DNA of 64,000 nucleotides from Mycobacteroides chelonae (GTDB lineage Bacteria; Actinomycetota; Actinomycetes; Mycobacteriales; Mycobacteriaceae): contig NZ_CP050145.1 in assembly GCF_016767715.1 (NCBI RefSeq), positions 4,526,001-4,590,000 on the forward strand, given 5' to 3'. The translations under genes and the position numbers were made by a program. Of this stretch, positions 1 to 64,000 are shown in pieces. The notes under the pieces were generated by a model that saw only the letters and a list, made by a program, of their open reading frames with translations, was not told where the DNA came from and did not search any database. The stretch's first letter is position 1. Every line of letters starts with the position of its first letter.

Positions 1-524
1 GGGAGGTAGCGCGCTACATAACCCGGTGACGCCATCCCGAAGTACCGCATCGAGCCAAGCGGTTCGGAGCGGCATCCGGCGATGGGCTTCGGCTCCGTTG
101 TCACCGCTGCCATCACAACGCCTGCGCGCAACAACTCCGCGGAATGATCCTGATCCTCAACGCGGATGTCGATAAGCACGCCGTCGGGAATCTGCGCCAA
201 TACCGACCCCATCCAGGTTTCGAATGAGTCGGCATTCACCGCGATCGCGACCCGGATCGGAGATCCATCGACACCCATCTCGCGCAGTGCCTCACGCTCC
301 AGTGTGCCAACCTGGGCCGCCAGCCGCATCAACGAGACACCCGCATCGGTTGCCACACAGGGCTTCTCGCGGCGAACCAGCACCTGACCCACCGACTGTT
401 CCAACGCCTTGACACGTTGACTCACCGCCGAAGGAGTGATGACGAGCCGCCGGGCGGCGGCATCGAAGCTGCCCTCCTCGATGACGGCGGCGAAGGCAAC
501 CAGCTGCTGGGAGTCCAGACTCAC
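1..524 (-). CDS. argP: ArgP/IciA-type LysR regulator (3' part missing)
   Basis: LysR-family transcription factor, read from a GTG at 524 leftwards off the window edge, so only about 174 N-terminal residues are present. The start reads VSLDSQQLVAFAAVIEEGSF, followed by a winged helix-turn-helix with TPSAVSQRVKALEQ, typical of ArgP/IciA proteins that sense lysine or arginine. It is divergent from a LysE/ArgO exporter starting at 596, the classic regulator-target arrangement of this family. The start codon lies inside an inverted repeat (524-540), which would allow autoregulation. The ligand-binding domain begins around residue 90 and is cut by the window edge. Family assignment is firm; the exact ligand is inferred from the neighbour. 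Confidence 0.88.
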   Translation of the reverse strand, partial: MSLDSQQLVAFAAVIEEGSFDAAARRLVITPSAVSQRVKALEQSVGQVLVRREKPCVATDAGVSLMRLAAQVGTLEREALREMGVDGSPIRVAIAVNADSFETWMGSVLAQIPDGVLIDIRVEDQDHSAELLRAGVVMAAVTTEPKPIAGCRSEPLGSMRYFGMASPGYVARYL

Positions 525-540
525 ATTAGCGATTCTAATG
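524..540. promoter_or_regulatory. Inverted repeat in the argP/lysE divergent promoter
   Basis: CATTAG (524-529) and CTAATG (535-540) form a 6-bp inverted repeat with a 5-bp spacer. A third CATTAG half-site sits at 553-558, nearer the exporter. The placement between a LysR gene and its divergent target fits an ArgP binding region. The assignment is inferred from position. Confidence 0.5.
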
Positions 541-595
541 CAGAGTAAGAATCATTAGCTTTACTACAGCTTTTTACCGCCCTAGCGTCGACGTT

Positions 596-1189
596 GTGAC
601 CGTCCTCTTCCTTGGCTTCCTGACCGGAATGTCCCTCATTGCCGCCATCGGCGCCCAGAACGCCTTCGTACTCAGACAAGGGATTCGCAGTGAGTACGTG
701 CTGCCGGTGGTCGCCGTGTGCATCACCGGCGACTTTCTGCTCATCGCCGCGGGCATCGGCGGCCTCGGTGGACTGATCGCGGCCACGCCGAGCCTGCTCA
801 CCGTGGCCAAGGTGGGCGGTGCCGCGTTTCTCATCTGCTACGGATTGCTGGCCGCCCGCCGCGCATTACGGCCCGGCACTCTGGTTCCCGCCGAATCCAA
901 TCCGGCACGCCTCGGCGCGGTGCTGATGACCGCACTGGCCATCACCTTCCTGAATCCGCACGTTTATCTCGACACCGTGGTGCTGCTCGGCTCACTCGCC
1001 AACGCACACAAGGACGCACGCTGGCTGTTCGGCGCGGGCGCCCTGATCGCAAGTGTCGTCTGGTTCGTGGGACTCGGCTTCGGCGCCCGGCACCTTGCCG
1101 GACTGTTCCAGCGTCCGGGAACCTGGCGTGTACTCGACGCCGTCATCGCCGTCGTCATGATCACGCTGGGCCTCACATTGGTCGTCTGA
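596..1189 (+). CDS. LysE/ArgO-family amino-acid exporter
   Basis: Inner-membrane exporter of basic amino acids, 197 aa with about six hydrophobic segments, the usual size for LysE/ArgO. The N-terminus ([20 protein letters not shown]) carries the family's conserved [11 protein letters not shown] stretch around residues 20-31. A second conserved patch, [15 protein letters not shown], is near residue 120. It starts at a GTG at 596 and is divergent from an ArgP-type regulator, so lysine or arginine export induced by intracellular excess is the likely role. Substrate choice between lysine and arginine cannot be read from the sequence. Confidence 0.88.
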
Positions 1190-1198
1190 TCACCCTTG

Positions 1199-1216
1199 CC
1201 GAACCATTTGGTTCGG
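1199..1216. promoter_or_regulatory. Palindromic operator before the DUF4334-ADH-tetR operon
   Basis: CCGAACCA (1199-1206) and TGGTTCGG (1209-1216) form a perfect 8-bp inverted repeat with a 2-bp spacer. A third CCGAACCA half-site lies at 1231-1238, just before the start at 1257. The operon ends with a TetR gene, so this is a likely autoregulatory TetR operator. Confidence 0.6.
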
Positions 1217-1256
1217 TGTTAGCGTCCTTCCCGAACCAACTGACTTGGGAGAGACA

Positions 1257-1724
1257 ATGGATGTCGACAAGGCCCGCACCCGCTTCGCCGAACTTCGAGG
1301 TCACCGGGACGTCAGTCCCGCCGACCTCGACGAGATCTGGGCCGCGCTCGATACCGCCCGACCCGAAGACATGCTCGGCAGTTGGAAGGGCGACGAGTTC
1401 CACACCGGACACAAGATGAACGGACAGCTGGCCGCCGCCCGCTGGTACGGCAAGATCTTCAGATCCATCAACGACGTCGAGCCGATCGTCTGTTACGACG
1501 ACGAAGGAAAGTTGTTCTCCAACAACGATTTGAGTCTGGGTGGTGCAACCCTGTGGGACATCGAGTTCCGCGGCGAGGTCACCGGCACCATGGTGTACGA
1601 CGGACAGCCCACTTTTGATCACTTCAAGTGGGTCGACGAGAACACGCTGATGGGCATCATGAACGGCAAACGTCAGCGCGCCAGCGGCAACTACCTCTAC
1701 TTCATTCTCGAACGCGATCAGTGA
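1257..1724 (+). CDS. GXWXG / DUF4334 domain protein
   Basis: A 155-aa soluble protein with the GXWXG signature (LGSWKGDEFHTGHKMNGQL, about residues 40-58) followed by a DUF4334-type C-terminal half. This two-domain layout is common in actinobacteria and has no established biochemical role. The ATG at 1257 is preferred because GGGAGA lies just upstream; a TTG at 1245 is also in frame. It is the first gene of an operon: the next gene begins at GTG 1721 and overlaps its stop by four bases. Co-expression with a zinc alcohol dehydrogenase and a TetR suggests a role in handling a small lipophilic compound, which is inference. Confidence 0.8.
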   Translation: MDVDKARTRFAELRGHRDVSPADLDEIWAALDTARPEDMLGSWKGDEFHTGHKMNGQLAAARWYGKIFRSINDVEPIVCYDDEGKLFSNNDLSLGGATLWDIEFRGEVTGTMVYDGQPTFDHFKWVDENTLMGIMNGKRQRASGNYLYFILERDQ

Positions 1725-2788
1725 AAGTCACTGCAGCACTGAGCCGATCCGCAGAGCCTTCATTCGCCCTCGAAGAGGTGGAACTCGAGGATCCGCGCTC
1801 CGACGAGGTGCTCGTCAAGATTCACGCCACCGGCCTGTGCCACACCGACCTGACCTTCACATCACAGGTACCGATCCCGGCGGTGCTCGGCCATGAGGGT
1901 GCGGGGGTTGTCCAGGCCGTAGGCCCTGACGTGAGCGGTATCCGGCCAGGAGACCGTGTGGTCTTGAGCTACCGCAGCTGCGGCCAGTGCCGACAGTGCG
2001 ATGCGGGTGAGCGGGCCTACTGTTCCCGCGCCGCCCGGCTCAACCTCTCGGGTACACGGCTCGACGGCACGACGACACTGTCCCAGAACGGGAACGCACT
2101 GTTCGGCTCGTTCTTCGGACAGTCGAGCTTCGCCCAGTACGCACTAGCCACCGCCGACAACACCGTCGTGGTGGACCCCTCCACGGACCTCACCATCGCC
2201 GCTCCCCTTGGCTGCGGTCTGCAGACCGGTGCCGGCGCGGTGCTCAACGTACTTACACCTGAACCAGATTCGCGCCTCGTGGTGTTCGGCGCTGGCGGTG
2301 TCGGCCTCGCCGCGGTGATGGCCGCCAAGGCGGTCGGAGTGCAGACGATCATCGCTGTGGACCCTGTCGCCTCGCGGCGAGACAAAGCCACCGAATTGGG
2401 TGCGACCCATACCGTCGACCCCACGGCCCAGGACGTGACCACCATCGCACGCGGGGCCACCCATGCTCTGGACACCACGGCCAACCCCGATGTCATCGCC
2501 ACGGCGCTCGGGCTGCTGCGGCAGCGCGGTGTACTGGTTCTGGTCGGGCTGGGTGCCTCACGCGGAACAATCGATCTCACCGATCTGATGTTCGGCGGCA
2601 AGGTGATCCGTGGATGCATCGAGGGCGACGCGAATCCTCTGGAGTTCATTCCGGAACTGCTGAGGATGCACGCGCAGGGCCGCTTCCCGATCGAATCGCT
2701 GATACGCACCTACCCGGCGCGTGATATCGATCGAGCCGTCGCGGACGCGCGATCGGGAATCGCGATCAAACCGGTGCTGCTCTGGTGA
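1721..2788 (+). CDS. Zinc-dependent aryl/alkyl alcohol dehydrogenase
   Basis: Medium-chain dehydrogenase of 355 aa that oxidises an alcohol with NAD(P). It shows the catalytic zinc segment CHTD near residue 37 and GHEGAGVV near residue 60. The structural zinc cluster is CGQCRQCDAGERAYC around residues 87-101, and the Rossmann motif GAGGVG is near residue 190. The inner loop NGNALFGSFFGQSSFAQYAL resembles benzyl-alcohol (aryl-alcohol) dehydrogenases. The GTG at 1721 overlaps the previous stop in GTGA, and the next gene repeats this coupling. The true substrate is unknown. Confidence 0.85.
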   Translation: MKVTAALSRSAEPSFALEEVELEDPRSDEVLVKIHATGLCHTDLTFTSQVPIPAVLGHEGAGVVQAVGPDVSGIRPGDRVVLSYRSCGQCRQCDAGERAYCSRAARLNLSGTRLDGTTTLSQNGNALFGSFFGQSSFAQYALATADNTVVVDPSTDLTIAAPLGCGLQTGAGAVLNVLTPEPDSRLVVFGAGGVGLAAVMAAKAVGVQTIIAVDPVASRRDKATELGATHTVDPTAQDVTTIARGATHALDTTANPDVIATALGLLRQRGVLVLVGLGASRGTIDLTDLMFGGKVIRGCIEGDANPLEFIPELLRMHAQGRFPIESLIRTYPARDIDRAVADARSGIAIKPVLLW

Positions 2789-3372
2789 GCGCCATGCGAG
2801 CGGCCGGGCAGGCCACCCACGACCGGATCATGGCGGCCGCCAAGGCCGAGTTCACCGAGTACGGCTTCGCCGGTGCGCGGCTCAACCGAATTGCCACCAA
2901 TGCGAACGCAAGTAAGGAACGGCTGTACAGCTACTTTGAGAGCAAGGAGCAGCTGTTTGAAGCCGTTGTGGCGCAATGGATCAATGATGCGCCATACAAG
3001 GTGCCGCTGCGCGCCGACGATGTGCCAGGCTACGTCGCGGGCCTCTTCGACAACATCGTCGCCGACCCCCAGGGCGCACGGTTACAGCGCTGGATCGAGC
3101 TGGAAGCCCCCGACGGAATGTTCGACAACCACGTACTGCGCCGCATCTTCCAGGCGAAACTCGACGAGGTGCGCCGGGGCCAGCAGTGCGGGCTCATCGA
3201 CCCGGCGTGGGACCCCACATGTCTGCTCATGATGCTGATCGATATCGCCTACTCGATGGCGGCTAGCGGATTCGGTATCGACCGGATTGTCGGCGAACCG
3301 CTCGGCGACGACGTGCTCGCGGACCGCCGCACCGCAGCCGCCGAGGCGGCACGCCGGCTGGTAGCCCGTTAA
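2785..3372 (+). CDS. TetR/AcrR-family regulator
   Basis: A 195-aa repressor with an N-terminal helix-turn-helix (AGARLNRIATNANASKERLYSYFESKEQLF, about residues 28-58, shortened here to its key part NANASKERLYSYF) and a variable ligand-binding C-terminal domain. It starts at GTG 2785 and overlaps the dehydrogenase stop by four bases. It is thus the third gene of a translationally coupled operon and probably controls it through the palindrome at 1199-1216. Confidence 0.85.
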   Translation: MSAMRAAGQATHDRIMAAAKAEFTEYGFAGARLNRIATNANASKERLYSYFESKEQLFEAVVAQWINDAPYKVPLRADDVPGYVAGLFDNIVADPQGARLQRWIELEAPDGMFDNHVLRRIFQAKLDEVRRGQQCGLIDPAWDPTCLLMMLIDIAYSMAASGFGIDRIVGEPLGDDVLADRRTAAAEAARRLVAR

Positions 3373-3420
3373 CGAACATCGCCGCACCCCCTGAGTGCAT
3401 GTGCCAGCTACTCTCGATAT

Positions 3421-4413
3421 GTGCCGTCCGCGATATTGACCCGCCGCGGGTTTCTCGCTGCCGGTGCCACGCTCGCCGCGGGCACCGCGCTGGCTGCCTG
3501 CACCAAGGACTCTCCCCCCACCTCCGAGCGCAACGGTGTCGCCGTCATCAAGCACGCGTTCGGCACCACCGAAGTCAAGACCCCGCCGCAGCGCATCGTC
3601 AGCGCCGGGTACACCGAGCATGACTACCTGCTGGCGCTGGGCATCGTCCCTATCGCGGTCACCGAGTGGTACGGAGGATTCCCCTTCGCCACCTGGCCAT
3701 GGGCTACCGATCGCCTGGGCGCGGCCACACCCGAGGTGCTCACCCTTACCGACGGACTGATGGTCGACAAGATCGCATCCCTGAAACCCGACCTCATCCT
3801 GGCCACCAACGCCGGGCTGGATCAGGACAACTACAACAAGTTGTCCGGTATCGCACCGACCATCGCGCAGTCGGGCAAGTACGCGTTCTTCGAGCCGTGG
3901 AAGGACCAGGCCAAGGCCATCGGGCAGTCCGTGTTCAAGCCGTCGGAGATGGACGCCGTGGCGCAGGCCGTCGACAGCAGATTCGCTTCGGCCACGTCTG
4001 CGCACCCCAGCTTCAAGGATAAGAAGGTCATCTACCTGCAGGGTGAACTGCTCGACGGACAGGCCATCGCGTATCGATCCGGACCGCGCACCGGATTCCT
4101 CAGCTCCCTCGGATTGGCTGTTCCCGCCGAATTGGAGAGCTACGGCAAGGCCGACCAGCTCGCCCATCTTCCGGCCGATCAGCTTGCCAGTGTGCTCGGG
4201 CAGGCCGATGTGCTGCTGTGGGGCACCGAATCCGACGAACAGAGCACCGCGCTGCAGGCCGACCCGGTGATCACCAAACTGGGCTCCTCGCTGCTGAACC
4301 GCAGCATTTTCACCAGCAAGGAGCTGGCCGGCGCCATCAACTTCAGCTCGCCGCTGAGTCTGACCTACGTGGCGGACAACCTGGTCCCCCAGCTGGCCCG
4401 AGTACTGGGGTGA
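3421..4413 (+). CDS. Iron-siderophore ABC substrate-binding lipoprotein, FecB2-like
   Basis: Periplasmic binding protein of 330 aa, the same length as recalled for M. tuberculosis Rv0265c (FecB2). The N-terminus has a twin-arginine-like start (LTRRGFLAAGATL) ending in a lipobox LAAC near residue 26, so it is exported and lipid-anchored. The rest is a TroA/FecB-type fold (PQRIVSAGYTEHDYLLALG). It probably captures ferric siderophore or heme for an importer encoded elsewhere, as no permease or ATPase is adjacent. It starts at GTG 3421, and the next gene starts on the last base of its stop codon. Confidence 0.85.
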   Translation: MPSAILTRRGFLAAGATLAAGTALAACTKDSPPTSERNGVAVIKHAFGTTEVKTPPQRIVSAGYTEHDYLLALGIVPIAVTEWYGGFPFATWPWATDRLGAATPEVLTLTDGLMVDKIASLKPDLILATNAGLDQDNYNKLSGIAPTIAQSGKYAFFEPWKDQAKAIGQSVFKPSEMDAVAQAVDSRFASATSAHPSFKDKKVIYLQGELLDGQAIAYRSGPRTGFLSSLGLAVPAELESYGKADQLAHLPADQLASVLGQADVLLWGTESDEQSTALQADPVITKLGSSLLNRSIFTSKELAGAINFSSPLSLTYVADNLVPQLARVLG

Positions 4414-4805
4414 TGAACTACCCACCCGCCCGACCGGCCCAGCCGTATTGGGCTGACGTTGTGATTCGCGTAGTCGGTGGCATCGTCGGCGCCATAGCTC
4501 TTGGTGTCTTCGCACTGGGTGCATACATGGTGTTGTCGACCCGGCTGTCGTCGAATCCGTTCGCCGACCCGCACGGCTACGGGCTGATCATCGGAATGGT
4601 GCTCGCCCTGCCCTGCGGACTGCTGGCCTCAGGCACGCTGCCGTTGGCGCTTCCCCGCAGGCAATGGCTTCGCGCCTTCACCATCGGCTTCGTCGTGTAT
4701 CTCGCGGCGGCGGCATTGTTGATCTACTCGGCCGCCACCATGCCCAACCGCCCTCCGCCCTGCGCGACAAATCCACCCGCGCCCCACTGCAAGCACGCAC
4801 CCTAG
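4413..4805 (+). CDS. Small membrane protein of unknown function
   Basis: A 130-aa protein with about three hydrophobic segments (residues 20-42, 57-76 and 88-107) and a proline-rich C-terminal tail containing two cysteines (CATNPPAPHC). Its ATG at 4413 overlaps the stop of the FecB2-like gene (TGATG), so it is translated with it. No family is recognised. Confidence 0.7.
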   Translation: MNYPPARPAQPYWADVVIRVVGGIVGAIALGVFALGAYMVLSTRLSSNPFADPHGYGLIIGMVLALPCGLLASGTLPLALPRRQWLRAFTIGFVVYLAAAALLIYSAATMPNRPPPCATNPPAPHCKHAP

Positions 4806-4815
4806 ACTTCGCGGA

Positions 4816-5529
4816 ATGGCGACAAGCGAGGTCGAGACAAGCCCCCAGGATCATGTGGTCTTCGCCCAGGTGGGCCGCAGCTACTATCCGCTGCTGTCGG
4901 CTGTCTTTGTCGGAGTCGTACTCATCTCGAACGTGGCTGCCACCAAGGCAATTGGCTTTGGCCCTGTGGTCGGCGATTGGTCGCTGATCACCGATGGGGC
5001 ATTCGTGCTGTTCCCGCTGAGCTATGTGATCGGCGATGTGCTCAGTGAGGTCTACGGGTATCGCGCCACCAACCGGGTGATCCTGCTCGGGTTCGCGATG
5101 GAACTCCTGGCATGCCTGGTGTTGTGGACGGCCAAGATCCTGCCGCCCGCCGACTTCTATCCCAACCAAGAGGCCTTTTCCACCATCGTCACCAGCATCA
5201 CCACGCTCATGGTGGCAGGACTCGCGGGATATCTTGTTGGACAAACACTTAACGCGCTCGTGGTGGTGCGCATGAAGAAGCGTTCCAAGGAACGCCACCT
5301 GTGGGCGCGACTGGTGGGTTCGACGGTTATCGGCGAGTTCGCCGATTCACTGGTGTTCTGTTCCATCGCGGCCACCGCGCTGGGCATTCACACCTTCGGC
5401 CAGTTGGCGACGTACACGGCCCTGGGCTGGATCTTCAAGTCGGTGGTGGAGATCGTGATGCTGCCGATTACCTATCGGGTGATCGCCTACATCAAGAAGC
5501 ACGAGCCGACTTATACACAGGCCGGATAA
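4816..5529 (+). CDS. yhhQ: Queuosine-precursor transporter, YhhQ/VUT family
   Basis: Integral membrane protein of 237 aa with about six hydrophobic helices. The family hallmarks are ISNVAATKAI near residue 37 and the FPLSYVIGDVLSEVYGY block near residues 67-83. Characterised members import the queuosine precursors preQ0/preQ1. The upstream gene ends 10 bp before it. No queuosine biosynthesis gene is nearby, consistent with a salvage role. Confidence 0.87.
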   Translation: MATSEVETSPQDHVVFAQVGRSYYPLLSAVFVGVVLISNVAATKAIGFGPVVGDWSLITDGAFVLFPLSYVIGDVLSEVYGYRATNRVILLGFAMELLACLVLWTAKILPPADFYPNQEAFSTIVTSITTLMVAGLAGYLVGQTLNALVVVRMKKRSKERHLWARLVGSTVIGEFADSLVFCSIAATALGIHTFGQLATYTALGWIFKSVVEIVMLPITYRVIAYIKKHEPTYTQAG

Positions 5530-5568
5530 ATGCGCCCCTAGGCGTGGCCACGGGAGTACCGTCGAAAT

Positions 5569-6216
5569 ATGAGTACCGCAACGGATTTGAAGGTGCGGGA
5601 TCACGGGGATCGGGCGTTGTTGCTCGAGTGCACATCCGTGCAGGAAGTGCTGGCGTGGACGTCGGCGCTGAATGCCGACCCTATCGACGGCGTCACCGAT
5701 ATCGTTCCCGCGTCCCGGACCGTACTTCTCAAGCTCGACAGCCCGGCCGACCAGGCCATAGTGCGGCACCGGCTGACGCAACGCACGGCACCGACGGGCA
5801 CGGCGGAGAGCACCGCCTCGCCACCGGTGACCATCCCGGTCCGGTACGACGGTCTCGATCTCGAAGAAGTTGCCGAGCACACGGGCCTCGGTGTAGACGG
5901 TGTCATCGCGGCACACACCGGAACGGTATGGACCGTCGGATTCTGCGGATTCGCACCGGGATTCGCGTACCTCGTGGGCGGGGACACACGCCTGGCCATC
6001 CCGCGCCGCGCCGACCCGCGCACCAAAGTACCTGCCGGTGCCGTCGCGCTCGCCGGCGAGTTCAGTGGGATTTACCCGCGTGAATCTCCCGGCGGCTGGC
6101 AACTGATCGGCAGCACCGACGCCGTCATCTGGGACCTCGACCGCAACCCACCTGCGTTACTGACGCCCGGCACCCGTGTCCAGTTCCAAGTACAAACCCA
6201 GGGGACGATCGCATGA
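5569..6216 (+). CDS. pxpB: 5-oxoprolinase subunit PxpB
   Basis: Subunit of the ATP-dependent 5-oxoprolinase PxpABC that hydrolyses pyroglutamate to glutamate (KipI / allophanate hydrolase subunit 1 family). It is 215 aa with the conserved C-terminal block [13 protein letters not shown] (about residues 125-137), then [19 protein letters not shown] and GGWQLIG. Its end overlaps pxpC by four bases (ATGA), as usual for the pair. It corresponds in order to Rv0264c. Confidence 0.9.
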
Positions 6217-7088
6217 GACCCACCCTTGAGGTAATGCGCACCGGCCCTCTCGCTCTGATTCAGGACCTCGGGCGCGTCGGCAAGGCGGCCATGGGTGTCG
6301 GACGCTCCGGGGCAGCCGATCGCAAATCGCATTCGCTGGCCAACCGGTTGGTGGCGAACCCCGATCATCTGGCGACCATCGAGGTGACACTGGGCGGCAT
6401 GTCATTTCGGGTCTCCGGCGGTGATGCGGTGGTGGCTGTGACCGGTGCCGACACCGATCCGTCCGTCAACGGAATTCCCTTCGGCACCAACAGTATTACC
6501 CAAGTTCAAGATGGCGATGTGGTGTCGCTCGGCGCACCGCTCAGTGGCCTGCGTAGCTACGTGGCCGTGCGCGGTGGAGTCAGCGTGGCGCCGGTGATGG
6601 GCTCGCGCAGCTTCGACATCCTGTCTGGCATCGGCCCCAAGCCGCTGCAGGCCGGGGACAGGCTGCCGGTCGGACCACGGTCCCCTTCCTTCCCGGAGAT
6701 CGAGCAAGCACCGGTAGCCACCATGTCCGATGACATCGTCGAACTCAAGGTGGTGCCCGGTCCGCGTGACGACTGGTTCGTCGATCCCGACGAGCTGACA
6801 CACGGAAGCTGGATCGTCTCCGATCGCAGCGACCGGGTAGGCACCCGGCTCAGCGGTAAGCCTCTGGAGCTACGCGACCCCGCCAGGCAGCTGCCGAGCG
6901 AGGGCGTGATCCGCGGTGCAATCCAGGTGCCACCCGGCGGCCAGCCCGTTATCCTGGGCCCTGACCATCCGGTGACCGGCGGCTATCCGGTCATCGGGGT
7001 GATCACCGATCAGGATGTGGATCTGGCCGCCCAGGTGCGACCAGGACAAACCGTTCGGTTCCGCTGGTCAAGACCGCGCCTCAGCTAG
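6213..7088 (+). CDS. pxpC: 5-oxoprolinase subunit PxpC
   Basis: Biotin-dependent carboxyltransferase-fold (KipA) subunit of 5-oxoprolinase, 291 aa. Conserved features are [20 protein letters not shown] near residues 10-29, YVAVRGGV near residue 114 and a C-terminal [14 protein letters not shown] near residue 250. It is translationally coupled to pxpB. The third subunit, PxpA (LamB/YcsF), is not encoded in this window, so the complex must be completed from elsewhere. Confidence 0.9.
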
Positions 7089-8278
<1,190 letters not shown>

Positions 8279-8322
8279 AGCGACGGTACCGACGCAATCT
8301 AAGAGAGCCTGAGAAAGCGGGG

Positions 8323-8991
8323 CTACCTGCCAGCGAGGGCGCGCTCCTTACGGCGCAAGTACATCCGGATCGCAACGACGACGCCCACGATCAGTCCCCC
8401 CGTGGTGAGCATCGACACCACCGGGTTCACCGCCTGGACCACATCGACGGAGAAGCTGTAGATGATCACCACCATCAAGGCGCAGAACAGCAGGCTGAAG
8501 ATCCCGCACCAGAAGCTGACGAGAACATGCAGCCGGTGGTACGAGCGCTGGTCCTCATCGGTCCAGCCCTGTTCCTCGGCCAGTTTCTCCACGCCGCCGG
8601 GCCAGAGTTTGGTGACCAACAGCTCGGTCAGTGGCTTGCCGATGAGCGCACTGATCAGAAAATAGCTGGCCAGCAACATGCCCGGCACCTCATTGGTGAC
8701 CTGTGACAAACGTGGGTCGCGGGTGAGCCACGCCATGACGAGGCTGACGCCAAAGATGGGCACCACCAGCAATGAGACCGGATCCAGGGCCCGCTTCCAC
8801 GCCATCTTCACCAACGCCTGGGCGGCCGATACCGCGGTGGCGGCCATCAGCGCGTGCAGCTCCGAGAAGCCTGCCAGGCGCAGACCGAAGTAGGCACATA
8901 GCGCGGGTCCGACATTGAGCACGCCCTCGATCAAAAGCTGGCGGGGCGAGATCCCGCTCTCGGTTTCGGGCTGCTCGGTGGACAGTGACAC
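8323..8991 (-). CDS. VC0807-family membrane protein, copy 2
   Basis: A 222-aa protein with about six transmembrane helices, the middle of three tandem paralogues. Shared blocks are ELHALMAATAVSA, GKPLTELLV, SYHRLHVLVSFWCG and IIYSFSVDVVQAVNP. It is closer to copy 3 than to copy 1, judged by the YSFSVD and FWCG/LWCG blocks. It ends in a basic tail (YLRRKERALAGR). Only 20 bp separate its start from the stop of copy 3, so the two are co-transcribed. No biochemical function is known for the family. Confidence 0.8.
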   Translation of the reverse strand: MSLSTEQPETESGISPRQLLIEGVLNVGPALCAYFGLRLAGFSELHALMAATAVSAAQALVKMAWKRALDPVSLLVVPIFGVSLVMAWLTRDPRLSQVTNEVPGMLLASYFLISALIGKPLTELLVTKLWPGGVEKLAEEQGWTDEDQRSYHRLHVLVSFWCGIFSLLFCALMVVIIYSFSVDVVQAVNPVVSMLTTGGLIVGVVVAIRMYLRRKERALAGR

Positions 8992-9011
8992 CGCGCGACT
9001 GTATCCGGTCG

Positions 9012-9671
9012 TCAGGCCGCGGGCGAGTCGTACGTCATGCGCTGAAGGTAGCGTCGGATAACCACAATGATGCCGATGATCAGTCCCATTGTGGTCACCA
9101 GGGAGAAGATTTGGTTGACCGCCTGGGCGATATCAACCGAGAAGCTGTAGATGATGACGATCGATATTGCCGACAGCAGCAGGCTGATGACACCGCACCA
9201 CAAACTCACGTGGACATGCATCCGGTGATACGAACGGAAGTTCTCCGGAGTCCAATGGTGTTCGGCCGCAATCTCTTCGATTCGCCCAGGCCGAGCCTTC
9301 GCGATCATCAGTTCGGTGAGGGGCTTGCCGATGAACGCACTTCCGATAAGAAACAGCGATAGCAGGATGCCGGGAATCGTGTTGGATACCTGGGCCATAC
9401 GTGCATCGGAGGTGACGAGCGCGATGACCAGACTCAGCCCGAAGTTGAACATCAGGAAGCCCGACAGGACGTCGAACTTGCGGTTCTTGACCACCGTGAT
9501 CAACACCTGAATCGCGGCGACCACCGTGGCAGCAATCAACGCGTGAATCTCGGGTTGCCCAAAGGCACGCAGCAGGTAATAGGTGCCGAGGGATGGTCCG
9601 ACGCTGGCAAGGGTGTGCCGGAGCACGACGCGCGCTGACGCCTTCTGATTCTCTGCGGGCTGCTCGGGCAC
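9012..9671 (-). CDS. VC0807-family membrane protein, copy 3 (first in operon)
   Basis: A 219-aa membrane protein and the promoter-proximal member of the tandem triplet. Blocks shared with copies 1 and 2 are EIHALIAATVVAAIQV, GKPLTELMI, SYHRMHVHVSLWCG and IIYSFSVDIAQAVN. The N-terminus is polar (MPEQPAENQKAS) before the first helix. It is divergent from hsp20 across a 170-bp gap. Function unknown; intimate membrane placement and triplication suggest subunits of one assembly or dosage expansion, which is inference. Confidence 0.8.
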   Translation of the reverse strand: MPEQPAENQKASARVVLRHTLASVGPSLGTYYLLRAFGQPEIHALIAATVVAAIQVLITVVKNRKFDVLSGFLMFNFGLSLVIALVTSDARMAQVSNTIPGILLSLFLIGSAFIGKPLTELMIAKARPGRIEEIAAEHHWTPENFRSYHRMHVHVSLWCGVISLLLSAISIVIIYSFSVDIAQAVNQIFSLVTTMGLIIGIIVVIRRYLQRMTYDSPAA

Positions 9672-9763
9672 GCGGCGAGGGTACCCGGCGAAACTGGGAA
9701 TCAGAGGCTGGCACGCAGCGGCGATGAGCTCGCGCGCGCGTTCGCCGTCGGCGTACAGAAAAC

Positions 9764-9790
9764 GGAACTTTAGCGCGAGTCACTCAAGTT
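9764..9790 (+). promoter_or_regulatory. Possible ECF-sigma promoter of hsp20
   Basis: GGAACT (9764-9769) followed after 18 bp by GTT (9788-9790) resembles the SigE/SigH promoter pattern of mycobacteria. It lies about 50 bp before the hsp20 start. SigE/SigH control of the M. tuberculosis homologue is recalled knowledge; the match here is by eye. Confidence 0.35.
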
Positions 9791-9841
9791 TGTACGTGTG
9801 ACGGCCGGTTCAGATTCCGGCCCTATAGAAGGAGACACGCT

Positions 9842-10270
9842 ATGAGCAATCTGGTTTGGACACGCCGCAGCCCGTTCGCCGAGTTCGACGCGCTGGTACG
9901 TCAGTCCTTCGGCCCGGCCACCAGCTGGCCCACCCCCGGTTTCGTTCCGTCCGCCGAGGTCGTGAAGGACGGCGATGACGCCCTGGTCCGTCTGGACCTG
10001 CCCGGCGTCGACGTCGACCAGGACGTCACGGTCGAGGTGGAACGCGGCAAGTTGGTGGTGTCCGGTGAGCGCCGCGACGCACGCGCCGAACAAACGGAAG
10101 GACGCGTACTGCGCGAGGTCCGCTACGGCACGTTCCGTCGCACCTTCACATTGCCCACCCATGTGACGGGTGATGCGATCTCGGCGAGCTACGACGCCGG
10201 CGTGCTGACCGTCAAGGTCGCCGGCGCCTACGCAAACGCCGAGGCGCAGAAGATCGAGATCACCAAGTAA
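9842..10270 (+). CDS. hsp20: Hsp20 / alpha-crystallin small heat-shock protein
   Basis: ATP-independent holdase of 142 aa. The alpha-crystallin domain occupies about residues 36-130 with DLPGVDVDQDVTVEVERGKL and the terminal AxxxGVLTV motif (ASYDAGVLTVKV near residue 119). A short variable N-terminus (MSNLVWTRRSPFAEFDALV) precedes it. AAGGAG lies eight bases before the ATG. It matches the position and kind of Rv0251c. A strong hairpin terminator follows immediately. Confidence 0.92.
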   Translation: MSNLVWTRRSPFAEFDALVRQSFGPATSWPTPGFVPSAEVVKDGDDALVRLDLPGVDVDQDVTVEVERGKLVVSGERRDARAEQTEGRVLREVRYGTFRRTFTLPTHVTGDAISASYDAGVLTVKVAGAYANAEAQKIEITK

Positions 10271-10283
10271 TCGGCAGGCCGAG

Positions 10284-10319
10284 AAGGGAAGTCCGCACTA
10301 TCCGGCGCGGGCTTCCCTT
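10284..10319. terminator. Bidirectional terminator of hsp20 and the desaturase
   Basis: Arms AAGGGAAG-T-CCGC (10284-10296) and GCGG-G-CTTCCCTT (10307-10319) form a stem with one mismatch, followed by TTT on the plus strand. The convergent desaturase stop codon lies inside the loop. Confidence 0.75.
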
Positions 10320-11266
10320 TTCTTCGCCTCACGGGCCAGCATGCGGTCGCGCTGCTCTTCGAACTTAATGACTTGGCGCTTAAGGTCTTCCACGTACGCG
10401 GCGAGCTGCTCGCGTCGCTGCTCTCCCGTGGCACTGAAATCACTGCGATCGAAGATCCGCCACTTCCGTAGATTCGGCGTGACTACCTCTTCGAGATGCT
10501 GGCGGGGGTCGTAAATGCCGTGTTTGGCCATCAGCACACCATTACGGCGGAAGTTCGGCATGCCCTGACCGGGCATGCGGAAATTCTCGATCACCGCGGC
10601 AATCGCCTCCAACGCCTGATCTGGCACGAGATCCAGTGCGGCACTGCACATATTGCGATAGAAGATCATGTGTAGGTTCTCGTCGGCAGCGACACGTTGC
10701 AGCATCCGGTCCGCGACGGGATCGTCGCACACCTTGCCGGTGTTGCGGTGGCTGACGCGGGTCGCCAGCTCCTGCAACGTGGTGTACGCGACCGAGAGCA
10801 GGAAGTCGGTCTTGTGTACCGACTCTTCCTCATCGGTGGGATTGAAGCCCGCGGTCATGTGTTCCATCCGCGCCCGCTCCAACGCCACCGGATCTACACC
10901 CCGCGTCACAACCAGATAGTCGCGAATGACGATGCCGTGCCGGTTCTCCTCGGCAGTCCAACGCCCCACCCAGGTTCCCCAGGCACCATCAAGACCGAAG
11001 TACTGGGCCGCCTGACGGTGGTAGGACGGCAGGTTGTCCTCGGTAAGCAGATTGGTGATCATCGCCGCCTTGGCAACTTCGCTCAGCTGTGACTGCTCCG
11101 GGTCCCAGTCGTCGCCGCCCATCTGCGCGAAATTACGACCACGTTCCCAGGGAACGTAGTCGTGCGGATGCCACTCCGTGGCCACCGACAAATGCCGGTT
11201 AAGGTTGGCTTCAGCAACGGGTTCCAACTCGCTGAGCATCTCAAGGTCGGTCAACTCTCTTGACAT
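10298..11266 (-). CDS. Acyl-ACP desaturase, DesA family
   Basis: Soluble di-iron fatty-acyl-ACP desaturase of 322 aa, inserting a double bond into long acyl chains for membrane or mycolic lipid synthesis. Iron-ligand motifs are EENRH (residues 106-110) and DENLH (195-199), in the spacing expected of the family. A charged coiled segment closes the protein (KFEEQRDRMLAREAKKREARAG region). The ATG at 11266 is chosen over an upstream in-frame start at 11302 because AAGGTGA directly precedes it. Mycobacterial DesA1/DesA2-type paralogues are common; which one this is cannot be said. Confidence 0.88.
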   Translation of the reverse strand: MSRELTDLEMLSELEPVAEANLNRHLSVATEWHPHDYVPWERGRNFAQMGGDDWDPEQSQLSEVAKAAMITNLLTEDNLPSYHRQAAQYFGLDGAWGTWVGRWTAEENRHGIVIRDYLVVTRGVDPVALERARMEHMTAGFNPTDEEESVHKTDFLLSVAYTTLQELATRVSHRNTGKVCDDPVADRMLQRVAADENLHMIFYRNMCSAALDLVPDQALEAIAAVIENFRMPGQGMPNFRRNGVLMAKHGIYDPRQHLEEVVTPNLRKWRIFDRSDFSATGEQRREQLAAYVEDLKRQVIKFEEQRDRMLAREAKKREARAG

Positions 11267-11521
11267 TTCACCTTGTCTTTCGCGTTGGAACCCCGAGCCC
11301 ACGCACAGGGTAACTTATCTGAGCAATGCCTTAAGGCGCCTGTCAGTCACGACTGATTGCCTGCAACTTCCACCCCGACCACACCGCCGGACGGGTCACC
11401 ATGCCTGTTTCGGCCCCCACAGCTGGGCAACGGCTTGCTACAGACCCGATATTCGAACCGGCTTCGCAGCACCATAGCGCCGTGAGAGCAACATCACTAA
11501 TCGGGCCGTGTCACATCGCCC

Positions 11522-12235
11522 TCACACCGAGGAATCGCCGCCCGAGTCCAACATCGGGGCCAGATAGTCCAGCGCAAACCGGCGCGCCTGTTCCGGAGTC
11601 TCCAGGTCTATCACCGTCTGCCGCGTCAGAATCAAGGACAGGGCAATACGTATATGCAGCTCGGCAACCGTACGCAAGTGAGCCAGCATCTGCTCCGAAA
11701 CCTCTGCGTCACCGTAGATCTCGCTCTTCCAGAGGCTCGCGCAAAACTCGCGGAACGTCCCGATGAGCGGGCCGGCCTCCACCGTGAGGGACGGCAGGAT
11801 CGAGTCAGGCTCGGTTTCCAATAACCTCCGCAGAAGCGGGTGATCGATGATGAATTCAACAGTGTAGGAGGAGCTTTCAGCCATTCGTTCGGCCAGCGTC
11901 ATCGTGCGGCCCTCGACACGCGCGGACACCCCGATCATGTATTTACGCAGCTCCGCATACACGACCGCTTCGGTGAGGGCCTTCTTGTTCGGAAATCGCC
12001 GGTAGACCGTCGCACGGCTCAGCCCAGCGCGCTTCGCGACGTCATCAACCGTGGATCGGCGCCAGCCCACCACCGCGATCTGTTCGAACGCGGCCGTCAG
12101 TACCCGCTCAGTGAGTTCGTCGACATTATCGGGCAGGCGCAGCGCAGCAGGGTCGGCCGAGGCCAGCGTATTGAGCAGTGTGTCCTCAGTCACTTGCGTC
12201 GCGCGCTCCTTGTCACTCCTCCGGATGCCGACCAT
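11522..12235 (-). CDS. TetR-family regulator of the divergent DUF4383 gene
   Basis: A 237-aa repressor. A roughly 40-residue N-terminal extension precedes the helix-turn-helix (VDDVAKRAGLSRATVYRRF, about residues 63-81). The C-terminal domain is of unknown ligand. It is divergent from a membrane-protein gene with a clear 25-bp operator between them, so auto- and cross-regulation is likely. Confidence 0.85.
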   Translation of the reverse strand: MVGIRRSDKERATQVTEDTLLNTLASADPAALRLPDNVDELTERVLTAAFEQIAVVGWRRSTVDDVAKRAGLSRATVYRRFPNKKALTEAVVYAELRKYMIGVSARVEGRTMTLAERMAESSSYTVEFIIDHPLLRRLLETEPDSILPSLTVEAGPLIGTFREFCASLWKSEIYGDAEVSEQMLAHLRTVAELHIRIALSLILTRQTVIDLETPEQARRFALDYLAPMLDSGGDSSV

Positions 12236-12241
12236 ACTTCA

Positions 12242-12266
12242 GAGACAAAGAGATGTAAATTGTCTC
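12242..12266. promoter_or_regulatory. TetR operator, GAGACAA-N11-TTGTCTC
   Basis: Perfect 7-bp inverted repeat GAGACAA (12242-12248) and TTGTCTC (12260-12266), starting 6 bp from the TetR start and ending 12 bp before the ribosome site of the divergent gene. Position and symmetry make it the likely operator. Confidence 0.65.
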
Positions 12267-12290
12267 ACGATCTCCAACGGAGGAGGACAC

Positions 12291-12773
12291 ATGTCCCGAG
12301 CAGCGTTTTCTCGCTACATCCAGGAAGTCTGCGCGAGCCGCGTTCAGTTCCTTACCTTCCTCATGGGGTCATGGTTCGTCAGCAACTGGGCGATCGGACT
12401 GATGATCAACCACGAATTTCCGCTGCACTCCACGCACGAGATGTACCGGGCATCGTTCTACGCGTATGGCGTCATCCCCGTCGCCGTCAACGGCTGGCAC
12501 GCCTTCTTCCACCTGGCCACCGGTATTGCCCTACTGATTGGCGCCCGCACTCGCACCAACGCAATCCGCTATGCGGCCGTGGTGGCGCTGGTCTACTGGG
12601 CAATGGTGGCAGTGTGCATCGGGGGCGGTATGACCGTGTGCAGCGTGATGGCCGTCGATACCGTCGGCAACTGGGTCCACAGCTCCGAGGGGCTGATCCT
12701 GGCCCTGATCGCTGCCGCCGGCGTGGCGAGCGGAAACAAGTCACCCGTAACCCAGGCCGTCCCGGCCTCCTAG
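12291..12773 (+). CDS. DUF4383-type membrane protein
   Basis: A 160-aa protein with four hydrophobic segments (about residues 18-36, 58-83, 90-112 and 130-147) and the family block NGWHAFFHLATGIALLIGAR. A very strong ribosome site, GGAGGAGG, precedes the ATG at 12291. Expression is probably repressed by the divergent TetR. Function of DUF4383 is unknown. Confidence 0.8.
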   Translation: MSRAAFSRYIQEVCASRVQFLTFLMGSWFVSNWAIGLMINHEFPLHSTHEMYRASFYAYGVIPVAVNGWHAFFHLATGIALLIGARTRTNAIRYAAVVALVYWAMVAVCIGGGMTVCSVMAVDTVGNWVHSSEGLILALIAAAGVASGNKSPVTQAVPAS

Positions 12774-12826
12774 GAGTCCTCCGTCGCACTGGGCGGGCAA
12801 TCGAGCCGGTCGGTATTTTGAAAGCC

Positions 12827-13573
12827 GTGCGAACTGCGATGTGCCGCGCGGCAGCGGCCGCCACTGCCTTCTTGATCCTGCTCGGCGGGTACGGGCTGCA
12901 ATCCCCGCAGACCGCGCACGCCTCGAGCTGCACTGACATTGACCTGGCCTTTGCGCGTGGCACCAACGAGCCCGCGGGCCTCGGCGACGTCGGCAAGTCA
13001 TTCACCGATGCCGTGAAGAAGCAACTGCAGGGCGCCAAGGGGATGACCATCTCCACCTACGGCGTGGACTATCCCGCAAGTATCGATTTCATCCAGGCCG
13101 GCAAGGGCTCGGACGATCTGAGTAAGCACATCCAGAAGACGGCCGCCGACTGCCCGAAGATGAAATTCGTCGTCGGGGGGTATGCGCAGGGCGCTGCAGT
13201 AGTCGACGTGCTGCTGGGCAACACTCCCCCGGGTACCTACACCTTCACCAATCCCCTGCCCGCCGGGCTCGAGCAGCGCATCGTCTCCATTGTGCTGTTC
13301 GGTGATCCTAAGAACATTCGGCCACCCGGCGTCGATGCCAACCTCGCGATCCGCGAAGACCTGCTGCACAAGGTGATTGACGTCTGCAACCCCGGAGACT
13401 TCTTCTGCGATCCGCAGGGCGGGGACATCGTCTCGCACACCACCTACGCCAAGGACAAACTCACCGACGGCGCGGCGGAGACTGTGGTTCAGCGCCTGGT
13501 CGCCGCATTGGGAAATCGCTGCCAGAGCAGCGAGCCGTCGGGCACCTCCGCGACCTGCGCACCCAGCGCATAA
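12827..13573 (+). CDS. Secreted cutinase-family protein lacking the catalytic serine
   Basis: Cutinase-fold (CULP) protein of 248 aa with a signal peptide ending near residue 32 (QTAHASS). Landmarks are CTDIDLAFARGTNEPAGLG (from residue 35) and a nucleophile elbow that reads GGYAQGA, where active cutinases have GYSQG. Asp191 (NPGDFFCD) and His204 (SHTTY) of the triad are kept, as are the disulfide cysteines. Residue 120 is Ala (codon GCG at 13184-13186), so ester hydrolysis is not expected; ligand binding or a structural role is possible. GTG 12827 is chosen; ATG 12839 and TTG 12818 are alternatives. Confidence 0.85.
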   Translation: MRTAMCRAAAAATAFLILLGGYGLQSPQTAHASSCTDIDLAFARGTNEPAGLGDVGKSFTDAVKKQLQGAKGMTISTYGVDYPASIDFIQAGKGSDDLSKHIQKTAADCPKMKFVVGGYAQGAAVVDVLLGNTPPGTYTFTNPLPAGLEQRIVSIVLFGDPKNIRPPGVDANLAIREDLLHKVIDVCNPGDFFCDPQGGDIVSHTTYAKDKLTDGAAETVVQRLVAALGNRCQSSEPSGTSATCAPSA

Positions 13574-13667
13574 CCGGAGCCAAGCGCCCCGTTTTGCCGG
13601 TTCCGGCGTGCCGGGACGGCCTGACGCAGAACAATCAAACCACCCCAAACCACGACATTGCGCGGGT

Positions 13668-13720
13668 TGTAGCCACATGTGTACAGTCGTGGATGGTCAT
13701 GATGTAGACGAATGACTACA
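13668..13720. promoter_or_regulatory. Pair of TGTAG-N8-STACA operators before the P450
   Basis: Two copies of the same dyad: TGTAG-N8-GTACA (13668-13685) and TGTAG-N8-CTACA (13703-13720). Their centres are 35 bp apart. The second covers an in-frame ATG at 13712, which argues that translation starts at 13748 instead. The cognate regulator is not obvious nearby. Confidence 0.5.
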
Positions 13721-13747
13721 CCGGCGGGAGTGGAGGGCGACGAGCGC

Positions 13748-16700
13748 ATGAGCAGCGATATTCGCGTGGTGGAGCCGGGCGAGTACACCTCACCCGCACG
13801 TCCACCGGAGATCGAAGGCATTCCCTGCGCCGACGGAAGAACGCTGCCACCCGGCCCGGTGGCGGGCCGCCCCTACGCGCTGCCCGCAGATCTGCTGGTC
13901 GAGGAGTTCGGGCCGCTCTTCTATGCCGATTTCGGGGTTTCGCGCCGGCTGTATGCGTGCTCGCTGGCACTGGTCGAGGAGCTGTGCGACGAGAGCCGGT
14001 TCATCAAGGGCATCACCGACCGGCTGGACCGATTCCGTCCACTCGCGGGCGACGGATTGTTCACCGCCTACCCGGGCGAGCCGAACTGGCAGAAGGCCCA
14101 CGATGTTCTGTTGCCCGGCTTCAGCTTCAGCGGTCTACGCAACTACCACCCGGCCATGCTCGATATCAATCGTCAGCTCCTTGCCCGGTGGGATGCGAGC
14201 ACCGGCGAGCATCTTGTGGACGTGGCCGAGGATCTGGGCAAACTCGCCATGGACACGGTCGGGCTAGCCGGGTTCGGGGCGAGGTTCGACTCCTACCAGC
14301 GGGAGGGACTTGCGGCTATTCCGGCGAGCTTCGCCGTCGCACTGCACCAGATGCTGGCTCCTGGAGGCGAGAACAGCGACCTGTTCGCGGCCGAACAGCA
14401 GAAGCTGCACACCTTCATCGATGAGCTCATCACCCGGCACGACGACGGTGCGGACGAGCACGAGAACCTGCTCGGACTCATGCTCGCGCCCGGCACCCCG
14501 CAGACCCCGGCACTGGAGCTGAGCAGCGTTCATTCTCAGGTCCTGACGTTCTTGATCGCCGGGCAGGACACCACCTCCACGGTGATGCCGACGGCGCTCT
14601 ACAGCCTGGTCAAAAACCCTGCCGTGCTTCACCGGGCTCAGGCCGAGGTGGACGCACTGTTCGGGCCGGGAGACGAGCACACCCCCACGTTCGACGAAAT
14701 CGGCAAGCTCCGCTACATCCGTCAAATCGTGGACGAGACACTCAGGCTTTCGCCCCCGGTCCGTGAATTCGACCGAATGGCAACAGAAGACACCCTGCTC
14801 GCCGGGCGCTACCCGGTGCGCAAGGGTGAAGTCGTCACTGTCCTCACGACCGCGCTGCACCGTCAGCCGCAATGGGGCGACAACGTGGAGACTTTCGACC
14901 CAGACCGGTTCTCGCCGGAACGATCTGCCAAGCGACCGGTGAACCTGTTCAAACCTTTCGGCACCGGAGCCCGATCCTGCATCGGACGGCAGTTCGCGCT
15001 GCACGAGGCGACGATGGCCCTAGCGACACTGGTACACAGATACCGCTTCATCGACTCCGAGCACTACCAGTTGCGCACCCAAAGTGATCTCATCCGGAAA
15101 CCGGTGGGCTTTCGGATTGGCTTGGCGCGACGTACTTCCCAGGACCGCCAGCATGAGTCGGCAGCCACGGCCACCCCGACACCACAGGAGTCGCGGCAAC
15201 TGGCGGTCACCGCTGTACCCGGATCGGCGCTGACCGTCTTCCATGGCTCAAACCTGGGCACCTGTCGGGCACTGGCACACCAACTGGCTGAGGAAGCTTC
15301 CGATCTCGGCTACCGGACGACGGTGGCCCCGCTGAACGAAGCGACACACGCCCTGCCCAGCGAGGGTGCCACGGTGGTCGTCGCCTCCTCCTACAACGGT
15401 CAACCAACTGACGATGCCCGACAGTTCCTCACCTGGCTCGATAGCGCAGAAGCGCGTGCGGACGGCGGGCTGCGCTACGCGGTACTCGGCGTCGGAGACC
15501 GGAACTGGGCCGAGACGTACCAGGCGGTGCCCCGAAAAATCGATGAACGCCTCGCCGCGCTCGGTGGCACGCCAATTGTTTCCCGTTGCGAGGCAGACAC
15601 TTCCGGTGATTTCGCAGGCAGCGTCGAGTCCTTCTCGCAAGCACTCTGGACGTCGTTGGGCACGGTCGCCAGTGCGGATACTCCCACCGGCACCCTCGAG
15701 GGTCCCCTTTACGAACTCCGCGCCATCGACGGGCCGGTGACGGCGGCAATCGATGCCCGGTTCGAGGTAATACCCATGACCGTTCTGGAGAACCGGGAAC
15801 TGGTCGGCGCCAACAACCCACTGGGACAGGCCAAGCGGCTGGTACGGGTGGCATTGCCCGCCGACGTCGAATATCACACCGGCGACCACCTCACCGTCCT
15901 CGCGGACAACCAGCCCGAAATCGTGGACAAAGCCGGCGAGTTGCTCGGCCTCATCCTTGAACGGCGCATCTCCATCAACACCCGGCGCAACAGCCGACGG
16001 GCCATTGCGCTGGACCGCGAAGTAAGCGTGCGCGAGCTACTCACCCACTTCGTCGAACTGCGCAAGCCGGCCACCAGAACGCAGCTGCTCCGGCTGGCCG
16101 CGGCGAACCCCTGCCCACCGGAGCGATCCGCGCTGGAGGCGCTCGCCGAGCATCCAGAGACGCGCTCGCTCGGTATCGCGGGGTGCCTCATGGAGTTTCC
16201 CGCCACCACGCTGTCGCGCGCCGAACTTCTTGAACTGTTCGAGCCGATGACGCCACGGCACTACTCGATAGCGTCCTCGGCACGGCAGAGCCCGGGGATC
16301 GTCGAGCTGGTGGTCAGCGTGCTCGATGCCCCAGCCCGATCCGGGTTCGGAGATTATCAAGGAGTGGCCTCCAACTATCTCGCCAACATCGCACCAGGAC
16401 AACAGATACGGGCACGGGTCGACCAGGCCCGGCAGGCGTTTCGTGCCGGCGCCGACCCCGCCCGCAATGTCATCTTGGTCAGTGCCGGTACCGGAGTCGC
16501 ACCGTTCCGGGGATTTGTCGGCGACCGGCTGGCCGCACAGCGCGCCGGCGAACCGTATGCTCCGGCACTCTGCTTCTTCGGCGTCCGGCATCCGGAAGTC
16601 GACTATCTGTTCCGGGACGAGTTCGCGGCCGCCGAACAGTCGGGCGTGGTCCACATGCGCCCGGCGTTCTCTCGCGCATCCGAGAACGGCATCAAGTATG

Positions 16701-16933
16701 TACAAGACCGGATTGCCGCCGACGCGGACGACGTCTGGGATCTGCTCGGCGATCCGGCCAAACAGACCCATGTGTATGTCTGTGGCGACGGCGGCAAGAT
16801 GGCCCCAGCCGTCCGGGAGGCATTCTTGGATATCTACCGAAAGCACACCGGCGCCACCGAACCCCAGGCACGGAACTGGCTTACCGGCCTAGTGGAGGCC
16901 GATCGCTACGTGGAGGACGTCTGGACCGAGTGA
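13748..16933 (+). CDS. Self-sufficient cytochrome P450/P450-reductase fusion (CYP102 / BM3 type)
   Basis: A 1061-aa fusion that hydroxylates fatty acids or similar substrates using NADPH with no partner protein; P450 BM3 is about the same length. The heme domain covers about residues 1-465, with oxygen-binding helix FLIAGQDTTSTV, the ExxR helix (DETLRL) and heme loop FGTGARSCIG (Cys about 411). An FMN flavodoxin domain follows (about 495-640; SNLGTCRALAHQLAEEA and GVGDRNWAETYQ). The FAD/NADPH reductase is at 665-1061 (RHYSIASS, SAGTGVAPFRGF, YVCGDGGKMA). ATG 13748 is preferred, with GGAGTGGAGG upstream; ATG 13712 would sit inside an operator. The substrate is unknown. Confidence 0.93.
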   Translation: MSSDIRVVEPGEYTSPARPPEIEGIPCADGRTLPPGPVAGRPYALPADLLVEEFGPLFYADFGVSRRLYACSLALVEELCDESRFIKGITDRLDRFRPLAGDGLFTAYPGEPNWQKAHDVLLPGFSFSGLRNYHPAMLDINRQLLARWDASTGEHLVDVAEDLGKLAMDTVGLAGFGARFDSYQREGLAAIPASFAVALHQMLAPGGENSDLFAAEQQKLHTFIDELITRHDDGADEHENLLGLMLAPGTPQTPALELSSVHSQVLTFLIAGQDTTSTVMPTALYSLVKNPAVLHRAQAEVDALFGPGDEHTPTFDEIGKLRYIRQIVDETLRLSPPVREFDRMATEDTLLAGRYPVRKGEVVTVLTTALHRQPQWGDNVETFDPDRFSPERSAKRPVNLFKPFGTGARSCIGRQFALHEATMALATLVHRYRFIDSEHYQLRTQSDLIRKPVGFRIGLARRTSQDRQHESAATATPTPQESRQLAVTAVPGSALTVFHGSNLGTCRALAHQLAEEASDLGYRTTVAPLNEATHALPSEGATVVVASSYNGQPTDDARQFLTWLDSAEARADGGLRYAVLGVGDRNWAETYQAVPRKIDERLAALGGTPIVSRCEADTSGDFAGSVESFSQALWTSLGTVASADTPTGTLEGPLYELRAIDGPVTAAIDARFEVIPMTVLENRELVGANNPLGQAKRLVRVALPADVEYHTGDHLTVLADNQPEIVDKAGELLGLILERRISINTRRNSRRAIALDREVSVRELLTHFVELRKPATRTQLLRLAAANPCPPERSALEALAEHPETRSLGIAGCLMEFPATTLSRAELLELFEPMTPRHYSIASSARQSPGIVELVVSVLDAPARSGFGDYQGVASNYLANIAPGQQIRARVDQARQAFRAGADPARNVILVSAGTGVAPFRGFVGDRLAAQRAGEPYAPALCFFGVRHPEVDYLFRDEFAAAEQSGVVHMRPAFSRASENGIKYVQDRIAADADDVWDLLGDPAKQTHVYVCGDGGKMAPAVREAFLDIYRKHTGATEPQARNWLTGLVEADRYVEDVWTE

Positions 16934-17020
16934 GGCATACACTCCCGCGCCGCGAAGCCCGGCCTCGGCGGCACGTAGTGTTTCTTGAAGGTCCCTGACT
17001 CTTCAAGCGGGAGTGAACCG

Positions 17021-17749
17021 ATGCGCAGACGCACCTTTCTCCGTTCCAGCTCCGTGGCATTGCCCGCCGTCGCACTGGGCCTCTCGACGGCCGGAAGCGC
17101 AGCTGCCGACGTCCGCCCCACCGGGTCAATTGCCTACCCGTTCAGCACCATTGATGTACCTGCGAAAAGCGCGCCGTGGACCCTGGAAACGAACCGCGCC
17201 GTGCTGCTGGTCCACGATATGCAGCACTACTTTGTGAAGGCATATGCGCCGCATGCCGATCCCATCGCCACCGTGCTGAAGAACATCAAGAGCCTGCTTG
17301 ACGTCGCGCATGCCCGCGGTGTGCCCGTGCTCTACTCAGCGCAGCCTGGCGGTATGACACCGGAGCAGCGCGGACTCTTCGGCCAGCTCTATGGGCCGGG
17401 CATGCCGGACGACGACGCCGAGCGCGCGATTGTCGATCCCATAGCGCCGACGACGACAGATACCGTGCTGACGAAATGGAAGTACAGCGAGTTCTTCCGC
17501 TCTGAACTTCTGGAGGTTCTGCGTAACGCCAACCGCGATCAGCTGATCATCGTCGGCGTCTACGCCTTCTCCGGAATCACCGTGACATCCGCCGACGCGG
17601 TCCAGAACGATATTCAGGCATTCGTCGTCTCCGATGCCGTGGCGGACTACACCGCTACGGGGCACAACCAAGCACTCGCCTGGTGCGCGGAGCGGACCGC
17701 CAAAATACTGACCACCCGCTCCGCGATCGCGGCACTTGATAACTCGTAA
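17021..17749 (+). CDS. Exported isochorismatase-family protein, PhzD-like
   Basis: A 242-aa protein with a twin-arginine signal (MRRRTFLRSS..., cleavage near residue 29). The isochorismatase-fold domain has Asp66 in the motif HDMQHYF, typical of EntB/PhzD enzymes, and Lys152 in TKWKYSEFF. The position used by cysteine hydrolases is Ile186 (GVYAFSGITVTSADA). Cys is also missing from PhzD, whose vinyl-ether cleavage does not need it, so isochorismate-type hydrolysis is chemically possible. Export is odd because isochorismate is cytoplasmic. The ATG has GGGAGTGA upstream and lies 87 bp after the P450 gene, so the two may be co-transcribed. Confidence 0.82.
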   Translation: MRRRTFLRSSSVALPAVALGLSTAGSAAADVRPTGSIAYPFSTIDVPAKSAPWTLETNRAVLLVHDMQHYFVKAYAPHADPIATVLKNIKSLLDVAHARGVPVLYSAQPGGMTPEQRGLFGQLYGPGMPDDDAERAIVDPIAPTTTDTVLTKWKYSEFFRSELLEVLRNANRDQLIIVGVYAFSGITVTSADAVQNDIQAFVVSDAVADYTATGHNQALAWCAERTAKILTTRSAIAALDNS

Positions 17750-17766
17750 CAGCTGACGGCACGACA

Positions 17767-17797
17767 AAGGCCGCTTGCGTCACGCGCAAGCGGCCTT
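17767..17797. terminator. Bidirectional hairpin terminator
   Basis: Perfect 13-bp stem, arms AAGGCCGCTTGCG (17767-17779) and CGCAAGCGGCCTT (17785-17797), with loop TCACG. It separates the convergent isochorismatase-like and ahpD genes. Confidence 0.8.
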
Positions 17798-17809
17798 ATG
17801 TCTTTGTGC

Positions 17810-18337
17810 CTAGACCAGCGCGGGCACGGTGGCCAGCGCCTGGGCGACGCCCGAGACGATCGCCGCGATCTTGAGTGCCTCGAGAATCTGCTCGCGGGTC
17901 AATCCGGCCTCACGCAGCACCTTCTCGTGCGAGCCGACGCAGAAGTGACAGCCGTTGATGGTCGACACCGCGAAGGACCACAGTTCGAACTCCGCCTTGT
18001 CGACGCCGGGGTTACCGATGATGTTCATCCGCAGACCCGGGCGCAGGTCGTCATAGGCGCCGTCGAGGAAGCCCCGCCCACGGTAGAACACGTTGGTCAT
18101 CGCCATGATCGAGGCCGCGCCGAGTGCGGCGTCGAGTGCCTCGGGCGACAGCACGGTGGCAGCCTCTTCGCGAATCTCCTTGAACACCTGATCGTTCCGG
18201 GTGGCCGCCGCCGTCGCGACGAGAGTACCCCAGAGCTGGGCCGGCGACAGTACGGTGCCACGAGCGACCGTACCCAGGTTGAGCTTGAGATCCTTGGCGT
18301 ACTCGGGCAGCGCCTCTTTCAGGTTGTCAATAGACAC
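17810..18337 (-). CDS. ahpD: Alkyl hydroperoxide reductase AhpD
   Basis: A 175-aa thiol peroxidase/reductase that re-reduces AhpC in the mycobacterial peroxide and peroxynitrite defence. The active-site motif is [11 protein letters not shown] with Cys130, Cys133 and His137 at the same positions as recalled for M. tuberculosis AhpD. It follows ahpC by 15 bp in one operon. A perfect hairpin terminator lies downstream. Confidence 0.95.
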
Positions 18338-18352
18338 AGTTACCCAATCCTC

Positions 18353-18940
18353 CTAGACGCCCGCGCTCATCAGCTCGCCCGCATCGATCGTCGGGTCACC
18401 CTTGCGCCAGTTGCAGGCGCACAGCTCGTCGGACTGCAGCGCGTCGAGCACGCGGAGCACCTCGTCGACGTTGCGGCCCACCGAACCCGCGGTGACGGAG
18501 ACGAACTGGATGATGTTGTCGGGGTCGACGATGAAGGTGGCGCGGTCGGCCACACCATCGGAGTTCAGCACGCCCGACGCCTCGGCCAGCTCGCGCTTGA
18601 GATCGCTGAGGATCGGGAACGGCAGGGTCTTGAGGTCCTCATGCTGTGCCCGCCACTGGAAGTGCACGAACTCGTTGTCCACCGACGCGCCCAGCACCTG
18701 GGTGTCGCGATCGGCGAACTCGTCGTTCAGACGGCCGAAGGCAGCGATCTCGGTGGGGCACACGAAGGTGAAGTCCTTCGGCCAGAAGAAGATGACGCGC
18801 CACTGGCCGGGGTGGTCGTCGCTGGTAACGGTGGTGAAGTAATCGTCAGGCTGCTGAGCGTTCACCTTCGACAGATCGCCGCCGATGACCGCGGTCAGGT
18901 TGTAGGCCGGGAATTCATCGCCGATGGTCCGCAGAGTCAC
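18353..18940 (-). CDS. ahpC: Alkyl hydroperoxide reductase AhpC (peroxiredoxin)
   Basis: A 195-aa peroxiredoxin. Peroxidatic Cys61 lies in DFTFVCPTEIAAF and the resolving pair Cys174/Cys176 in LCACNWRKG, the three-cysteine arrangement of mycobacterial AhpC. It is divergent from oxyR and is the expected OxyR target. Its start is preceded by AAAGGAGAAGG (minus strand), a strong ribosome site. Confidence 0.96.
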   Translation of the reverse strand: MTLRTIGDEFPAYNLTAVIGGDLSKVNAQQPDDYFTTVTSDDHPGQWRVIFFWPKDFTFVCPTEIAAFGRLNDEFADRDTQVLGASVDNEFVHFQWRAQHEDLKTLPFPILSDLKRELAEASGVLNSDGVADRATFIVDPDNIIQFVSVTAGSVGRNVDEVLRVLDALQSDELCACNWRKGDPTIDAGELMSAGV

Positions 18941-19025
18941 GATCCTTCTCCTTTACGTATTCGCTGAATGCTTACTGGCACCATCGTGCCGGAAATCTTT
19001 CAAAAACAAAACGTGATTGTTGGCA

Positions 19026-19037
19026 CTATATTGATAG
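19026..19037. promoter_or_regulatory. Inverted repeat in the ahpC/oxyR divergent promoter
   Basis: CTAT (19026-19029) - ATTG - ATAG (19034-19037) is a short dyad immediately before the oxyR ATG. It sits in the only A/T-rich stretch of the 99-bp divergent region and fits a LysR-type T-N11-A site. Assigned from position only. Confidence 0.4.
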
Positions 19038-19039
19038 GT

Positions 19040-19978
19040 ATGTCCGATCGTAGTTATCAGCCGACCCTGGTCGGCCTGCGCGCTTTCGTGGCTATCGCAC
19101 GTAAACGCCACTTCGGCAGCGCCGCCGCCGAGCTCGGAGTGAGTCAGCCCTCGCTGTCGCAGGCCCTGTCCATGCTCGAAGAGGGGCTGGGGGTGCGGCT
19201 CGTCGAGCGCAACACCCGCAAGGTGCTGCTCACTCCGGAGGGCGAGGCGCTACTGGAGAAGGCCACCAGCGCGCTGGATGCGGTCGACGAATTCACCTCG
19301 GCCGCAAGCGGGGTACGCGATCCGTTTGCGCAGACGCTGCGACTCGGCTTGATTCCCACGGTGGCCCCCTATGTGCTGCCCATGGTGCTCAGCGGACTGT
19401 CCCGTGAGTTCCCGGAGATGTCCTTGCGGGTCACCGAGGACCAGACCGGCCGGCTGCTGCGGTCGCTGGCCGACGGGTCCCTGGATGTAGCGGTCATGGC
19501 GCTGCCCGCGCAAACTCCCGGCATGGCGGAGATTCCCATGTACCGGGAAGATTTCGTTCTCGCCCTGCCGTCCGGACATCCGCTTGCCGGCAGCACGAAG
19601 GTCGAGCCCGCCGATCTGGCGAATATGCCGCTGTTGTTGCTGGACGAAGGACATTGCCTGCGCGATCAGGCTCTGGAGGTATGCCAACTCGCGGGAGTGC
19701 GGCCCGATCTCGGACACACCCGTGCGGCCTCGCTGGCCACCGCTGTGCAGTGCGTCGAGGGCGGCCTCGGCGTCACGCTCATCCCGGGCACCGCGGTCAC
19801 CGCCGAGACCGCCAGCGGCGGACTGGCCACCGCCACCTTCGCGTCACCGGTACCAGGCCGCCGGATCGGATTGGTGTACCGCGCGATCAGCGGCCGGGAA
19901 GACGCCTACCGACGGCTGGCCGAGCTGCTGACCCAACTTGTCGCGGCCGTGCACCCGGTCTTGGCTGAGGCGGTCTAA
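19040..19978 (+). CDS. oxyR: Hydrogen-peroxide sensor OxyR (LysR family)
   Basis: A 312-aa LysR regulator. The N-terminal helix-turn-helix is [24 protein letters not shown] (core [14 protein letters not shown], about residues 33-46). The redox cysteines Cys206 and Cys215 in [14 protein letters not shown] are nine residues apart, as are Cys199/Cys208 of E. coli OxyR. The gene looks intact, unlike the broken oxyR of M. tuberculosis. ATG 19040 is chosen by homology; an upstream in-frame start at 18968 would give an unrelated 24-residue extension. It overlaps the stop of the convergent lyase gene by four bases. Confidence 0.94.
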
Positions 19979-20739
19979 CGCCAGCGGGCCAGGATTTCCT
20001 CGGCCCGGGCCGAGAGTGCGCGCTGCAGAAACGGCCCGAAACTGATCCGCCCAACGCCCAACGGACCAAACGAGGCCGGATCATCCACATCGGGCAGCGC
20101 GATCGCGTTCACCGGAAGCGGCAGCTCAGATGTCAAGCGTCGCTGCACATCCGGATCATGACGGCCTACCGGGTACAGCGAGTCGGCGCCCGCCTCGGCA
20201 GCGAGCGTTAACCGCGCGATGGCCCGATCCACCCGGTCCGACTCGTCCCCGATTTGGCGCAGGAGGATGTCCGTCCGCGCGTTGATCACTACCGGCACGC
20301 CCGACTCATCGGCCGCAACCCGCAGTGCCCCAACAAGATCGGCGTGCTCCTGCGGCTCACGAATCCGGCCGCCTTCGCTATGTACCGAGTCCTCGATGTT
20401 CAGACCGACCGCACCCGCCTCGATCAGTCCCTCGATGAGCCGCTGTGGCGTCTGCGCATAGCCGGACTCGATATCAACGGACACCGGCAGGTCGACCGCG
20501 GCGGTGATCTGCGAGACCCGTGCCACCACGTCCTCGAATGACATGCCCTCCGCATCGGCCTTACCCACCGAATCGGCGAGCGGATGCGAACCCACCGTCA
20601 ACGCCGCAAATCCGGCATCGGCGGCGAGCTTCGCGGACCAGGCATCCCACACCGTCGGCAGGAAGACCGGGTCACCCGGCACATGAAGCGATTTCAGCAG
20701 AACGGCCTTAGCGGCAAGATCACCGGAGGTGTTGGTCAT
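19975..20739 (-). CDS. Isocitrate lyase / PEP mutase family protein
   Basis: A 254-aa TIM-barrel protein of the PEP mutase/isocitrate lyase superfamily. Metal-site residues appear in [13 protein letters not shown] (near 85-97) and GLNIEDSVH (near 115). The loop before them is [18 protein letters not shown]. The short length and missing KKCGH-type loop exclude a true isocitrate lyase; the family includes oxaloacetate-, methylisocitrate- and phosphonate-cleaving enzymes. ATG 20739 is chosen over a TTG at 20751. It shares orientation with the GntR gene 29 bp upstream and may belong to that operon, giving a C-C bond lyase for the island; this is inference. Confidence 0.8.
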
Positions 20740-20768
20740 GCCTACATCCAACCCCGTCCCGCACGGAT

Positions 20769-21461
20769 TTACTCCACCGATGCGCCCGCGGAGCCGCGCC
20801 GTGCCATAAGGCGCGCAACCGCATCGTGCATATGCTCCTCGATCAATCGATACGCAGCAGGCGCATCACCGGCGCCGATCGCCGCGCACAGGACCTCATG
20901 CTCACGGACCTGTTCCGTCAGGTCCGGGTAGGCGCCCTGCAGTTCCCCCAGCAGCATCCGGGTCTCCAGCAGCAGGGTGCGCATGGCGCGGCGCAGCCGG
21001 GGGCTTCCCGAGGAGTCCACCAGCACCTCGTGAAAGTCCTGATCGGCGTCGGTCACCGCGACGATATCGCCGCGAGCGGCGGCCTCCGTCATCACCGCCA
21101 CGGGCACGAGCAGCCGCCGGTAAGCGGTGACGGTGTCGCCGGACATGATGCATTCCAACGCCGCTCGTTCGATGGCTGCCCGCGACCGGTAGACATCGTG
21201 GACGTCTTCATCGGTCAGCTCGATGACGAAGATGCCGCGATTGCGCTCACTGCGCAGCAGACCCTCCGACACCAGGCGCTGCATCGCTTCGCGTAGTGGT
21301 CCACGGGAGACCGCGAACCGCGCGGCCAATGACGCCTCCCCCAGCTGGGCGCCTGGCGCCAGCACACCGCGCATGATCGCGATGCGCAACCGTTCGGCGA
21401 TCAGTTCGGCGGTGGATTGCCGTTCCAGGGGCGCGAACTCCTCAGGTACCAGCGTCGTCAT
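20769..21461 (-). CDS. GntR-family regulator with FCD domain
   Basis: A 230-aa transcription factor. The N-terminal winged helix is ASLAARFAVSRGPLREAMQRL (core AARFAVSRGPLREA, about residues 45-58). The all-helical FCD ligand domain follows, with metal-binding-type His/Asp residues (DQDFHEVLVDSSG near 142). FCD regulators usually sense small carboxylic acids. Its ATG lies 20 bp inside the preceding racemase-like gene, with AGGAGA as ribosome site, so it belongs to that operon. Two identical palindromes at 22985 and 27179 are the likely operators. Confidence 0.88.
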   Translation of the reverse strand: MTTLVPEEFAPLERQSTAELIAERLRIAIMRGVLAPGAQLGEASLAARFAVSRGPLREAMQRLVSEGLLRSERNRGIFVIELTDEDVHDVYRSRAAIERAALECIMSGDTVTAYRRLLVPVAVMTEAAARGDIVAVTDADQDFHEVLVDSSGSPRLRRAMRTLLLETRMLLGELQGAYPDLTEQVREHEVLCAAIGAGDAPAAYRLIEEHMHDAVARLMARRGSAGASVE

Positions 21462-22179
21462 GTCGTCTCCTGAAAAGCCGCCCCAAACCCGGAAAATCGG
21501 GCACCTCTTTGATTAATCGCAAACCTTCCCACACCGTGACCTGGTTCGCGGTCAATACCACCTTGTCCAGCCGAGATTCGAGCCGCTCAACGTGCGCGAC
21601 GGTGTGCATGGCGGTGTCGGGAATCAACAGCGCCTCGGCGTCTGGATGGTCGTGGGCATCTGCCAGCTCGTCGACCTGGCTCGCGGTAAGCCGGCCCACC
21701 TCGGCCGCCGTGTCGATGCCCGCCTCGCCCATCGACACAACCTCAATGTCGTGCGCGGCCAGAAATGCGACGAACAGCTCGGCGATATCGCGCGGATAGC
21801 TCGCAGCCACCGCCACTTTCGAAATCCCGAGTGCTACGGCCGCGTTGACGAAGGCGAAGGACGTGCTCGACGCAGGCGTACCGCTGGACTCGGACAGGAG
21901 CGCCACTTGATGCGCCGCGCCCTGCGGACCGTAGACAAAGCTGCCCGAGGTGCACGCCCACACCACAGCACCCGGTTCATGAGGGCGCAGCAGCCGAGCA
22001 CCCTCGGCGAGTTTCTCCGGACTGCCCAGATCGAGCAGTTCGGGCACGGCATGCAGATCGGTGCCGTAGATGTGCACGACGGGGAAGTTCATATCCAACT
22101 GGCGCGCCACCAGGGGGTAGTCCGACTCAGCCGCGTGATCCGGGTAGATAAATCCCACCGTCGGACGCGTATTACTCAC
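21442..22179 (-). CDS. Maleate isomerase / Asp-Glu racemase family protein, one-cysteine form
   Basis: A 245-aa protein of the aspartate/glutamate racemase-maleate isomerase-arylmalonate decarboxylase superfamily. The first catalytic site is kept (WACTSGSF, Cys76). At the second site the sister gene has SCTNL, but this protein has IPDTAM with Asp188, so a two-cysteine isomerisation is unlikely. GTG 22179 is chosen because GGAGGAGG lies a few bases upstream; ATG 22200 is in frame but its leader would consist of that ribosome site. It overlaps the previous stop by eight bases. It may be a divergent partner subunit or a decarboxylase-type enzyme. Confidence 0.8.
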   Translation of the reverse strand: MSNTRPTVGFIYPDHAAESDYPLVARQLDMNFPVVHIYGTDLHAVPELLDLGSPEKLAEGARLLRPHEPGAVVWACTSGSFVYGPQGAAHQVALLSESSGTPASSTSFAFVNAAVALGISKVAVAASYPRDIAELFVAFLAAHDIEVVSMGEAGIDTAAEVGRLTASQVDELADAHDHPDAEALLIPDTAMHTVAHVERLESRLDKVVLTANQVTVWEGLRLIKEVPDFPGLGRLFRRRHDDAGT

Positions 22180-22939
22180 TCGAACCTCCTCCGAAGACAT
22201 CGCGAAGCCACTTACCGGGCCCCATCATGGGAAGACTCATCCGGTCCAGACAGGCCCAAATGGTCAGTTGGTTGGCCGTCAACACCGGCTTGCCGAGCAG
22301 CCGTTCCAACGGCTCGATCACGTCATAGGTGCGCAGATTGGTACAGCTGACGAAAATCGCTTCGGCATCATCGGTGTCGGCAGCGAGAATTCGCTCGGCG
22401 ACGGTGCGGTAGTTGACCTTCCAGATGCCCCCGCCCAGGCCCAGATGATCTGTCCGCACCACCGTTACACCCAACTCCCCCAGGAACTTGGCGAGCAGCT
22501 CGGTCAGCTCGGCGTCGTAGGGCGTGATGACGCTGATCCGGCCGATACCCAGGGCGGTCACGGCCTCCGCCAGCGCGCCGGAGGTGGTGACAGCAGACTT
22601 GGCACCAGTCGCCATGATGGCCTCGACCAGCGACCGCTCGTGTTCGACACCGCGAATGAAACTGCCCGAAGTACACAGGTATGCAACGACTTCCGGCTCG
22701 ACGTGCAGGACATCGCGGGTGGCCGCCTGCAGGTGAGCGGTATTGGAAACCAACTCGGCCATGGCCCTGCTCACCGGTACCGGCTCATACGGGGTACGGG
22801 CCAGATGCAGCGATACCTCGGCCGGAACCCAACGCCACAGCTCACGCTCCAGCGCAAGGTCGAAAGGCGCAATGATGCCGATGCCGCGCTGATCAGCCGA
22901 CTCCGAGAAATCGGGAAGAGACGAGAAATCCACCGGCAA
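22172..22939 (-). CDS. Maleate cis-trans isomerase-like enzyme, two-cysteine form
   Basis: A 255-aa member of the maleate isomerase / arylmalonate decarboxylase family. Both catalytic cysteines are present: Cys89 in YLCTSGSF and Cys199 in VSCTNLRT, the pattern of maleate isomerase (maleate to fumarate) and Asp/Glu racemases. It is the first gene of the left arm of the catabolic island and is followed by its one-cysteine paralogue and the GntR gene. The start is weak: TTG 22939 or GTG 22933. With the amidase next door, a maleamate-like route to fumarate is conceivable; substrate is inference. Confidence 0.82.
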   Translation of the reverse strand: MPVDFSSLPDFSESADQRGIGIIAPFDLALERELWRWVPAEVSLHLARTPYEPVPVSRAMAELVSNTAHLQAATRDVLHVEPEVVAYLCTSGSFIRGVEHERSLVEAIMATGAKSAVTTSGALAEAVTALGIGRISVITPYDAELTELLAKFLGELGVTVVRTDHLGLGGGIWKVNYRTVAERILAADTDDAEAIFVSCTNLRTYDVIEPLERLLGKPVLTANQLTIWACLDRMSLPMMGPGKWLRDVFGGGSSE

Positions 22940-22984
22940 GACCTAACACTCGCAGCATCGCTCCGCGCTCCGAGCGATCACTCA

Positions 22985-22998
22985 GATTGTTGACAATC
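22985..22998. promoter_or_regulatory. GntR operator copy 1 (GATTGT-TG-ACAATC)
   Basis: Perfect 14-bp palindrome-type site GATTGTTGACAATC (6-bp arms, 2-bp centre) in the 85-bp gap between the two divergent arms of the catabolic island. An identical copy lies at 27179-27192. TTGT-N2-ACAA is a typical GntR/FCD recognition pattern. Confidence 0.7.
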
Positions 22999-23024
22999 AT
23001 ACGATATCTCCATACCGTGTCAAC

Positions 23025-23990
23025 GTGAGCGCGCGCCCGATTCTCGCGGATGAGCAGCTTGCGCGAAGACCAGTGGTGGCCGTGCAGCACTCACCTCATT
23101 CGATACCGGACCGACTCGACACCATGGCCGCGTCCGCTGAGCTACGACTGGTGGAATCGGACCAACTCGCCACGGCGCTGCCCGGAGCCGAGATCCTCTT
23201 CGTCTACGACTTTCGTTCCTCGGCGCTGCGCGAAACATGGTCCGCCGCAGACTCATTACGCTGGGTGCAGATCGCGGCCACGGGTGCCGATCCGGTGCTG
23301 TTCGATGAACTCGTCGAGAGTGACGTGGTACTGACCAATTCCCGCGGTCTGTTCGAGCGCCCCATCGCCGAGTACGTGCTGGCACAGATCCTGGCTTTCG
23401 CCAAGGACATTCGCCGTTCCACGCGCGCCCAGGCCGCGCTGAGCTGGCGCCATTTCGAATCAGAATCCATCGAAGGTGTGCCCGTAGCGGTACTCGGTAC
23501 CGGACCGATCGGCCAGGCCATCGCCGCCCTATTGGCCGCGGTGGGCATGCGGGTTACCGTGCTCGGCAGAACCGAATCCGCCGAGTTGTCTTCCCATGTA
23601 GCCGATGTCGAGTATCTGGTGCTCGCCGCTCCGCTTACCGCGCGCACGCACGGAATTGTCAACGCACGCGTGCTCTCGGCGATGCCAACGTCAGCCCGGC
23701 TGATCAATGTGGGCCGTGGCGAGCTGGTGGGCACGTGGGATCTGGTGTCCGCGCTGAATCAGGGAGCCATTGCCGGGGCCGCATTGGATGTCACCGATCC
23801 CGAGCCGCTGCCGGTGGGACATCCTCTGTGGCGCACGCCGAATACGTACATCACCCCGCATAACAGTGGCGATGTACACGGATGGACCGACCGTCTTCAG
23901 GACCAGTTTGTCGCCAACTTCGACCGCTATCTGCGTGGCGAGGAACTTCTGAATATCGTCGACAAGGACAGGATGCACCGCAATGCATGA
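23025..23990 (+). CDS. D-isomer-specific 2-hydroxyacid dehydrogenase
   Basis: NAD(P)-dependent dehydrogenase of 321 aa interconverting a 2-hydroxy acid and a 2-oxo acid. The Rossmann motif is LGTGPIGQA (about residues 159-167). The catalytic Arg is in NVGRGELV, Glu in DPEPLP and His in TPHNSG, so the active site is complete. GTG 23025 is used. The gene overlaps the amidase start by eight bases, and its promoter carries the GntR operator. It probably handles a hydroxy- or keto-dicarboxylate formed in the pathway. Confidence 0.88.
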   Translation: MSARPILADEQLARRPVVAVQHSPHSIPDRLDTMAASAELRLVESDQLATALPGAEILFVYDFRSSALRETWSAADSLRWVQIAATGADPVLFDELVESDVVLTNSRGLFERPIAEYVLAQILAFAKDIRRSTRAQAALSWRHFESESIEGVPVAVLGTGPIGQAIAALLAAVGMRVTVLGRTESAELSSHVADVEYLVLAAPLTARTHGIVNARVLSAMPTSARLINVGRGELVGTWDLVSALNQGAIAGAALDVTDPEPLPVGHPLWRTPNTYITPHNSGDVHGWTDRLQDQFVANFDRYLRGEELLNIVDKDRMHRNA

Positions 23991-25374
23991 ACCCACCGAT
24001 CCCACCGAGATGACCGCTCTGGAGCTGGTGGCTGCCTACACCTCGGGGGAACTTTCTCCGGTGGAGGCGACAGCCGCGGTGTTGTCCAAAATCGCCCAAA
24101 CCGACAGCGCTATCAATGCTTACTGCCTCGTCGACGAGGAAGCCGCTCTGGCAGCGGCCACACAATCCGAGGAGCGATGGCACGGCCACTACACCCGTGG
24201 GCTGCTCGACGGGGTGCCGATCTCCATCAAGGACGTCTTCCTGACCCAGAACTGGCCGACCCTGCGAGGCTCGGGCCTGGTCGATCCGGCCGGCCCATGG
24301 GAGGCAGATAGCCCCGCTGTACATCGCATCCGGGCCGACGGCATGGTCATGGTCGGCAAGACCACCACGCCCGAGCTGGCCTGGAAGGGGGTTACCGATA
24401 GCCGTCAGCGCGGGATCACCCATAACCCGGCCGACCCGCGCCGCACGGCAGGCGGGTCTTCCGGCGGCAGCGCGGCTGCGGTGGCCGCCGGCATGGGCCC
24501 GATGTCCATCGGCACCGACGGTGGGGGCAGCATCCGGATACCCGCCAGCTTCTGCGGCGTAGTCGGTTTCAAACCCACGCACGGCCGGGTCCCGATGTAT
24601 CCGATCAGCCCCTTCGGGCCGCTGGCACACGGTGGCCCGATAACTCGAACGGTGGAAGACGCTGCGCTGCTGATGGACATCATCAGCCTGCCGGACCACC
24701 GAGATCCCACCTCGCAGCCGCCCACCCTCACCACCTACCGCTCGCAGGTCTACCGGGATATGACAGGCCTGGATATCGCTTACTCACCCACGCTCGGCTA
24801 CGCCGACGTCGATCCCGAGGTCGCCGACCTGGTCGAAAACGCAGTGAACGCCCTTGACGAGGCCGGGTTGCCCGTGACCCACGCAGATCCGGGATTCTCC
24901 GACCCTATCGATGCCTTCGAAATCCTATGGGCCGCAGGGGCAGCCGCCAGTCTCAACAACTATGGCACCCTCAGCGAGGTACGCGACGGGATAGATCCAG
25001 GGCTGGCCCAGATGTGGGACATCGGCCTTGAGGCCTCCGCCACCGAGTATCTGGGAGCACGCAACGCCTGTGTAGAACTGGGCGCCATCATGGGTGCTTT
25101 CCACGAGATCCACAACGTGCTCATCACCCCGACCGTGCCGATCCCCGCGTTCCCGTTGGGCGCCGACGTCCCGCCGAACTCAGGGATGCGCTGGTGGGCA
25201 CAGTGGACACCATTCACTTACCCGTTCAACATGACTCAGCAGCCGGCCCTGTCGATTCCGGTGGGCCGCACCTCAACAGGGCTGCCGGTCGGCATGCAGA
25301 TCATCGGCCCGCGGCACAGCGACGACCTGGTGCTGGCGGTCGGCCATTTCGCCGAGCGGGTGCTCGCGGGTTAG
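23983..25374 (+). CDS. Amidase-signature family amidohydrolase
   Basis: A 463-aa amidase releasing ammonia or an amine from a carboxamide. The Ser-cisSer-Lys triad is present: Lys83 in GVPISIKDVF, the cis-Ser in GGSSGGSAAA (158-166) and the nucleophile Ser183 in GTDGGGSIRIPAS. Its start lies inside the end of the 2-hydroxyacid dehydrogenase gene, so the two are translationally coupled. The family's range (maleamate, nicotinamide-like, aryl amides) does not fix the substrate. Confidence 0.88.
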   Translation: MHEPTDPTEMTALELVAAYTSGELSPVEATAAVLSKIAQTDSAINAYCLVDEEAALAAATQSEERWHGHYTRGLLDGVPISIKDVFLTQNWPTLRGSGLVDPAGPWEADSPAVHRIRADGMVMVGKTTTPELAWKGVTDSRQRGITHNPADPRRTAGGSSGGSAAAVAAGMGPMSIGTDGGGSIRIPASFCGVVGFKPTHGRVPMYPISPFGPLAHGGPITRTVEDAALLMDIISLPDHRDPTSQPPTLTTYRSQVYRDMTGLDIAYSPTLGYADVDPEVADLVENAVNALDEAGLPVTHADPGFSDPIDAFEILWAAGAAASLNNYGTLSEVRDGIDPGLAQMWDIGLEASATEYLGARNACVELGAIMGAFHEIHNVLITPTVPIPAFPLGADVPPNSGMRWWAQWTPFTYPFNMTQQPALSIPVGRTSTGLPVGMQIIGPRHSDDLVLAVGHFAERVLAG

Positions 25375-25381
25375 GCCCAAA

Positions 25382-25876
25382 CTAAGCCCGCGCGAAGGCC
25401 AACTGCTCGCCCTGAACGCCCGTGAGCCACAGATCCTGGCAGGCGGCCGCGATATCGGCCAGACCCTCTTCGATGGTCGCGAACACATTCCCGGGCACCC
25501 ATCCGGCGTCCCCGTTGATCAGCAGATTGTTGCGGCCATAGAAGATCGCCAGATCGGTGGCGCCCTGCGCCGAATGCGCTTCCGATCCCGGCTCGTACCC
25601 GTAGGCGGGGTTACCGATCTCCCATGGCTCGAACCCAAAGAAGCACACATCCCCGGGGATCGGGGTGATGGTTGGATTCTCCCGGCCGGGCGCCGGCAGT
25701 AACGGCGGCAACAGGGTGTACACCTCGTTGCGCGCATACTTTGCGTGGTACGCCTGCCCAACCACAGGTAGTGAGTTCCATACCGTTTCACAGGTTCTCG
25801 GTGCCTCAGCGTCGAGCAGCCGGGCACGGCAGGTCACGCCCCTCTTGGTCAGCGTGATGGATATATAACGATCCAT
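25382..25876 (-). CDS. DUF3830 family protein
   Basis: A 164-aa protein recognised as DUF3830, a family predicted to have a cyclophilin-like barrel and of unknown function. It contains GDVCFFGFEPWEIG (about 95-108) and IFYGRNNLLINGDAGWVPGN region near 130. The ATG at 25876 overlaps the aminotransferase stop by one base, so the two are coupled. Genes of this family are recalled beside racemase, amidase and hydantoinase-like genes, supporting a role in the same catabolic route. Confidence 0.8.
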   Translation of the reverse strand: MDRYISITLTKRGVTCRARLLDAEAPRTCETVWNSLPVVGQAYHAKYARNEVYTLLPPLLPAPGRENPTITPIPGDVCFFGFEPWEIGNPAYGYEPGSEAHSAQGATDLAIFYGRNNLLINGDAGWVPGNVFATIEEGLADIAAACQDLWLTGVQGEQLAFARA

Positions 25877-27120
25877 CACAGCTCCGCCAACACGGTGCTC
25901 CAGATGCCCAGGGCATCGGATATCTGATCGGCCGTCACTACCAGGGGTGGAATCATCCGCACCACATTCATATGAGGACCGCACATCAGCAGGAGCAGCC
26001 CCTTCTCGGCCGCCAATGCCTGGGCCCGGGCGGCGAGCTGGGCCGCAGGCCTGCCGCCGGCACTGAACTCCACACCTACCATCAACCCCAGACCGCGCAC
26101 ATCACCGTCAATCCCTCTCTCGGCAGCAATCTTTCGCGCACCGTCGAGAAGCTCCCGGCCACGCGCCCGAGCGTTCTCGACAAGCCGTTCCTCGTCGATC
26201 ACGTCGAGGGTGGCCAGCGCAGCCGCACAGGCAACGGCATTGGCGCCATAGGTGCCGCCCTGCGAACCGGGCCAGGCACGCCCCATCAGCTCGGCAGAGG
26301 CCGCGATACCCGAGATGGGGAACCCGCTGGCGATTCCCTTGGCCATCACCAGGATGTCTGGCGTCACGCCAAAGTGCTGATGGCCGAAATACTCTCCGGT
26401 GCGGCCGAATCCGGTCTGCACCTCGTCAACCACCAGCAGGATGCCGTGCTGGCGAGCGCGTTCGGCGACGCCGTTGAGGAACTCGGTGTTGGCGGGGATG
26501 TAACCGCCCTCGCCCAACACCGGTTCGATGACCATCGCTGCCACCTGATTGGGTGCCGTCGCGGTGGCGAACAGGTAGTCCAGCTCTTGCAGCGCGAACC
26601 GGGTGGCGTCGGTCTCGCTCCAGCCATACCGATACGCCGTCGGGAAAGGAGCCGTGTACACGCCGGCCATCAAGGGGCCGATTCCCGATGAGAATCGTGG
26701 CCCCGAGGTGGTCATGGTGGCCGCGGCCAGGGTACGTCCGTGGAATCCACCTTGGAACACAACGATGTTCGGGCGGCCGGTGGCCTGCCGCGCCAACCGC
26801 ACGGAGGCCTCGATGGCCTCGCTGCCCGAGTTGGCGAAGAACAACGAATCCAGATCCGCAGGCAACACATCGCCAAGACGGCGCACCAGGTTCTGCAATG
26901 GTCGATGCATCACCGTGGTGTACTGCCCGTGAATGAGCGTGGCCACCTGCCGTTGCGCGGCCTCGACCACACGAGGATGGCAGTGACCCGTACTCACGAC
27001 ACCGATACCCGCAGTGAAATCCAGGTATTCACGGTCACTTTCGTCATACAGATAGCAACCCTGGCCTCGCACCGCCACCACCGAGGTGGCCTGCTTGAGC
27101 ACGGGCGATAACGCAGTCAC
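25876..27120 (-). CDS. Class III aminotransferase, 4-aminobutyrate type
   Basis: PLP-dependent aminotransferase of 414 aa, GabT-like, moving an omega-amino group to 2-oxoglutarate. Family landmarks are FANSGSEAIEASVRLAR (near 97), VVDEVQTGFGRTGEYFGH (near 230) and the PLP lysine in ILVMAKGIASGFP (near 262). GTG 27120 is chosen because GGAAGGG lies just upstream. An in-frame ATG at 27162 exists only because a 22-bp tandem duplication created an upstream reading frame. Paired with the divergent semialdehyde dehydrogenase it resembles a GABA or beta-alanine degradation module. Confidence 0.88.
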   Translation of the reverse strand: MTALSPVLKQATSVVAVRGQGCYLYDESDREYLDFTAGIGVVSTGHCHPRVVEAAQRQVATLIHGQYTTVMHRPLQNLVRRLGDVLPADLDSLFFANSGSEAIEASVRLARQATGRPNIVVFQGGFHGRTLAAATMTTSGPRFSSGIGPLMAGVYTAPFPTAYRYGWSETDATRFALQELDYLFATATAPNQVAAMVIEPVLGEGGYIPANTEFLNGVAERARQHGILLVVDEVQTGFGRTGEYFGHQHFGVTPDILVMAKGIASGFPISGIAASAELMGRAWPGSQGGTYGANAVACAAALATLDVIDEERLVENARARGRELLDGARKIAAERGIDGDVRGLGLMVGVEFSAGGRPAAQLAARAQALAAEKGLLLLMCGPHMNVVRMIPPLVVTADQISDALGIWSTVLAEL

Positions 27121-27128
27121 GGCATCCC

Positions 27129-27172
27129 TTCCACTGACATACTCAGAACTTTCCACTGACATACTCAGAACT
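27129..27172. repeat. 22-bp perfect tandem duplication in a promoter region
   Basis: Two exact 22-bp copies, 27129-27150 and 27151-27172, of a unit starting TTCCACTGACATACTCAG. They lie between the aminotransferase start and the GntR operator. Because 22 is not a multiple of three the copies read in different frames. Confidence 0.95.
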
Positions 27173-27178
27173 ATTGTC

Positions 27179-27192
27179 GATTGTTGACAATC
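27179..27192. promoter_or_regulatory. GntR operator copy 2 (GATTGT-TG-ACAATC)
   Basis: Exact copy of the 14-bp site at 22985-22998, here in the divergent gap between the aminotransferase and the aldehyde dehydrogenase. It lies 16 bp before the dehydrogenase ATG. Confidence 0.7.
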
Positions 27193-27208
27193 TCCCTAGC
27201 ATGGTGGC

Positions 27209-28669
27209 ATGCATCCAGGCGCAGTGTCTACCCCCCTGTCCACCGAAAGCGCGGTGGTCGCCGCCGCGCTCTCCCAGCAGTTCCGCCACGGTCCTGCCTT
27301 CCCCGTCGTGGACCCCTCGACCGAAGAGGTGCTGGCCGACGTCGCCAACATGGACGGCCGCGCCGCACTCACCGCGTTGAGTAATGCGGTTGCCGTCCAA
27401 CGCTCCTGGGCCTCGACCTCGCCGCAGCAGCGCGCCGACATACTGATGCGTGCCTACACGCTGATGATCGAGAGCACCGAAGACCTGGCCCTGCTCATGA
27501 CCCTGGAGATGGGCAAGCCCCTCACCGAGTCACGCGGCGAGGTCACCTACGCGGCAGAGTTTTTCCGTTGGTTTGCCGGCGAAGCGGTACGCCAGGACGG
27601 AGGCGTGATGCTGGCACCCGACGGCGGATCACGGTTGATCGTGACCCACCGCCCGGTGGGCCCCTGCCTGCTGATCACGCCGTGGAACTTCCCGCTGGCC
27701 ATGGGCACCCGAAAGATCGGCCCCGCATTGGCCGCGGGCTGCACCTGTCTGGTCAAACCGGCCGAACAGACGCCACTGTCGATGCTCGCCCTACTCGGCA
27801 TCCTGCGCGAAGCCGGAGTTCCCGACGGGGTGGTATCGGTGATCACCACCGCCGACCCCGGACCGACCATGGCGCCCCTGCTTGCCGACCCCCGAGTGCG
27901 CAAGCTTTCCTTCACCGGATCCACCGAGGTGGGCCGCTACCTGCTCACGCAGTGCGCACCTACCGTCAAACGCACCTCGATGGAGTTGGGCGGAAACGCA
28001 CCGTTCATCGTGTTCGACGACGCCGACCCCGAAGAGGCCGCCGCCGGCGCCCTGATCGCCAAGATGCGCAACATCGGCCAGGCCTGCACCGCTGCCAACA
28101 GGATTTACGTGCAGCGCGGTGTCGCCGGAGCGTTCACCGAGGCGCTCACCGCAAAGCTCGGGGCGCTGCATATGGGACGCGGCACCCAACCCGGTGTCGA
28201 TGTCGGCCCGCTGATCGACCCAGACGCGGTGGCCAAGGCCGACCGGCTGGTCACGGACGCCCGGAAGCGCGGTGCCACAGTGCGATTGGGCGGCGAGATT
28301 CCTGACGGTGCCGGATACTTCTACCCTCCATCCCTGCTGACCGACGTGCCCGATGACAGCGACATGATGCGGACCGAAATCTTTGCCCCGGTGGCCGCCA
28401 TAGCGAGCTTCGACACTGAGGAAGAAGTCATCGCCCGCGCCAATGATTCCGAATTCGGTTTGGTGGCATACCTGTACACCAATGATGCCCGACGCGGATG
28501 GCGGGTTTCCGAGCAATTGGAGACCGGCATGGTGGGGCTGAACCGGCCCGTCGTGTCCACCCCCGCCGCCCCCTTCGGCGGCGTCAAACAATCCGGGATC
28601 GGACGGGAAGGGGGCTTCGCGGGAATCGAGGAGTTCCTGGAGACCAAGTACATCGGCGCGGCCGTATGA
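27209..28669 (+). CDS. Succinate-semialdehyde-type aldehyde dehydrogenase
   Basis: NAD(P)-dependent aldehyde dehydrogenase of 486 aa resembling GabD. The cofactor-site block is ITPWNFPLAMGTRKIGPALA (near 160). The catalytic Glu is in MELGGNAPFIVFDDAD and the catalytic Cys in NIGQACTAANRIYV (near 295). It is divergent from the GABA-type aminotransferase, so the pair would convert an omega-amino acid through a semialdehyde to a dicarboxylate. It overlaps the next gene by four bases (ATGA). Confidence 0.9.
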   Translation: MHPGAVSTPLSTESAVVAAALSQQFRHGPAFPVVDPSTEEVLADVANMDGRAALTALSNAVAVQRSWASTSPQQRADILMRAYTLMIESTEDLALLMTLEMGKPLTESRGEVTYAAEFFRWFAGEAVRQDGGVMLAPDGGSRLIVTHRPVGPCLLITPWNFPLAMGTRKIGPALAAGCTCLVKPAEQTPLSMLALLGILREAGVPDGVVSVITTADPGPTMAPLLADPRVRKLSFTGSTEVGRYLLTQCAPTVKRTSMELGGNAPFIVFDDADPEEAAAGALIAKMRNIGQACTAANRIYVQRGVAGAFTEALTAKLGALHMGRGTQPGVDVGPLIDPDAVAKADRLVTDARKRGATVRLGGEIPDGAGYFYPPSLLTDVPDDSDMMRTEIFAPVAAIASFDTEEEVIARANDSEFGLVAYLYTNDARRGWRVSEQLETGMVGLNRPVVSTPAAPFGGVKQSGIGREGGFAGIEEFLETKYIGAAV

Positions 28670-29718
28670 ACGCCCGGATGAATGTGGCGACCATTCCGGG
28701 TGACGGGATCGGCGTCGACGTGACCAGGGAGGCCGTCAAGGTGATGGACGCCGCCACCGGCGGCCGCATCGAATGGACCGAATTCGACTATTCCTGCCAG
28801 AGATACGCCAACACTGGCGCCATGATGCCCGCCGAAGCACCCGCGACGCTGGCCGGATTCGACGCTATTCTGCTTGGCGCCGTGGGGTATCCGGGCGTGC
28901 CCGATGACGTCTCGCTATGGGGACTGCTCATCCCGCTGCGGCGCGCCTTCAACCAGTACGTGAACCTGCGACCCGTACGTCTGCTGCCCGGTATCGCCTC
29001 GCCCCTGGCCGGAGTATCTGCCGATGCCCTCTCGATGGTCATCGTGCGCGAGAACACCGAGGGCGAATACTCGCCGATCGGCGGCATTCACAACCGCGGC
29101 AATCAGAACGAATTCGCGCTTCAGGAATCGGTTTTCACGCGCATCGGGTGCGAGCGCATCATCCGGTACGCATTCGAGCTGGCCGCGTCTGCCGGATTCC
29201 GCGTCTGCTCGGCCACGAAATCGAACGGCATCATTCATTCAATGCCTTACTGGGACAGCATCTTCAACATGGTGGCGGCCGAATACCCACAGGTTCCCTC
29301 CGTGTCGATGCACGTCGACGCTCTTGCCGCCCGGATGATCAGTGATCCCGGCAGCCTGGACGTCATCGTTGCCTCCAACCTCTTCGGCGACATCCTCTCC
29401 GACTTGGCGGCGGCGGTTACCGGAGGCCTGGGATTGGCGGCATCCGGAAACATCAACCCGGAACGAACCGCCATCTCCATGTTCGAATCGGTGCACGGTT
29501 CGGCACCCGACATAGCCGGCCAGGGCATCGCCAACCCCATCGCACAGATACTGGCCGGCGCCATGCTTCTGGACCATCTGAACGAGCCTGACGCGGCCAA
29601 CAAGATTCGCCTCGCCGTCGACCAGGTACTGGAAGAAGGTCGCGTTCGCACGCCCGATCTCGGAGGTAGCGACACCACCGAGCAGCTCGGCACAGCAATC
29701 GCCGAAACTGCTCGGTGA
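28666..29718 (+). CDS. Tartrate / D-malate dehydrogenase family enzyme
   Basis: Mn-dependent beta-hydroxyacid oxidative decarboxylase of 350 aa, in the isopropylmalate/isocitrate dehydrogenase superfamily. The sequence VRENTEGEYSPIGG (near 125) and NLFGDILSDLAA (near 238) are typical of tartrate/D-malate dehydrogenases. The absence of a full leuBCD context argues against LeuB. It is coupled to the aldehyde dehydrogenase by ATGA overlap and is the last gene of the right arm. It probably feeds a hydroxy-dicarboxylate into central metabolism as pyruvate. Confidence 0.87.
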   Translation: MNARMNVATIPGDGIGVDVTREAVKVMDAATGGRIEWTEFDYSCQRYANTGAMMPAEAPATLAGFDAILLGAVGYPGVPDDVSLWGLLIPLRRAFNQYVNLRPVRLLPGIASPLAGVSADALSMVIVRENTEGEYSPIGGIHNRGNQNEFALQESVFTRIGCERIIRYAFELAASAGFRVCSATKSNGIIHSMPYWDSIFNMVAAEYPQVPSVSMHVDALAARMISDPGSLDVIVASNLFGDILSDLAAAVTGGLGLAASGNINPERTAISMFESVHGSAPDIAGQGIANPIAQILAGAMLLDHLNEPDAANKIRLAVDQVLEEGRVRTPDLGGSDTTEQLGTAIAETAR

Positions 29719-29740
29719 TCTTGAATTAACTGACGACATC

Positions 29741-29756
29741 AGTGACTTGTGTCACT
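29741..29756. promoter_or_regulatory. CRP-like site upstream of the sdh1 operon
   Basis: AGTGACTTGTGTCACT is a dyad containing GTGA-N6-TCAC, the core of CRP/Rv3676 sites (TGTGA-N6-TCACA). It lies about 75 bp before the first gene of the sdh1 operon, in its only sizeable upstream gap. Confidence 0.55.
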
Positions 29757-29828
29757 TTCCGTTCGGCTGTCCTGGCAAGATGGTTGTCGTAGCCTGTGAT
29801 CCACGACACCTTCAGCCCAAGGAGTCCG

Positions 29829-30101
29829 ATGTCGACGAAGACGGAGCTCACCGAGCTCAACCAAGCACTTGGCAGCCTGCGCCGCTGTGTCCACTCTCTG
29901 CAGTCTCGTTATGGCGACCTGCCGGCCGTGCGCCGCATCGTCAATGACGTAGAGCGGCTGGATATCGACGCCGCCGATCTGGATCTCTCACCTCATGAGC
30001 ACCGGCTCGCGAGCAACGAGAAGATCCAAATCCCCGACACCGAGTACGACCGGGAGTTCTGGGGCGATATCGACGACGAAGGAGTTGGTGGCTACAGATG
30101 A
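29829..30101 (+). CDS. Small conserved protein leading the sdh1 operon (Rv0250c-like)
   Basis: A 90-aa acidic soluble protein with a helical N-terminal half (ELTELNQALGSLRRCVHSLQ) and an acidic tail rich in Asp and Glu (DREFWGDIDDEG). AAGGAG lies before the ATG at 29829. Its end overlaps sdhC by four bases. A protein of similar size, Rv0250c, precedes the Sdh1 genes in M. tuberculosis. Function unknown; the constant linkage suggests a role in Sdh1 assembly or regulation. Confidence 0.82.
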   Translation: MSTKTELTELNQALGSLRRCVHSLQSRYGDLPAVRRIVNDVERLDIDAADLDLSPHEHRLASNEKIQIPDTEYDREFWGDIDDEGVGGYR

Positions 30102-30907
30102 GTCAAGCCACCGGGGTCTTCTCGCCTTCGCGTGCCCAGATTCAGCAGCGCACGCTACGCACTGACAAGTGGTGGCTCGCACCATTACTCACCAACCTCG
30201 GGCTGGCGACATTCGTCATCTACGCCACTGTGCGCGCTTTCTGGGGCAGCGCGTACTGGGTGCCGCAGTATCACTATCTGACGCCGTTCTATTCACCATG
30301 CGTCAGCACTGCCTGCGCCCCCGGGGCCAGCCATTTCGGGCATTGGGTGGGTGATCTGCCCTGGTTCATTCCCATGGCCTTCATCTCGCTGCCGTTCCTG
30401 CTCGCCTTCCGGCTGACCTGCTATTACTACCGCAAGGCCTACTACCGCTCGGTCTGGCAGTCGCCGACCGCCTGCGCGGTGGCCGAGCCGCACGCGAAGT
30501 ATTCCGGCGAGACCAAGCTGCCGCTGATCATGCAGAACATTCACCGGTACTTCTTCTACGCCGCGGCGATCATCTCGCTCGTCAACACCTATGACGCCAT
30601 CGTCGCCTTCCACTCGGAAAAGACCGGCGGTTTCGGATTCGGCTTGGGCAACGTGATCTTGGTGACCAACGTGGTTCTGCTGTGGGTGTACACGCTCTCC
30701 TGCCACTCCTGCCGGCATGTCACCGGCGGGCGGCTCAAGCACTTCTCCAAACACCCTGTCCGGTATTGGATATGGACACAGGTCAGCAAGCTCAACACCA
30801 GGCACATGCTGTTCGCCTGGATCACGCTGGGCACGCTGATACTCACCGACCTGTACGTCATGCTGGTGGCCAGCGGCACCATCTCCGACATGAGATTTGT
30901 TGGTTGA
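30098..30907 (+). CDS. sdhC: Succinate dehydrogenase 1 membrane anchor (SdhC)
   Basis: A 269-aa membrane subunit with five predicted helices (near 28-48, 90-110, 147-167, 185-205 and 240-260). It has several membrane-side histidines (QNIHRYFF, CHSCRHVTGG, NTRHMLF) suited to heme or quinone-site roles. It anchors SdhA and SdhB of the mycobacterial Sdh1 (Rv0249c counterpart). No separate sdhD follows; the single anchor is usual for this type. Start ATG 30098 is coupled to the small gene before it. Confidence 0.88.
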   Translation: MSQATGVFSPSRAQIQQRTLRTDKWWLAPLLTNLGLATFVIYATVRAFWGSAYWVPQYHYLTPFYSPCVSTACAPGASHFGHWVGDLPWFIPMAFISLPFLLAFRLTCYYYRKAYYRSVWQSPTACAVAEPHAKYSGETKLPLIMQNIHRYFFYAAAIISLVNTYDAIVAFHSEKTGGFGFGLGNVILVTNVVLLWVYTLSCHSCRHVTGGRLKHFSKHPVRYWIWTQVSKLNTRHMLFAWITLGTLILTDLYVMLVASGTISDMRFVG

Positions 30908-30952
30908 CAATCACATTCATACTCATCCTCGCAAACAAACTGGGGTTAATTA

Positions 30953-32866
30953 ATGGCTGAACTCGAACGGCACCAATACGACGTAGTCGTGATCGGTGCC
31001 GGTGGCGCCGGACTACGCGCCGTCATCGAGGCACGTGAACGGGGCTTTAAGGTCGCGGTCGTCTGTAAATCCCTGTTCGGCAAGGCACACACCGTGATGG
31101 CCGAAGGCGGTTGCGCCGCCTCGATGGGCAATGCCAACGACAAGGACAGCTGGCAGGTGCACTTCGGTGACACCATGCGCGGCGGCAAGTTCCTGAACAA
31201 CTGGCGGATGGCCGAGTTGCACGCCAAGGAGGCCCCGGACCGGGTCTGGGAACTGGAAACCTATGGCGCGTTGTTCGATCGCACCAAGGATGGCCGGATC
31301 AGCCAGCGCAACTTCGGCGGCCATACCTATCCGCGGCTGGCGCACGTCGGCGATCGCACCGGCCTGGAGATCATCCGCACCATGCAGCAGAAGATCGTCT
31401 CGCTACAGCAGGAAGATTTCGCCGAGACCGGTGATTACGAGGCACGTATCAAGATCTTCGCCGAGTGCACCATCACCGACCTGCTCCTGGACGGGGACCG
31501 GATCGCCGGCGGGTTCGGATACTGGCGCGAATCGGGCCGGTTCATCCTCTTCGAGGCTCCCGCAGTGGTTTTGGCCACGGGCGGCATTGGCAAGTCATTC
31601 AAGGTGTCATCGAACTCCTGGGAGTACACCGGTGACGGTCATGCCCTGGCACTGCGCGCCGGCGGCACGCTGATCAACATGGAGTTCATCCAGTTTCATC
31701 CGACCGGCATGGTCTGGCCTCCCTCGGTGAAAGGCATCCTGGTCACCGAAGGCGTGCGCGGCGACGGCGGCGTGCTCAAGAACTCCGAGGGCAAGCGATT
31801 CATGTTCGACTACATCCCCGCGGTGTTCAAGGGTCAATACGCCGAGACCGAGGAAGAAGCCGACCAGTGGCTCAAGGACAACGACTCGGCACGGCGCACC
31901 CCTGACCTGCTGCCCCGTGACGAGGTCGCCCGGGCCATCAACTCCGAAGTCAAGGCCGGCCGCGGCACCCCGCACGGCGGCGTGTACCTGGACATCGCTT
32001 CACGAATCCCCACCGAAGAGATCAAGCGGCGGCTGCCGTCGATGTACCACCAGTTCAAGGAACTCGCCGAGGTGGACATCACCAAGGACGACATGGAAGT
32101 CGGTCCGACCTGTCACTACGTGATGGGCGGCATCGAGGTCGATCCCGACAGTGGAGCCGCGACGGTGCCCGGTCTCTTCGCGGCCGGTGAATGCTCCGGC
32201 GGCATGCACGGGTCAAACCGGTTGGGCGGCAACTCCCTTTCCGACCTGCTGGTGTTCGGACGGCGCGCCGGTCTGGGAGCCGCCGACTACGTCAAGGGAC
32301 TCACCTCCCGCCCACAGATCACCGAGGCCGACGTCGACAAGGCTGCCGCCCTGGCGCTGGCGCCCTTCGGCGACCCGGCGGCCGAGGGTGCCGAAAATCC
32401 GTACACACTGCACACCGACTTGCAGCAGGCCATGAACGACCTGGTCGGCATCATCCGCAAGGAAGAGGAAGTCGAACAGGCCCTGGTCAAGCTGAATGAG
32501 CTCAAGGAGCGCTTCAAACACGTTGCCGTGGAAGGGCATCGGCAGTTCAATCCGGGCTGGCACCTGGCCATCGACATGCGCAACATGCTGCTGGTCAGTG
32601 AGTGCGTGGCCAAGGCGGCGCTGCTGCGCACCGAGAGCCGAGGCGGGCACACCCGCGATGACCATCCGGACATGGACGCCACCTGGCGCAAGACCCTGCT
32701 GGTCTGCAGCACCACCGGCGGAGATCCGGCGGTACCCGATGTACTCGTCACGCCCGAGCCGCAGATCCCCTTACGCCCAGATCTTTTGGAACTTTTCGAG
32801 ATCGGCGAGCTGGAGAAATACTTCACGCCCGAAGAACTGGCAGAGCACCCAGGAAGGAAGTCCTGA
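30953..32866 (+). CDS. sdhA: Succinate dehydrogenase 1 flavoprotein (SdhA)
   Basis: A 637-aa flavoprotein that oxidises succinate to fumarate in the respiratory chain. It shows the dinucleotide motif VVIGAGGAGLRA (near 10-21), the FAD-linking His in GKAHTVMAEGG (near 45) and the active-site region FIQFHPTGM (near 245). GECSGGMHGSNRLGGNSLSD lies near 400. Gene order (sdhC-sdhA-sdhB) and lengths match Rv0249c-Rv0247c. Confidence 0.95.
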   Translation: MAELERHQYDVVVIGAGGAGLRAVIEARERGFKVAVVCKSLFGKAHTVMAEGGCAASMGNANDKDSWQVHFGDTMRGGKFLNNWRMAELHAKEAPDRVWELETYGALFDRTKDGRISQRNFGGHTYPRLAHVGDRTGLEIIRTMQQKIVSLQQEDFAETGDYEARIKIFAECTITDLLLDGDRIAGGFGYWRESGRFILFEAPAVVLATGGIGKSFKVSSNSWEYTGDGHALALRAGGTLINMEFIQFHPTGMVWPPSVKGILVTEGVRGDGGVLKNSEGKRFMFDYIPAVFKGQYAETEEEADQWLKDNDSARRTPDLLPRDEVARAINSEVKAGRGTPHGGVYLDIASRIPTEEIKRRLPSMYHQFKELAEVDITKDDMEVGPTCHYVMGGIEVDPDSGAATVPGLFAAGECSGGMHGSNRLGGNSLSDLLVFGRRAGLGAADYVKGLTSRPQITEADVDKAAALALAPFGDPAAEGAENPYTLHTDLQQAMNDLVGIIRKEEEVEQALVKLNELKERFKHVAVEGHRQFNPGWHLAIDMRNMLLVSECVAKAALLRTESRGGHTRDDHPDMDATWRKTLLVCSTTGGDPAVPDVLVTPEPQIPLRPDLLELFEIGELEKYFTPEELAEHPGRKS

Positions 32867-32867
32867 C

Positions 32868-33614
32868 GTGAGCTATGACGCGCACCTCCAGGTCTGGCGA
32901 GGCGATGACGACGGCGGTGAGCTCATCGACTACACCGTTCCGGTGAGCGAGGGCGAGGTCGTGCTCGACATCATCCACCGCATCCAGGCCACTCAGGCCT
33001 CGGACCTGGCGGTGCGCTGGAACTGCAAGGCCGGAAAATGCGGCTCCTGCTCGGCCGAGATCAATGGCCGTCCGCGGCTCATGTGCATGACCCGGATGTC
33101 GACATTCGATGAATCCGAGACCATCACCGTGACGCCACTGCGCGCCTTCCCGGTGATTCGCGACCTGGTTACCGACGTGTCGTTCAACTACCAAAAGGCC
33201 AGAGAAGTCCAATCATTCACCCCACCGAAGGGCTTGAAACCCGGCGAGTACCGGATGCAGCAGGAAGATGTAGAGCGGTCACAGGAGTTCCGTAAGTGCA
33301 TCGAATGCTTCCTCTGCCAGAACACCTGCCACGCGGTGCGCGACCATGAGGAGAACAAGAAGGCTTTCGCCGGACCGCGCTATCTGATGCGGGTGGCCGA
33401 GCTGGAGATGCACCCACTCGATGTTGCCGATCGGCGCGAGGTGGCTCAGGAGGAACTGGGCCTGGGCTACTGCAACATCACCAAGTGCTGCACCGAGGTA
33501 TGCCCCGAAGGCATCCACATCACCGATAATGCGCTGATCCCTATGAAGGAGCGGATCGCCGATCGCAAGTACGACCCGATTGTCTGGTTGGGCAACAAGC
33601 TGTTCCGCCGCTAG
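32868..33614 (+). CDS. sdhB: Succinate dehydrogenase 1 iron-sulfur protein (SdhB)
   Basis: A 248-aa subunit carrying the three iron-sulfur centres. The [2Fe-2S] ligands are in CKAGKCGSC plus a later Cys (RLMCM), about residues 46-67. The ferredoxin part has CIECFLCQNTC (near 143) and CNITKCCTEVCPEG (near 198). It starts at GTG 32868, one base after the sdhA stop, with AGGAAGG upstream. Electrons pass from SdhA to the menaquinone site at SdhC. Confidence 0.95.
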   Translation: MSYDAHLQVWRGDDDGGELIDYTVPVSEGEVVLDIIHRIQATQASDLAVRWNCKAGKCGSCSAEINGRPRLMCMTRMSTFDESETITVTPLRAFPVIRDLVTDVSFNYQKAREVQSFTPPKGLKPGEYRMQQEDVERSQEFRKCIECFLCQNTCHAVRDHEENKKAFAGPRYLMRVAELEMHPLDVADRREVAQEELGLGYCNITKCCTEVCPEGIHITDNALIPMKERIADRKYDPIVWLGNKLFRR

Positions 33615-33638
33615 CCGGGTCTTGCACAGGAGAAGCGC

Positions 33639-34247
33639 ATGGAAACCTGGCTCGTCATCGTCATCGCCGTTGTCTGCCTGGCAGCCGTAGGTGCCGTCGC
33701 GGGCTTGATCCTGCTGGCAATTCTTGCTGCGGGCGGCATCTCGGCCGCTCGGTTCAATCTCACCCCCGTAGCCGCCGATCAGCTGCATGAGTATCTGGCT
33801 TCCGACGCCTCCTTCGCACTCTCGGTCCAGCGCGACTTCTTCTACCCTCCCGATCGCGTGTTCAAGGCCCTGCTCGACGAGCGGTTCATGAGCTGGGTCC
33901 CGTTCTCCAAGGGTGTGGACTACGCCGGTACGGCATTGCGAGAGGTGGGCACCAAGCGCGCATTCGTCAACACCTTCGGGGTGTTGGCCGAACAGATCGT
34001 CGTCAATGAACCCAACCGCACACTGGGTGTCACCATCACCGCATGTTCTGTTCCGCTGGTTCTGGATTCGGCTGCGGAGATCTTCGAAGTGGCAGATAAC
34101 GGCACCGGCGGCACCCGGCTCACCTGGCATGTGGGCGGCACTCCTAAATGGGTGGGCTGGCTCCCGCTGCGCCTGGCCGCACCACTCGTGCGTCCGGTGG
34201 CCAAGTGGCAGATCGGCAAGCTCCGCGCGATCATCGGGCGCCGCTGA
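33639..34247 (+). CDS. Membrane-anchored SRPBCC-domain protein
   Basis: A 202-aa protein with a hydrophobic N-terminal segment (residues 4-34) followed by an SRPBCC/START-like ligand-binding fold (SVQRDFFYPPDRVFKALLDERF near 63). It lies 24 bp after sdhB in the same direction and may be co-transcribed. The fold binds hydrophobic ligands; the ligand is unknown. Confidence 0.78.
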   Translation: METWLVIVIAVVCLAAVGAVAGLILLAILAAGGISAARFNLTPVAADQLHEYLASDASFALSVQRDFFYPPDRVFKALLDERFMSWVPFSKGVDYAGTALREVGTKRAFVNTFGVLAEQIVVNEPNRTLGVTITACSVPLVLDSAAEIFEVADNGTGGTRLTWHVGGTPKWVGWLPLRLAAPLVRPVAKWQIGKLRAIIGRR

Positions 34248-34321
34248 ACTCCAAGTTGTTGCGCGGGACTTTGTGACTGGTTGCCAATGCCCAATTCGGG
34301 CAACACGGGCAACATCGGAAT

Positions 34322-34477
34322 ATGGGTGACACTGTGAGCGTCGCGGATATCCGCACTGCCATCAAGGAGCTTTCGTTGCGCGCCGATCTCGCCGATCGCG
34401 AAGATCGCGCCGACGACGCGCGCGAACTCCGTGATCGCATCCGCGGATACCAAGAGGAACTCGCCAAACGCCCCTAG
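34322..34477 (+). CDS. Small charged helical protein
   Basis: A 51-aa open frame starting ATG 34322 (MGDTVSVADIRTAIKEL) and ending TAG at 34475-34477. It is rich in Asp, Arg and Glu with repeated DLADREDRADDAREL-like heptads, so a coiled-coil is likely. Codon use is GC-rich at third positions like its neighbours. A hairpin begins at its last codons. Function unknown. Confidence 0.6.
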   Translation: MGDTVSVADIRTAIKELSLRADLADREDRADDARELRDRIRGYQEELAKRP

Positions 34478-34498
34478 GCCGTATAGCGGCCGGGGCGT
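34468..34498. terminator. Hairpin after the small helical-protein gene
   Basis: ACGCCCC (34468-34474) pairs with GGGGCGT (34492-34498), with an inner GGCC/GGCC pairing. It overlaps the stop codon of the 51-aa gene. No long T-run follows, so termination strength is uncertain. Confidence 0.45.
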
Positions 34499-34514
34499 GA
34501 TGATGACGATCCTT

Positions 34515-34536
34515 TATATAGCATTGCGTCTATATA
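34515..34536. promoter_or_regulatory. ArsR-type operator TATATAG-N8-CTATATA
   Basis: Perfect 7-bp inverted repeat with an 8-bp spacer, 23 bp before the ArsR-family start and overlapping an A/T-rich promoter region. Likely autoregulatory site. Confidence 0.6.
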
Positions 34537-34558
34537 GATAGAGTGCAATACTCGACGC

Positions 34559-34855
34559 ATGGACGCTTTCGAAGCGGTGGCGGAGCCAAGCCGCCGGATT
34601 CTGCTCGATGCGCTGGCCGGCGGGGAATGGACCGCCGGAGAACTCGTCGCGACACTGCCCGGCCTGACACAGCCCACCGTCTCGCGGCATCTTCGCGTGC
34701 TGCGCGAGGCCGGCCTGGTCGATGCCCGGCCGGATGCACAACGCCGGATCTACGCGCTGCGTGCCGATGGCCTGGTCCAGATCGACCAGTGGATCGACCC
34801 ATACCGGCACTTCTGGAGCGGGCACCTGGACGCACTGGAAGGACACCTGCCCTAG
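34559..34855 (+). CDS. ArsR-family winged-helix regulator
   Basis: A 98-aa repressor with a compact winged helix-turn-helix (EPSRRILLDAL near 9, then LTQPTVSRHLRVLREAGLV near 37-55). No cysteine pair for metal sensing is present, so it is of the non-metal ArsR type often paired with SRPBCC/AHSA1 proteins, one of which lies upstream. It is convergent with an HxlR-type gene 4 bp away. Confidence 0.85.
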   Translation: MDAFEAVAEPSRRILLDALAGGEWTAGELVATLPGLTQPTVSRHLRVLREAGLVDARPDAQRRIYALRADGLVQIDQWIDPYRHFWSGHLDALEGHLP

Positions 34856-34859
34856 CGGT

Positions 34860-35327
34860 CTAACGCCCCGCCCACCTGACCTCGATGCCTTCGGCACTCA
34901 GCTGCTGACCCGGGCGCGATGTCACCTGAACATCGATTTCCCGCCCGGTCTTCTTATCGATCAATTCCAGCGGCTTGTGCCCATCCTGCAGGTACTCGTC
35001 CCCCCACTTGAGCAGGGACAGCAGTACCGGAAGCAGATCCTGGCCCATCCGGGTCAGCACGTACCCGTCCCGCTCCCGTTGACCGGGCTCGCGATAAGGC
35101 ACCTTCTCGATGACGCCCGCCGCCTCCAACTGCTTGAGTGCACGCGACACCGCCGGGGCAGATACCCCGATGCGCTCGGAAAACTCGTCGAATCGGGTTG
35201 AGCCGTAAAAGCATTCGCGGACGATCAGGAATGCGGTCTTGGTGCCCAGCAAGTCCAGGGCCTTCCCGATAGAACACGCATCGGTGTTCCAGCGGGAGCG
35301 GTCCTGTAGCAGCCGCTCGAACTCCAT
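34860..35327 (-). CDS. HxlR-family winged-helix regulator
   Basis: A 155-aa MarR/HxlR-type regulator. Cys18 in TDACSIGKALDLLG is the position used for redox or aldehyde sensing in HxlR relatives. The DNA-binding helix is IGVSAPAVSRALKQLEAAGVI (core VSAPAVSRALKQLE). ATG 35327 is preferred; a GTG six bases upstream is also in frame. It is divergent from an SDR gene, with two clear palindromes in the gap. Confidence 0.85.
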   Translation of the reverse strand: MEFERLLQDRSRWNTDACSIGKALDLLGTKTAFLIVRECFYGSTRFDEFSERIGVSAPAVSRALKQLEAAGVIEKVPYREPGQRERDGYVLTRMGQDLLPVLLSLLKWGDEYLQDGHKPLELIDKKTGREIDVQVTSRPGQQLSAEGIEVRWAGR

Positions 35328-35344
35328 GGTCACCGAGCCATTGT

Positions 35345-35407
35345 AACTAACGCTTGCGTTATTCAGCTAGTCCCGCTAGCATCCTAACTAACGCAATCGT
35401 TAGTTAG
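35345..35407. promoter_or_regulatory. Two operators between HxlR and SDR genes
   Basis: Site A: TAACTAACGC-TT-GCGTTATT (35344-35363, perfect core AACGC-TT-GCGTT). Site B: CTAACTAACG (35384-35393) - CAAT - CGTTAGTTAG (35398-35407), a perfect 10-bp inverted repeat just before the SDR ribosome site. The shared CTAACGC/GCGTTAG word marks them as sites for the same regulator. Confidence 0.7.
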
Positions 35408-35416
35408 GAGATAGGG

Positions 35417-36112
35417 ATGGTCGAGAACAAGGTCGTACTGGTCACCGGAGGGCGCCGCGGACTGGGCGCAGCCATCGTCGACGAGGTACTGAGCCGCGGA
35501 GCGCGCAAGGTCTACAGCACCGCCCGCCAACCCTTCGAGGACCCGCGCGCGCAGGTGATTCCCCAACAGCTCGAGGTGGCCTCCGAGTCATCGGTGCGAG
35601 CGCTGGCCCGTGAGCTCACCGACGTCGAGATCGTGGTCAATAACGCCGGTGTGCTGCATCCCGATTCGCTGCTCACCGGCGACCTTGATCGGATGGACGC
35701 GACGTTCCAGACCAACGTCTTCGGCCCGCTGCGGGTCATCCGGGCGTTCGCGCCGATCCTCAAGGCCAACGGCGGCGGAGCGATCGTCAACATCCACTCG
35801 GTGCTCTCCTGGCTCGGCGGAGCCGGCGCCTACGGTGCGTCGAAGGCGGCCATCTGGTCGGTGACCAACACCCTGCGCCTGGAGCTGGAACCACAGCACA
35901 CACACGTGCTGGGCGTACACGCGGGATTCATCGACACCGACATGGTGTCCGCCCTCGACGTTCCGAAGACACCGCCCGGCGTGATCGCGGCACGCATCAT
36001 CGATGCACTGGAGAAGGGCGATAACGAGGTGTTGACCGACGAGCTCACCGCGCAGGTGAAGTCGCAGCTATCGGGCCCTGTCGAGAATCTCGCCTACCGT
36101 CCCGGCCACTGA
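35417..36112 (+). CDS. SDR-family short-chain oxidoreductase
   Basis: A 231-aa classical SDR using NAD(P). The cofactor motif is TGGRRGLGAA (near 10-19), with NNAG near 74 and catalytic Ser and YGASK near 128 and 141-145 (motif YxxxK). Expression is probably controlled by the divergent HxlR regulator. It is followed by a tautomerase gene 27 bp on, likely in the same operon. Substrate unknown. Confidence 0.87.
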   Translation: MVENKVVLVTGGRRGLGAAIVDEVLSRGARKVYSTARQPFEDPRAQVIPQQLEVASESSVRALARELTDVEIVVNNAGVLHPDSLLTGDLDRMDATFQTNVFGPLRVIRAFAPILKANGGGAIVNIHSVLSWLGGAGAYGASKAAIWSVTNTLRLELEPQHTHVLGVHAGFIDTDMVSALDVPKTPPGVIAARIIDALEKGDNEVLTDELTAQVKSQLSGPVENLAYRPGH

Positions 36113-36139
36113 CCTCGCATCCACCAGGAGAAGATCGAC

Positions 36140-37068
<929 letters not shown>

Positions 37069-37087
37069 TCACCTCTAGTCTTGCTTC

Positions 37088-37885
37088 ATGACGTCACATG
37101 TGACCCTACGCGTCGACGGCGAGGTAGCCCGCGTCACCTTGTCCCGGCCCGAGAAGCTCAACGGACTCACCCTCGACATGCTCAACGGGCTGACTGCCGC
37201 CGCCCGCCATATTGCCTCAGATACCTCGATCCGTGTGGTGGTGTTGTCCGGTGAGGGGGACGCCTTTTCTACCGGGCTGGATTTCGCGGCCGCAGGCAAG
37301 GACCCGGCGCGCGTGGTCGCGAACTTCATTCCGCTCCCCTGGCTGGGTACCAATGGTTTTCAGGAGGCGTGCTGGGCCTGGCGCCGGTTGCGCATCCCGG
37401 TGATCGCCGTCATCCACGGCCGTTGCTACGGCGGCGGGCTTCAGTTGGCCCTGGCCGCCGACTTCCGGTTCACCACACCCGATGCGGAGTTCTCGATCCT
37501 GGAAGCCAAGTGGGGCCTGATCCCCGATATGTCCGGAAGCGTCACGCTGAGTCAATTGATCGGAATCGACACCGCCAAACGGCTCACCATGACCGGTGAG
37601 ATGTTCGACGGCTTCTACGCCAAGGAAATCGGACTGGTAACCCAGGTGAGCGCCGACCCCGAGGCCGACGCCGCCGAACTCATCGACCAGATCCTGTCGC
37701 GCTCCCCCGATTCGGTGGCAGCCACCAAGACCTTGTTCGACAAGGCATGGTCCATGGTCCCGCGGCGCGCGTTCGGCCTGGAGCGACGCCTGCAACTGCG
37801 GCTCATGCGGGGACCCAACTTCGCCATCGCACGCAAAGCCGGCATCGATAAGACCGAACCTCAGTTCAAGGCCCGCAGTATCTAG
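37088..37885 (+). CDS. Crotonase-fold acyl-CoA enzyme (enoyl-CoA hydratase/isomerase family)
   Basis: A 265-aa crotonase. The oxyanion hole is formed by the segments FSTGLDF (near 60) and HGRCYGGGLQLALAADF (near 110-126). The acidic pair is Glu139 and Asp147 (LEAKWGLIPD). The E-x7-D spacing matches delta3,5-delta2,4-dienoyl-CoA isomerases rather than the Glu/Glu of classical hydratases. So an isomerase role in the breakdown of unsaturated acyl chains is plausible. Confidence 0.85.
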   Translation: MTSHVTLRVDGEVARVTLSRPEKLNGLTLDMLNGLTAAARHIASDTSIRVVVLSGEGDAFSTGLDFAAAGKDPARVVANFIPLPWLGTNGFQEACWAWRRLRIPVIAVIHGRCYGGGLQLALAADFRFTTPDAEFSILEAKWGLIPDMSGSVTLSQLIGIDTAKRLTMTGEMFDGFYAKEIGLVTQVSADPEADAAELIDQILSRSPDSVAATKTLFDKAWSMVPRRAFGLERRLQLRLMRGPNFAIARKAGIDKTEPQFKARSI

Positions 37886-37942
37886 TCCCCCTTTAAGAGG
37901 TTGCCTACTCGGCCCTTAGCCCCGTGATCTTTGCTTCGCTCG

Positions 37943-38263
37943 TTACGCCGCAGGCACACAGTCACGGAGCTCGGGCGCCATGCCGTACGGGCCCCACATC
38001 TGACGCTCCGCATCCTGCCGGGCTTCAGGCTCGTTACTTCCGTGACCGATCACAGAGCCAGCCCACTGCTTCATGCCGAAACCCATACCCGGCATGCTTC
38101 CCGGGCCAAACCCAGGTGGGCCGAAATTGTTGTTGGCATAGACCTGACACTGAACGGCAACCGGGCCCTCCCCCGGCACCGCCGAAGCAGCGGGTGCGGC
38201 GAACACCGAAACCAGCACCGCCGCCACACCAACCCCTGCGACTACCGAACAAATCGTCCGCAT
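37943..38263 (-). CDS. Small secreted protein of unknown function
   Basis: A 106-aa protein with a signal peptide (about residues 1-27, ending APAASA-V), then a Gly/Pro/Met-rich centre (FGPPGFGPGSMPGMGFGM) and two cysteines that could form a disulfide. The ATG at 38263 has GGAGGAGGAG upstream, among the strongest ribosome sites here. Mycobacteria carry several such short exported proteins; no family is named. Confidence 0.8.
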   Translation of the reverse strand: MRTICSVVAGVGVAAVLVSVFAAPAASAVPGEGPVAVQCQVYANNNFGPPGFGPGSMPGMGFGMKQWAGSVIGHGSNEPEARQDAERQMWGPYGMAPELRDCVPAA

Positions 38264-38351
38264 AGCTCCTCCTCCTCGGTATCTGGCAATAGTTTGCCAC
38301 AACTCGAGTATTTCGAGAACCAAATGTTCGCGGAGAGAAATCAGAAGATCG

Positions 38352-39314
38352 CTAGCGCAGATGCCCGTGCGCGGCCGCCACATCGGGATGCGCCCGTAGC
38401 CGGCTTTTCCAGGCGTTCTCGCCGTAGGTCGCATGGATCGGATCATCCGGGTCTGTCGCCGCACCTCGAGCCCGCGCCCGAAGTTCCGGCGGGAGATCCA
38501 GCGTCGGGATACGCGCGTCGAGCCTGGGATTGAAGAAGTAGGCGATCGAAATCCGAGGCGTGCCCGTCAGCGTGACGCGATGGCGCGTCGCACGCAGATA
38601 CCCGCCGCTCGCCCGCTCGAGTAGCTCACCGATGTTCACGATGAATGCACCCGCACGCCCCGGTGCCTCCACCCAGGTGCCGTCCACCTCGACCTGCAGT
38701 CCGCCCACGTCCGGTTCAGCCAGCAGCAAGGTGAGCACACCAGAGTCGCGATGCGCACCCACTCCCTGGTCTGTAGTGCCGCGGGCCGGGTACCGGATGA
38801 CCTTGATCAGGGTCGCGGGTTCAGAGCCAAAAGCCTCGTCGAACACTCCGTCCGCAGACCCAAGAGCAATGGCCCACTCCCGCAGTAGCTTTCGCCCCAC
38901 CGCAGCCAGCGCCGCGTCCCAGCTCGCGAGGGCTGCTCTTAGCTCGGGCACCGCCGTCGGCCACTGGTTGGGCCCCTGCAACCACAGGTAATCGAGATCC
39001 TTTCCGTGCGCAATCGCCCGACGTTCCGGCCCGACATCGATCTGCTCACGCCAATCGGTGAGCCCGCCGGTCAGCTCTCCGCCCAGCCGGGTAAACCCAC
39101 GAAAATGGGGGCTGCGCACCATGGCAATGGCATCCTTGTCCTCCGCGGGCAGCGCGAAAAGCCTGCGAGCGGCCGACAACACCTCGTCGACCAGCCGCGG
39201 CGAGACACCGTGGCCGGTGAGATAGAAGAACCCCACCTCATGGGTGACCTCGCGCAGCACCGCACGCAACCGATCCGGGTCGCCGGAAAGGTCTACGACG
39301 GGTAGCTCAACCAT
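38352..39314 (-). CDS. 2-oxoglutarate/Fe(II) oxygenase, isopenicillin-N-synthase-like
   Basis: A 320-aa non-heme iron oxygenase. The iron triad is His188-x-Asp190 (GAHRDSGVLT) and His245 (ATRHRV). The 2-oxoglutarate anchor is Arg254-x-Ser256 (RISIAYFFNPRLD). The DIOX N-terminal domain is at residues 1-110. ATG 39314 is chosen because the protein then starts at the conserved ELPVVDLSG; an in-frame ATG at 39368 is possible. It is divergent from a Ser/Thr kinase. Substrate unknown. Confidence 0.87.
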   Translation of the reverse strand: MVELPVVDLSGDPDRLRAVLREVTHEVGFFYLTGHGVSPRLVDEVLSAARRLFALPAEDKDAIAMVRSPHFRGFTRLGGELTGGLTDWREQIDVGPERRAIAHGKDLDYLWLQGPNQWPTAVPELRAALASWDAALAAVGRKLLREWAIALGSADGVFDEAFGSEPATLIKVIRYPARGTTDQGVGAHRDSGVLTLLLAEPDVGGLQVEVDGTWVEAPGRAGAFIVNIGELLERASGGYLRATRHRVTLTGTPRISIAYFFNPRLDARIPTLDLPPELRARARGAATDPDDPIHATYGENAWKSRLRAHPDVAAAHGHLR

Positions 39315-39426
39315 GCCCCCCCATGGACCCCCGTCCGGTCTCGCGGGGGCGACCGTCTTGACCGCCATGAGGAAATATCACAAGTACGATGACCACACGG
39401 CCGGGCGAGAGGGACGCACAGGGGAA

Positions 39427-41190
39427 ATGACGTCATCGGAGATGCCGCCGTCGGGTCCAGATAGCCAGCAACCTGGAGACCTACCGCCGGGGACGGCCAT
39501 ATCCGGATACCAGGTCGAGCGCGTCCTCGGTCGCGGCGGCATGGGCACCGTGTACCTGGCCGCCAATCCGAATTTGCAACGTCCTGAGGCTCTGAAGATC
39601 CTCAACGCCCAGGCCTCACGCGACCCTGACTTCCGGGCACGATTCATGCGCGAGGCCTCGCTGGCCGCGTCTCTGGATCACCCCAACATCGTCACGGTGC
39701 ACAACCGAGGCGAAACGCCCGAGGGCGATCTGTGGATTGCCATGCAATACGTCCAGGGCAGCGATGCGCACTCGGAGTCGAGGAACGGGCGCATGTCGCT
39801 CACCCGCGCCATTCACATCATCAGCGAGGTAGCCAAGGCGCTCGACTATCTGCATGCCCGCGGTCTGGTACACCGCGATGTGAAGCCGGCCAACATCCTG
39901 CTGTCCGAAGGCGATCGACGAATCATGTTAGGCGACTTCGGTGTCACTCGCGCGCTCGACGACAGCAACTCGGTTACCTCCGCGGGGAACGTGACCGCCA
40001 CGATCGGGTACGCGGCACCGGAGGTGCTGTCCGGCGCCGTGGTCGACGGCCGCGCCGATGTGTATGCCTTGGGCTGCACGCTCTTTCGGATGCTCACGGG
40101 TCAACCACCATTTGGCTCCGGGGGCTCGCTACCCGCGGTTATCAATGCACACCTTTCGGCGCCGCCGCCCCGCATCTCCCAGTTCGCCTCTGTGCCCGAG
40201 TCAATGGACGCATTGATCGCCAAGGCAATGGCCAAGAATCCCGCCGATCGGTATCAAAGTGCCGGGGAGTTTGCCCAGGCCGCGCAACAGATTCTGGCCG
40301 ACCCGCATCAGCACCGGCAGACTGTGACCCAACCCGTATCCACCGTGAGGCCGCAGCCCACACCCCATCTCGTACAGAACCTCGCCACACCGACAGACTC
40401 CGCGCGAACATTGGTCAAGCACAGGCGCATCGTGGCGATTGTCGGCGCCATCGCCCTGCTGGCCGCATCGACGGTGGTCGCCGTCGTGATCTGGCCCCGC
40501 CATGGTGTGGGTAAACCCGCTCCCTCGTCTGGCGCGACCGCCTCGGCGGTGAAGCCGGGTGAATCGCTTGCCGGACAGCCCAACACCGTCCTAGAAACCT
40601 TGCTGCCCGGCCAGTTCGACTATCCAGACGGATGGGAGAAAAACCCCTCGCCCACATTCAGGTCGGGCGAGTTCAACCCGGCCGTGGCGCCCGGTGCGGC
40701 CACCATCATTGGTGGGACCCCAGTGGGCTGCAACACCATTGATCCCGTGTGGGCGCTGCGCGCCCAGGGCCGTGAGGCACCGACGTTGTACCTGCGTGAT
40801 CGCAAGAAGCCCGAGAGGGAGATCCTGATCCGGGTTGTCCCGGCATCCGATGCCCTCTCCCCGGACGGTGCCTCCGACGCATTGAAGAGGTGCGACGCGG
40901 TCGCGTACACGATCCCCGGCGCGAGTACCACGTGGCGATGCTCGTTCGAGTTCGATGAGCCTGCTCCGGTCCAGAATGGCCAAAAAGAGCTCACCGCAAC
41001 GGAATCGTGCTTCATGTTTCCATCCGGAGCGAACAGCATTCGGCAGCACGTGTCATTCAATGTGGTTCGCGGCCTGCTCGTGTACATCCTGGCCAGCGGT
41101 GCGTCCAACCGAAACGACGCGGCAGGCTCTCTCAGCGCAACCGCCCTGAACTTCGCGACCGCCATGAAGATCCTGCGTTACGGCCGCTAG
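39427..41190 (+). CDS. Transmembrane Ser/Thr protein kinase (Pkn family)
   Basis: A 587-aa eukaryotic-type kinase. The glycine loop is GRGGMGTVYLA (35-45) with ATP-lysine Lys57. The catalytic loop is HRDVKPANILL (His149-Asp151) and DFG is at 170-172. A transmembrane helix at about 336-357 leads to an extracellular sensor domain of roughly 225 residues with four or more cysteines (CNTID, RCDAV, WRCSFEF, SCFMF). The sensor ligand is unknown. ATG 39427 has AGGGGAA just before it. The stop shares CTAG with the convergent gene. Confidence 0.92.
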   Translation: MTSSEMPPSGPDSQQPGDLPPGTAISGYQVERVLGRGGMGTVYLAANPNLQRPEALKILNAQASRDPDFRARFMREASLAASLDHPNIVTVHNRGETPEGDLWIAMQYVQGSDAHSESRNGRMSLTRAIHIISEVAKALDYLHARGLVHRDVKPANILLSEGDRRIMLGDFGVTRALDDSNSVTSAGNVTATIGYAAPEVLSGAVVDGRADVYALGCTLFRMLTGQPPFGSGGSLPAVINAHLSAPPPRISQFASVPESMDALIAKAMAKNPADRYQSAGEFAQAAQQILADPHQHRQTVTQPVSTVRPQPTPHLVQNLATPTDSARTLVKHRRIVAIVGAIALLAASTVVAVVIWPRHGVGKPAPSSGATASAVKPGESLAGQPNTVLETLLPGQFDYPDGWEKNPSPTFRSGEFNPAVAPGAATIIGGTPVGCNTIDPVWALRAQGREAPTLYLRDRKKPEREILIRVVPASDALSPDGASDALKRCDAVAYTIPGASTTWRCSFEFDEPAPVQNGQKELTATESCFMFPSGANSIRQHVSFNVVRGLLVYILASGASNRNDAAGSLSATALNFATAMKILRYGR

Positions 41191-41756
41191 TTCTTGGGAG
41201 ACCAGGGGGTGAGCCAATCCGTGGGCTCCCAGCCCTCGGCGGCCGCCAGCAGCTCGTACATCGTTGCGCCATCGACGGACTCACGGATGATGTCGGCGTG
41301 GCCGGCATGCCGGGCCAACTCCTCGATGAGGTGCAGGGCCACCCATCGCACACTCCATGCGTCGACGTCCTTGGGAAACCACGGCGCCGACGGAACGGGC
41401 ACCGGAGTCTCCAGCCCCTTGTCCTTGATCGCGGCAAGTGTTGCTTCGCACTGCGCGGAGTACGCCGCCAGCACCCCGGCGAGCGTCTCGTCCGCACGCA
41501 AGATGAATTCGTCATCGGCTCGGTGGCGGTCAGGCCCCGGATCGGGCGCGGCGACAATCTTGTCTGTCCAGCCCGCCTGCATATTGGTGACGTGCTTGAT
41601 GAGCCCACCGACCGACAAGGTGCCCGCCGTCGGGGTGAGACGAGCCTGATCGTCGGTCAGGCCGAAGGCCACGATCCGAAAAGCATCTTGCTGCGCGGCG
41701 ATGTACTCGATCAGGCCGTCCAACTCGGTGGAAACGGGCGGAGGCATGGCAGGCAT
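41187..41756 (-). CDS. DinB-fold protein (mycothiol-transferase-like)
   Basis: A 189-aa four-helix-bundle protein of the DinB/DUF664 family. Putative metal histidines lie in GLIKHVTNMQAGW (near 50) and HLIEELARHAGHADIIRE (near 140-157). Actinobacterial members are mycothiol- or bacillithiol-dependent transferases. ATG 41756 is chosen because GAGAGGAA precedes it. Confidence 0.82.
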   Translation of the reverse strand: MPAMPPPVSTELDGLIEYIAAQQDAFRIVAFGLTDDQARLTPTAGTLSVGGLIKHVTNMQAGWTDKIVAAPDPGPDRHRADDEFILRADETLAGVLAAYSAQCEATLAAIKDKGLETPVPVPSAPWFPKDVDAWSVRWVALHLIEELARHAGHADIIRESVDGATMYELLAAAEGWEPTDWLTPWSPKN

Positions 41757-41912
41757 ACGGGGGTTCCTCTCGGGGCTGTGAGCTGGCACGCATAAGCCAA
41801 CACCACCGGTCTGACATCACTCCCCGAAACCGCGAAAATGCCTTCTGACCTGCGATATCGAATTGTGACAACAACCACAAGTCCAGGACTTTTGTCATAC
41901 GCTACTCAGCGG

Positions 41913-41940
41913 TATAGTTCAGTTGTTACCGGTGGGTAAC
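41913..41940 (+). promoter_or_regulatory. fadE5 promoter -10 and TTAC-N6-GTAA operator
   Basis: TATAGT (41913-41918) is a good mycobacterial -10. It is followed by GTTACC-GGTG-GGTAAC (41925-41940), a perfect inverted repeat containing TTAC-N6-GTAA at the expected transcription start. The same TTAC-N6-GTAA pattern recurs between fadA2 and fabG4. Confidence 0.6.
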
Positions 41941-42013
41941 TTAATCGGAAGTAAGAACCCAACCGAATATCAGCACAGCCCCACGAGACCACGGTCAGAC
42001 CCAAGAGAAAGCA

Positions 42014-43858
42014 ATGACGCACATGGGCCACTACAAGTCGAACGTCCGCGACCTGGAGTTCAACCTCTTCGAGCTCTTCAACATCCAGCAGGTTTTCGGT
42101 GGTGAGGAATTCCCCGAGCTGGACGAAGAGACCGCTCGCACGTTCCTTTCCGAAATGCGCACCCTCGCCGAGGGGCCACTGGCCGATTCCTTCGCTGAAG
42201 GCGACCGCAACCCGCCGGTCTTCGATCCGGAGACCCACTCGGTGGCCATCCCCGAGGCTTTCAAGAAGTCCGTCAAGGCAGTCACCGACGCCGGGTGGGA
42301 TCGTCTCGGCCTGATCGAAGAACTCGGCGGCAGCCCGGTTCCGCGCTCGCTGATGTGGGCCATTCAGGAGATGATCCTCGGCGCCAACCCCGCAGTCTGG
42401 ATGTACAGCGGCGGTGCCGGTTTCGCGCAGATCTTCTACAACGTCGCCACCGATGAGCAGAAGAAGTGGGCCGAATTCGTCGCCGAGCGCGGCTGGGGCG
42501 CCACCATGGTGCTCACCGAGCCCGACGCCGGTTCGGACGTGGGCGCCGGTCGCACCAAGGCCGTCAAGCAGGAGGACGGTTCCTGGCACATCGACGGTGT
42601 GAAGCGCTTCATCACCTCGGCTGACTCCGATGACATGTTCGAGAACATCATGCATCTGGTGCTGGCCCGCCCCGAGGGCGCCGGCCCCGGCACCAAGGGT
42701 CTGTCGCTGTTCTTCGTGCCCAAGTTCATCCCCAACTTCGAGACCGGCGAGCCGGGCGAGCGCAACGGCGTCTTCGTCACCAACGTCGAGCACAAGATGG
42801 GCCTGAAGGTTTCGGCCACCTGTGAGCTGAGCCTGGGCCAGCACGGCGTTCCTGCCAAGGGCTGGCTGGTCGGCGAGGTGCACAACGGCATCGCCCAGAT
42901 GTTCGACGTCATCGAGCAGGCCCGCATGATGGTGGGCACCAAGGCCATCGCGACTCTGTCGACCGGTTACCTGAACGCGCTCGAGTACGCCAAGACCCGC
43001 GTGCAGGGTGCGGACATGACGCAGCTGACCGACAAGACCGCTCCCCGCGTCACCATCACGCACCACCCGGATGTGCGTCGCTCGCTGATGACTCAGAAGG
43101 CTTACGCCGAGGGCCTGCGCGCGCTGTACCTCTACGCCACTACCTTCCAGGACGCCGTGACCGCCAAGGCCATCAACGGCGTGGAGGCCGAGGAAGCGGT
43201 ACGGCTCAACGACCTGCTGCTGCCGATCATCAAGGGTGTGGGCTCCGAGCGTGCCTACGAGAAGCTCACCGAAAGCCTGCAGACCTTCGGTGGATCCGGC
43301 TTCCTGCAGGACTACCCGATCGAGCAGTACATCCGTGACGCCAAGATCGACTCGCTCTACGAGGGCACCACGGCGATCCAGGCCCAGGACTTCTTCTTCC
43401 GCAAGATCGTCAAGGACCAGGGCAAGTCGCTGGCCTTCGTCTCCGGTCAGATCGAAGAGTTCGTCAAGAGCGAGACCGGCAACGGCCGCCTGAAGGCCGA
43501 GCGTGCGCTGCTTGCAACGGCTTTGGAAGACGTGCAGGGCATGGCAGCGACCATGACCGCCAACCTGATGGCAGCCCAGCAGGAGATCACCCAGGTCTAC
43601 AAGGTCGGAACGGCCTCCGTGCGCTTCCTGATGAGCGTCGGCGACCTGCTGATCGGCTGGCTGCTGCAGCGTCAGGCCGCCGTGGCGATCGAGGCTCTGG
43701 ACGCGGGCGCCACCGGCGCCGAGAAGTCCTTCTACGAGGGCAAGATCGCGGTTGCCTCGTTCTTCGCCAAGAACATGCTGCCGCAGCTGACCTCGACCCG
43801 GGCCATCCTGGAGAACGTCGACAACGACATCATGGAGCTCGACGAAGCCGCCTTCTGA
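42014..43858 (+). CDS. fadE5: Acyl-CoA dehydrogenase FadE5
   Basis: A 614-aa FAD enzyme catalysing the first step of fatty-acyl-CoA beta-oxidation. It belongs to the large, C-terminally extended type of M. tuberculosis FadE5 (Rv0244c, about 611 aa). Landmarks are [16 protein letters not shown] (near 170), the catalytic Glu in [16 protein letters not shown] (near 455) and [18 protein letters not shown] (near 425). A 156-bp leader holds a promoter and an operator. A strong hairpin terminator follows. Here it is separated from fadA2 by about 12.7 kb. Confidence 0.94.
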
Positions 43859-43869
43859 TCCCACTCAGC

Positions 43870-43905
43870 CGAAGCCCCCGTTTCCCCTTGGAGACGGGGG
43901 CTTCG
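43870..43905 (+). terminator. fadE5 terminator
   Basis: Perfect 12-bp stem, CGAAGCCCCCGT (43870-43881) with ACGGGGGCTTCG (43894-43905). There is no long T-run, as is common in mycobacterial terminators. Confidence 0.7.
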
Positions 43906-43907
43906 CG

Positions 43908-43957
43908 CATCTCGAGATGCCGAGAGTTACGGCCTGAGCTCTCACTGATTGGCCAAT
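43908..43957. promoter_or_regulatory. Two palindromes upstream of the alpha-oxoamine synthase gene
   Basis: CATCTCGAGATG (43908-43919) and ATTGGCCAAT (43948-43957) are perfect palindromes in the 135-bp gap after the fadE5 terminator. The second is the better placed to be an operator for the following gene cluster. No adjacent regulator gene is seen. Confidence 0.35.
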
Positions 43958-44040
43958 ACAGATTCTTTGGCCCATCCATCTGAACCACGCACAGCTACGA
44001 ATCGTTAGTAGAGGTGTGCCTGCAACGGCGCCGAGCATTC

Positions 44041-45324
44041 ATGGCTACAGGCCAGGATTGGACGGAGATGGTTCAGAGCGAAAGCGCGACGGAGTATGCC
44101 GAAACCGGCGACATCGCAAAAGACGTTGGGCAGCGGATAGCCATGGTCCGCCATTTCGCATCCACCGGACAGCTTCCTTTCTTTCAGCAGATTGACCCCG
44201 GCGTTCCACCGAGGGTCGACGTTCGGGGCCACGAGTGCGTGCTACTGGGCTCGAACTCCTACATTGGCCTCTCGAGCCACCCCAGCGTGATCGCCGCAGC
44301 TGTCACTGCGACACAGAACTTCGGCACCGGAACCACCGGCAGCCGATTACTCAACGGCACCTATCCCGTGCATGTCGCTCTCGAACAACAGCTCGCGATG
44401 TGGCTCGGCCACGAGGACGCGGTGGTGTTCACCACCGGCTATCAAACCAATGTCGGTGCGATTCAAGGACTTCTCGGCCCCGATTGTCTCGCCGTTGTGG
44501 ATTCCTACGCACACGCTTCGATCCGTGATGGGGTGCGGCTCAGCCAGGCGGTAGAGGCCAAATTCGCCCACAACGACGTCGCATCCCTGGCTGCCGCCCT
44601 GCACAGTCACGCCGAGACACCATTCCGGCGCAAACTGGTGCTTGTTGACTCGCTGTACTCCATGGAGGGCTCCACCGCCCCGCTGGAACAGATCGTTGCG
44701 GTCTGCAAGGCGGCCGGTGCTTTGCTCATGGTGGACGAGGCGCACGGGATCGGCGTGTTCGGCCCCACAGGTGCGGGCCTGGCGGAACGCAACGGCGTCG
44801 CACAAGACGTCGACATCCTGATGGGTTCGTTATCGAAGGCCATTGGCGGGCTTGGCGGATTTATCGCAAGCTCGCAGGACATTGTCGACGAGATCCGGCT
44901 CAGCGCACGATCCTTCTGGTTCAGCACCTCCGGCACGCCGGCGTCCATGGCAGCCGCGACCGCGGCGATCGAGGTCATCCGCGGGGAAGAGGGGAGGGAA
45001 CGTCGTGGAAGGCTCGAGCGCAACGCCCGGCTCATGCGTCGGTCGCTCGAACCCCTCAATGTCGTCTTGCACCGCCCAGACGAACTCAGCCCCGACTGGT
45101 CGCCTATCATTCCCATCCGATTGTTCGACGAGCTGCGGACCGCCCTGAGTTGGAACAAGCTGAGAGACGCGGGAGTATTCGTCACCCCGGCCATCTATCC
45201 TGCAGTGCCACTTGGTAAACCGATTCTGCGCGTGTGTATGACCTCGGAGCTGAGCGAAGAAGAAGTCATCTGGTGTGCAGAGGTGCTTACCAAAGAGCTC
45301 TCGTGGGCTTTGGCTGCTGCATGA
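44041..45324 (+). CDS. Alpha-oxoamine synthase, serine palmitoyltransferase-like
   Basis: PLP enzyme of 427 aa that condenses an amino acid with an acyl thioester and loses CO2, giving an amino ketone. Motifs: FGTGTTGSRLLNGT (94-107), DSYAHASIRDG (154-164), VDEAHGIGVFGPTGAG (231-246) and PLP Lys266 in GSLSKAIGG. The glycine-rich GTGTTGSRLLNGT segment is closer to bacterial serine palmitoyltransferases of the Bacteroides type than to BioF or KBL. No biotin gene is nearby. ATG 44041 is chosen; GTG 44014 would add nine residues. It overlaps the next gene in ATGA. The acyl and amino substrates are unknown. Confidence 0.82.
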   Translation: MATGQDWTEMVQSESATEYAETGDIAKDVGQRIAMVRHFASTGQLPFFQQIDPGVPPRVDVRGHECVLLGSNSYIGLSSHPSVIAAAVTATQNFGTGTTGSRLLNGTYPVHVALEQQLAMWLGHEDAVVFTTGYQTNVGAIQGLLGPDCLAVVDSYAHASIRDGVRLSQAVEAKFAHNDVASLAAALHSHAETPFRRKLVLVDSLYSMEGSTAPLEQIVAVCKAAGALLMVDEAHGIGVFGPTGAGLAERNGVAQDVDILMGSLSKAIGGLGGFIASSQDIVDEIRLSARSFWFSTSGTPASMAAATAAIEVIRGEEGRERRGRLERNARLMRRSLEPLNVVLHRPDELSPDWSPIIPIRLFDELRTALSWNKLRDAGVFVTPAIYPAVPLGKPILRVCMTSELSEEEVIWCAEVLTKELSWALAAA

Positions 45325-46280
45325 GCGCAGACTTCCGCCTCGCCATCACAGGCGCAACGGGAGATTTCGGCAGGGCCATCCTCACCTGGGCACTGCGCAA
45401 CGAAGACATCGCTGAGGTGACGGCCTTGGGCCGACGACAGACGGGCCTGAAACACCCAAAGCTGCGCGAGATGCATCTGGATCTGAGCGGCCAGATTGTC
45501 CTCGATCCGATCGCCGGCTACGACGCACTCGTCCACCTCGCATATTGCGTCGAAGAGCCTCGGGACAAGCGCACGGCCTATCAGGTGAATGTGACGGGCA
45601 CCCGGACACTGCTCGCCCAAGCGAATCGAGTAGGCATCGGCCAACTCATCCTGACCTCAAGCGCCAATGCGCTGGGCGTCACGGCCTGCGGCACCGGCAC
45701 ACAGCTCCCAGAGCAGAGCTATCCATCCGGAGACAGCGACCCCCAGCATTACTACTTTTTTCATAAAGCACTCATGGAGCACCTGGCGAACTGGCACTGG
45801 GCGAACGCCAGCGACGGAGACACAAGGCTAGCCGTCGTCCGGCCCTCTTACGTAGTAGGCGAGCACTTCGCCAACTCGGGCCTCAAGACACTCCTCGCTA
45901 ACCTGGTGCTCTACCCAGAGCCGGCACGCTCCTTCTACCAATTCCTTTGGGATACAGATCTAGTGGACGCCTACGCCACCATCCTCAAACACGGATTGAC
46001 GGGCATATACAACGTCGCCCCAGCGGACTGCACGAGTGTCACAGAGATCTGTTCCATGAGCAGGGCGCGGCTGATCTCTGGCCCATTGCCTCTCTTGAAG
46101 ATTGGCGCAGACCTGATGTTCCGGTTGCGTCTTGCTCCGTTCTCCGGTCACTGGGTGACGCTGGGCGACCCGTTACTCGACTCCTGCCTATTGCAATCGA
46201 CCACGGACTGGCGACCTACCATGACCTCCGCCGAGGCACTGAACCGGTATATCTCTGTATCTCGTTCGCCTACAAAGTAA
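45321..46280 (+). CDS. NAD-dependent epimerase-type reductase (possible keto-sphinganine reductase analogue)
   Basis: Extended SDR of 319 aa. The cofactor loop is ITGATGDFGRA (near 8-18), with a catalytic Ser in TSSANALG (near 115) and YFFHK as the YxxxK pair (near 149-153). It is translationally coupled to the oxoamine synthase. In Caulobacter the 3-ketosphinganine reductase CerR is likewise an epimerase-annotated extended SDR beside serine palmitoyltransferase, so ketone reduction of the condensation product is the best guess. Sugar epimerisation cannot be excluded. Confidence 0.75.
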   Translation: MSADFRLAITGATGDFGRAILTWALRNEDIAEVTALGRRQTGLKHPKLREMHLDLSGQIVLDPIAGYDALVHLAYCVEEPRDKRTAYQVNVTGTRTLLAQANRVGIGQLILTSSANALGVTACGTGTQLPEQSYPSGDSDPQHYYFFHKALMEHLANWHWANASDGDTRLAVVRPSYVVGEHFANSGLKTLLANLVLYPEPARSFYQFLWDTDLVDAYATILKHGLTGIYNVAPADCTSVTEICSMSRARLISGPLPLLKIGADLMFRLRLAPFSGHWVTLGDPLLDSCLLQSTTDWRPTMTSAEALNRYISVSRSPTK

Positions 46281-46311
46281 TTCACACCCAATCAACCAAG
46301 AGGATGTCAGC

Positions 46312-47448
46312 ATGGACCGCACTGCACTCGAATCGCGACTGTCTCATGTCACTGCCGTCCGCAGGCATCTCCCGGAACTGGCGGACAAGCTGGAGTCGCT
46401 TGGTCTCATGACCGCCGAAGAGCCAGGAACGAACGTCGTCGAGATCTGGAAGACACACGACGGACCTCGGTTGACCGCCCCCAAGGACCTCGGCGGCCTC
46501 GGTGCGACCTGTGTGGAAACACTTGAGCTGCAACGAGGTATCGGTTACCTCAGCCCGTCGCTCGCCGCCGCGACCACCATGCACTATCTCTCCGTCGCCG
46601 GCCTGGCCGACTTCGCCACGACAACCGATGAGGCGACCGTGGGTCTAATCAAGTCGCTAATCGAGAACCGGACCGTGTTCGCCTCCGGTTTCTCGGAAGG
46701 CACTATCGCGGGCAGCGTGTTCCGTCCGACAATGGAAGCCGCACCGGCCGACGGCGGCTACGCCGTCACCGGACAGAAGAAGCCGTGCAGCCTAGCCGAC
46801 AGCATGGATTGCATCATGGCAAGCGTGCTTCTTAATGACACCGGGCAGCGGGCGATCACGCTCATTTGGAACGGCAGCCCTGGGCTCAGCGTCGCACCAC
46901 TGTGGACGAGCTCGCCGCTATCGGCAGCACAAACTCACGCGGTGATCTTCGAGGACGTCTTCGTCCCCGACGAACTGATGATGGTCAGCGATGTGGAAGA
47001 TCCGGACGGCCGCAACGAGAAGTCGGGCTACGTCCTGTTCGGTCTCATCATCACCGCGGGCTATATCGGGGCCGCGACGCGCCTTGCGCTCAAACTCGCC
47101 GACCGCAGCGACTTCACCGAGGCCGATTTCGTCGAGCTGTTCTCGCCGATCGAAGGAGTCTGGCGCGCACTGCGCATGGTTGGTGAACGCTACGACGCCG
47201 GAGACCGAAGCGACGCGTTGTTCGCTGACCTGTTGTGGATCCGCCTGGGTCTGCGCGACCACCTTCAGCCGAGTGTGGCCCGCATCGTCTCGAGGATGGG
47301 CGGCGTCGCCTTCGCCACCGATCCCGAGATCGCCTACCTCGCCTCGTGTATCTCGGCCTACTCGTTCCACCCGCCGACAATGCGCGAGTCTGGTGCGTTC
47401 CTACTTGACCACGAACTGCGCGGCGAGATCAGCCTCACCGCCGAATAG
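46312..47448 (+). CDS. Acyl-CoA dehydrogenase-like protein
   Basis: A 378-aa protein with the acyl-CoA dehydrogenase layout: helical N-terminus, beta domain (FASGFSEGTIAGSVFRPTM, near 122) and helical C-terminus (MGGVAFATDPEIAYLASCI, near 324). The usual catalytic Glu motif is not obvious, so it may act as a dehydrogenase on an ACP-bound or amino-lipid intermediate, or as an FMN-type oxidase. It follows the epimerase-like gene by 31 bp and ends convergent with the MmpL gene. Confidence 0.72.
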   Translation: MDRTALESRLSHVTAVRRHLPELADKLESLGLMTAEEPGTNVVEIWKTHDGPRLTAPKDLGGLGATCVETLELQRGIGYLSPSLAAATTMHYLSVAGLADFATTTDEATVGLIKSLIENRTVFASGFSEGTIAGSVFRPTMEAAPADGGYAVTGQKKPCSLADSMDCIMASVLLNDTGQRAITLIWNGSPGLSVAPLWTSSPLSAAQTHAVIFEDVFVPDELMMVSDVEDPDGRNEKSGYVLFGLIITAGYIGAATRLALKLADRSDFTEADFVELFSPIEGVWRALRMVGERYDAGDRSDALFADLLWIRLGLRDHLQPSVARIVSRMGGVAFATDPEIAYLASCISAYSFHPPTMRESGAFLLDHELRGEISLTAE

Positions 47449-47489
47449 AGCCGCTTCTCGACTAGATCCGTCTCACCTCTAGCCGCGTC

Positions 47490-49691
47490 TCAACCCTCTC
47501 TAAGGCCCACCTTGGCATGGAGTCTCACCAGCGACGCAGGAGCCCACCAATTCCATCTGCCTGCCAACTTCATAACCGCCGGCACTAACACCATGCGGAC
47601 GAGCGTCGCGTCTACGACAACCGCCACTGCCAAGCCCACTCCAATCATTCGCATGAAGGACACTTGACCGCTACTCAGCCCCACGAAGACAATCACCATC
47701 AGGGTGGCGGCCGCGGTGATCACTCGTCCAGCGCCCGCTATGCCCAGGGCTACTGCCTCGGCGTTGTCCTCAGTGCGCTGCGGCGACGCGAGCCAGTGTT
47801 CGCGGATACGAGACAACAGGAACACCTCGTAGTCCATGGACAAACCGAATGCTGTCGCGAACAAGAACACCAACACATCCGCTACCAGCGTGCCGGTCGC
47901 CGTGGTTCCGAGTCCCCCAAGATGCCCTTCCTGGAACACCCACACCAACGCACCGAGCGTGGCCGACAACGACAACGTATTGAGCACCAGAGCCTTCAGC
48001 GGAAGCAGCAGACTGCCTGTGAGCAGGAAGATCAGTAGGAAAGTCGTTGCCGCAACGAGGATCAGCACCACCGGCAAGAGACGGACAATCTCGTCCACCG
48101 AATCCTGGTTCAGCTGTTGAGGACCCGTGAACAGGGCCTCGGCACCACGCGGTACGGGAACCGTCCTCAGCCGGTCGAGTTCCTGTCGGGACTTCGAGTC
48201 GGACGACGGATCTTCGATCACCACCGAAAGCCATACGCTGCCGTCCTTGAACCCGGTCGGGGACTGCGGCGGACCGGCAGCATGCCCCTGGACGTATGAG
48301 CCACCGGGAGCCGAGACCGCAACGACACCAGATACTTTCGATAGCTCGGCGGCATAACCGGCGATCTCGTCAGCGGCAAGGGTCCGCGCGTCCGGGATCA
48401 CAACCGACGTGGCCATCGCGTCGTTGCGAGGGAACTCTGTGCGCAGTAGATCACCAACCTGTCGCGACTGAGCACTCGTCGGAAGCACCCGATCGTCGGG
48501 CAGCCCGAAACGCGCGCGAACGAACGGCGCCCCGAGAACAAGCAACACCACCACGACCACCAGAGCGCACGGAATCGCATGACGCATCGCGAAAGAGGCA
48601 GTCGAATACAGGAGACTTTGCTTGACTTCCTTAGTTTCTACCTTGTGCCGCACGAGTTTACGTATATTCAGCGATTCAATTCGGTCACCGAGGAGCTTGA
48701 TCAACGTCGGTGCCACGACAACGGCGTAGAGGCCGGCAAGGGCAACCACACCGCAGCCCGCATACGCCATCGAGCGCAGGAAGTACATCGGGAAGACCGC
48801 CAACGCGCCCACCGCGAGGAAAACCGTGCAGGCCGAGAACAGGATCGTGCGCCCGGCCGTGACCACCGCGTTGCGTAAGGCTTCATCGCGATCCCCGAGC
48901 CGGATGTGTTCCTCCCGATACCGGCTCACGAGCAGCAACGTGTAGTCGATCGCGAGGGCCAAACCCATGGCCGTGGTGAGTTCGAGCGCAAAGACGGATA
49001 CATCAGCGAAAATCGTTATACCCCTGAGCAATCCAAAGGTGCTTAGGATTGCCATGACACCCACAACGAGCGGTAGCAGCGCGGCGAACAAACCACCGAA
49101 CACCCAGATGAGTGCGAGGAACGACAATGGCAAGGCAATGGCCTCGGCCGTGACCAGGTCCTTCTCTGACTGTTCGTTGATCTCCGAGGCCACCATCGCC
49201 GTGCCGCCGGCCAACACCGTAAGACCGTCGCGCTCACCGACAACCTCGTGGGCCACCGCATCTGCATACTTTGGCGCGCTGTTCTCCCCGCCAAGGACCT
49301 GCGCGACTACCAGCGCCGTCTTTCGGTCCCTACTGATCAAGCTCTCGGCCTGCGGCGAGGTGTCCCAGGGAGATGAGACCGCGGCGATATGCGGGGAATC
49401 TCGCACGGTGCGCACCAGGTTCGCACCCGCCGCTGCGACCGCCGGGTCCCGGACATCACCGGGGACACGGACCACGAGCATCAGATCCATATCGCCTTGA
49501 CCGAACTTTTCGGTGAGAAGCCTCATTCCGCGCGCAGAGGAAGAATGCGGGTCTTGGAAGCCGGCGGTACCCAGATGTTCGGCAACGTTGGCGCCGAACC
49601 CCGCGGCGAGCACGGTCAACAAGACAACGCCGAGTAGCACCCGCTTGGGCGCTCTGATGATCACGCGGGATAGCGCGGTAAGCACACGCAA
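47490..49691 (-). CDS. MmpL-family RND lipid transporter
   Basis: A 733-aa inner-membrane transporter with 12 helices in two halves, each with a large periplasmic loop after the first helix. The family motif ALELTTAMGLALAIDYTLLLVSRYREE contains the Asp-Tyr proton-relay pair, repeated in the second half as AFGLSMDYEVFLLSRIREHW. It is MmpL3/MmpL11-like in size, without an MmpS partner. It is convergent with the oxoamine-synthase cluster and could export its product. Start TTG 49691; GTG 49685 is equally possible. Confidence 0.9.
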   Translation of the reverse strand: MRVLTALSRVIIRAPKRVLLGVVLLTVLAAGFGANVAEHLGTAGFQDPHSSSARGMRLLTEKFGQGDMDLMLVVRVPGDVRDPAVAAAGANLVRTVRDSPHIAAVSSPWDTSPQAESLISRDRKTALVVAQVLGGENSAPKYADAVAHEVVGERDGLTVLAGGTAMVASEINEQSEKDLVTAEAIALPLSFLALIWVFGGLFAALLPLVVGVMAILSTFGLLRGITIFADVSVFALELTTAMGLALAIDYTLLLVSRYREEHIRLGDRDEALRNAVVTAGRTILFSACTVFLAVGALAVFPMYFLRSMAYAGCGVVALAGLYAVVVAPTLIKLLGDRIESLNIRKLVRHKVETKEVKQSLLYSTASFAMRHAIPCALVVVVVLLVLGAPFVRARFGLPDDRVLPTSAQSRQVGDLLRTEFPRNDAMATSVVIPDARTLAADEIAGYAAELSKVSGVVAVSAPGGSYVQGHAAGPPQSPTGFKDGSVWLSVVIEDPSSDSKSRQELDRLRTVPVPRGAEALFTGPQQLNQDSVDEIVRLLPVVLILVAATTFLLIFLLTGSLLLPLKALVLNTLSLSATLGALVWVFQEGHLGGLGTTATGTLVADVLVFLFATAFGLSMDYEVFLLSRIREHWLASPQRTEDNAEAVALGIAGAGRVITAAATLMVIVFVGLSSGQVSFMRMIGVGLAVAVVVDATLVRMVLVPAVMKLAGRWNWWAPASLVRLHAKVGLREG

Positions 49692-49831
49692 GATCGTATC
49701 CGTCGGCGCCGCGCGGATTAGCTCCTCAGAAAATCAGGTCCTCGCATTGCCGTCGGCTCAGGAAGCGCCGGAAGCAGGGCTTCCCGCATTCCGGGGTACC
49801 GCCGTGATCAGACCCCGCCTAAGGTTGCCGT

Positions 49832-50785
49832 ATGCCTCGTTACTACCGCGACCAGCACGCGTGGAAAGACCTCCAGATGCTCCTTCCCGAGCGGCTGCGC
49901 CTGGACGAGTCGACGGCACCGCACGAGGAGTTCTGGGACTGGCGTGGCAACCAGGTGCACCTGGACCGGTACCCCAATCCCGCGGCACCGGTGAAGGTGG
50001 TGCTGCTGCACGGCGTCGGCACCAACGGCCGTCAGATGTCGCTGATCCTCGGTGCGCCGTTAGCGGGCAGGGGCTTCGAGACCATCGCGATCGACAATCT
50101 CGGCTACGGGCTCACTGATGTGGCACCGGGTTCGGTACCGGGATACGGCGACTGGGTGGACCTGGTTGTCGACTATCTGGAGTACGAACGCCGCCGCGAC
50201 GTGCGACCCATCGTGCTGTACGGGCTGAGCGCCGGCGGGATGCTCGCCTACCACGTCGCGGCCAAGGCGCCGCGTGACACGGTGCGCGGAGTCATCGGCA
50301 TGACGTTCCTGGACCAGCGAGTTCGTGAGGTGGCCGACGGCACCGCCCACGACCTGCTCACCGCACGCGTCGGGGTACCTTTTCTGCGGCTCGCCGCCAA
50401 GACACCGGCCCGGCGGGTGCGCTACCCCATGTGGCTGGCCGCGAAGATGAGCACACTGGCGAACAGCCGAGCAGCGATGAAGATCTTCATGAAGGACCGC
50501 ACGTCCGCCGCCAACTGGGTCAGCGTGAAGTTCCTGGCCGAGTACATGAGCTACGCACCCGCCGTCGAACCCGCCGATTTCGATGTCTGTCCCATCCTCC
50601 TCACCCAGCCCGACGAAGACCGATGGACCCCTTACGAATTCAGTCGGCCGGTACTGGACCCCATCACCAAGGTTCCGGTGACCGTGGTGCCGCTAGAACA
50701 GGCCGGGCACTATCCGCTGGAGGATCCTGGACTGAAGCAACTGGAGGATGCGGCGGTCGGATTCATCCGCGCCGTCGCAGGCTGA
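49832..50785 (+). CDS. Alpha/beta hydrolase
   Basis: A 317-aa alpha/beta-hydrolase. The oxyanion segment is LLHGVGTNG (near 58), with nucleophile Ser in YGLSAGGML (near 132), acid Asp in TQPDEDRW (near 256) and His in QAGHYPLE (near 291). No signal peptide is present, so it acts in the cytoplasm. Substrate unknown. Confidence 0.85.
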   Translation: MPRYYRDQHAWKDLQMLLPERLRLDESTAPHEEFWDWRGNQVHLDRYPNPAAPVKVVLLHGVGTNGRQMSLILGAPLAGRGFETIAIDNLGYGLTDVAPGSVPGYGDWVDLVVDYLEYERRRDVRPIVLYGLSAGGMLAYHVAAKAPRDTVRGVIGMTFLDQRVREVADGTAHDLLTARVGVPFLRLAAKTPARRVRYPMWLAAKMSTLANSRAAMKIFMKDRTSAANWVSVKFLAEYMSYAPAVEPADFDVCPILLTQPDEDRWTPYEFSRPVLDPITKVPVTVVPLEQAGHYPLEDPGLKQLEDAAVGFIRAVAG

Positions 50786-50818
50786 CCACTTCAGTCGATC
50801 TTCGGGCAAACTTGACGC

Positions 50819-51502
50819 ATGACCGAAGCCCGACGTGCCGTGCTGGTTCTCTCGCTGGTCGCAACCAGTCTGTTGACCTTCCTGCTCGGGGTCACCGATC
50901 CGGCGGCTCCCCTGTTCTACCCCACCCGGTTCCTCATCTGGAATCTGTTCCTGGCGTGGCTGCCCGTCTTCGCGGCACTGGCATTCTCTGCCGTCCGGCG
51001 CAAGATCTGGCTGATACCGATTGGCTTGGTGTGGCTCGCATTCTTGCCCAACGCACCGTATCTGGTCACCGATCTGGTGCACCTCATCGACGGCATCGCA
51101 TTCTGGCGTCATGTGCTGCAGTACGGCGTCGCGGCCTGGACCGGGATCATCCTCGGCGTGGTCTCACTGCGTTTGGTGCACCGGCGAATTCAGCGTGATT
51201 TCGGCATTGTCACCGGGTGGATAGTCGTCGTCGTCTCGGTCGGGCTGTGCGCGATAGGAGTCGTGATCGGCCGCTTCCAGCGCTGGAACTCCTGGGACCT
51301 GATTCACCGTCCCGGCGCGGTCGCCGCGAGCACCTTGGAATGGGTCAGCTCTCCGTTCGCGTTTGTGGCCCACACCGGTGTGGCCGTGGCGGTCGCCGCG
51401 TTCTTCGGGCTGGCCTACCTGACCGTGTGGTCGCTATCGGCTCCCGACGAGAATTCCGAAAAGGTCCGGTTGCCAACAAATGCTGCAAAGGTGCCCGTCT
51501 GA
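50819..51502 (+). CDS. DUF1361 membrane protein
   Basis: A 227-aa integral membrane protein with about six hydrophobic segments and the DUF1361 core LVWLAFLPNAPYLVTDLVHL (near 73-92). It follows the hydrolase by 33 bp and may be co-transcribed. No function is known for the family. Confidence 0.82.
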   Translation: MTEARRAVLVLSLVATSLLTFLLGVTDPAAPLFYPTRFLIWNLFLAWLPVFAALAFSAVRRKIWLIPIGLVWLAFLPNAPYLVTDLVHLIDGIAFWRHVLQYGVAAWTGIILGVVSLRLVHRRIQRDFGIVTGWIVVVVSVGLCAIGVVIGRFQRWNSWDLIHRPGAVAASTLEWVSSPFAFVAHTGVAVAVAAFFGLAYLTVWSLSAPDENSEKVRLPTNAAKVPV

Positions 51503-51527
51503 CAGCCCTTCGGCCCCGTCTCACACA

Positions 51528-51968
51528 TCACCGCGCCAATGCCCCGACGCGTTCGGCCAGCTCGGCCACGGAAAGGCGCCCATCCAATTCCACGGTGGCG
51601 CTCTGGCGCAGCAGCGGCTCCACCTCGTCGGTGTACCGGGCGATCTCGGCACGCTCGATTTCGGTTCGACCGTAGGGGTTGTCGGTACGAGAGCTCACCC
51701 GTGCGATGGCAACCTCCAACGGCACGCTGAGCAGCACCACGTGGCCGAAGCTGTCGTAGAAGTCCACCTGGTTGTCCACGGTTCCGGACACAACGACATC
51801 CGGATACCGGCTCAGCAGCGCCGCCATCCTGACAGCGTCCCAGCCGCCGTCAGACAGTGTCCAGCCGTCGTAGTCGGTGTCGACGGTCCGAAATCCGCGA
51901 CGCGCCAGCTCCGCGAGCAGCGTGCTCTTCCCTGTTCCCGACATGCCCGTCACCAACACCCGCGCCAC
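51528..51968 (-). CDS. P-loop kinase-like ATP-binding protein
   Basis: A 146-aa nucleotide-binding protein. The Walker A loop is GMSGTGKST (near 8-16), with a following D-T-D (VDTDYDGW) as in small-molecule kinases of the shikimate or adenylate kinase type. It starts at GTG 51968 with the P-loop directly after it, as usual for this fold. It is divergent from the molybdoenzyme gene 67 bp away. Substrate unknown. Confidence 0.8.
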   Translation of the reverse strand: MARVLVTGMSGTGKSTLLAELARRGFRTVDTDYDGWTLSDGGWDAVRMAALLSRYPDVVVSGTVDNQVDFYDSFGHVVLLSVPLEVAIARVSSRTDNPYGRTEIERAEIARYTDEVEPLLRQSATVELDGRLSVAELAERVGALAR

Positions 51969-52035
51969 ATCTGAACCATATGCGGTGGCGGCTCGTTGAA
52001 AGCAGGAGAAGAGTGGACCCCAAACGGAGGTGACG

Positions 52036-53529
52036 ATGGAGCAGGCAGCACGACGGATCATCGCGGGCCTTATCGCTGCGGGCGCCGCGCTGGCGGCCGG
52101 ACAACTGACCGCCGCGGCCGTCGCACCGGATTCCGCACCCTTTTTCGCGGTCGGGAACATGGTCGTCGACCACGCCCCGGCGGCCATACGCGAATGGGTG
52201 ATCGGGGTCTTCGGTACCTCCGACAAAGCCGTGTTGTTCGCGTGCCTGTCCGCGATCATCGCCCTACTCGCGGCAACCGCCGGTCTCGTGGAGCGAGAAC
52301 GACGGTATGGCTCGGCGCTTATCGCGGTGCTCGGTGTCGTCGGCGCATTGGCTGCGGTAACCCGGCCGACCGGGGCGTTCACCTGGATCTGGCCATCAGT
52401 GATCGCGGCCGTGGCCGGAGTGCTCGTGCTGCGAGCCCTGGTGGGCCGCGCCGATGGCCAGGACGCGCCCGACCGACGCAAATTCTTCGGAGCAGCAGCG
52501 GTTTTCGCCCTCGGATCAGCGGGCGCCTATTGGCTCGGCAACCGCTGGAGCAAGGGTGCCGTCGTCGCCGAGGAACGCCGCGACGCGGTACTGCCCGCAC
52601 CCGTCGCGCCCGCTCCGCCGCTGCCCGACGGCATCAACGTCAAAGGTGCGGCCCCCTACATCACCGGTAATGCGGACTTCTACCGCATCGACACGGCGCT
52701 GCGAGTGCCCCAGCTGACCACCGCCGAGTGGCAGCTCAATATTCACGGCATGGTCGACCGCCCGCGCATCCTGACGTGGTCAGATCTGCACGCCATGGCG
52801 GCAACGGAACGCGCCGTCACCTTGACCTGCGTCTCCAACGAGATCGGCGGAGATTTGATCGGCAACGCGATGTGGACCGGCTTTCCCATCAAGGCGATCT
52901 TGGAATCCGTTGGAGTCCACGGTGATGCAGACATGCTGTTGTCGAAGAGCGCCGACGGCTGGACGGCCGGCACCCCACTGGATGTACTCACCGATGGCCG
53001 TGACGCCATCTTGGCCGTTGCGATGAACGGGACACCACTTCCCGTCGAGCACGGATACCCGGTCCGGCAGGTGGTGCCCGGGCTGTACGGCTACGTGTCC
53101 GCGACCAAGTGGGTTGTCGACTGGGAGATCACCCGATTCGACACCGCACGGGCGTACTGGACCGTTCGCGGCTGGTCGGCGCGAGGCCCCATCAAGACGG
53201 GATGTCGCATCGACACGCCCCGAACGGGCGGCCGCCTGGGCACAGGTGCTCAGATCGTGGCGGGCACGGCGTGGGCCCAGCATCGGGGCATCACCAAGGT
53301 GGAAGTACAGATCGACGACGGCCCCTGGCAGCCCGCAACGCTTGCTCCCGAGTACTCGGTCGACACATGGCGGCAATGGTGGTTCGGTTGGCAGGCGACG
53401 CCGGGTGAACACATCATCACCGCACGCGCCACCGACGGCACCGGAGCGGTGCAGACCGATCAGATCGCGTCCCCCGTACCCGATGGGGCGACGGGATATC
53501 CGAAACGGCTTGTCACGGTGGCGGCCTGA
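52036..53529 (+). CDS. Membrane-bound sulfite-oxidase-family molybdoenzyme
   Basis: A 497-aa protein. The N-terminus has about four membrane helices (residues 5-140), then a twin-arginine-like DRRKFFG before a fifth helix. The molybdopterin sulfite-oxidase-like domain is at about 205-400, with the Mo-ligand Cys265 in TLTCVSNEIGG. A Mo-cofactor dimerisation domain follows (to 497; VEVQIDDGPWQPA). It probably oxidises or reduces a small substrate at the outer face and passes electrons to the membrane. ATG 52036 is preferred with GGAGG upstream; GTG 52030 is possible. Confidence 0.86.
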   Translation: MEQAARRIIAGLIAAGAALAAGQLTAAAVAPDSAPFFAVGNMVVDHAPAAIREWVIGVFGTSDKAVLFACLSAIIALLAATAGLVERERRYGSALIAVLGVVGALAAVTRPTGAFTWIWPSVIAAVAGVLVLRALVGRADGQDAPDRRKFFGAAAVFALGSAGAYWLGNRWSKGAVVAEERRDAVLPAPVAPAPPLPDGINVKGAAPYITGNADFYRIDTALRVPQLTTAEWQLNIHGMVDRPRILTWSDLHAMAATERAVTLTCVSNEIGGDLIGNAMWTGFPIKAILESVGVHGDADMLLSKSADGWTAGTPLDVLTDGRDAILAVAMNGTPLPVEHGYPVRQVVPGLYGYVSATKWVVDWEITRFDTARAYWTVRGWSARGPIKTGCRIDTPRTGGRLGTGAQIVAGTAWAQHRGITKVEVQIDDGPWQPATLAPEYSVDTWRQWWFGWQATPGEHIITARATDGTGAVQTDQIASPVPDGATGYPKRLVTVAA

Positions 53530-54660
53530 CTAGCCGAACTCCACAATGCTGCGAATATTCTTACCCTGCTTCATGTCCCGATATCCCTGAGCGATCTCGT
53601 CAAGGGCATAGGTGCGGGTCACCATCTCGTCCGTCTTGAGTTCACCGCTGGCATAGAGCGCCAGCATGGTGGGCACTGCCTCAAACGGGCTCCAGTTCCC
53701 GTAGATAACGCCCTTGATCGTCTTCTGCATCAACGTGACCATGCTCAGATCCAGTGACACATCCTCGGGACGGAAGGCGCCCATGCTGGTCATCGCCACC
53801 GTGCCGCCCTTACGGATGGAGTCCACAGCGGCCGTGAGATCGCCCGGCTCCATCCGGCCCACCGTGATCATGGTGGCGTCCGCGCCCTGTCCGTTGGTGT
53901 AGGAGCGGGCCCGATCGGCGGCTTCCTCCATCGAGGCGAACACCTCAGTCGCGCCGAATGTTTTTGCCGCCTCACGCTTGTACGCCACCGGGTCGACCAG
54001 CAGAACATTCGCCGCTCCTGAACGCGCGGCCCCCTGGACCGCGGCGGCACCGACTCCACCCAGGCCCATGACGATCACCGTCTGCCCGGGCTTGACCGCG
54101 GCGGCGTTGACGGCGGTACCCCATCCGGTGCCCATCGCACATCCCAACAGACACAACCGATTCAACGGAAGCTCTTTGGGAACCTTGTACGCGGACTGAA
54201 CCGATACGGTGGTGTACTCGCTGAACGCCGAGAGCCCCAGCTGCTGCCCACACGGCTGCCCGTCGAGACGCAGCCGGTAGCTGGTGGGGTCGTCGAATCT
54301 GGATCCGGTGAGCGCATAGGCACCGGCATCGCAGAGCTGCTGCATGCCGCGCGAACACCACAGGCAGCGGCCGCAGGCGGGCAGAAACGTCAGCACCACA
54401 TGGTCTCCGACGGCGAATTGTGTTGTGCCATCGCCAACCTTCTCCACAACGCCGGCGCCCTCGTGACCCCCACACATCGGCAGCATCTCCACCGGGAAGT
54501 CTCCGGTAGCGATGTGATCGTCGGAGTGACACAGACCGACCGCGGCCATCCGGACCATGATCTCGCCGGGTCGCGGATCTTCGACCTCTACCACGCAGGG
54601 CTCGAATTCCCCTGGCACGCTGCGTATCACCGAAGCGTGAGAACGACGATAGGACGTCAT
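53530..54660 (-). CDS. Zinc alcohol dehydrogenase, NDMA-dependent-like
   Basis: Medium-chain dehydrogenase of 376 aa. The catalytic zinc segment is GLCHSDDHIATGDFP (near 42) with GGHEGAGVV (near 64). The structural zinc loop is CGRCLWCSRGMQQLC (near 95-109). MGLGGVGAAAVQG (near 197) binds NAD. The long insert and CGQQLGLSAFSEYTTV resemble actinobacterial NDMA-dependent alcohol dehydrogenases with tightly bound cofactor. It overlaps the upstream oxygenase gene in ATGA. Confidence 0.87.
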   Translation of the reverse strand: MTSYRRSHASVIRSVPGEFEPCVVEVEDPRPGEIMVRMAAVGLCHSDDHIATGDFPVEMLPMCGGHEGAGVVEKVGDGTTQFAVGDHVVLTFLPACGRCLWCSRGMQQLCDAGAYALTGSRFDDPTSYRLRLDGQPCGQQLGLSAFSEYTTVSVQSAYKVPKELPLNRLCLLGCAMGTGWGTAVNAAAVKPGQTVIVMGLGGVGAAAVQGAARSGAANVLLVDPVAYKREAAKTFGATEVFASMEEAADRARSYTNGQGADATMITVGRMEPGDLTAAVDSIRKGGTVAMTSMGAFRPEDVSLDLSMVTLMQKTIKGVIYGNWSPFEAVPTMLALYASGELKTDEMVTRTYALDEIAQGYRDMKQGKNIRSIVEFG

Positions 54661-55685
54661 GCACTCGCCCGCTGGGCACGCCGGACGGCAGATGGTTCGC
54701 CCTTGTCGTGCGCCGCGAAATTGGCCAGTTCACGGCCGCGCATCCGGTTGATCACTCGCTGATGTTCGCGGGCATGGTAGGCAAGCGGCGAATAGGTGAC
54801 ACGCTCGGGCAGCACCCGAGCGGCGGCACGATAGGCGGTGAAAACCCTGCGTAGCAGACGCTCATCCCGCTGGGTCCATGCGACGCCGAGAATGTCCCGC
54901 ACCCGCTGATCCATGGCCCCGAAAGTCAGGACGAAGAAAACGCGGGAAATCGGTGCCAGCACGGGCTTTAACGCTGCGACCACGAGACTCGAGGGAACCC
55001 ACCGCGGGAGCCGGCGCAGCAGCGGTGAGTCCTCGATGCCGCTCAAAGGATCGACCAGTTTCCCCAGATTCTCTGCGACCGCAGGATGATTGATCAGAAC
55101 CTGCCCGACCATGCGGTCGTAGTACTCCCAGAACTCCGCGCGGGTTCTGGGATACCCACGCTCGGGCACCTGAGTGATCCGGGCCAGTAGACGATTGTCC
55201 TGAAAGAGCTGCTCGTCTTCCTCGTCGGTCAGGTCCCGTCCCAGGAATCGCGGCGTCACCCGGCGCCCCGCCACATACGCCGTCGCGATCACCCAGGCAT
55301 ACGCCTCCGGATCCAGGGCGCTGATGTGCTTACCCTGCCTCCCGCCGCTCTCACCCTGCATCTGCAGCGGCTTGTGCATCGTGCGTAACCAGTAACCCTG
55401 CTCGATCGCGGCCTTACCCCCGAAGATCCACTGCTGCACCGCGTCAAAGGAACGAATGGCCCGGCCCGCCGGGTCTCGATCTGCCACCGAGTACCGATCG
55501 GTCACATCCCCGATCACCGGATGCATGCCCTGCATGATGAACGCCGCACCGACAGCGGGCAGATACAGCCATTGCCCACCCAGGGACGCGGTCACACCGA
55601 GGGGATCGAACAGCTCCGGCACCGGCTGCGCCCAATCTCGCGAAACCGGGTCCTGCGTTGCCGGGGACTCCACCAGTGCAGTCAC
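54657..55685 (-). CDS. MpaB/DUF2236-family oxygenase
   Basis: A 342-aa protein of the oxygenase-MpaB (DUF2236) family, related to heme-dependent latex-clearing proteins that cleave isoprenoid chains. Visible features are QQWIFGGKAAIEQGYWLRTMHKPLQ, with the family's Lys/Arg/His heme-site residues (core LRTMHKPLQ, near 100-108), and RVIATAYV-type helices after it. GTG 55685 is chosen because AAGGAGG is perfectly spaced; an in-frame start at 55730 has no ribosome site. It is coupled to the alcohol dehydrogenase and divergent from a TetR. Confidence 0.82.
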   Translation of the reverse strand: MTALVESPATQDPVSRDWAQPVPELFDPLGVTASLGGQWLYLPAVGAAFIMQGMHPVIGDVTDRYSVADRDPAGRAIRSFDAVQQWIFGGKAAIEQGYWLRTMHKPLQMQGESGGRQGKHISALDPEAYAWVIATAYVAGRRVTPRFLGRDLTDEEDEQLFQDNRLLARITQVPERGYPRTRAEFWEYYDRMVGQVLINHPAVAENLGKLVDPLSGIEDSPLLRRLPRWVPSSLVVAALKPVLAPISRVFFVLTFGAMDQRVRDILGVAWTQRDERLLRRVFTAYRAAARVLPERVTYSPLAYHAREHQRVINRMRGRELANFAAHDKGEPSAVRRAQRASA

Positions 55686-55763
55686 AACGAAACCTCCTTG
55701 TGTCGTTACCCGAGAAGCTAACGTGAACACCAGGTCGCATATAAGTCTCGTCTGGGGGCCGTC

Positions 55764-56387
55764 ATGGCATCGGAAAATCGCAGTTCACGGCTGCGCAAGG
55801 CGCCACAGCAGCAGAGATCGCGGGAACTGGTCGCAAAAATCGTGACGGCGACCGGGCAGCTGCTGCGCACCGAAGGCCCGGAGGCGATCACCACCAACCG
55901 CATTGCCGCCATCACGGGTATCGGCAAGGGCTCGATCTATCAGTACTTCAGCACCAAAGACGACATCATCATGGCCGCGATCCGGGACGCCGCTAACCGA
56001 CAGCTGCCGGGTGTCCGGTCAGCGCTGGCGGCCAACGCACTGGCGCCACCGCAGCAGATGATGGACTCCGCCATCGACATGTTGATCGCGTTCACCACCG
56101 ACAACGCCCCTACCCTGCGCTATCTCAACGAGAATCCCGAGTTCGCACGCGAGGTCGAGGCCAGCTCGAATATGCCGGTACTGATGCAGACGATGATGAC
56201 CCTGCATGTTCAGCAGTATCGCGATCAGTACCACGCCGATCTGGAAGCGGAGACGATCGCGTGGCTCTTCATCAACTCGGCAATCACCACCACGCTGATG
56301 TTCTTCCAGACCGACCGGAGTCCGATCGATCTCCAACAACTGCGAGTGGGCCTCAAACGAATGGCATACGGTCTGCTGACTTCGTAG
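55764..56387 (+). CDS. TetR-family regulator
   Basis: A 207-aa repressor with a helix-turn-helix (TNRIAAITGIGKGSIYQYFSTK, core AAITGIGKGSIYQYF, near 47-61) and a C-terminal domain rich in Met and Gln. It is divergent from the MpaB-type oxygenase and alcohol dehydrogenase operon, which it probably controls. A -10-like TATAAG lies just upstream (55739-55744). No clear palindrome was found in the 78-bp gap. Confidence 0.85.
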   Translation: MASENRSSRLRKAPQQQRSRELVAKIVTATGQLLRTEGPEAITTNRIAAITGIGKGSIYQYFSTKDDIIMAAIRDAANRQLPGVRSALAANALAPPQQMMDSAIDMLIAFTTDNAPTLRYLNENPEFAREVEASSNMPVLMQTMMTLHVQQYRDQYHADLEAETIAWLFINSAITTTLMFFQTDRSPIDLQQLRVGLKRMAYGLLTS

Positions 56388-56406
56388 CCGTACCGGCGGG
56401 CTGCCC

Positions 56407-56524
56407 AAAAAATTAGGTAGCCCCGCGCCGCCGTCGGGTCGGGGGGTCGGACGGTGGCGCGAGGCTACCCATGTATCGACACCTACTTCCAGAGCGTTAC
56501 AGCCTCTCCGAAAAATCTTGAAAC
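56407..56524 (-). ncRNA. Candidate F6/SfdS-type small RNA
   Basis: Downstream of fadA2 and on its strand, a GTTT box (56524-56521) is followed 17 bp later by GCTGTA (SigF-like, imperfect -10). About 85-100 nt on, a large hairpin ends at a run of six U (56412-56407). Its arms are 56416-56435 and 56450-56469 and its loop contains CCCCCC. In M. tuberculosis the SigF-dependent sRNA F6 lies between fadA2 and fadE5, behind fadA2. The position, C-rich loop and terminator fit; sequence identity was not tested. Confidence 0.5.
56416..56469 (-). terminator. Long hairpin terminator of the candidate sRNA
   Basis: Two 20-nt arms, GGTAGCC-C-CGCGCC-G-CCGTC and its near-complement, with one mismatch and one wobble and a 14-nt loop. 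On the minus strand it is followed by TTTTTT within 8 bases. Confidence 0.65.
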
Positions 56525-56554
56525 TTTTTTTGACCAGATTCCAGGAATGACAAA

Positions 56555-56591
56555 ACCCCCGGTCACAGGCGTAGTGCCGATGACCGGGGGT
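56555..56591 (-). terminator. fadA2 terminator
   Basis: Perfect 11-bp stem, ACCCCCGGTCA (56555-56565) with TGACCGGGGGT (56581-56591), followed by TTTT on the minus strand. It lies 23 bp after the fadA2 stop. Confidence 0.8.
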
Positions 56592-56613
56592 CTCGATGAG
56601 GTGCTTAGGTCGC

Positions 56614-57945
56614 TCAGGCTTCCAGGATTGCGGTCACGCCCTGGCCGCCCGCGGCGCAGACCGAGATAAGTCCGCGGTACGTGCCGGTCCCGCCGTTCTC
56701 CTTCTTCTTCTCGGCGAGCTGCTTGGCCAGCTGGGCCACGATGCGGCCGCCGGTGGCCGCGAACGGGTGCCCGGCCGCCAGCGACGAGCCGTTGACGTTG
56801 AGCTTGGATCGGTCGATGGCGCCCAACGGCTTGTCGAGACCGAGGCGCTCCTTGCAGTAATCCGCCGACTCCCACGCCTGCAGTGTCGCGAGCACCACCG
56901 AGGCGAACGCCTCGTGGATCTCGTAGAAGTCGAAGTCCTGCAAGGTCAGGCCGTTGCGGGCCAGCAGACGCGGCACCGCGTAGGTCGGCGCCATCAGCAG
57001 ACCATCGGGGCCGTTGATGTAATCCACCGCCGCGGTCTCGCCGTCGACGAAGTAGGCCAGCACGGGGATGCCGCGCTCTGCGGCCCACTCCTCACTGGAC
57101 AGCAGCGCCACCGAAGCGCCATCGGTCAACGGGGTGGAGTTACCCGCGGTCATGGTGGCGTCGCCGTGCTTCACACCGAACACCGGCTTCAACGTCGCCA
57201 GCTTCTCCACGCTCGAGTTCGGGCGCAGGTTGTCGTCGCGGTACAGCCCCAGGAACGGGCTGATCAGGTCGTCGAAGAAGCCACGGTCGTAGGCAGCGGC
57301 CATCTTCTGGTGGCTGGCGGCGGCCAGCGCGTCCTGCTCGGTGCGCTTGACGCCCATCTGCTTGGCGGTGATGGCGGCGTGCTCGCCCATGGACAGCCCG
57401 GTACGCGGCTCGCCGTTCTGCGGAATGTCGACGCCGAGCGCGGCGGGCAGCTTGCCCAGCAGCTTGAGCCGGGTGACGTTGTCCTTGGCGCGACGGATCG
57501 CCAGCAGGGTGTGGCGAAGATCATCACCGAAGTTGATGGGCGCATCGGAAGTGGTGTCCACACCGCCGGCCAGCACCGACTCGTAACGGCCCAGCGCGAT
57601 GCCGTCGGCACCCACGATGGCCGCCTGCAGACCCGTGCCACATGCCTGCTGCAGGTCGAACGCCTGCGAGTACGGGGACAGCGGGCTGCCCAGCACCGAT
57701 TCGCGGGTGAGATTGAAATCACGGCTCAGCTTGAGCACCGCACCGGCGATGACGGCGCCCAGGCGCTCGCCCTTGAGGTTGAAGCGATCGGACGCGCCGG
57801 TGATGGCGGCGGTCAACATGTCCTGGTTGGAGGCGTTCGCATAGGCGCCGTCCGAACGCGCGAAGGGGATGCGGTTACCACCGAGAACCACGACGCGGCG
57901 GCGACCTTGCGAAGCGTCTGACTTGCGTGCCGAGCTAGTTGCCAC
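56614..57945 (-). CDS. fadA2: Acetyl-CoA acetyltransferase FadA2 (thiolase)
   Basis: A 443-aa thiolase, close to the 440 aa recalled for Rv0243. It cleaves or condenses beta-ketoacyl-CoA. Nucleophilic Cys is in [12 protein letters not shown] (near 100), with HEAFA (near 350), [10 protein letters not shown] (near 397) and [10 protein letters not shown] (near 430). The first residues of the domain read [21 protein letters not shown], as in the reference protein. GTG 57945 is chosen for its GGAGAGA ribosome site and for length; ATG 57984 is an alternative. It is divergent from fabG4 across an operator. Confidence 0.93.
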
Positions 57946-57985
57946 TTGTCTCTCCACTGTTGAGGGGGCAGTATTACCGAGCATT

Positions 57986-58001
57986 CTTACTCTGGAGTAA
58001 G
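57986..58001. promoter_or_regulatory. Operator between fadA2 and fabG4, CTTACTC-TG-GAGTAAG
   Basis: Perfect 7-bp inverted repeat with a 2-bp centre, containing TTAC-N6-GTAA, the pattern also seen before fadE5 (41926-41939). It lies centrally in the 110-bp divergent gap. Confidence 0.65.
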
Positions 58002-58055
58002 TTCTTTGTCGAATTCACCCTAGACCAATTACGGACAACCACTAAGGAACGGCAC

Positions 58056-59414
58056 ATGTCCCCCAAGCTCACTGACGACCTGTACGCGCTGCTGGTCAAC
58101 TCCGGGCCCGGCAACCTGCTCGCCGGCCGCCTGGGTATCCCGCAGCCCGAGAACCTGCGCCGCTACAAGAAAGGCCAGCCCGCACTGGCCGGGCCCGTGC
58201 TGATCGGCGGCGAGGGCCGCCTCGCCGAGCCGCTGCGCGCCGCACTGGCCGAGGACTACGACCTGGTGTCCAACAACCTCGGCGGCCGCTGGGCCGACAA
58301 GTTCGGCGCCCTGGTCTTCGACGCCACCGGTATCACCACACCGGTCGAGCTCAAGGGACTGCACGAGTTCTTCACCCCGCTGCTGCGCAATGTCGGCAAG
58401 TCCGGCCGCCTGCTTGTCATCGGCACCACCCCGGACAAGGCCGCCACCACCGACGAGCGCATCGCCCAGCGCGCCCTGGAAGGCTTCACCCGCTCGCTGG
58501 CCAAGGAGTTCGGCAACGGCGCCACCGTGCAGCTGGTCTACGTGCACCCCGACGCCAAGACCGCCGCCACCGGCCTGGAGTCGACCGTCCGCTTCATCCT
58601 GTCGGCCAAGTCGACCTACGTGGACGGTCAGGTGTTCTACGTGGGCGCCGACGACTCCACCCCTCCTGCCGACTGGGACAAGCCGCTGGCCGGGAAGGTC
58701 GCCATCGTCACCGGCGCCGCCCGTGGTATCGGCGAGACCATCGCCGAGGTGTTCGCCCGTGACGGCGCCGCCGTGGTCGCGATCGACATGCCGTCCGACG
58801 ACCTGACCGCCGTCGCCCAGAAGGTCGGCGGCACCTCGCTGGCCCTGGACGTCACCGCGGCCGACGCCGTCGATCAGATCACCGCGCACCTCAAGGAGCA
58901 CCACGGCGGCAAGGCCGACATCCTGGTCAACAACGCCGGCATCACCCGCGACAAGCTACTGGCCAACATGGACGACGCCCGCTGGGACTCGGTCATCGCC
59001 GTGAACCTGCTTGCCCCGCAGCGTCTTACCGAAGGCCTCATCGACAACGGCACCATCGGAGAGGGCGGACGCATCATCGGCCTGGCCTCCATCGCCGGTA
59101 TCGCCGGTAACCGCGGCCAGACCAACTACGGCGCCACCAAGGCCGGCATGATCGGCATCACCCAGGCGCTGGCCCCGTCGCTGGCCGAGAAGGGCATCAC
59201 CATCAACGCCGTCGCACCGGGCTTCATCGAGACCAAGATGACCGCCGCCATCCCGCTGGCCAACCGCGAGGTCGGCCGCCGCATCAACTCCCTGAACCAG
59301 GGTGGAGAGCCGGTGGATGTCGCCGAGACCATCGCCTACTTCGCCAGCCCCGCCTCGAACGCGGTGACCGGCAACGTGGTTCGCGTCTGCGGCCAGTCCT
59401 GGCTGGGGGCATAG
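58056..59414 (+). CDS. fabG4: High-molecular-weight 3-oxoacyl-ACP/CoA reductase FabG4
   Basis: A 452-aa SDR of the HMwFabG type (Rv0242c, 454 aa). The N-terminal half (residues 1-200) is a flavodoxin-like non-catalytic domain. The C-terminal ketoreductase starts at [14 protein letters not shown] (near 215), with NNAG, Ser in GLASIAGI and YGATKAG (near 371). It uses NADH to reduce long-chain 3-oxoacyl-CoA. AAGGAAC precedes ATG 58056. htdX follows 2 bp after its stop. Confidence 0.94.
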
Positions 59415-59416
59415 CC

Positions 59417-60259
59417 ATGGCTCAGCCGTCCGGGCTCCAGAACATGGTGATGGCGGCAGTGGGTGCACTGCCGTTCATCCCCCGTCCGTCCACCCTGCCC
59501 AGCAGGGTTGTTCGGACCCACGGTGTACAAATCGACCCCGCACACGTCGCCGCCTACGCCAAGGTGACCGGCTTGAGCTTCACCGACAAGGTGCCGGTGA
59601 CGTATCCGTTCGCGCTGCAGTTCCCCTCGGTCATGGCATTGGTGACGGGACTGGACTTCCCGTTCCCGGCCATCGGCACCGTGCACCTGGAGAACCACAT
59701 CACCCAGCACCGCGCCATCACCGCGACCGACACCGTCGATATCGAGGTGCGCACCGAGAACCTGCGCGAGCATCGCAAGGGCCTGCTGGTGGACGTCCTG
59801 ACCGACATCACGATCGGCACGGACACCGTGTGGCAGCAGACCATGACGTTCCTGCGTCAGCAGCGCACCAGCCTGTCCGACGGGCCCAAGTCGGAACCGC
59901 CCAAGGCCGTCAAACTGCCGCCGCCGAACTCGACACTGCGGATCAGCGGTGGACAGATCCGCCGGTACGCATCGGTGGGTGGGGACCACAATCCGATCCA
60001 CACCTCGTCGATCGGCGCGAAGGCGCTGGGCTTCCCGAAGGCAATCGCTCACGGAATGTTCACCGCTGCAGCAGTTCTGGGGAACATCCAGGGTGAGATT
60101 CCCGACGCTGTGCGTTACGACGTCAAGTTCGGCAAGCCGATTCTGCTGCCCGCCTCGGTGGGCGTGTGGATCGAGAAGGACGCCAAGGGCTGGGACATCG
60201 CCGTTCGCAATCCCAAGAAGGGTGATCCGCACCTGAACGGAACCATCACCCCGCTCTGA
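59417..60259 (+). CDS. htdX: (3R)-hydroxyacyl-thioester dehydratase HtdX
   Basis: A 280-aa double hot-dog protein, the same length as recalled for Rv0241c. The C-terminal MaoC-type half carries the hydratase motif GGDHNPIHTSSIGAKALGFP with catalytic Asp and His, then IAHGM. It works on the 3-hydroxyacyl products of FabG4. The gene is followed by a hairpin terminator. Confidence 0.93.
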   Translation: MAQPSGLQNMVMAAVGALPFIPRPSTLPSRVVRTHGVQIDPAHVAAYAKVTGLSFTDKVPVTYPFALQFPSVMALVTGLDFPFPAIGTVHLENHITQHRAITATDTVDIEVRTENLREHRKGLLVDVLTDITIGTDTVWQQTMTFLRQQRTSLSDGPKSEPPKAVKLPPPNSTLRISGGQIRRYASVGGDHNPIHTSSIGAKALGFPKAIAHGMFTAAAVLGNIQGEIPDAVRYDVKFGKPILLPASVGVWIEKDAKGWDIAVRNPKKGDPHLNGTITPL

Positions 60260-60272
60260 TCGCACCTCGTTG

Positions 60273-60306
60273 AAGGCCCGTGACCGGCAATCCGGTCGCG
60301 GGCTTT
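60273..60306 (+). terminator. htdX terminator
   Basis: Stem AAGGCCCG-T-GACCGG (60273-60287) with CCGGTC-G-CGGGCTTT (60292-60306), loop CAAT, ending in TTT. Confidence 0.7.
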
Positions 60307-60311
60307 CTGCG

Positions 60312-60378
60312 TTCGCCGAGTGTCGACTTTCCGCGCGAAATCGCGAGAAGTCGGCCCAACAACTCGACACTCGGCGAA
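60312..60378. repeat. REP-like palindromic element
   Basis: Perfect 15-bp arms TTCGCCGAGTGTCGA (60312-60326) and TCGACACTCGGCGAA (60364-60378) with a 37-bp interior that is itself partly palindromic (CGCGAAATCGCG, and GACTT/AAGTC). It resembles the GCCGAGTGT-type intergenic palindromes recalled from mycobacterial genomes. No second copy was found in this window. Confidence 0.65.
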
Positions 60379-60492
60379 GAAGTGTTGCCAGGCCCCTCCG
60401 GTAATACTCACGCTGATCTCGACGGCTGCACTTCGGCGAACCGCTCGTTACGATCGCTCGTCATTTCCTGCAGCAAATTCGAGGAGTACGTC

Positions 60493-61611
60493 GTGCCAGC
60501 GGACGAGGATCACCAGGAAGCGCCATCCGTCGACTGGCGCGCACTGCTGCGACAGCTCCCTTTGTTGAACATCCTCGGCGTGGTCGCCGTCCTCGTCGCG
60601 GCCACCCTGGTGGTGGTCAAGAATCTGCCCGACCACAGCACCGACCAGCTACTCAACGTGTCCTACGACCCGACGCGTGAGCTCTACAACGTCCTCGACG
60701 GCACCTTCACCAAGCAGTACAAGGACAAGACCGGCAAGACGATCGAGATCAAGCGCACCAACGGTGGATCGGGGCGCCAAGCCCGCAGCGTCCTGGATGG
60801 CAGTCAGCGCGCCGACGTGGTGTCGCTGGCATCTGTGAGTGACGTGGACACATTGAGCCTGCGCCGGCTGATCGCGCCCAACTGGCGGCAACGGCTGCCT
60901 AACAACTCCGTCCCCTACACCTCGACCATCGTGTTCGTCGTGCGCAAGGGCAACCCACGCGATATCCACGACTGGCCCGACCTCGCCAAGGAAAACGTCG
61001 CCGTCATCACGCCGAACCCCCGCACCTCCGGGAACGGGCAGCTCTCCGTGCTCGCGGCATGGGGCTCGGTGGTGACGCGCGGGGGCACCGAGACGGACGC
61101 ACGTTCCTATCTCACGGCGCTGTTCCGCAACGTGGCCGCGCTCGACAGCGGAGCGCGCGGAGCCACCAACACATTCTCGGTTCAACGGCTCGGCGACGTG
61201 CACCTGACGTGGGAGAACGAGGCGATCAGCGAGGTGAACGCCAACAAGGGCGAACTCGAGATCGTCTATCCGCCGGTGAGCATCCGCGCGGAGCCTGCGG
61301 TCGCCTGGGTGGACGCCAACTTGCACGACACCAAGCGTGCCGCGATCGCCAAGGCGTATCTGGAATACCTGTTCACCGACGAGGCGCAGGAGGTCGCCGC
61401 CCAGCGCGGTTACCGTCCGATCAAGCCTGAAATCCTTGCTCGCCACAGCAATACGCTGCCCGCGATAAACCTGTTCCCCATCACGGCCATCGCGACCAGC
61501 TGGGATGACGCACGACAGAAGTTCTTCTCGGACAACGGGATCTACGAGACCATCCCGCGCACCACCGACCGGGGCACCACCACCTTCGCCTCCGACAGAC
61601 AAGGACGCTAG
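60493..61611 (+). CDS. Sulfate-type periplasmic substrate-binding protein
   Basis: A 372-aa solute-binding protein of the sulfate/thiosulfate ABC family (SbpA/CysP type). A charged N-terminus precedes a single hydrophobic segment (residues 22-44), so it is probably membrane-anchored facing the periplasm. Family features are [20 protein letters not shown] (near 53), [14 protein letters not shown] (near 90) and [19 protein letters not shown] (near 174). GTG 60493 is chosen, with GAGGAG upstream. The stop abuts the start of a SulP permease, and no ABC permease or ATPase follows. Confidence 0.86.
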
Positions 61612-63402
61612 ATGCCCTCGGCACTGGGAGTATTCGAGAACTACGACGCGCTCAAGGCCCGTCGCGACATCGTCGCCGGTCTGACGGTGGCTGCGATATC
61701 CCTTCCCCAAGCCATGGCCTATGCGCTGATCGCCGGGGTCGACCCGAAGTACGGTGTCTACTCCGCGATCGTGGTCACGGCCATCGCATCGATCTTCGGG
61801 TCCTCGTCACATCTGATCAACGGACCCACAAGCGCCATCTCACTGCTGGTGTTCAGCTCGCTGGCATTCCTGGATCCGGAGAACCGCACCGGGCTGTTCG
61901 AAGCCCTGTTCCTCCTGGGTGTGCTGGTCGGCGCCATCCAGATCCTCATCGCCGTCTTCAAGCTCGGCGACCTCACCCGATACATCTCCGAGTCCGTCGT
62001 CATCGGATTCATGGCAAGTGCTGCCCTGCTGCTGGCCATTGGCCAGCTGGCCAATGCTATTGGTGTGCGGGACAAGGGAGATGGGCACATGCAGGTGCTG
62101 CAGCGCGCCTGGCTCACCCTGTTCCACGGCGATGCCGTGAACTACCGCGCGTTGGTCCTGAGCGTCTCGGCGGTGGTGTTGGCGATACTCCTGCGCCGTC
62201 TGGTTCAACGCTATGGCCTGCCGCAGATTGACATGCTGCTGGTGCTCATCGTGACGGCGGTCATCGCGTACGCCTATGGCTGGTCGGTGCCGGACGGCAC
62301 TGGACATACCGATGTGAAGATCTCCGGCAAGATCCCCGCCAGCCTTCCGGAATTCCACATCCCCGAGGTTCAGGTGAGCACCCTCGGTGAGCTTTCGCAT
62401 GGCGCATTGGCCATTGCGTTCATCGGTCTGATCGAAGCGTTGTCGATTGCCAAGGCCATCGCACACCACACCGGACAGCAGATCGATTACAACCGTCAGA
62501 TCCTCGCCGAGGGGCTGGCCAACCTCACCGGTGGCTTCTTCCAGAGCCTGCCCGGGTCGGGTTCGTTGTCCCGATCGGCCATCAACTACCAATCCGGTGC
62601 GGCGACCAGGTTCTCCGGAATTGTCAGCGCCGCAACGGTGACCATCGCGCTACTGCTGTTCGCTCCGCTGCTCCGGTATATCCCGCAGGCGGCGCTGGCC
62701 GGCCTGTTGTTGGTCACCGCGGTGCGGCTGGTCGACTTCCGGCGCCTCTCGTACGCGCTCAAGGCCTCGCGGTACGACGCCGGGCTGGTCATCATCACGG
62801 CGCTGGTCGGTGTGGCCGTGAACCTGGACACCGCGGTGCTGATTGGTGTGGTGCTTTCGATCCTGCTGTTCGTACCGCGCGCGGCCAAGCTCAAGGCTGC
62901 CGAACTCATCGTCACTGACGAGGGTGTGATCCGTGAGCGGACCCCCCAGGACAACCCCGCCGACGCCGCCAGCTCGGTTCGCGCGTCGTCCCCCGTCATC
63001 TACGACCTGGAGGGCGAGCTGTTCTTCGGCGCGGCACCCGAACTCGACCGCTATCTTGAGGCGCTACACGCACGGATCCGCGACGAAAATCTGAAGGTCG
63101 TGATCCTAAGGTTGAAGCGGGTACGCCATCCCGACGTGGTCTGCATCGAGCGCCTGGAGCACTTCATCCGGGAGCACCAAGAGCTGGGCGTCACCGTGTT
63201 GCTCGCCGGAGTGCGGCCGGATTCGCTCGCGCTGCTGCAGAACGTGGGCTTCACCGATTGGCTCCCCGCCGAGCAGGTGTTCCCGGAGGAAGACCGCGAA
63301 TTCTCGGCGACGCTGAAGGCCGTGCGATACGCGCAGACCCGGTTGGCCGAAACACCTTCGGCCCCGGCGGCACACCAGGAAAAGCTCTACTACCTGGTCT
63401 GA
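61612..63402 (+). CDS. SulP/SLC26-family sulfate permease with STAS domain
   Basis: A 596-aa anion transporter. The SulP membrane domain (about residues 15-430) has AGLTVAAISLPQAMAYALIAG near 23 and the family block SLPGSGSLSRSAINYQSGA near 310. A cytoplasmic STAS domain is at about 460-560 (VIYDLEGELFFGAAPELDRY). It starts directly after the stop of a sulfate-type binding protein with no gap, so the two are translationally linked. Sulfate is the likely anion; bicarbonate is possible for SulP proteins. Confidence 0.9.
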   Translation: MPSALGVFENYDALKARRDIVAGLTVAAISLPQAMAYALIAGVDPKYGVYSAIVVTAIASIFGSSSHLINGPTSAISLLVFSSLAFLDPENRTGLFEALFLLGVLVGAIQILIAVFKLGDLTRYISESVVIGFMASAALLLAIGQLANAIGVRDKGDGHMQVLQRAWLTLFHGDAVNYRALVLSVSAVVLAILLRRLVQRYGLPQIDMLLVLIVTAVIAYAYGWSVPDGTGHTDVKISGKIPASLPEFHIPEVQVSTLGELSHGALAIAFIGLIEALSIAKAIAHHTGQQIDYNRQILAEGLANLTGGFFQSLPGSGSLSRSAINYQSGAATRFSGIVSAATVTIALLLFAPLLRYIPQAALAGLLLVTAVRLVDFRRLSYALKASRYDAGLVIITALVGVAVNLDTAVLIGVVLSILLFVPRAAKLKAAELIVTDEGVIRERTPQDNPADAASSVRASSPVIYDLEGELFFGAAPELDRYLEALHARIRDENLKVVILRLKRVRHPDVVCIERLEHFIREHQELGVTVLLAGVRPDSLALLQNVGFTDWLPAEQVFPEEDREFSATLKAVRYAQTRLAETPSAPAAHQEKLYYLV

Positions 63403-63406
63403 AAAC

Positions 63407-64000
63407 TTAGGCGCGCTTGGCCACGGGCTCATCGCGCGGACGACCACGCAGGCCGCGCCAACCGAGGTTGAGCAGCGTGTCCTTAGCGCTTTCGACCTTG
63501 ATATCGCCGGTCGCCACCCGGGAGGCGACAGCCTCACCACCGCCGACGAGGGCCACGGCCATCGCGTCGTAGTCGGTATCGGGATCAATTTCCGGTGAAG
63601 CGGCCTTGATCAGCCGCGCCACCAGTTCGATGATGCGGTCGCGCCCCTCGCGTACTTGCTTGGCGAACAGCTGCGTACTGGTGGCCTGTCCGTAGATCAC
63701 GATCCACGAGGCCCGGTGCGTGTCGACGTAGTTGAGAAACGATACGACGGTGGTGCTCAACACGTCTCGTGGCGATTTCGTGAGGTCGATATCGCCACGC
63801 ACCGCCTCCACGAACCTGCCGAGTTCGCGCCGTAGGCAGGCGACAAAGAGGTCTTCCTTGGAGCCGTAGTACAAATAGAGCATCGGCTTGGAAATCTTGG
63901 CCGCTGCGGCGATGGCATCCATCGAGGTGTCCCGGAAGCCGTTGAGCGCGAACTCCTGCACGGCGGCATCCAGCATCTGCTGCTCCCGAACCGCACGGGG
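63407..64000 (-). CDS. TetR-family regulator (5' end beyond window), Rv0238-like
   Basis: At least 198 residues of a TetR protein read in from the right edge; the reading frame stays open across 63977-64000 (RAVREQQMLDAAVQEF), so the start lies outside. The helix-turn-helix is MDAIAAAAKISKPMLYLYY. Position next to the htdX-fabG4-fadA2 genes matches Rv0238 of M. tuberculosis. It is the best nearby candidate to bind the TTAC-N6-GTAA sites at fadE5 and fadA2/fabG4. It is convergent with the SulP gene 4 bp away. Confidence 0.85.
   Translation of the reverse strand, partial: PRAVREQQMLDAAVQEFALNGFRDTSMDAIAAAAKISKPMLYLYYGSKEDLFVACLRRELGRFVEAVRGDIDLTKSPRDVLSTTVVSFLNYVDTHRASWIVIYGQATSTQLFAKQVREGRDRIIELVARLIKAASPEIDPDTDYDAMAVALVGGGEAVASRVATGDIKVESAKDTLLNLGWRGLRGRPRDEPVAKRA

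Follow-up and report, generated by a model that had tools for sequence, protein, structure and literature searches.

Some mycobacteria carry a four-gene package whose probable role is to build a long-chain amino-lipid, oxygenate its nitrogen and export the product. The package described here lies in a window of 64,000 nucleotides from Mycobacteroides chelonae (contig NZ_CP050145.1), and its four genes, i.e., an alpha-oxoamine synthase (AOS), a coupled extended-SDR reductase, a flavoenzyme with the acyl-CoA dehydrogenase (ACAD) fold and a convergent MmpL, were confirmed as one unit. That this horizontally acquired cassette makes and exports an N-oxygenated amino-lipid, for which we infer substrates and product, is in our estimate slightly better than an even bet. 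The wider proposal is more tentative, at somewhat below even chances: mycobacteria and their kin would export an N-hydroxy (or oxime or nitroso) sphingoid-type lipid by a new route that combines a synthase resembling serine palmitoyltransferase (SPT) with a VlmH-type N-hydroxylase, and related genomes would extend this route to azoxy or hydrazine lipids.

Layout, conservation and insertion site of the cassette

The following features were identified, with the evidence used for each:

43898..43910, + strand: left 13-bp repeat, GGGCTTCGCGCAT (read from the sequence; 1 mismatch relative to the right copy)
43911..49776, no strand: insertion containing the entire cassette, 5,866 bp (5.87 kb) (alignment to relative G050, locus L185)
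44068..45324, + strand: alpha-oxoamine synthase, 418 aa, SPT-like, PLP Lys257 (NCBIfam scores, tree, xNG motif, ortholog starts)
45321..46280, + strand: extended-SDR NAD(P)-dependent ketone reductase, 319 aa, with YFFHK and a conserved S (Pfam Epimerase, 2.7e-16; conservation; ATGA overlap with the AOS)
46312..47448, + strand: ACAD-fold flavoenzyme, 378 aa, VlmH-type amine N-hydroxylase family, with FHPP and KxPCS (motifs, profiles, gene neighbourhoods)
47490..49691, - strand: MmpL-family lipid exporter, 733 aa, convergent (Pfam MMPL, 2.7e-71, 240.7 bits; conserved DY pairs)
49777..49789, + strand: right 13-bp repeat, GGGCTTCCCGCAT (sequence comparison)

The AOS and SDR reading frames share 4 nt (ATGA, 45321-45324), in agreement with the translational coupling proposed in the initial annotation. 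The third gene follows the SDR gene after 31 nt and converges with the MmpL gene, 41 nt separating their stops. tblastn recovered all four genes, near full length and in the same arrangement, at 10/10 loci (L030-L039), and 9 of the 10 compared cassette loci stand in different surroundings. The dN/dS values of all four genes (0.03-0.35 against four orthologs) indicate purifying selection. As the arrangement is recovered at every one of these loci and dN/dS is this low, it is not due to chance, and the initial grouping of an SPT-like AOS, a coupled SDR, an ACAD-like gene and a convergent MmpL into one unit is upheld. The analysis establishes that the four genes form a conserved, mobile unit, and it places each of their proteins in a family.

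The near relative G050 (L185) matches the window at 31355-43910 and at 49777-56293, and both matches abut at L185 positions 12512-12524; as the site is empty in this relative, the cassette represents a clean insertion. Behind the upstream gene lies a GC-rich repeat resembling a hairpin, and its 3' arm contains the left 13-bp repeat. This hairpin was absent from the output of the terminator scan, and the promoter and terminator scans yielded no more than shuffled sequences did. No tRNA was found in 40000-53000, and the top hit of a PHROGs scan had an E value of only 0.32. As part of the best explanation, the cassette is mobile and was acquired horizontally.

No dedicated ACP, ceramide-type N-acyltransferase or linked acyl-ACP synthetase accompanies the cassette, as had been noted initially for the ACP and the N-acyltransferase; homologs of the aca-type N-acyltransferase were found at 0/10 cassette loci, in 2/10 cassette genomes tested and in 2/6 genomes of L100-L105. 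The homolog in the M. chelonae genome itself (G000:C1:1755777-1756892) was rejected as a regular partner for ceramide N-acylation, since only 2/10 cassette genomes carry one.

The alpha-oxoamine synthase and the coupled reductase

The AOS most likely starts at 44068 rather than at 44041, because in the 98.6%-identical L030 ortholog an in-frame stop closely precedes this ATG and the remaining orthologs begin within a few residues of it. The PLP lysine does lie in GSLSKAIGG, as initially annotated, but its number changes from Lys266 to K257 (of 418 aa) with this start; the GTGTTGSRLLNGT motif was also found. The AOS scored below every curated NCBIfam SPT cut-off, i.e., 338 bits for NF047599 (cut-off 500), 326 for NF047600 (640) and 271 for NF047603 (670), and 10/10 related AOS scanned failed as well, while 5/5 reference SPTs used as a control exceeded one of these three cut-offs. 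These scores do not support calling the AOS a serine palmitoyltransferase proper. The BioF model also remained under its cut-off (334 bits, 426 needed), and an NCBIfam autoinducer synthase model was among the matches.

In the AOS tree, a comparison proposed in the initial annotation, a starred 34-row clade (the cassettes, L100-L105 and 17 further actinobacterial rows) stood apart from the BioF, KBL and HemA references and joined the SPT side at 76/68 only. The xNG motif after GSR was present in 11/11 cassettes and 5/5 SPT references, as compared to 0/6 BioF, KBL and HemA references. In the M. chelonae genome, the AOS profile found only two genes at 1e-5, the cassette AOS and bioF; the latter belongs to a separate bioA-bioF-bioD operon, which accounts for biotin. 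A BioF, KBL or HemA function was rejected on the basis of the tree, the xNG motif and this operon; the AOS appears, weakly, to belong to the SPT side of the tree. At 15/16 of the outer AOS loci (L120-L135), the retrieved sequence includes an N-acyltransferase homologous to that of the Rahnella SPT cluster, which points to amino-lipid chemistry. The idea of a dedicated amino-lipid module was retained, as the AOS leans to the SPT side, its reductase is coupled, an MmpL is present and biotin is served elsewhere.

Comparison of the SDR with those of the Rahnella and Sphingomonas SPT clusters gave E values of 0.012 and 3e-7, in alignments limited to roughly 100-116 aa at the N-terminus. As the likeness to these reductases is confined to the N-terminal Rossmann part, the comparison with the Rahnella and Sphingomonas proteins does not support a CerR-type ketosphinganine reductase ortholog.

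The third protein and the neighbourhoods of its relatives

Pfam ACAD domains matched the third protein below cut-off (Acyl-CoA_dh_M, 26 bits, 33.3 needed). Ordinary ACADs carry their catalytic Glu in a YEGT-type C-terminal motif. This Glu is absent here, HPP occupying its place (aligned by eye) in 28/28 family members counted, all of which also have KxPCS and 27 of which have FHPP. When a wide-family profile was compared to the PDB, the top relative was the flavin monooxygenase DszC; 3m9v, which we take to be the N-oxygenase KijD3, and DnmZ were matched too, as were ordinary ACADs (from 3.1e-13). A cassette-only profile gave weak matches, led by "acyl-CoA dehydrogenase type 2" (3.7e-8), cyclohexanecarboxyl-CoA dehydrogenase (1.4e-5) and DszC (2.9e-5). 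Structure prediction from 7 close sequences reached a pLDDT of 37.6, and hhalign against the neighbouring FadE gave nothing informative.

The third protein is 34% identical over 364 aa to a family member on S. lavendulae pSA3239, which adjoins VlmB-like, flavin reductase, DUF2156 and serS genes, and its 378 aa equal the published length of VlmH. An amine-making PLP gene adjoins the relative in 19/20 fetched loci, i.e., an AOS at 6/6 near loci and a class III aminotransferase at 13/14 far loci. VlmA-like proteins were encoded at 8 of these 20 loci, VlmB-like and VlmO-pattern proteins at 9 each, and an MmpL lay within the stretch at 7. The VlmO-pattern proteins retain the D51/H82/H110/D114 spacing as published (PMC11705231). 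At L111, a single 802-aa frame fuses a third-enzyme part (1-379) to a VlmB-like part (491-800), and at L105 an AOS, an SDR, a third-enzyme homolog, VlmA, VlmO and an MmpL lie within one stretch. In view of these azoxy-cluster relatives, a VlmH-type amine N-hydroxylase is the best reading of the third protein; the plain desaturase of the initial annotation was demoted accordingly.

The cassette itself contains no VlmA, VlmB, VlmO or flavin reductase (VlmR), and thus an azoxy route is incomplete there; 5/6 near AOS-linked loci likewise lack these genes. Some 7 kb from the cassette, near 37038, there is a flavin-reductase-like match (31%); among the cassette loci, only L030 shares it. Searching the M. 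chelonae genome with the L105 VlmA gave best matches of 26% (53.8 bits) and 25% (32.9 bits), and none was higher in nine other cassette genomes tested.

The MmpL

MmpLs are mainly known to export lipids, and their DY pairs form the proton relay. In the cassette protein, these pairs (D249-Y250 and D620-Y621) are invariant in 11/11 sequences. Identity was 48% to the nearest paralog in the same genome and 32% to the paralog that is presumably MmpL3, as compared to 38-43% for the MmpLs near L111, L112, L114 and L115 and 29-30% for those near L105, L106 and L116.

Proposed pathway and alternative explanations

Judging from its family, the AOS would condense a small amino acid (Ser, Ala or Gly) with an acyl-CoA that is probably long-chain. 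The coupled SDR may reduce the resulting 2-amino-3-ketone to a sphingoid-like 2-amino-3-alcohol. The flavoenzyme, for whose step the new evidence is strongest, would convert the amine to a hydroxylamine (or further, to an oxime or nitroso group), before or after the SDR step and with reduced flavin drawn from a reductase outside the cassette; the MmpL would then move the product across the membrane.

It is unlikely that the AOS takes a short acyl-CoA and the cassette thus makes, instead of a lipid, a signal or antibiotic in the form of a small N-hydroxylated aminoketone or amino alcohol. The retention of an MmpL at 10/10 loci and the sphingolipid-type N-acyltransferase accompanying the outer AOS clade argue against such a product. 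Support for it comes from the autoinducer synthases among AOS enzymes (the NCBIfam match) and from isobutylamine, described as the substrate of VlmH itself (PMC7347517). Sphingoid-base synthesis with an ACAD-like desaturase, e.g. from 2-enoyl-CoA through the AOS to a 4-ene base, followed by SDR reduction and MmpL export, is rather unlikely, even though Acyl-CoA_dh_M does match, albeit below cut-off, and ACADs precede DszC with the cassette-only profile. The replacement of the Glu by HPP and the VlmA, VlmB and VlmO neighbours of the relatives, including the one VlmB fusion, favor N-hydroxylation over desaturation. A precedent for the desaturase is offered by the tambjamine genes, where a dehydrogenase is described next to a reductase and aminotransferase (PMC6667630).

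The union of AOS, hydroxylase, VlmA and VlmO at L105 raises the question whether the cassette supplies a complete pathway to azoxy compounds or hydrazines whose VlmA and VlmO functions are encoded elsewhere in the genome; since no VlmA match in any of the 10 cassette genomes exceeds 53.8 bits (the genome-wide search covered VlmA), we consider this improbable. Finally, an ordinary BioF- or KBL-type gene next to unrelated lipid genes would fit the nearly equal BioF and SPT profile scores (334 and 338 bits), but is highly improbable given the separate biotin operon, the tree and the conserved four-gene unit. Production of an N-oxygenated amino-lipid thus remains our preferred reading.

Novelty and comparison with known systems

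Sphingolipids have never been described in mycobacteria according to a 2026 review (PMC12910592), in line with the novelty claimed initially. No such cassette came to light among the retrieved papers that link mycobacteria, Actinobacteria or MmpL to SPT, sphingosine or ceramide, and the main texts of the azodyrecin paper and an N-N review mention neither mycobacteria nor palmitoyltransferase nor oxoamine. Genome mining for azoxy products follows a published rule based on VlmA/VlmH pairs (PMC9379638), which would overlook the cassette because VlmA is missing there. If the preferred reading is true, mycobacteria would gain a sphingoid-like lipid class with N-oxygenation added, and a 5.9-kb mobile unit, testable gene by gene, would join sphingolipid-type condensation with azoxy N-hydroxylation.

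M. tuberculosis Rv0032 (BioF2) is likewise a mycobacterial SPT-like AOS not assigned to biotin and of unknown role; by its description, it differs in having an extra N-terminal domain and in being confined to the tuberculosis complex (PMC12910592). The tambjamine enamine branch (TamA/TamT/TamH) similarly pairs a dehydrogenase-like enzyme with lipid-amine formation, but is described as making its amine via thioester reduction and transamination, and its ACAD-type enzyme TamT is proposed to desaturate (PMC6667630, PMC9594044). The bacterial sphingolipid genes as described (SPT, AcpR, AasR, epi, aca; PMC9386255) share with the cassette an AOS, in the cassette only weakly placed on the SPT side, adjoining an extended SDR. 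The cassette SDR is not close to those of the Sphingomonas and Rahnella clusters; in place of a linked ACP, acyl-ACP synthetase and N-acyltransferase, the cassette has the flavoenzyme and the MmpL. Aliphatic azoxy pathways (valanimycin VlmH/VlmA/VlmO/VlmB and azodyrecin ady), as published, include VlmA, VlmO, VlmB and VlmR, which the cassette lacks, and obtain their amine from a decarboxylase or transaminase, whereas the cassette would obtain it from an AOS; both place a member of the ACAD-fold amine N-hydroxylase family next to an amine-making PLP enzyme (PMC9379638, PMC11705231).

Organization, conservation and mobility of the cassette

The four-gene group reported in the initial annotation is present in the window (G000:C1:4526001-4590000, in the one-contig, 5.06-Mb own genome) as described:

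44068..45324, + strand: α-oxoamine synthase (AOS), the first of four adjoining genes
45321..46280, + strand: extended SDR, overlapping the AOS by ATGA
46312..47448, + strand: acyl-CoA-dehydrogenase (ACAD)-fold protein of 378 aa, 31 nt downstream of the SDR
47490..49691, - strand: MmpL, its stop 41 nt from the stop of the convergent 378-aa flavoenzyme gene

The AOS start should be placed at 44068, because the ortholog in L030, the closest relative (98.6% identity across 418 aa), has a stop directly upstream of that ATG and the remaining orthologs begin a few residues from it.

An SDR search of 396 genus genomes (1e-40) gave matches in nine: besides the own genome, one matched at 92% and seven at 70-73%. 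Eleven of 148 genomes matched in an AOS search (1e-60), only two of them at ortholog level (the own genome and another at 78%) and the rest at 36-41%. The SDR scan of named genome contigs found six loci, four in records named Mycobacterium or Mycolicibacterium, one in Aldersonia and one in a record titled Williamsia faeni and flagged UNVERIFIED_CONTAM. All ten cassette loci compared (L030-L039; by coordinates, the eight non-own genomes of the SDR genus search plus L031 and L033) carried the four genes near full length and in the same arrangement. Among these ten, L030 alone shared the genes that surround the cassette in the window; outside the cassette, the other nine showed family-level matches at most (e.g., a kinase at 37-38%). 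Values of dN/dS ranged from 0.03 to 0.35 across all four genes (compared to four orthologs).

The cassette is mobile. A stretch (L185) of G050, a relative without the cassette, matched the window at 31355-43910 (85.5%) and 49777-56293 (82.3%), and the two matches abut, sharing 13 bases at L185 12512-12524; the cassette is therefore a 5,866-bp insertion. The insertion is filled by the four genes, none of which is an integrase or transposase, and is flanked by two 13-bp copies that differ by one base. By eye, a GC-rich hairpin-like repeat follows the upstream FadE-like gene, and the insertion sits in the 3' arm of this repeat, which is absent from the list of the terminator scan. No tRNA was found in 40000-53000, and GC content was 61.7% in 44041-49691 as compared to 64.0% in the rest of the window.

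Placement of the synthase

Among NCBIfam profiles, the window AOS scored 338 bits with serine palmitoyltransferase (SPT; cut-off 500), slightly over BioF (334 bits; cut-off 426). As 5/5 SPT references scored above an SPT cut-off, the window AOS lies outside the curated SPT families; the ten related AOS scanned were likewise all below the curated SPT cut-offs. In the own genome, the cassette AOS profile (1e-5) matched a single other family member, BioF in a bioA-F-D operon.

In the AOS phylogeny (67 rows, after five duplicate rows were dropped; long-branch warnings on several reference rows), the 11 cassettes formed one clade (100/100) and, with L105, a 12-row clade (98/93). The latter lay within a 20-row clade (100/99) with L100-L104 and three other-mycobacterial rows (L137-L139), itself within a 34-row actinobacterial clade (100/100). 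The SPT-like reading of the initial annotation, for which such a phylogeny had been proposed as a check, held as far as separation from the BioF, KBL and HemA references is concerned, since these formed a starred clade (98/98) on the opposite side of the tree; the 34-row clade joined the SPT references, at 76/68 only. The GSR-x-x-N-G motif was found in 5/5 SPT references and 11/11 cassettes as compared to 0/6 BioF, KBL and HemA references; it also occurs in L100-L105 and L120-L136. L137-L139 have lost it, and two unclassified rows (L015 and L148) have an N-G. The divergent AOS of L137-L139 (G109, G131 and G112) has a common ligase-family neighbour, which is AMP-binding in L137, with an ORF of 82-83 aa next in two of the three; the one scanned, from L139, had no Pfam match.

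We also searched for homologs of the N-acyltransferase of a Rahnella SPT/ACP/FAAL/SDR cluster; PMC9386255 assigns such aca genes to dihydroceramide synthesis. A homologous GNAT was in the fetched stretch of 15 of the 16 outer AOS loci (L120-L135, ranked directly behind the own genome and G669 in a search of 396 genomes of the phylum). The actinobacterial loci L120-L132 had the aca-type gene in 12/13, and in many of these stretches there is also a large protein from a single family, which Pfam assigns to MMPL in L121. A distant aca homolog (31%) is present in the own genome. As homologs were found in 2/10 cassette genomes and 2/60 genus genomes, one of the latter being the cassette-free G050, the cassette is without a regular aca-type partner. 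The rare own-genome homolog (L152, G000:C1:1755777-1756892), with an extended SDR directly downstream, is not tied to the cassette in its occurrence.

Relatives of the third gene

The third gene, taken as a desaturase in the initial annotation, is read here as a putative VlmH-type amine N-hydroxylase. A profile of 11 cassette proteins, searched in 397 genomes of the order (1e-10), matched 45 places in 42 genomes; of the 44 places outside the own genome, the top 20 were fetched with their surroundings (L100-L119). In the six nearest (L100-L105, from other genera of the family), the flavoenzyme was always near an AOS, and the same stretch held an SDR of the cassette kind (~8 kb away in L105). 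A class III aminotransferase, a polyketide-cyclase-like gene and a thioester-reductase or aldehyde-dehydrogenase match were each in the stretch in 13/14 of L106-L119, the exception being L114, which stops at a contig end. The constant neighbour of the flavoenzyme, AOS or aminotransferase, is therefore an amine-making enzyme. In L100, L101, L103 and L104, the SDR frame continues into an extra C-terminal segment of ~200 aa, alpha/beta-hydrolase-like by eye.

Annotated plasmid relatives show the context. On Streptomyces lavendulae pSA3239, the homolog is accompanied by genes for DUF2156, a flavin reductase, a seryl-tRNA ligase and a "VlmB-like protein"; Streptomyces NBC_00887 and NBC_00726 likewise have DUF2156, flavin reductase and VlmB-like genes. 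Such neighbours are parts of aliphatic azoxy pathways, in which, as described in PMC9379638 and PMC11705231, VlmH/VlmR N-hydroxylate an amine, VlmA (PF09924) transfers an aminoacyl group to it from tRNA, and VlmO and VlmB complete the route. VlmA-like, VlmB-like and flavin reductase genes were found in 8, 9 and 5 of the 20 flavoenzyme loci, respectively. ORFs of 120-320 aa with exact D-31-H-28-H-4-D spacing (VlmO essential residues D51/H82/H110/D114; PMC11705231) were found in 9/20 flavoenzyme and 3/5 plasmid loci, with the pattern at residue 51 itself in 10/12. When the window and the ten cassette loci were scanned likewise, the one match was an L034 ORF judged spurious, with no likeness by eye.

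In L111, a single 802-aa frame comprises flavoenzyme (1-379) and a VlmB-like part (491-800); this fusion (9307-11715) adjoins PKS, AMP-ligase, thioester reductase, aminotransferase and convergent MmpL genes. In L112, L115 and L175 (a Nostoc sp. C052 plasmid, with a DevBCA-type exporter), the flavoenzyme clusters with nitric oxide synthase oxygenase and class III aminotransferase.

HPP and KxPCS were conserved in 28/28 and FHPP in 27/28 family members (11 cassettes counted as one entry; L097-L099, three rows under 150 bits, omitted). Against PDB, the wide-family profile matched DszC first (2.9e-20), later 3m9v (presumably KijD3) and DnmZ among others, and ordinary ACADs from 3.1e-13. Matches of the cassette-only profile (ACAD type 2 protein, 3.7e-8; cyclohexanecarboxyl-CoA dehydrogenase, 1.4e-5; DszC, 2.9e-5) were weaker and less telling.

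Exporter

The cassette MmpL showed 48% identity to one own-genome paralog, 42-43% to MmpLs near L112/L115, 38-39% to those near L114/L111, 32% to an own-genome protein that we take to be MmpL3, and 29-30% only to those near L105, L106 and L116. An MmpL was within the fetched stretch at 7/20 flavoenzyme loci and, at L111, is convergent with the flavoenzyme gene as in the cassette.

Proposed pathway and comparison with known systems

The L105 stretch (1-15961, G1031:C190) holds AOS, SDR, flavoenzyme, a PF09924 protein (43% identity to the S. lavendulae DUF2156 protein), a VlmO-pattern protein, P450 and MmpL, as well as a PPDK-like protein. The L105 AOS groups as sister to that of the cassettes, and in the flavoenzyme tree (long-branch warning) the L105 protein falls between an AOS-linked and an azoxy-linked half. 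This placement, in an unrooted tree, would be expected had an azoxy-type N-hydroxylase been joined to an AOS in a new pairing, followed by the loss of VlmA/VlmO; the L105 cluster is a candidate for the synthesis of azoxy or hydrazine amino-lipids.

AOS, SDR, flavoenzyme and MmpL, each placed by family, form one four-gene unit. The AOS would make a 2-amino-3-ketone, the SDR would convert it to the alcohol, the flavoenzyme would N-hydroxylate, and the MmpL would export the product; we infer the substrates, chain length, order of SDR and flavoenzyme steps, source of reduced flavin and product. Counting against this model are the absence of VlmA, VlmB, VlmO and VlmR from the cassette (genome-wide, a VlmA search of 10 cassette genomes, all but that of L031, gave no match above 53.8 bits) and the dehydrogenase precedent described for tambjamine (PMC6667630). 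The cassette flavoenzyme equals in length the 378 aa reported for VlmH (PMC7347517).
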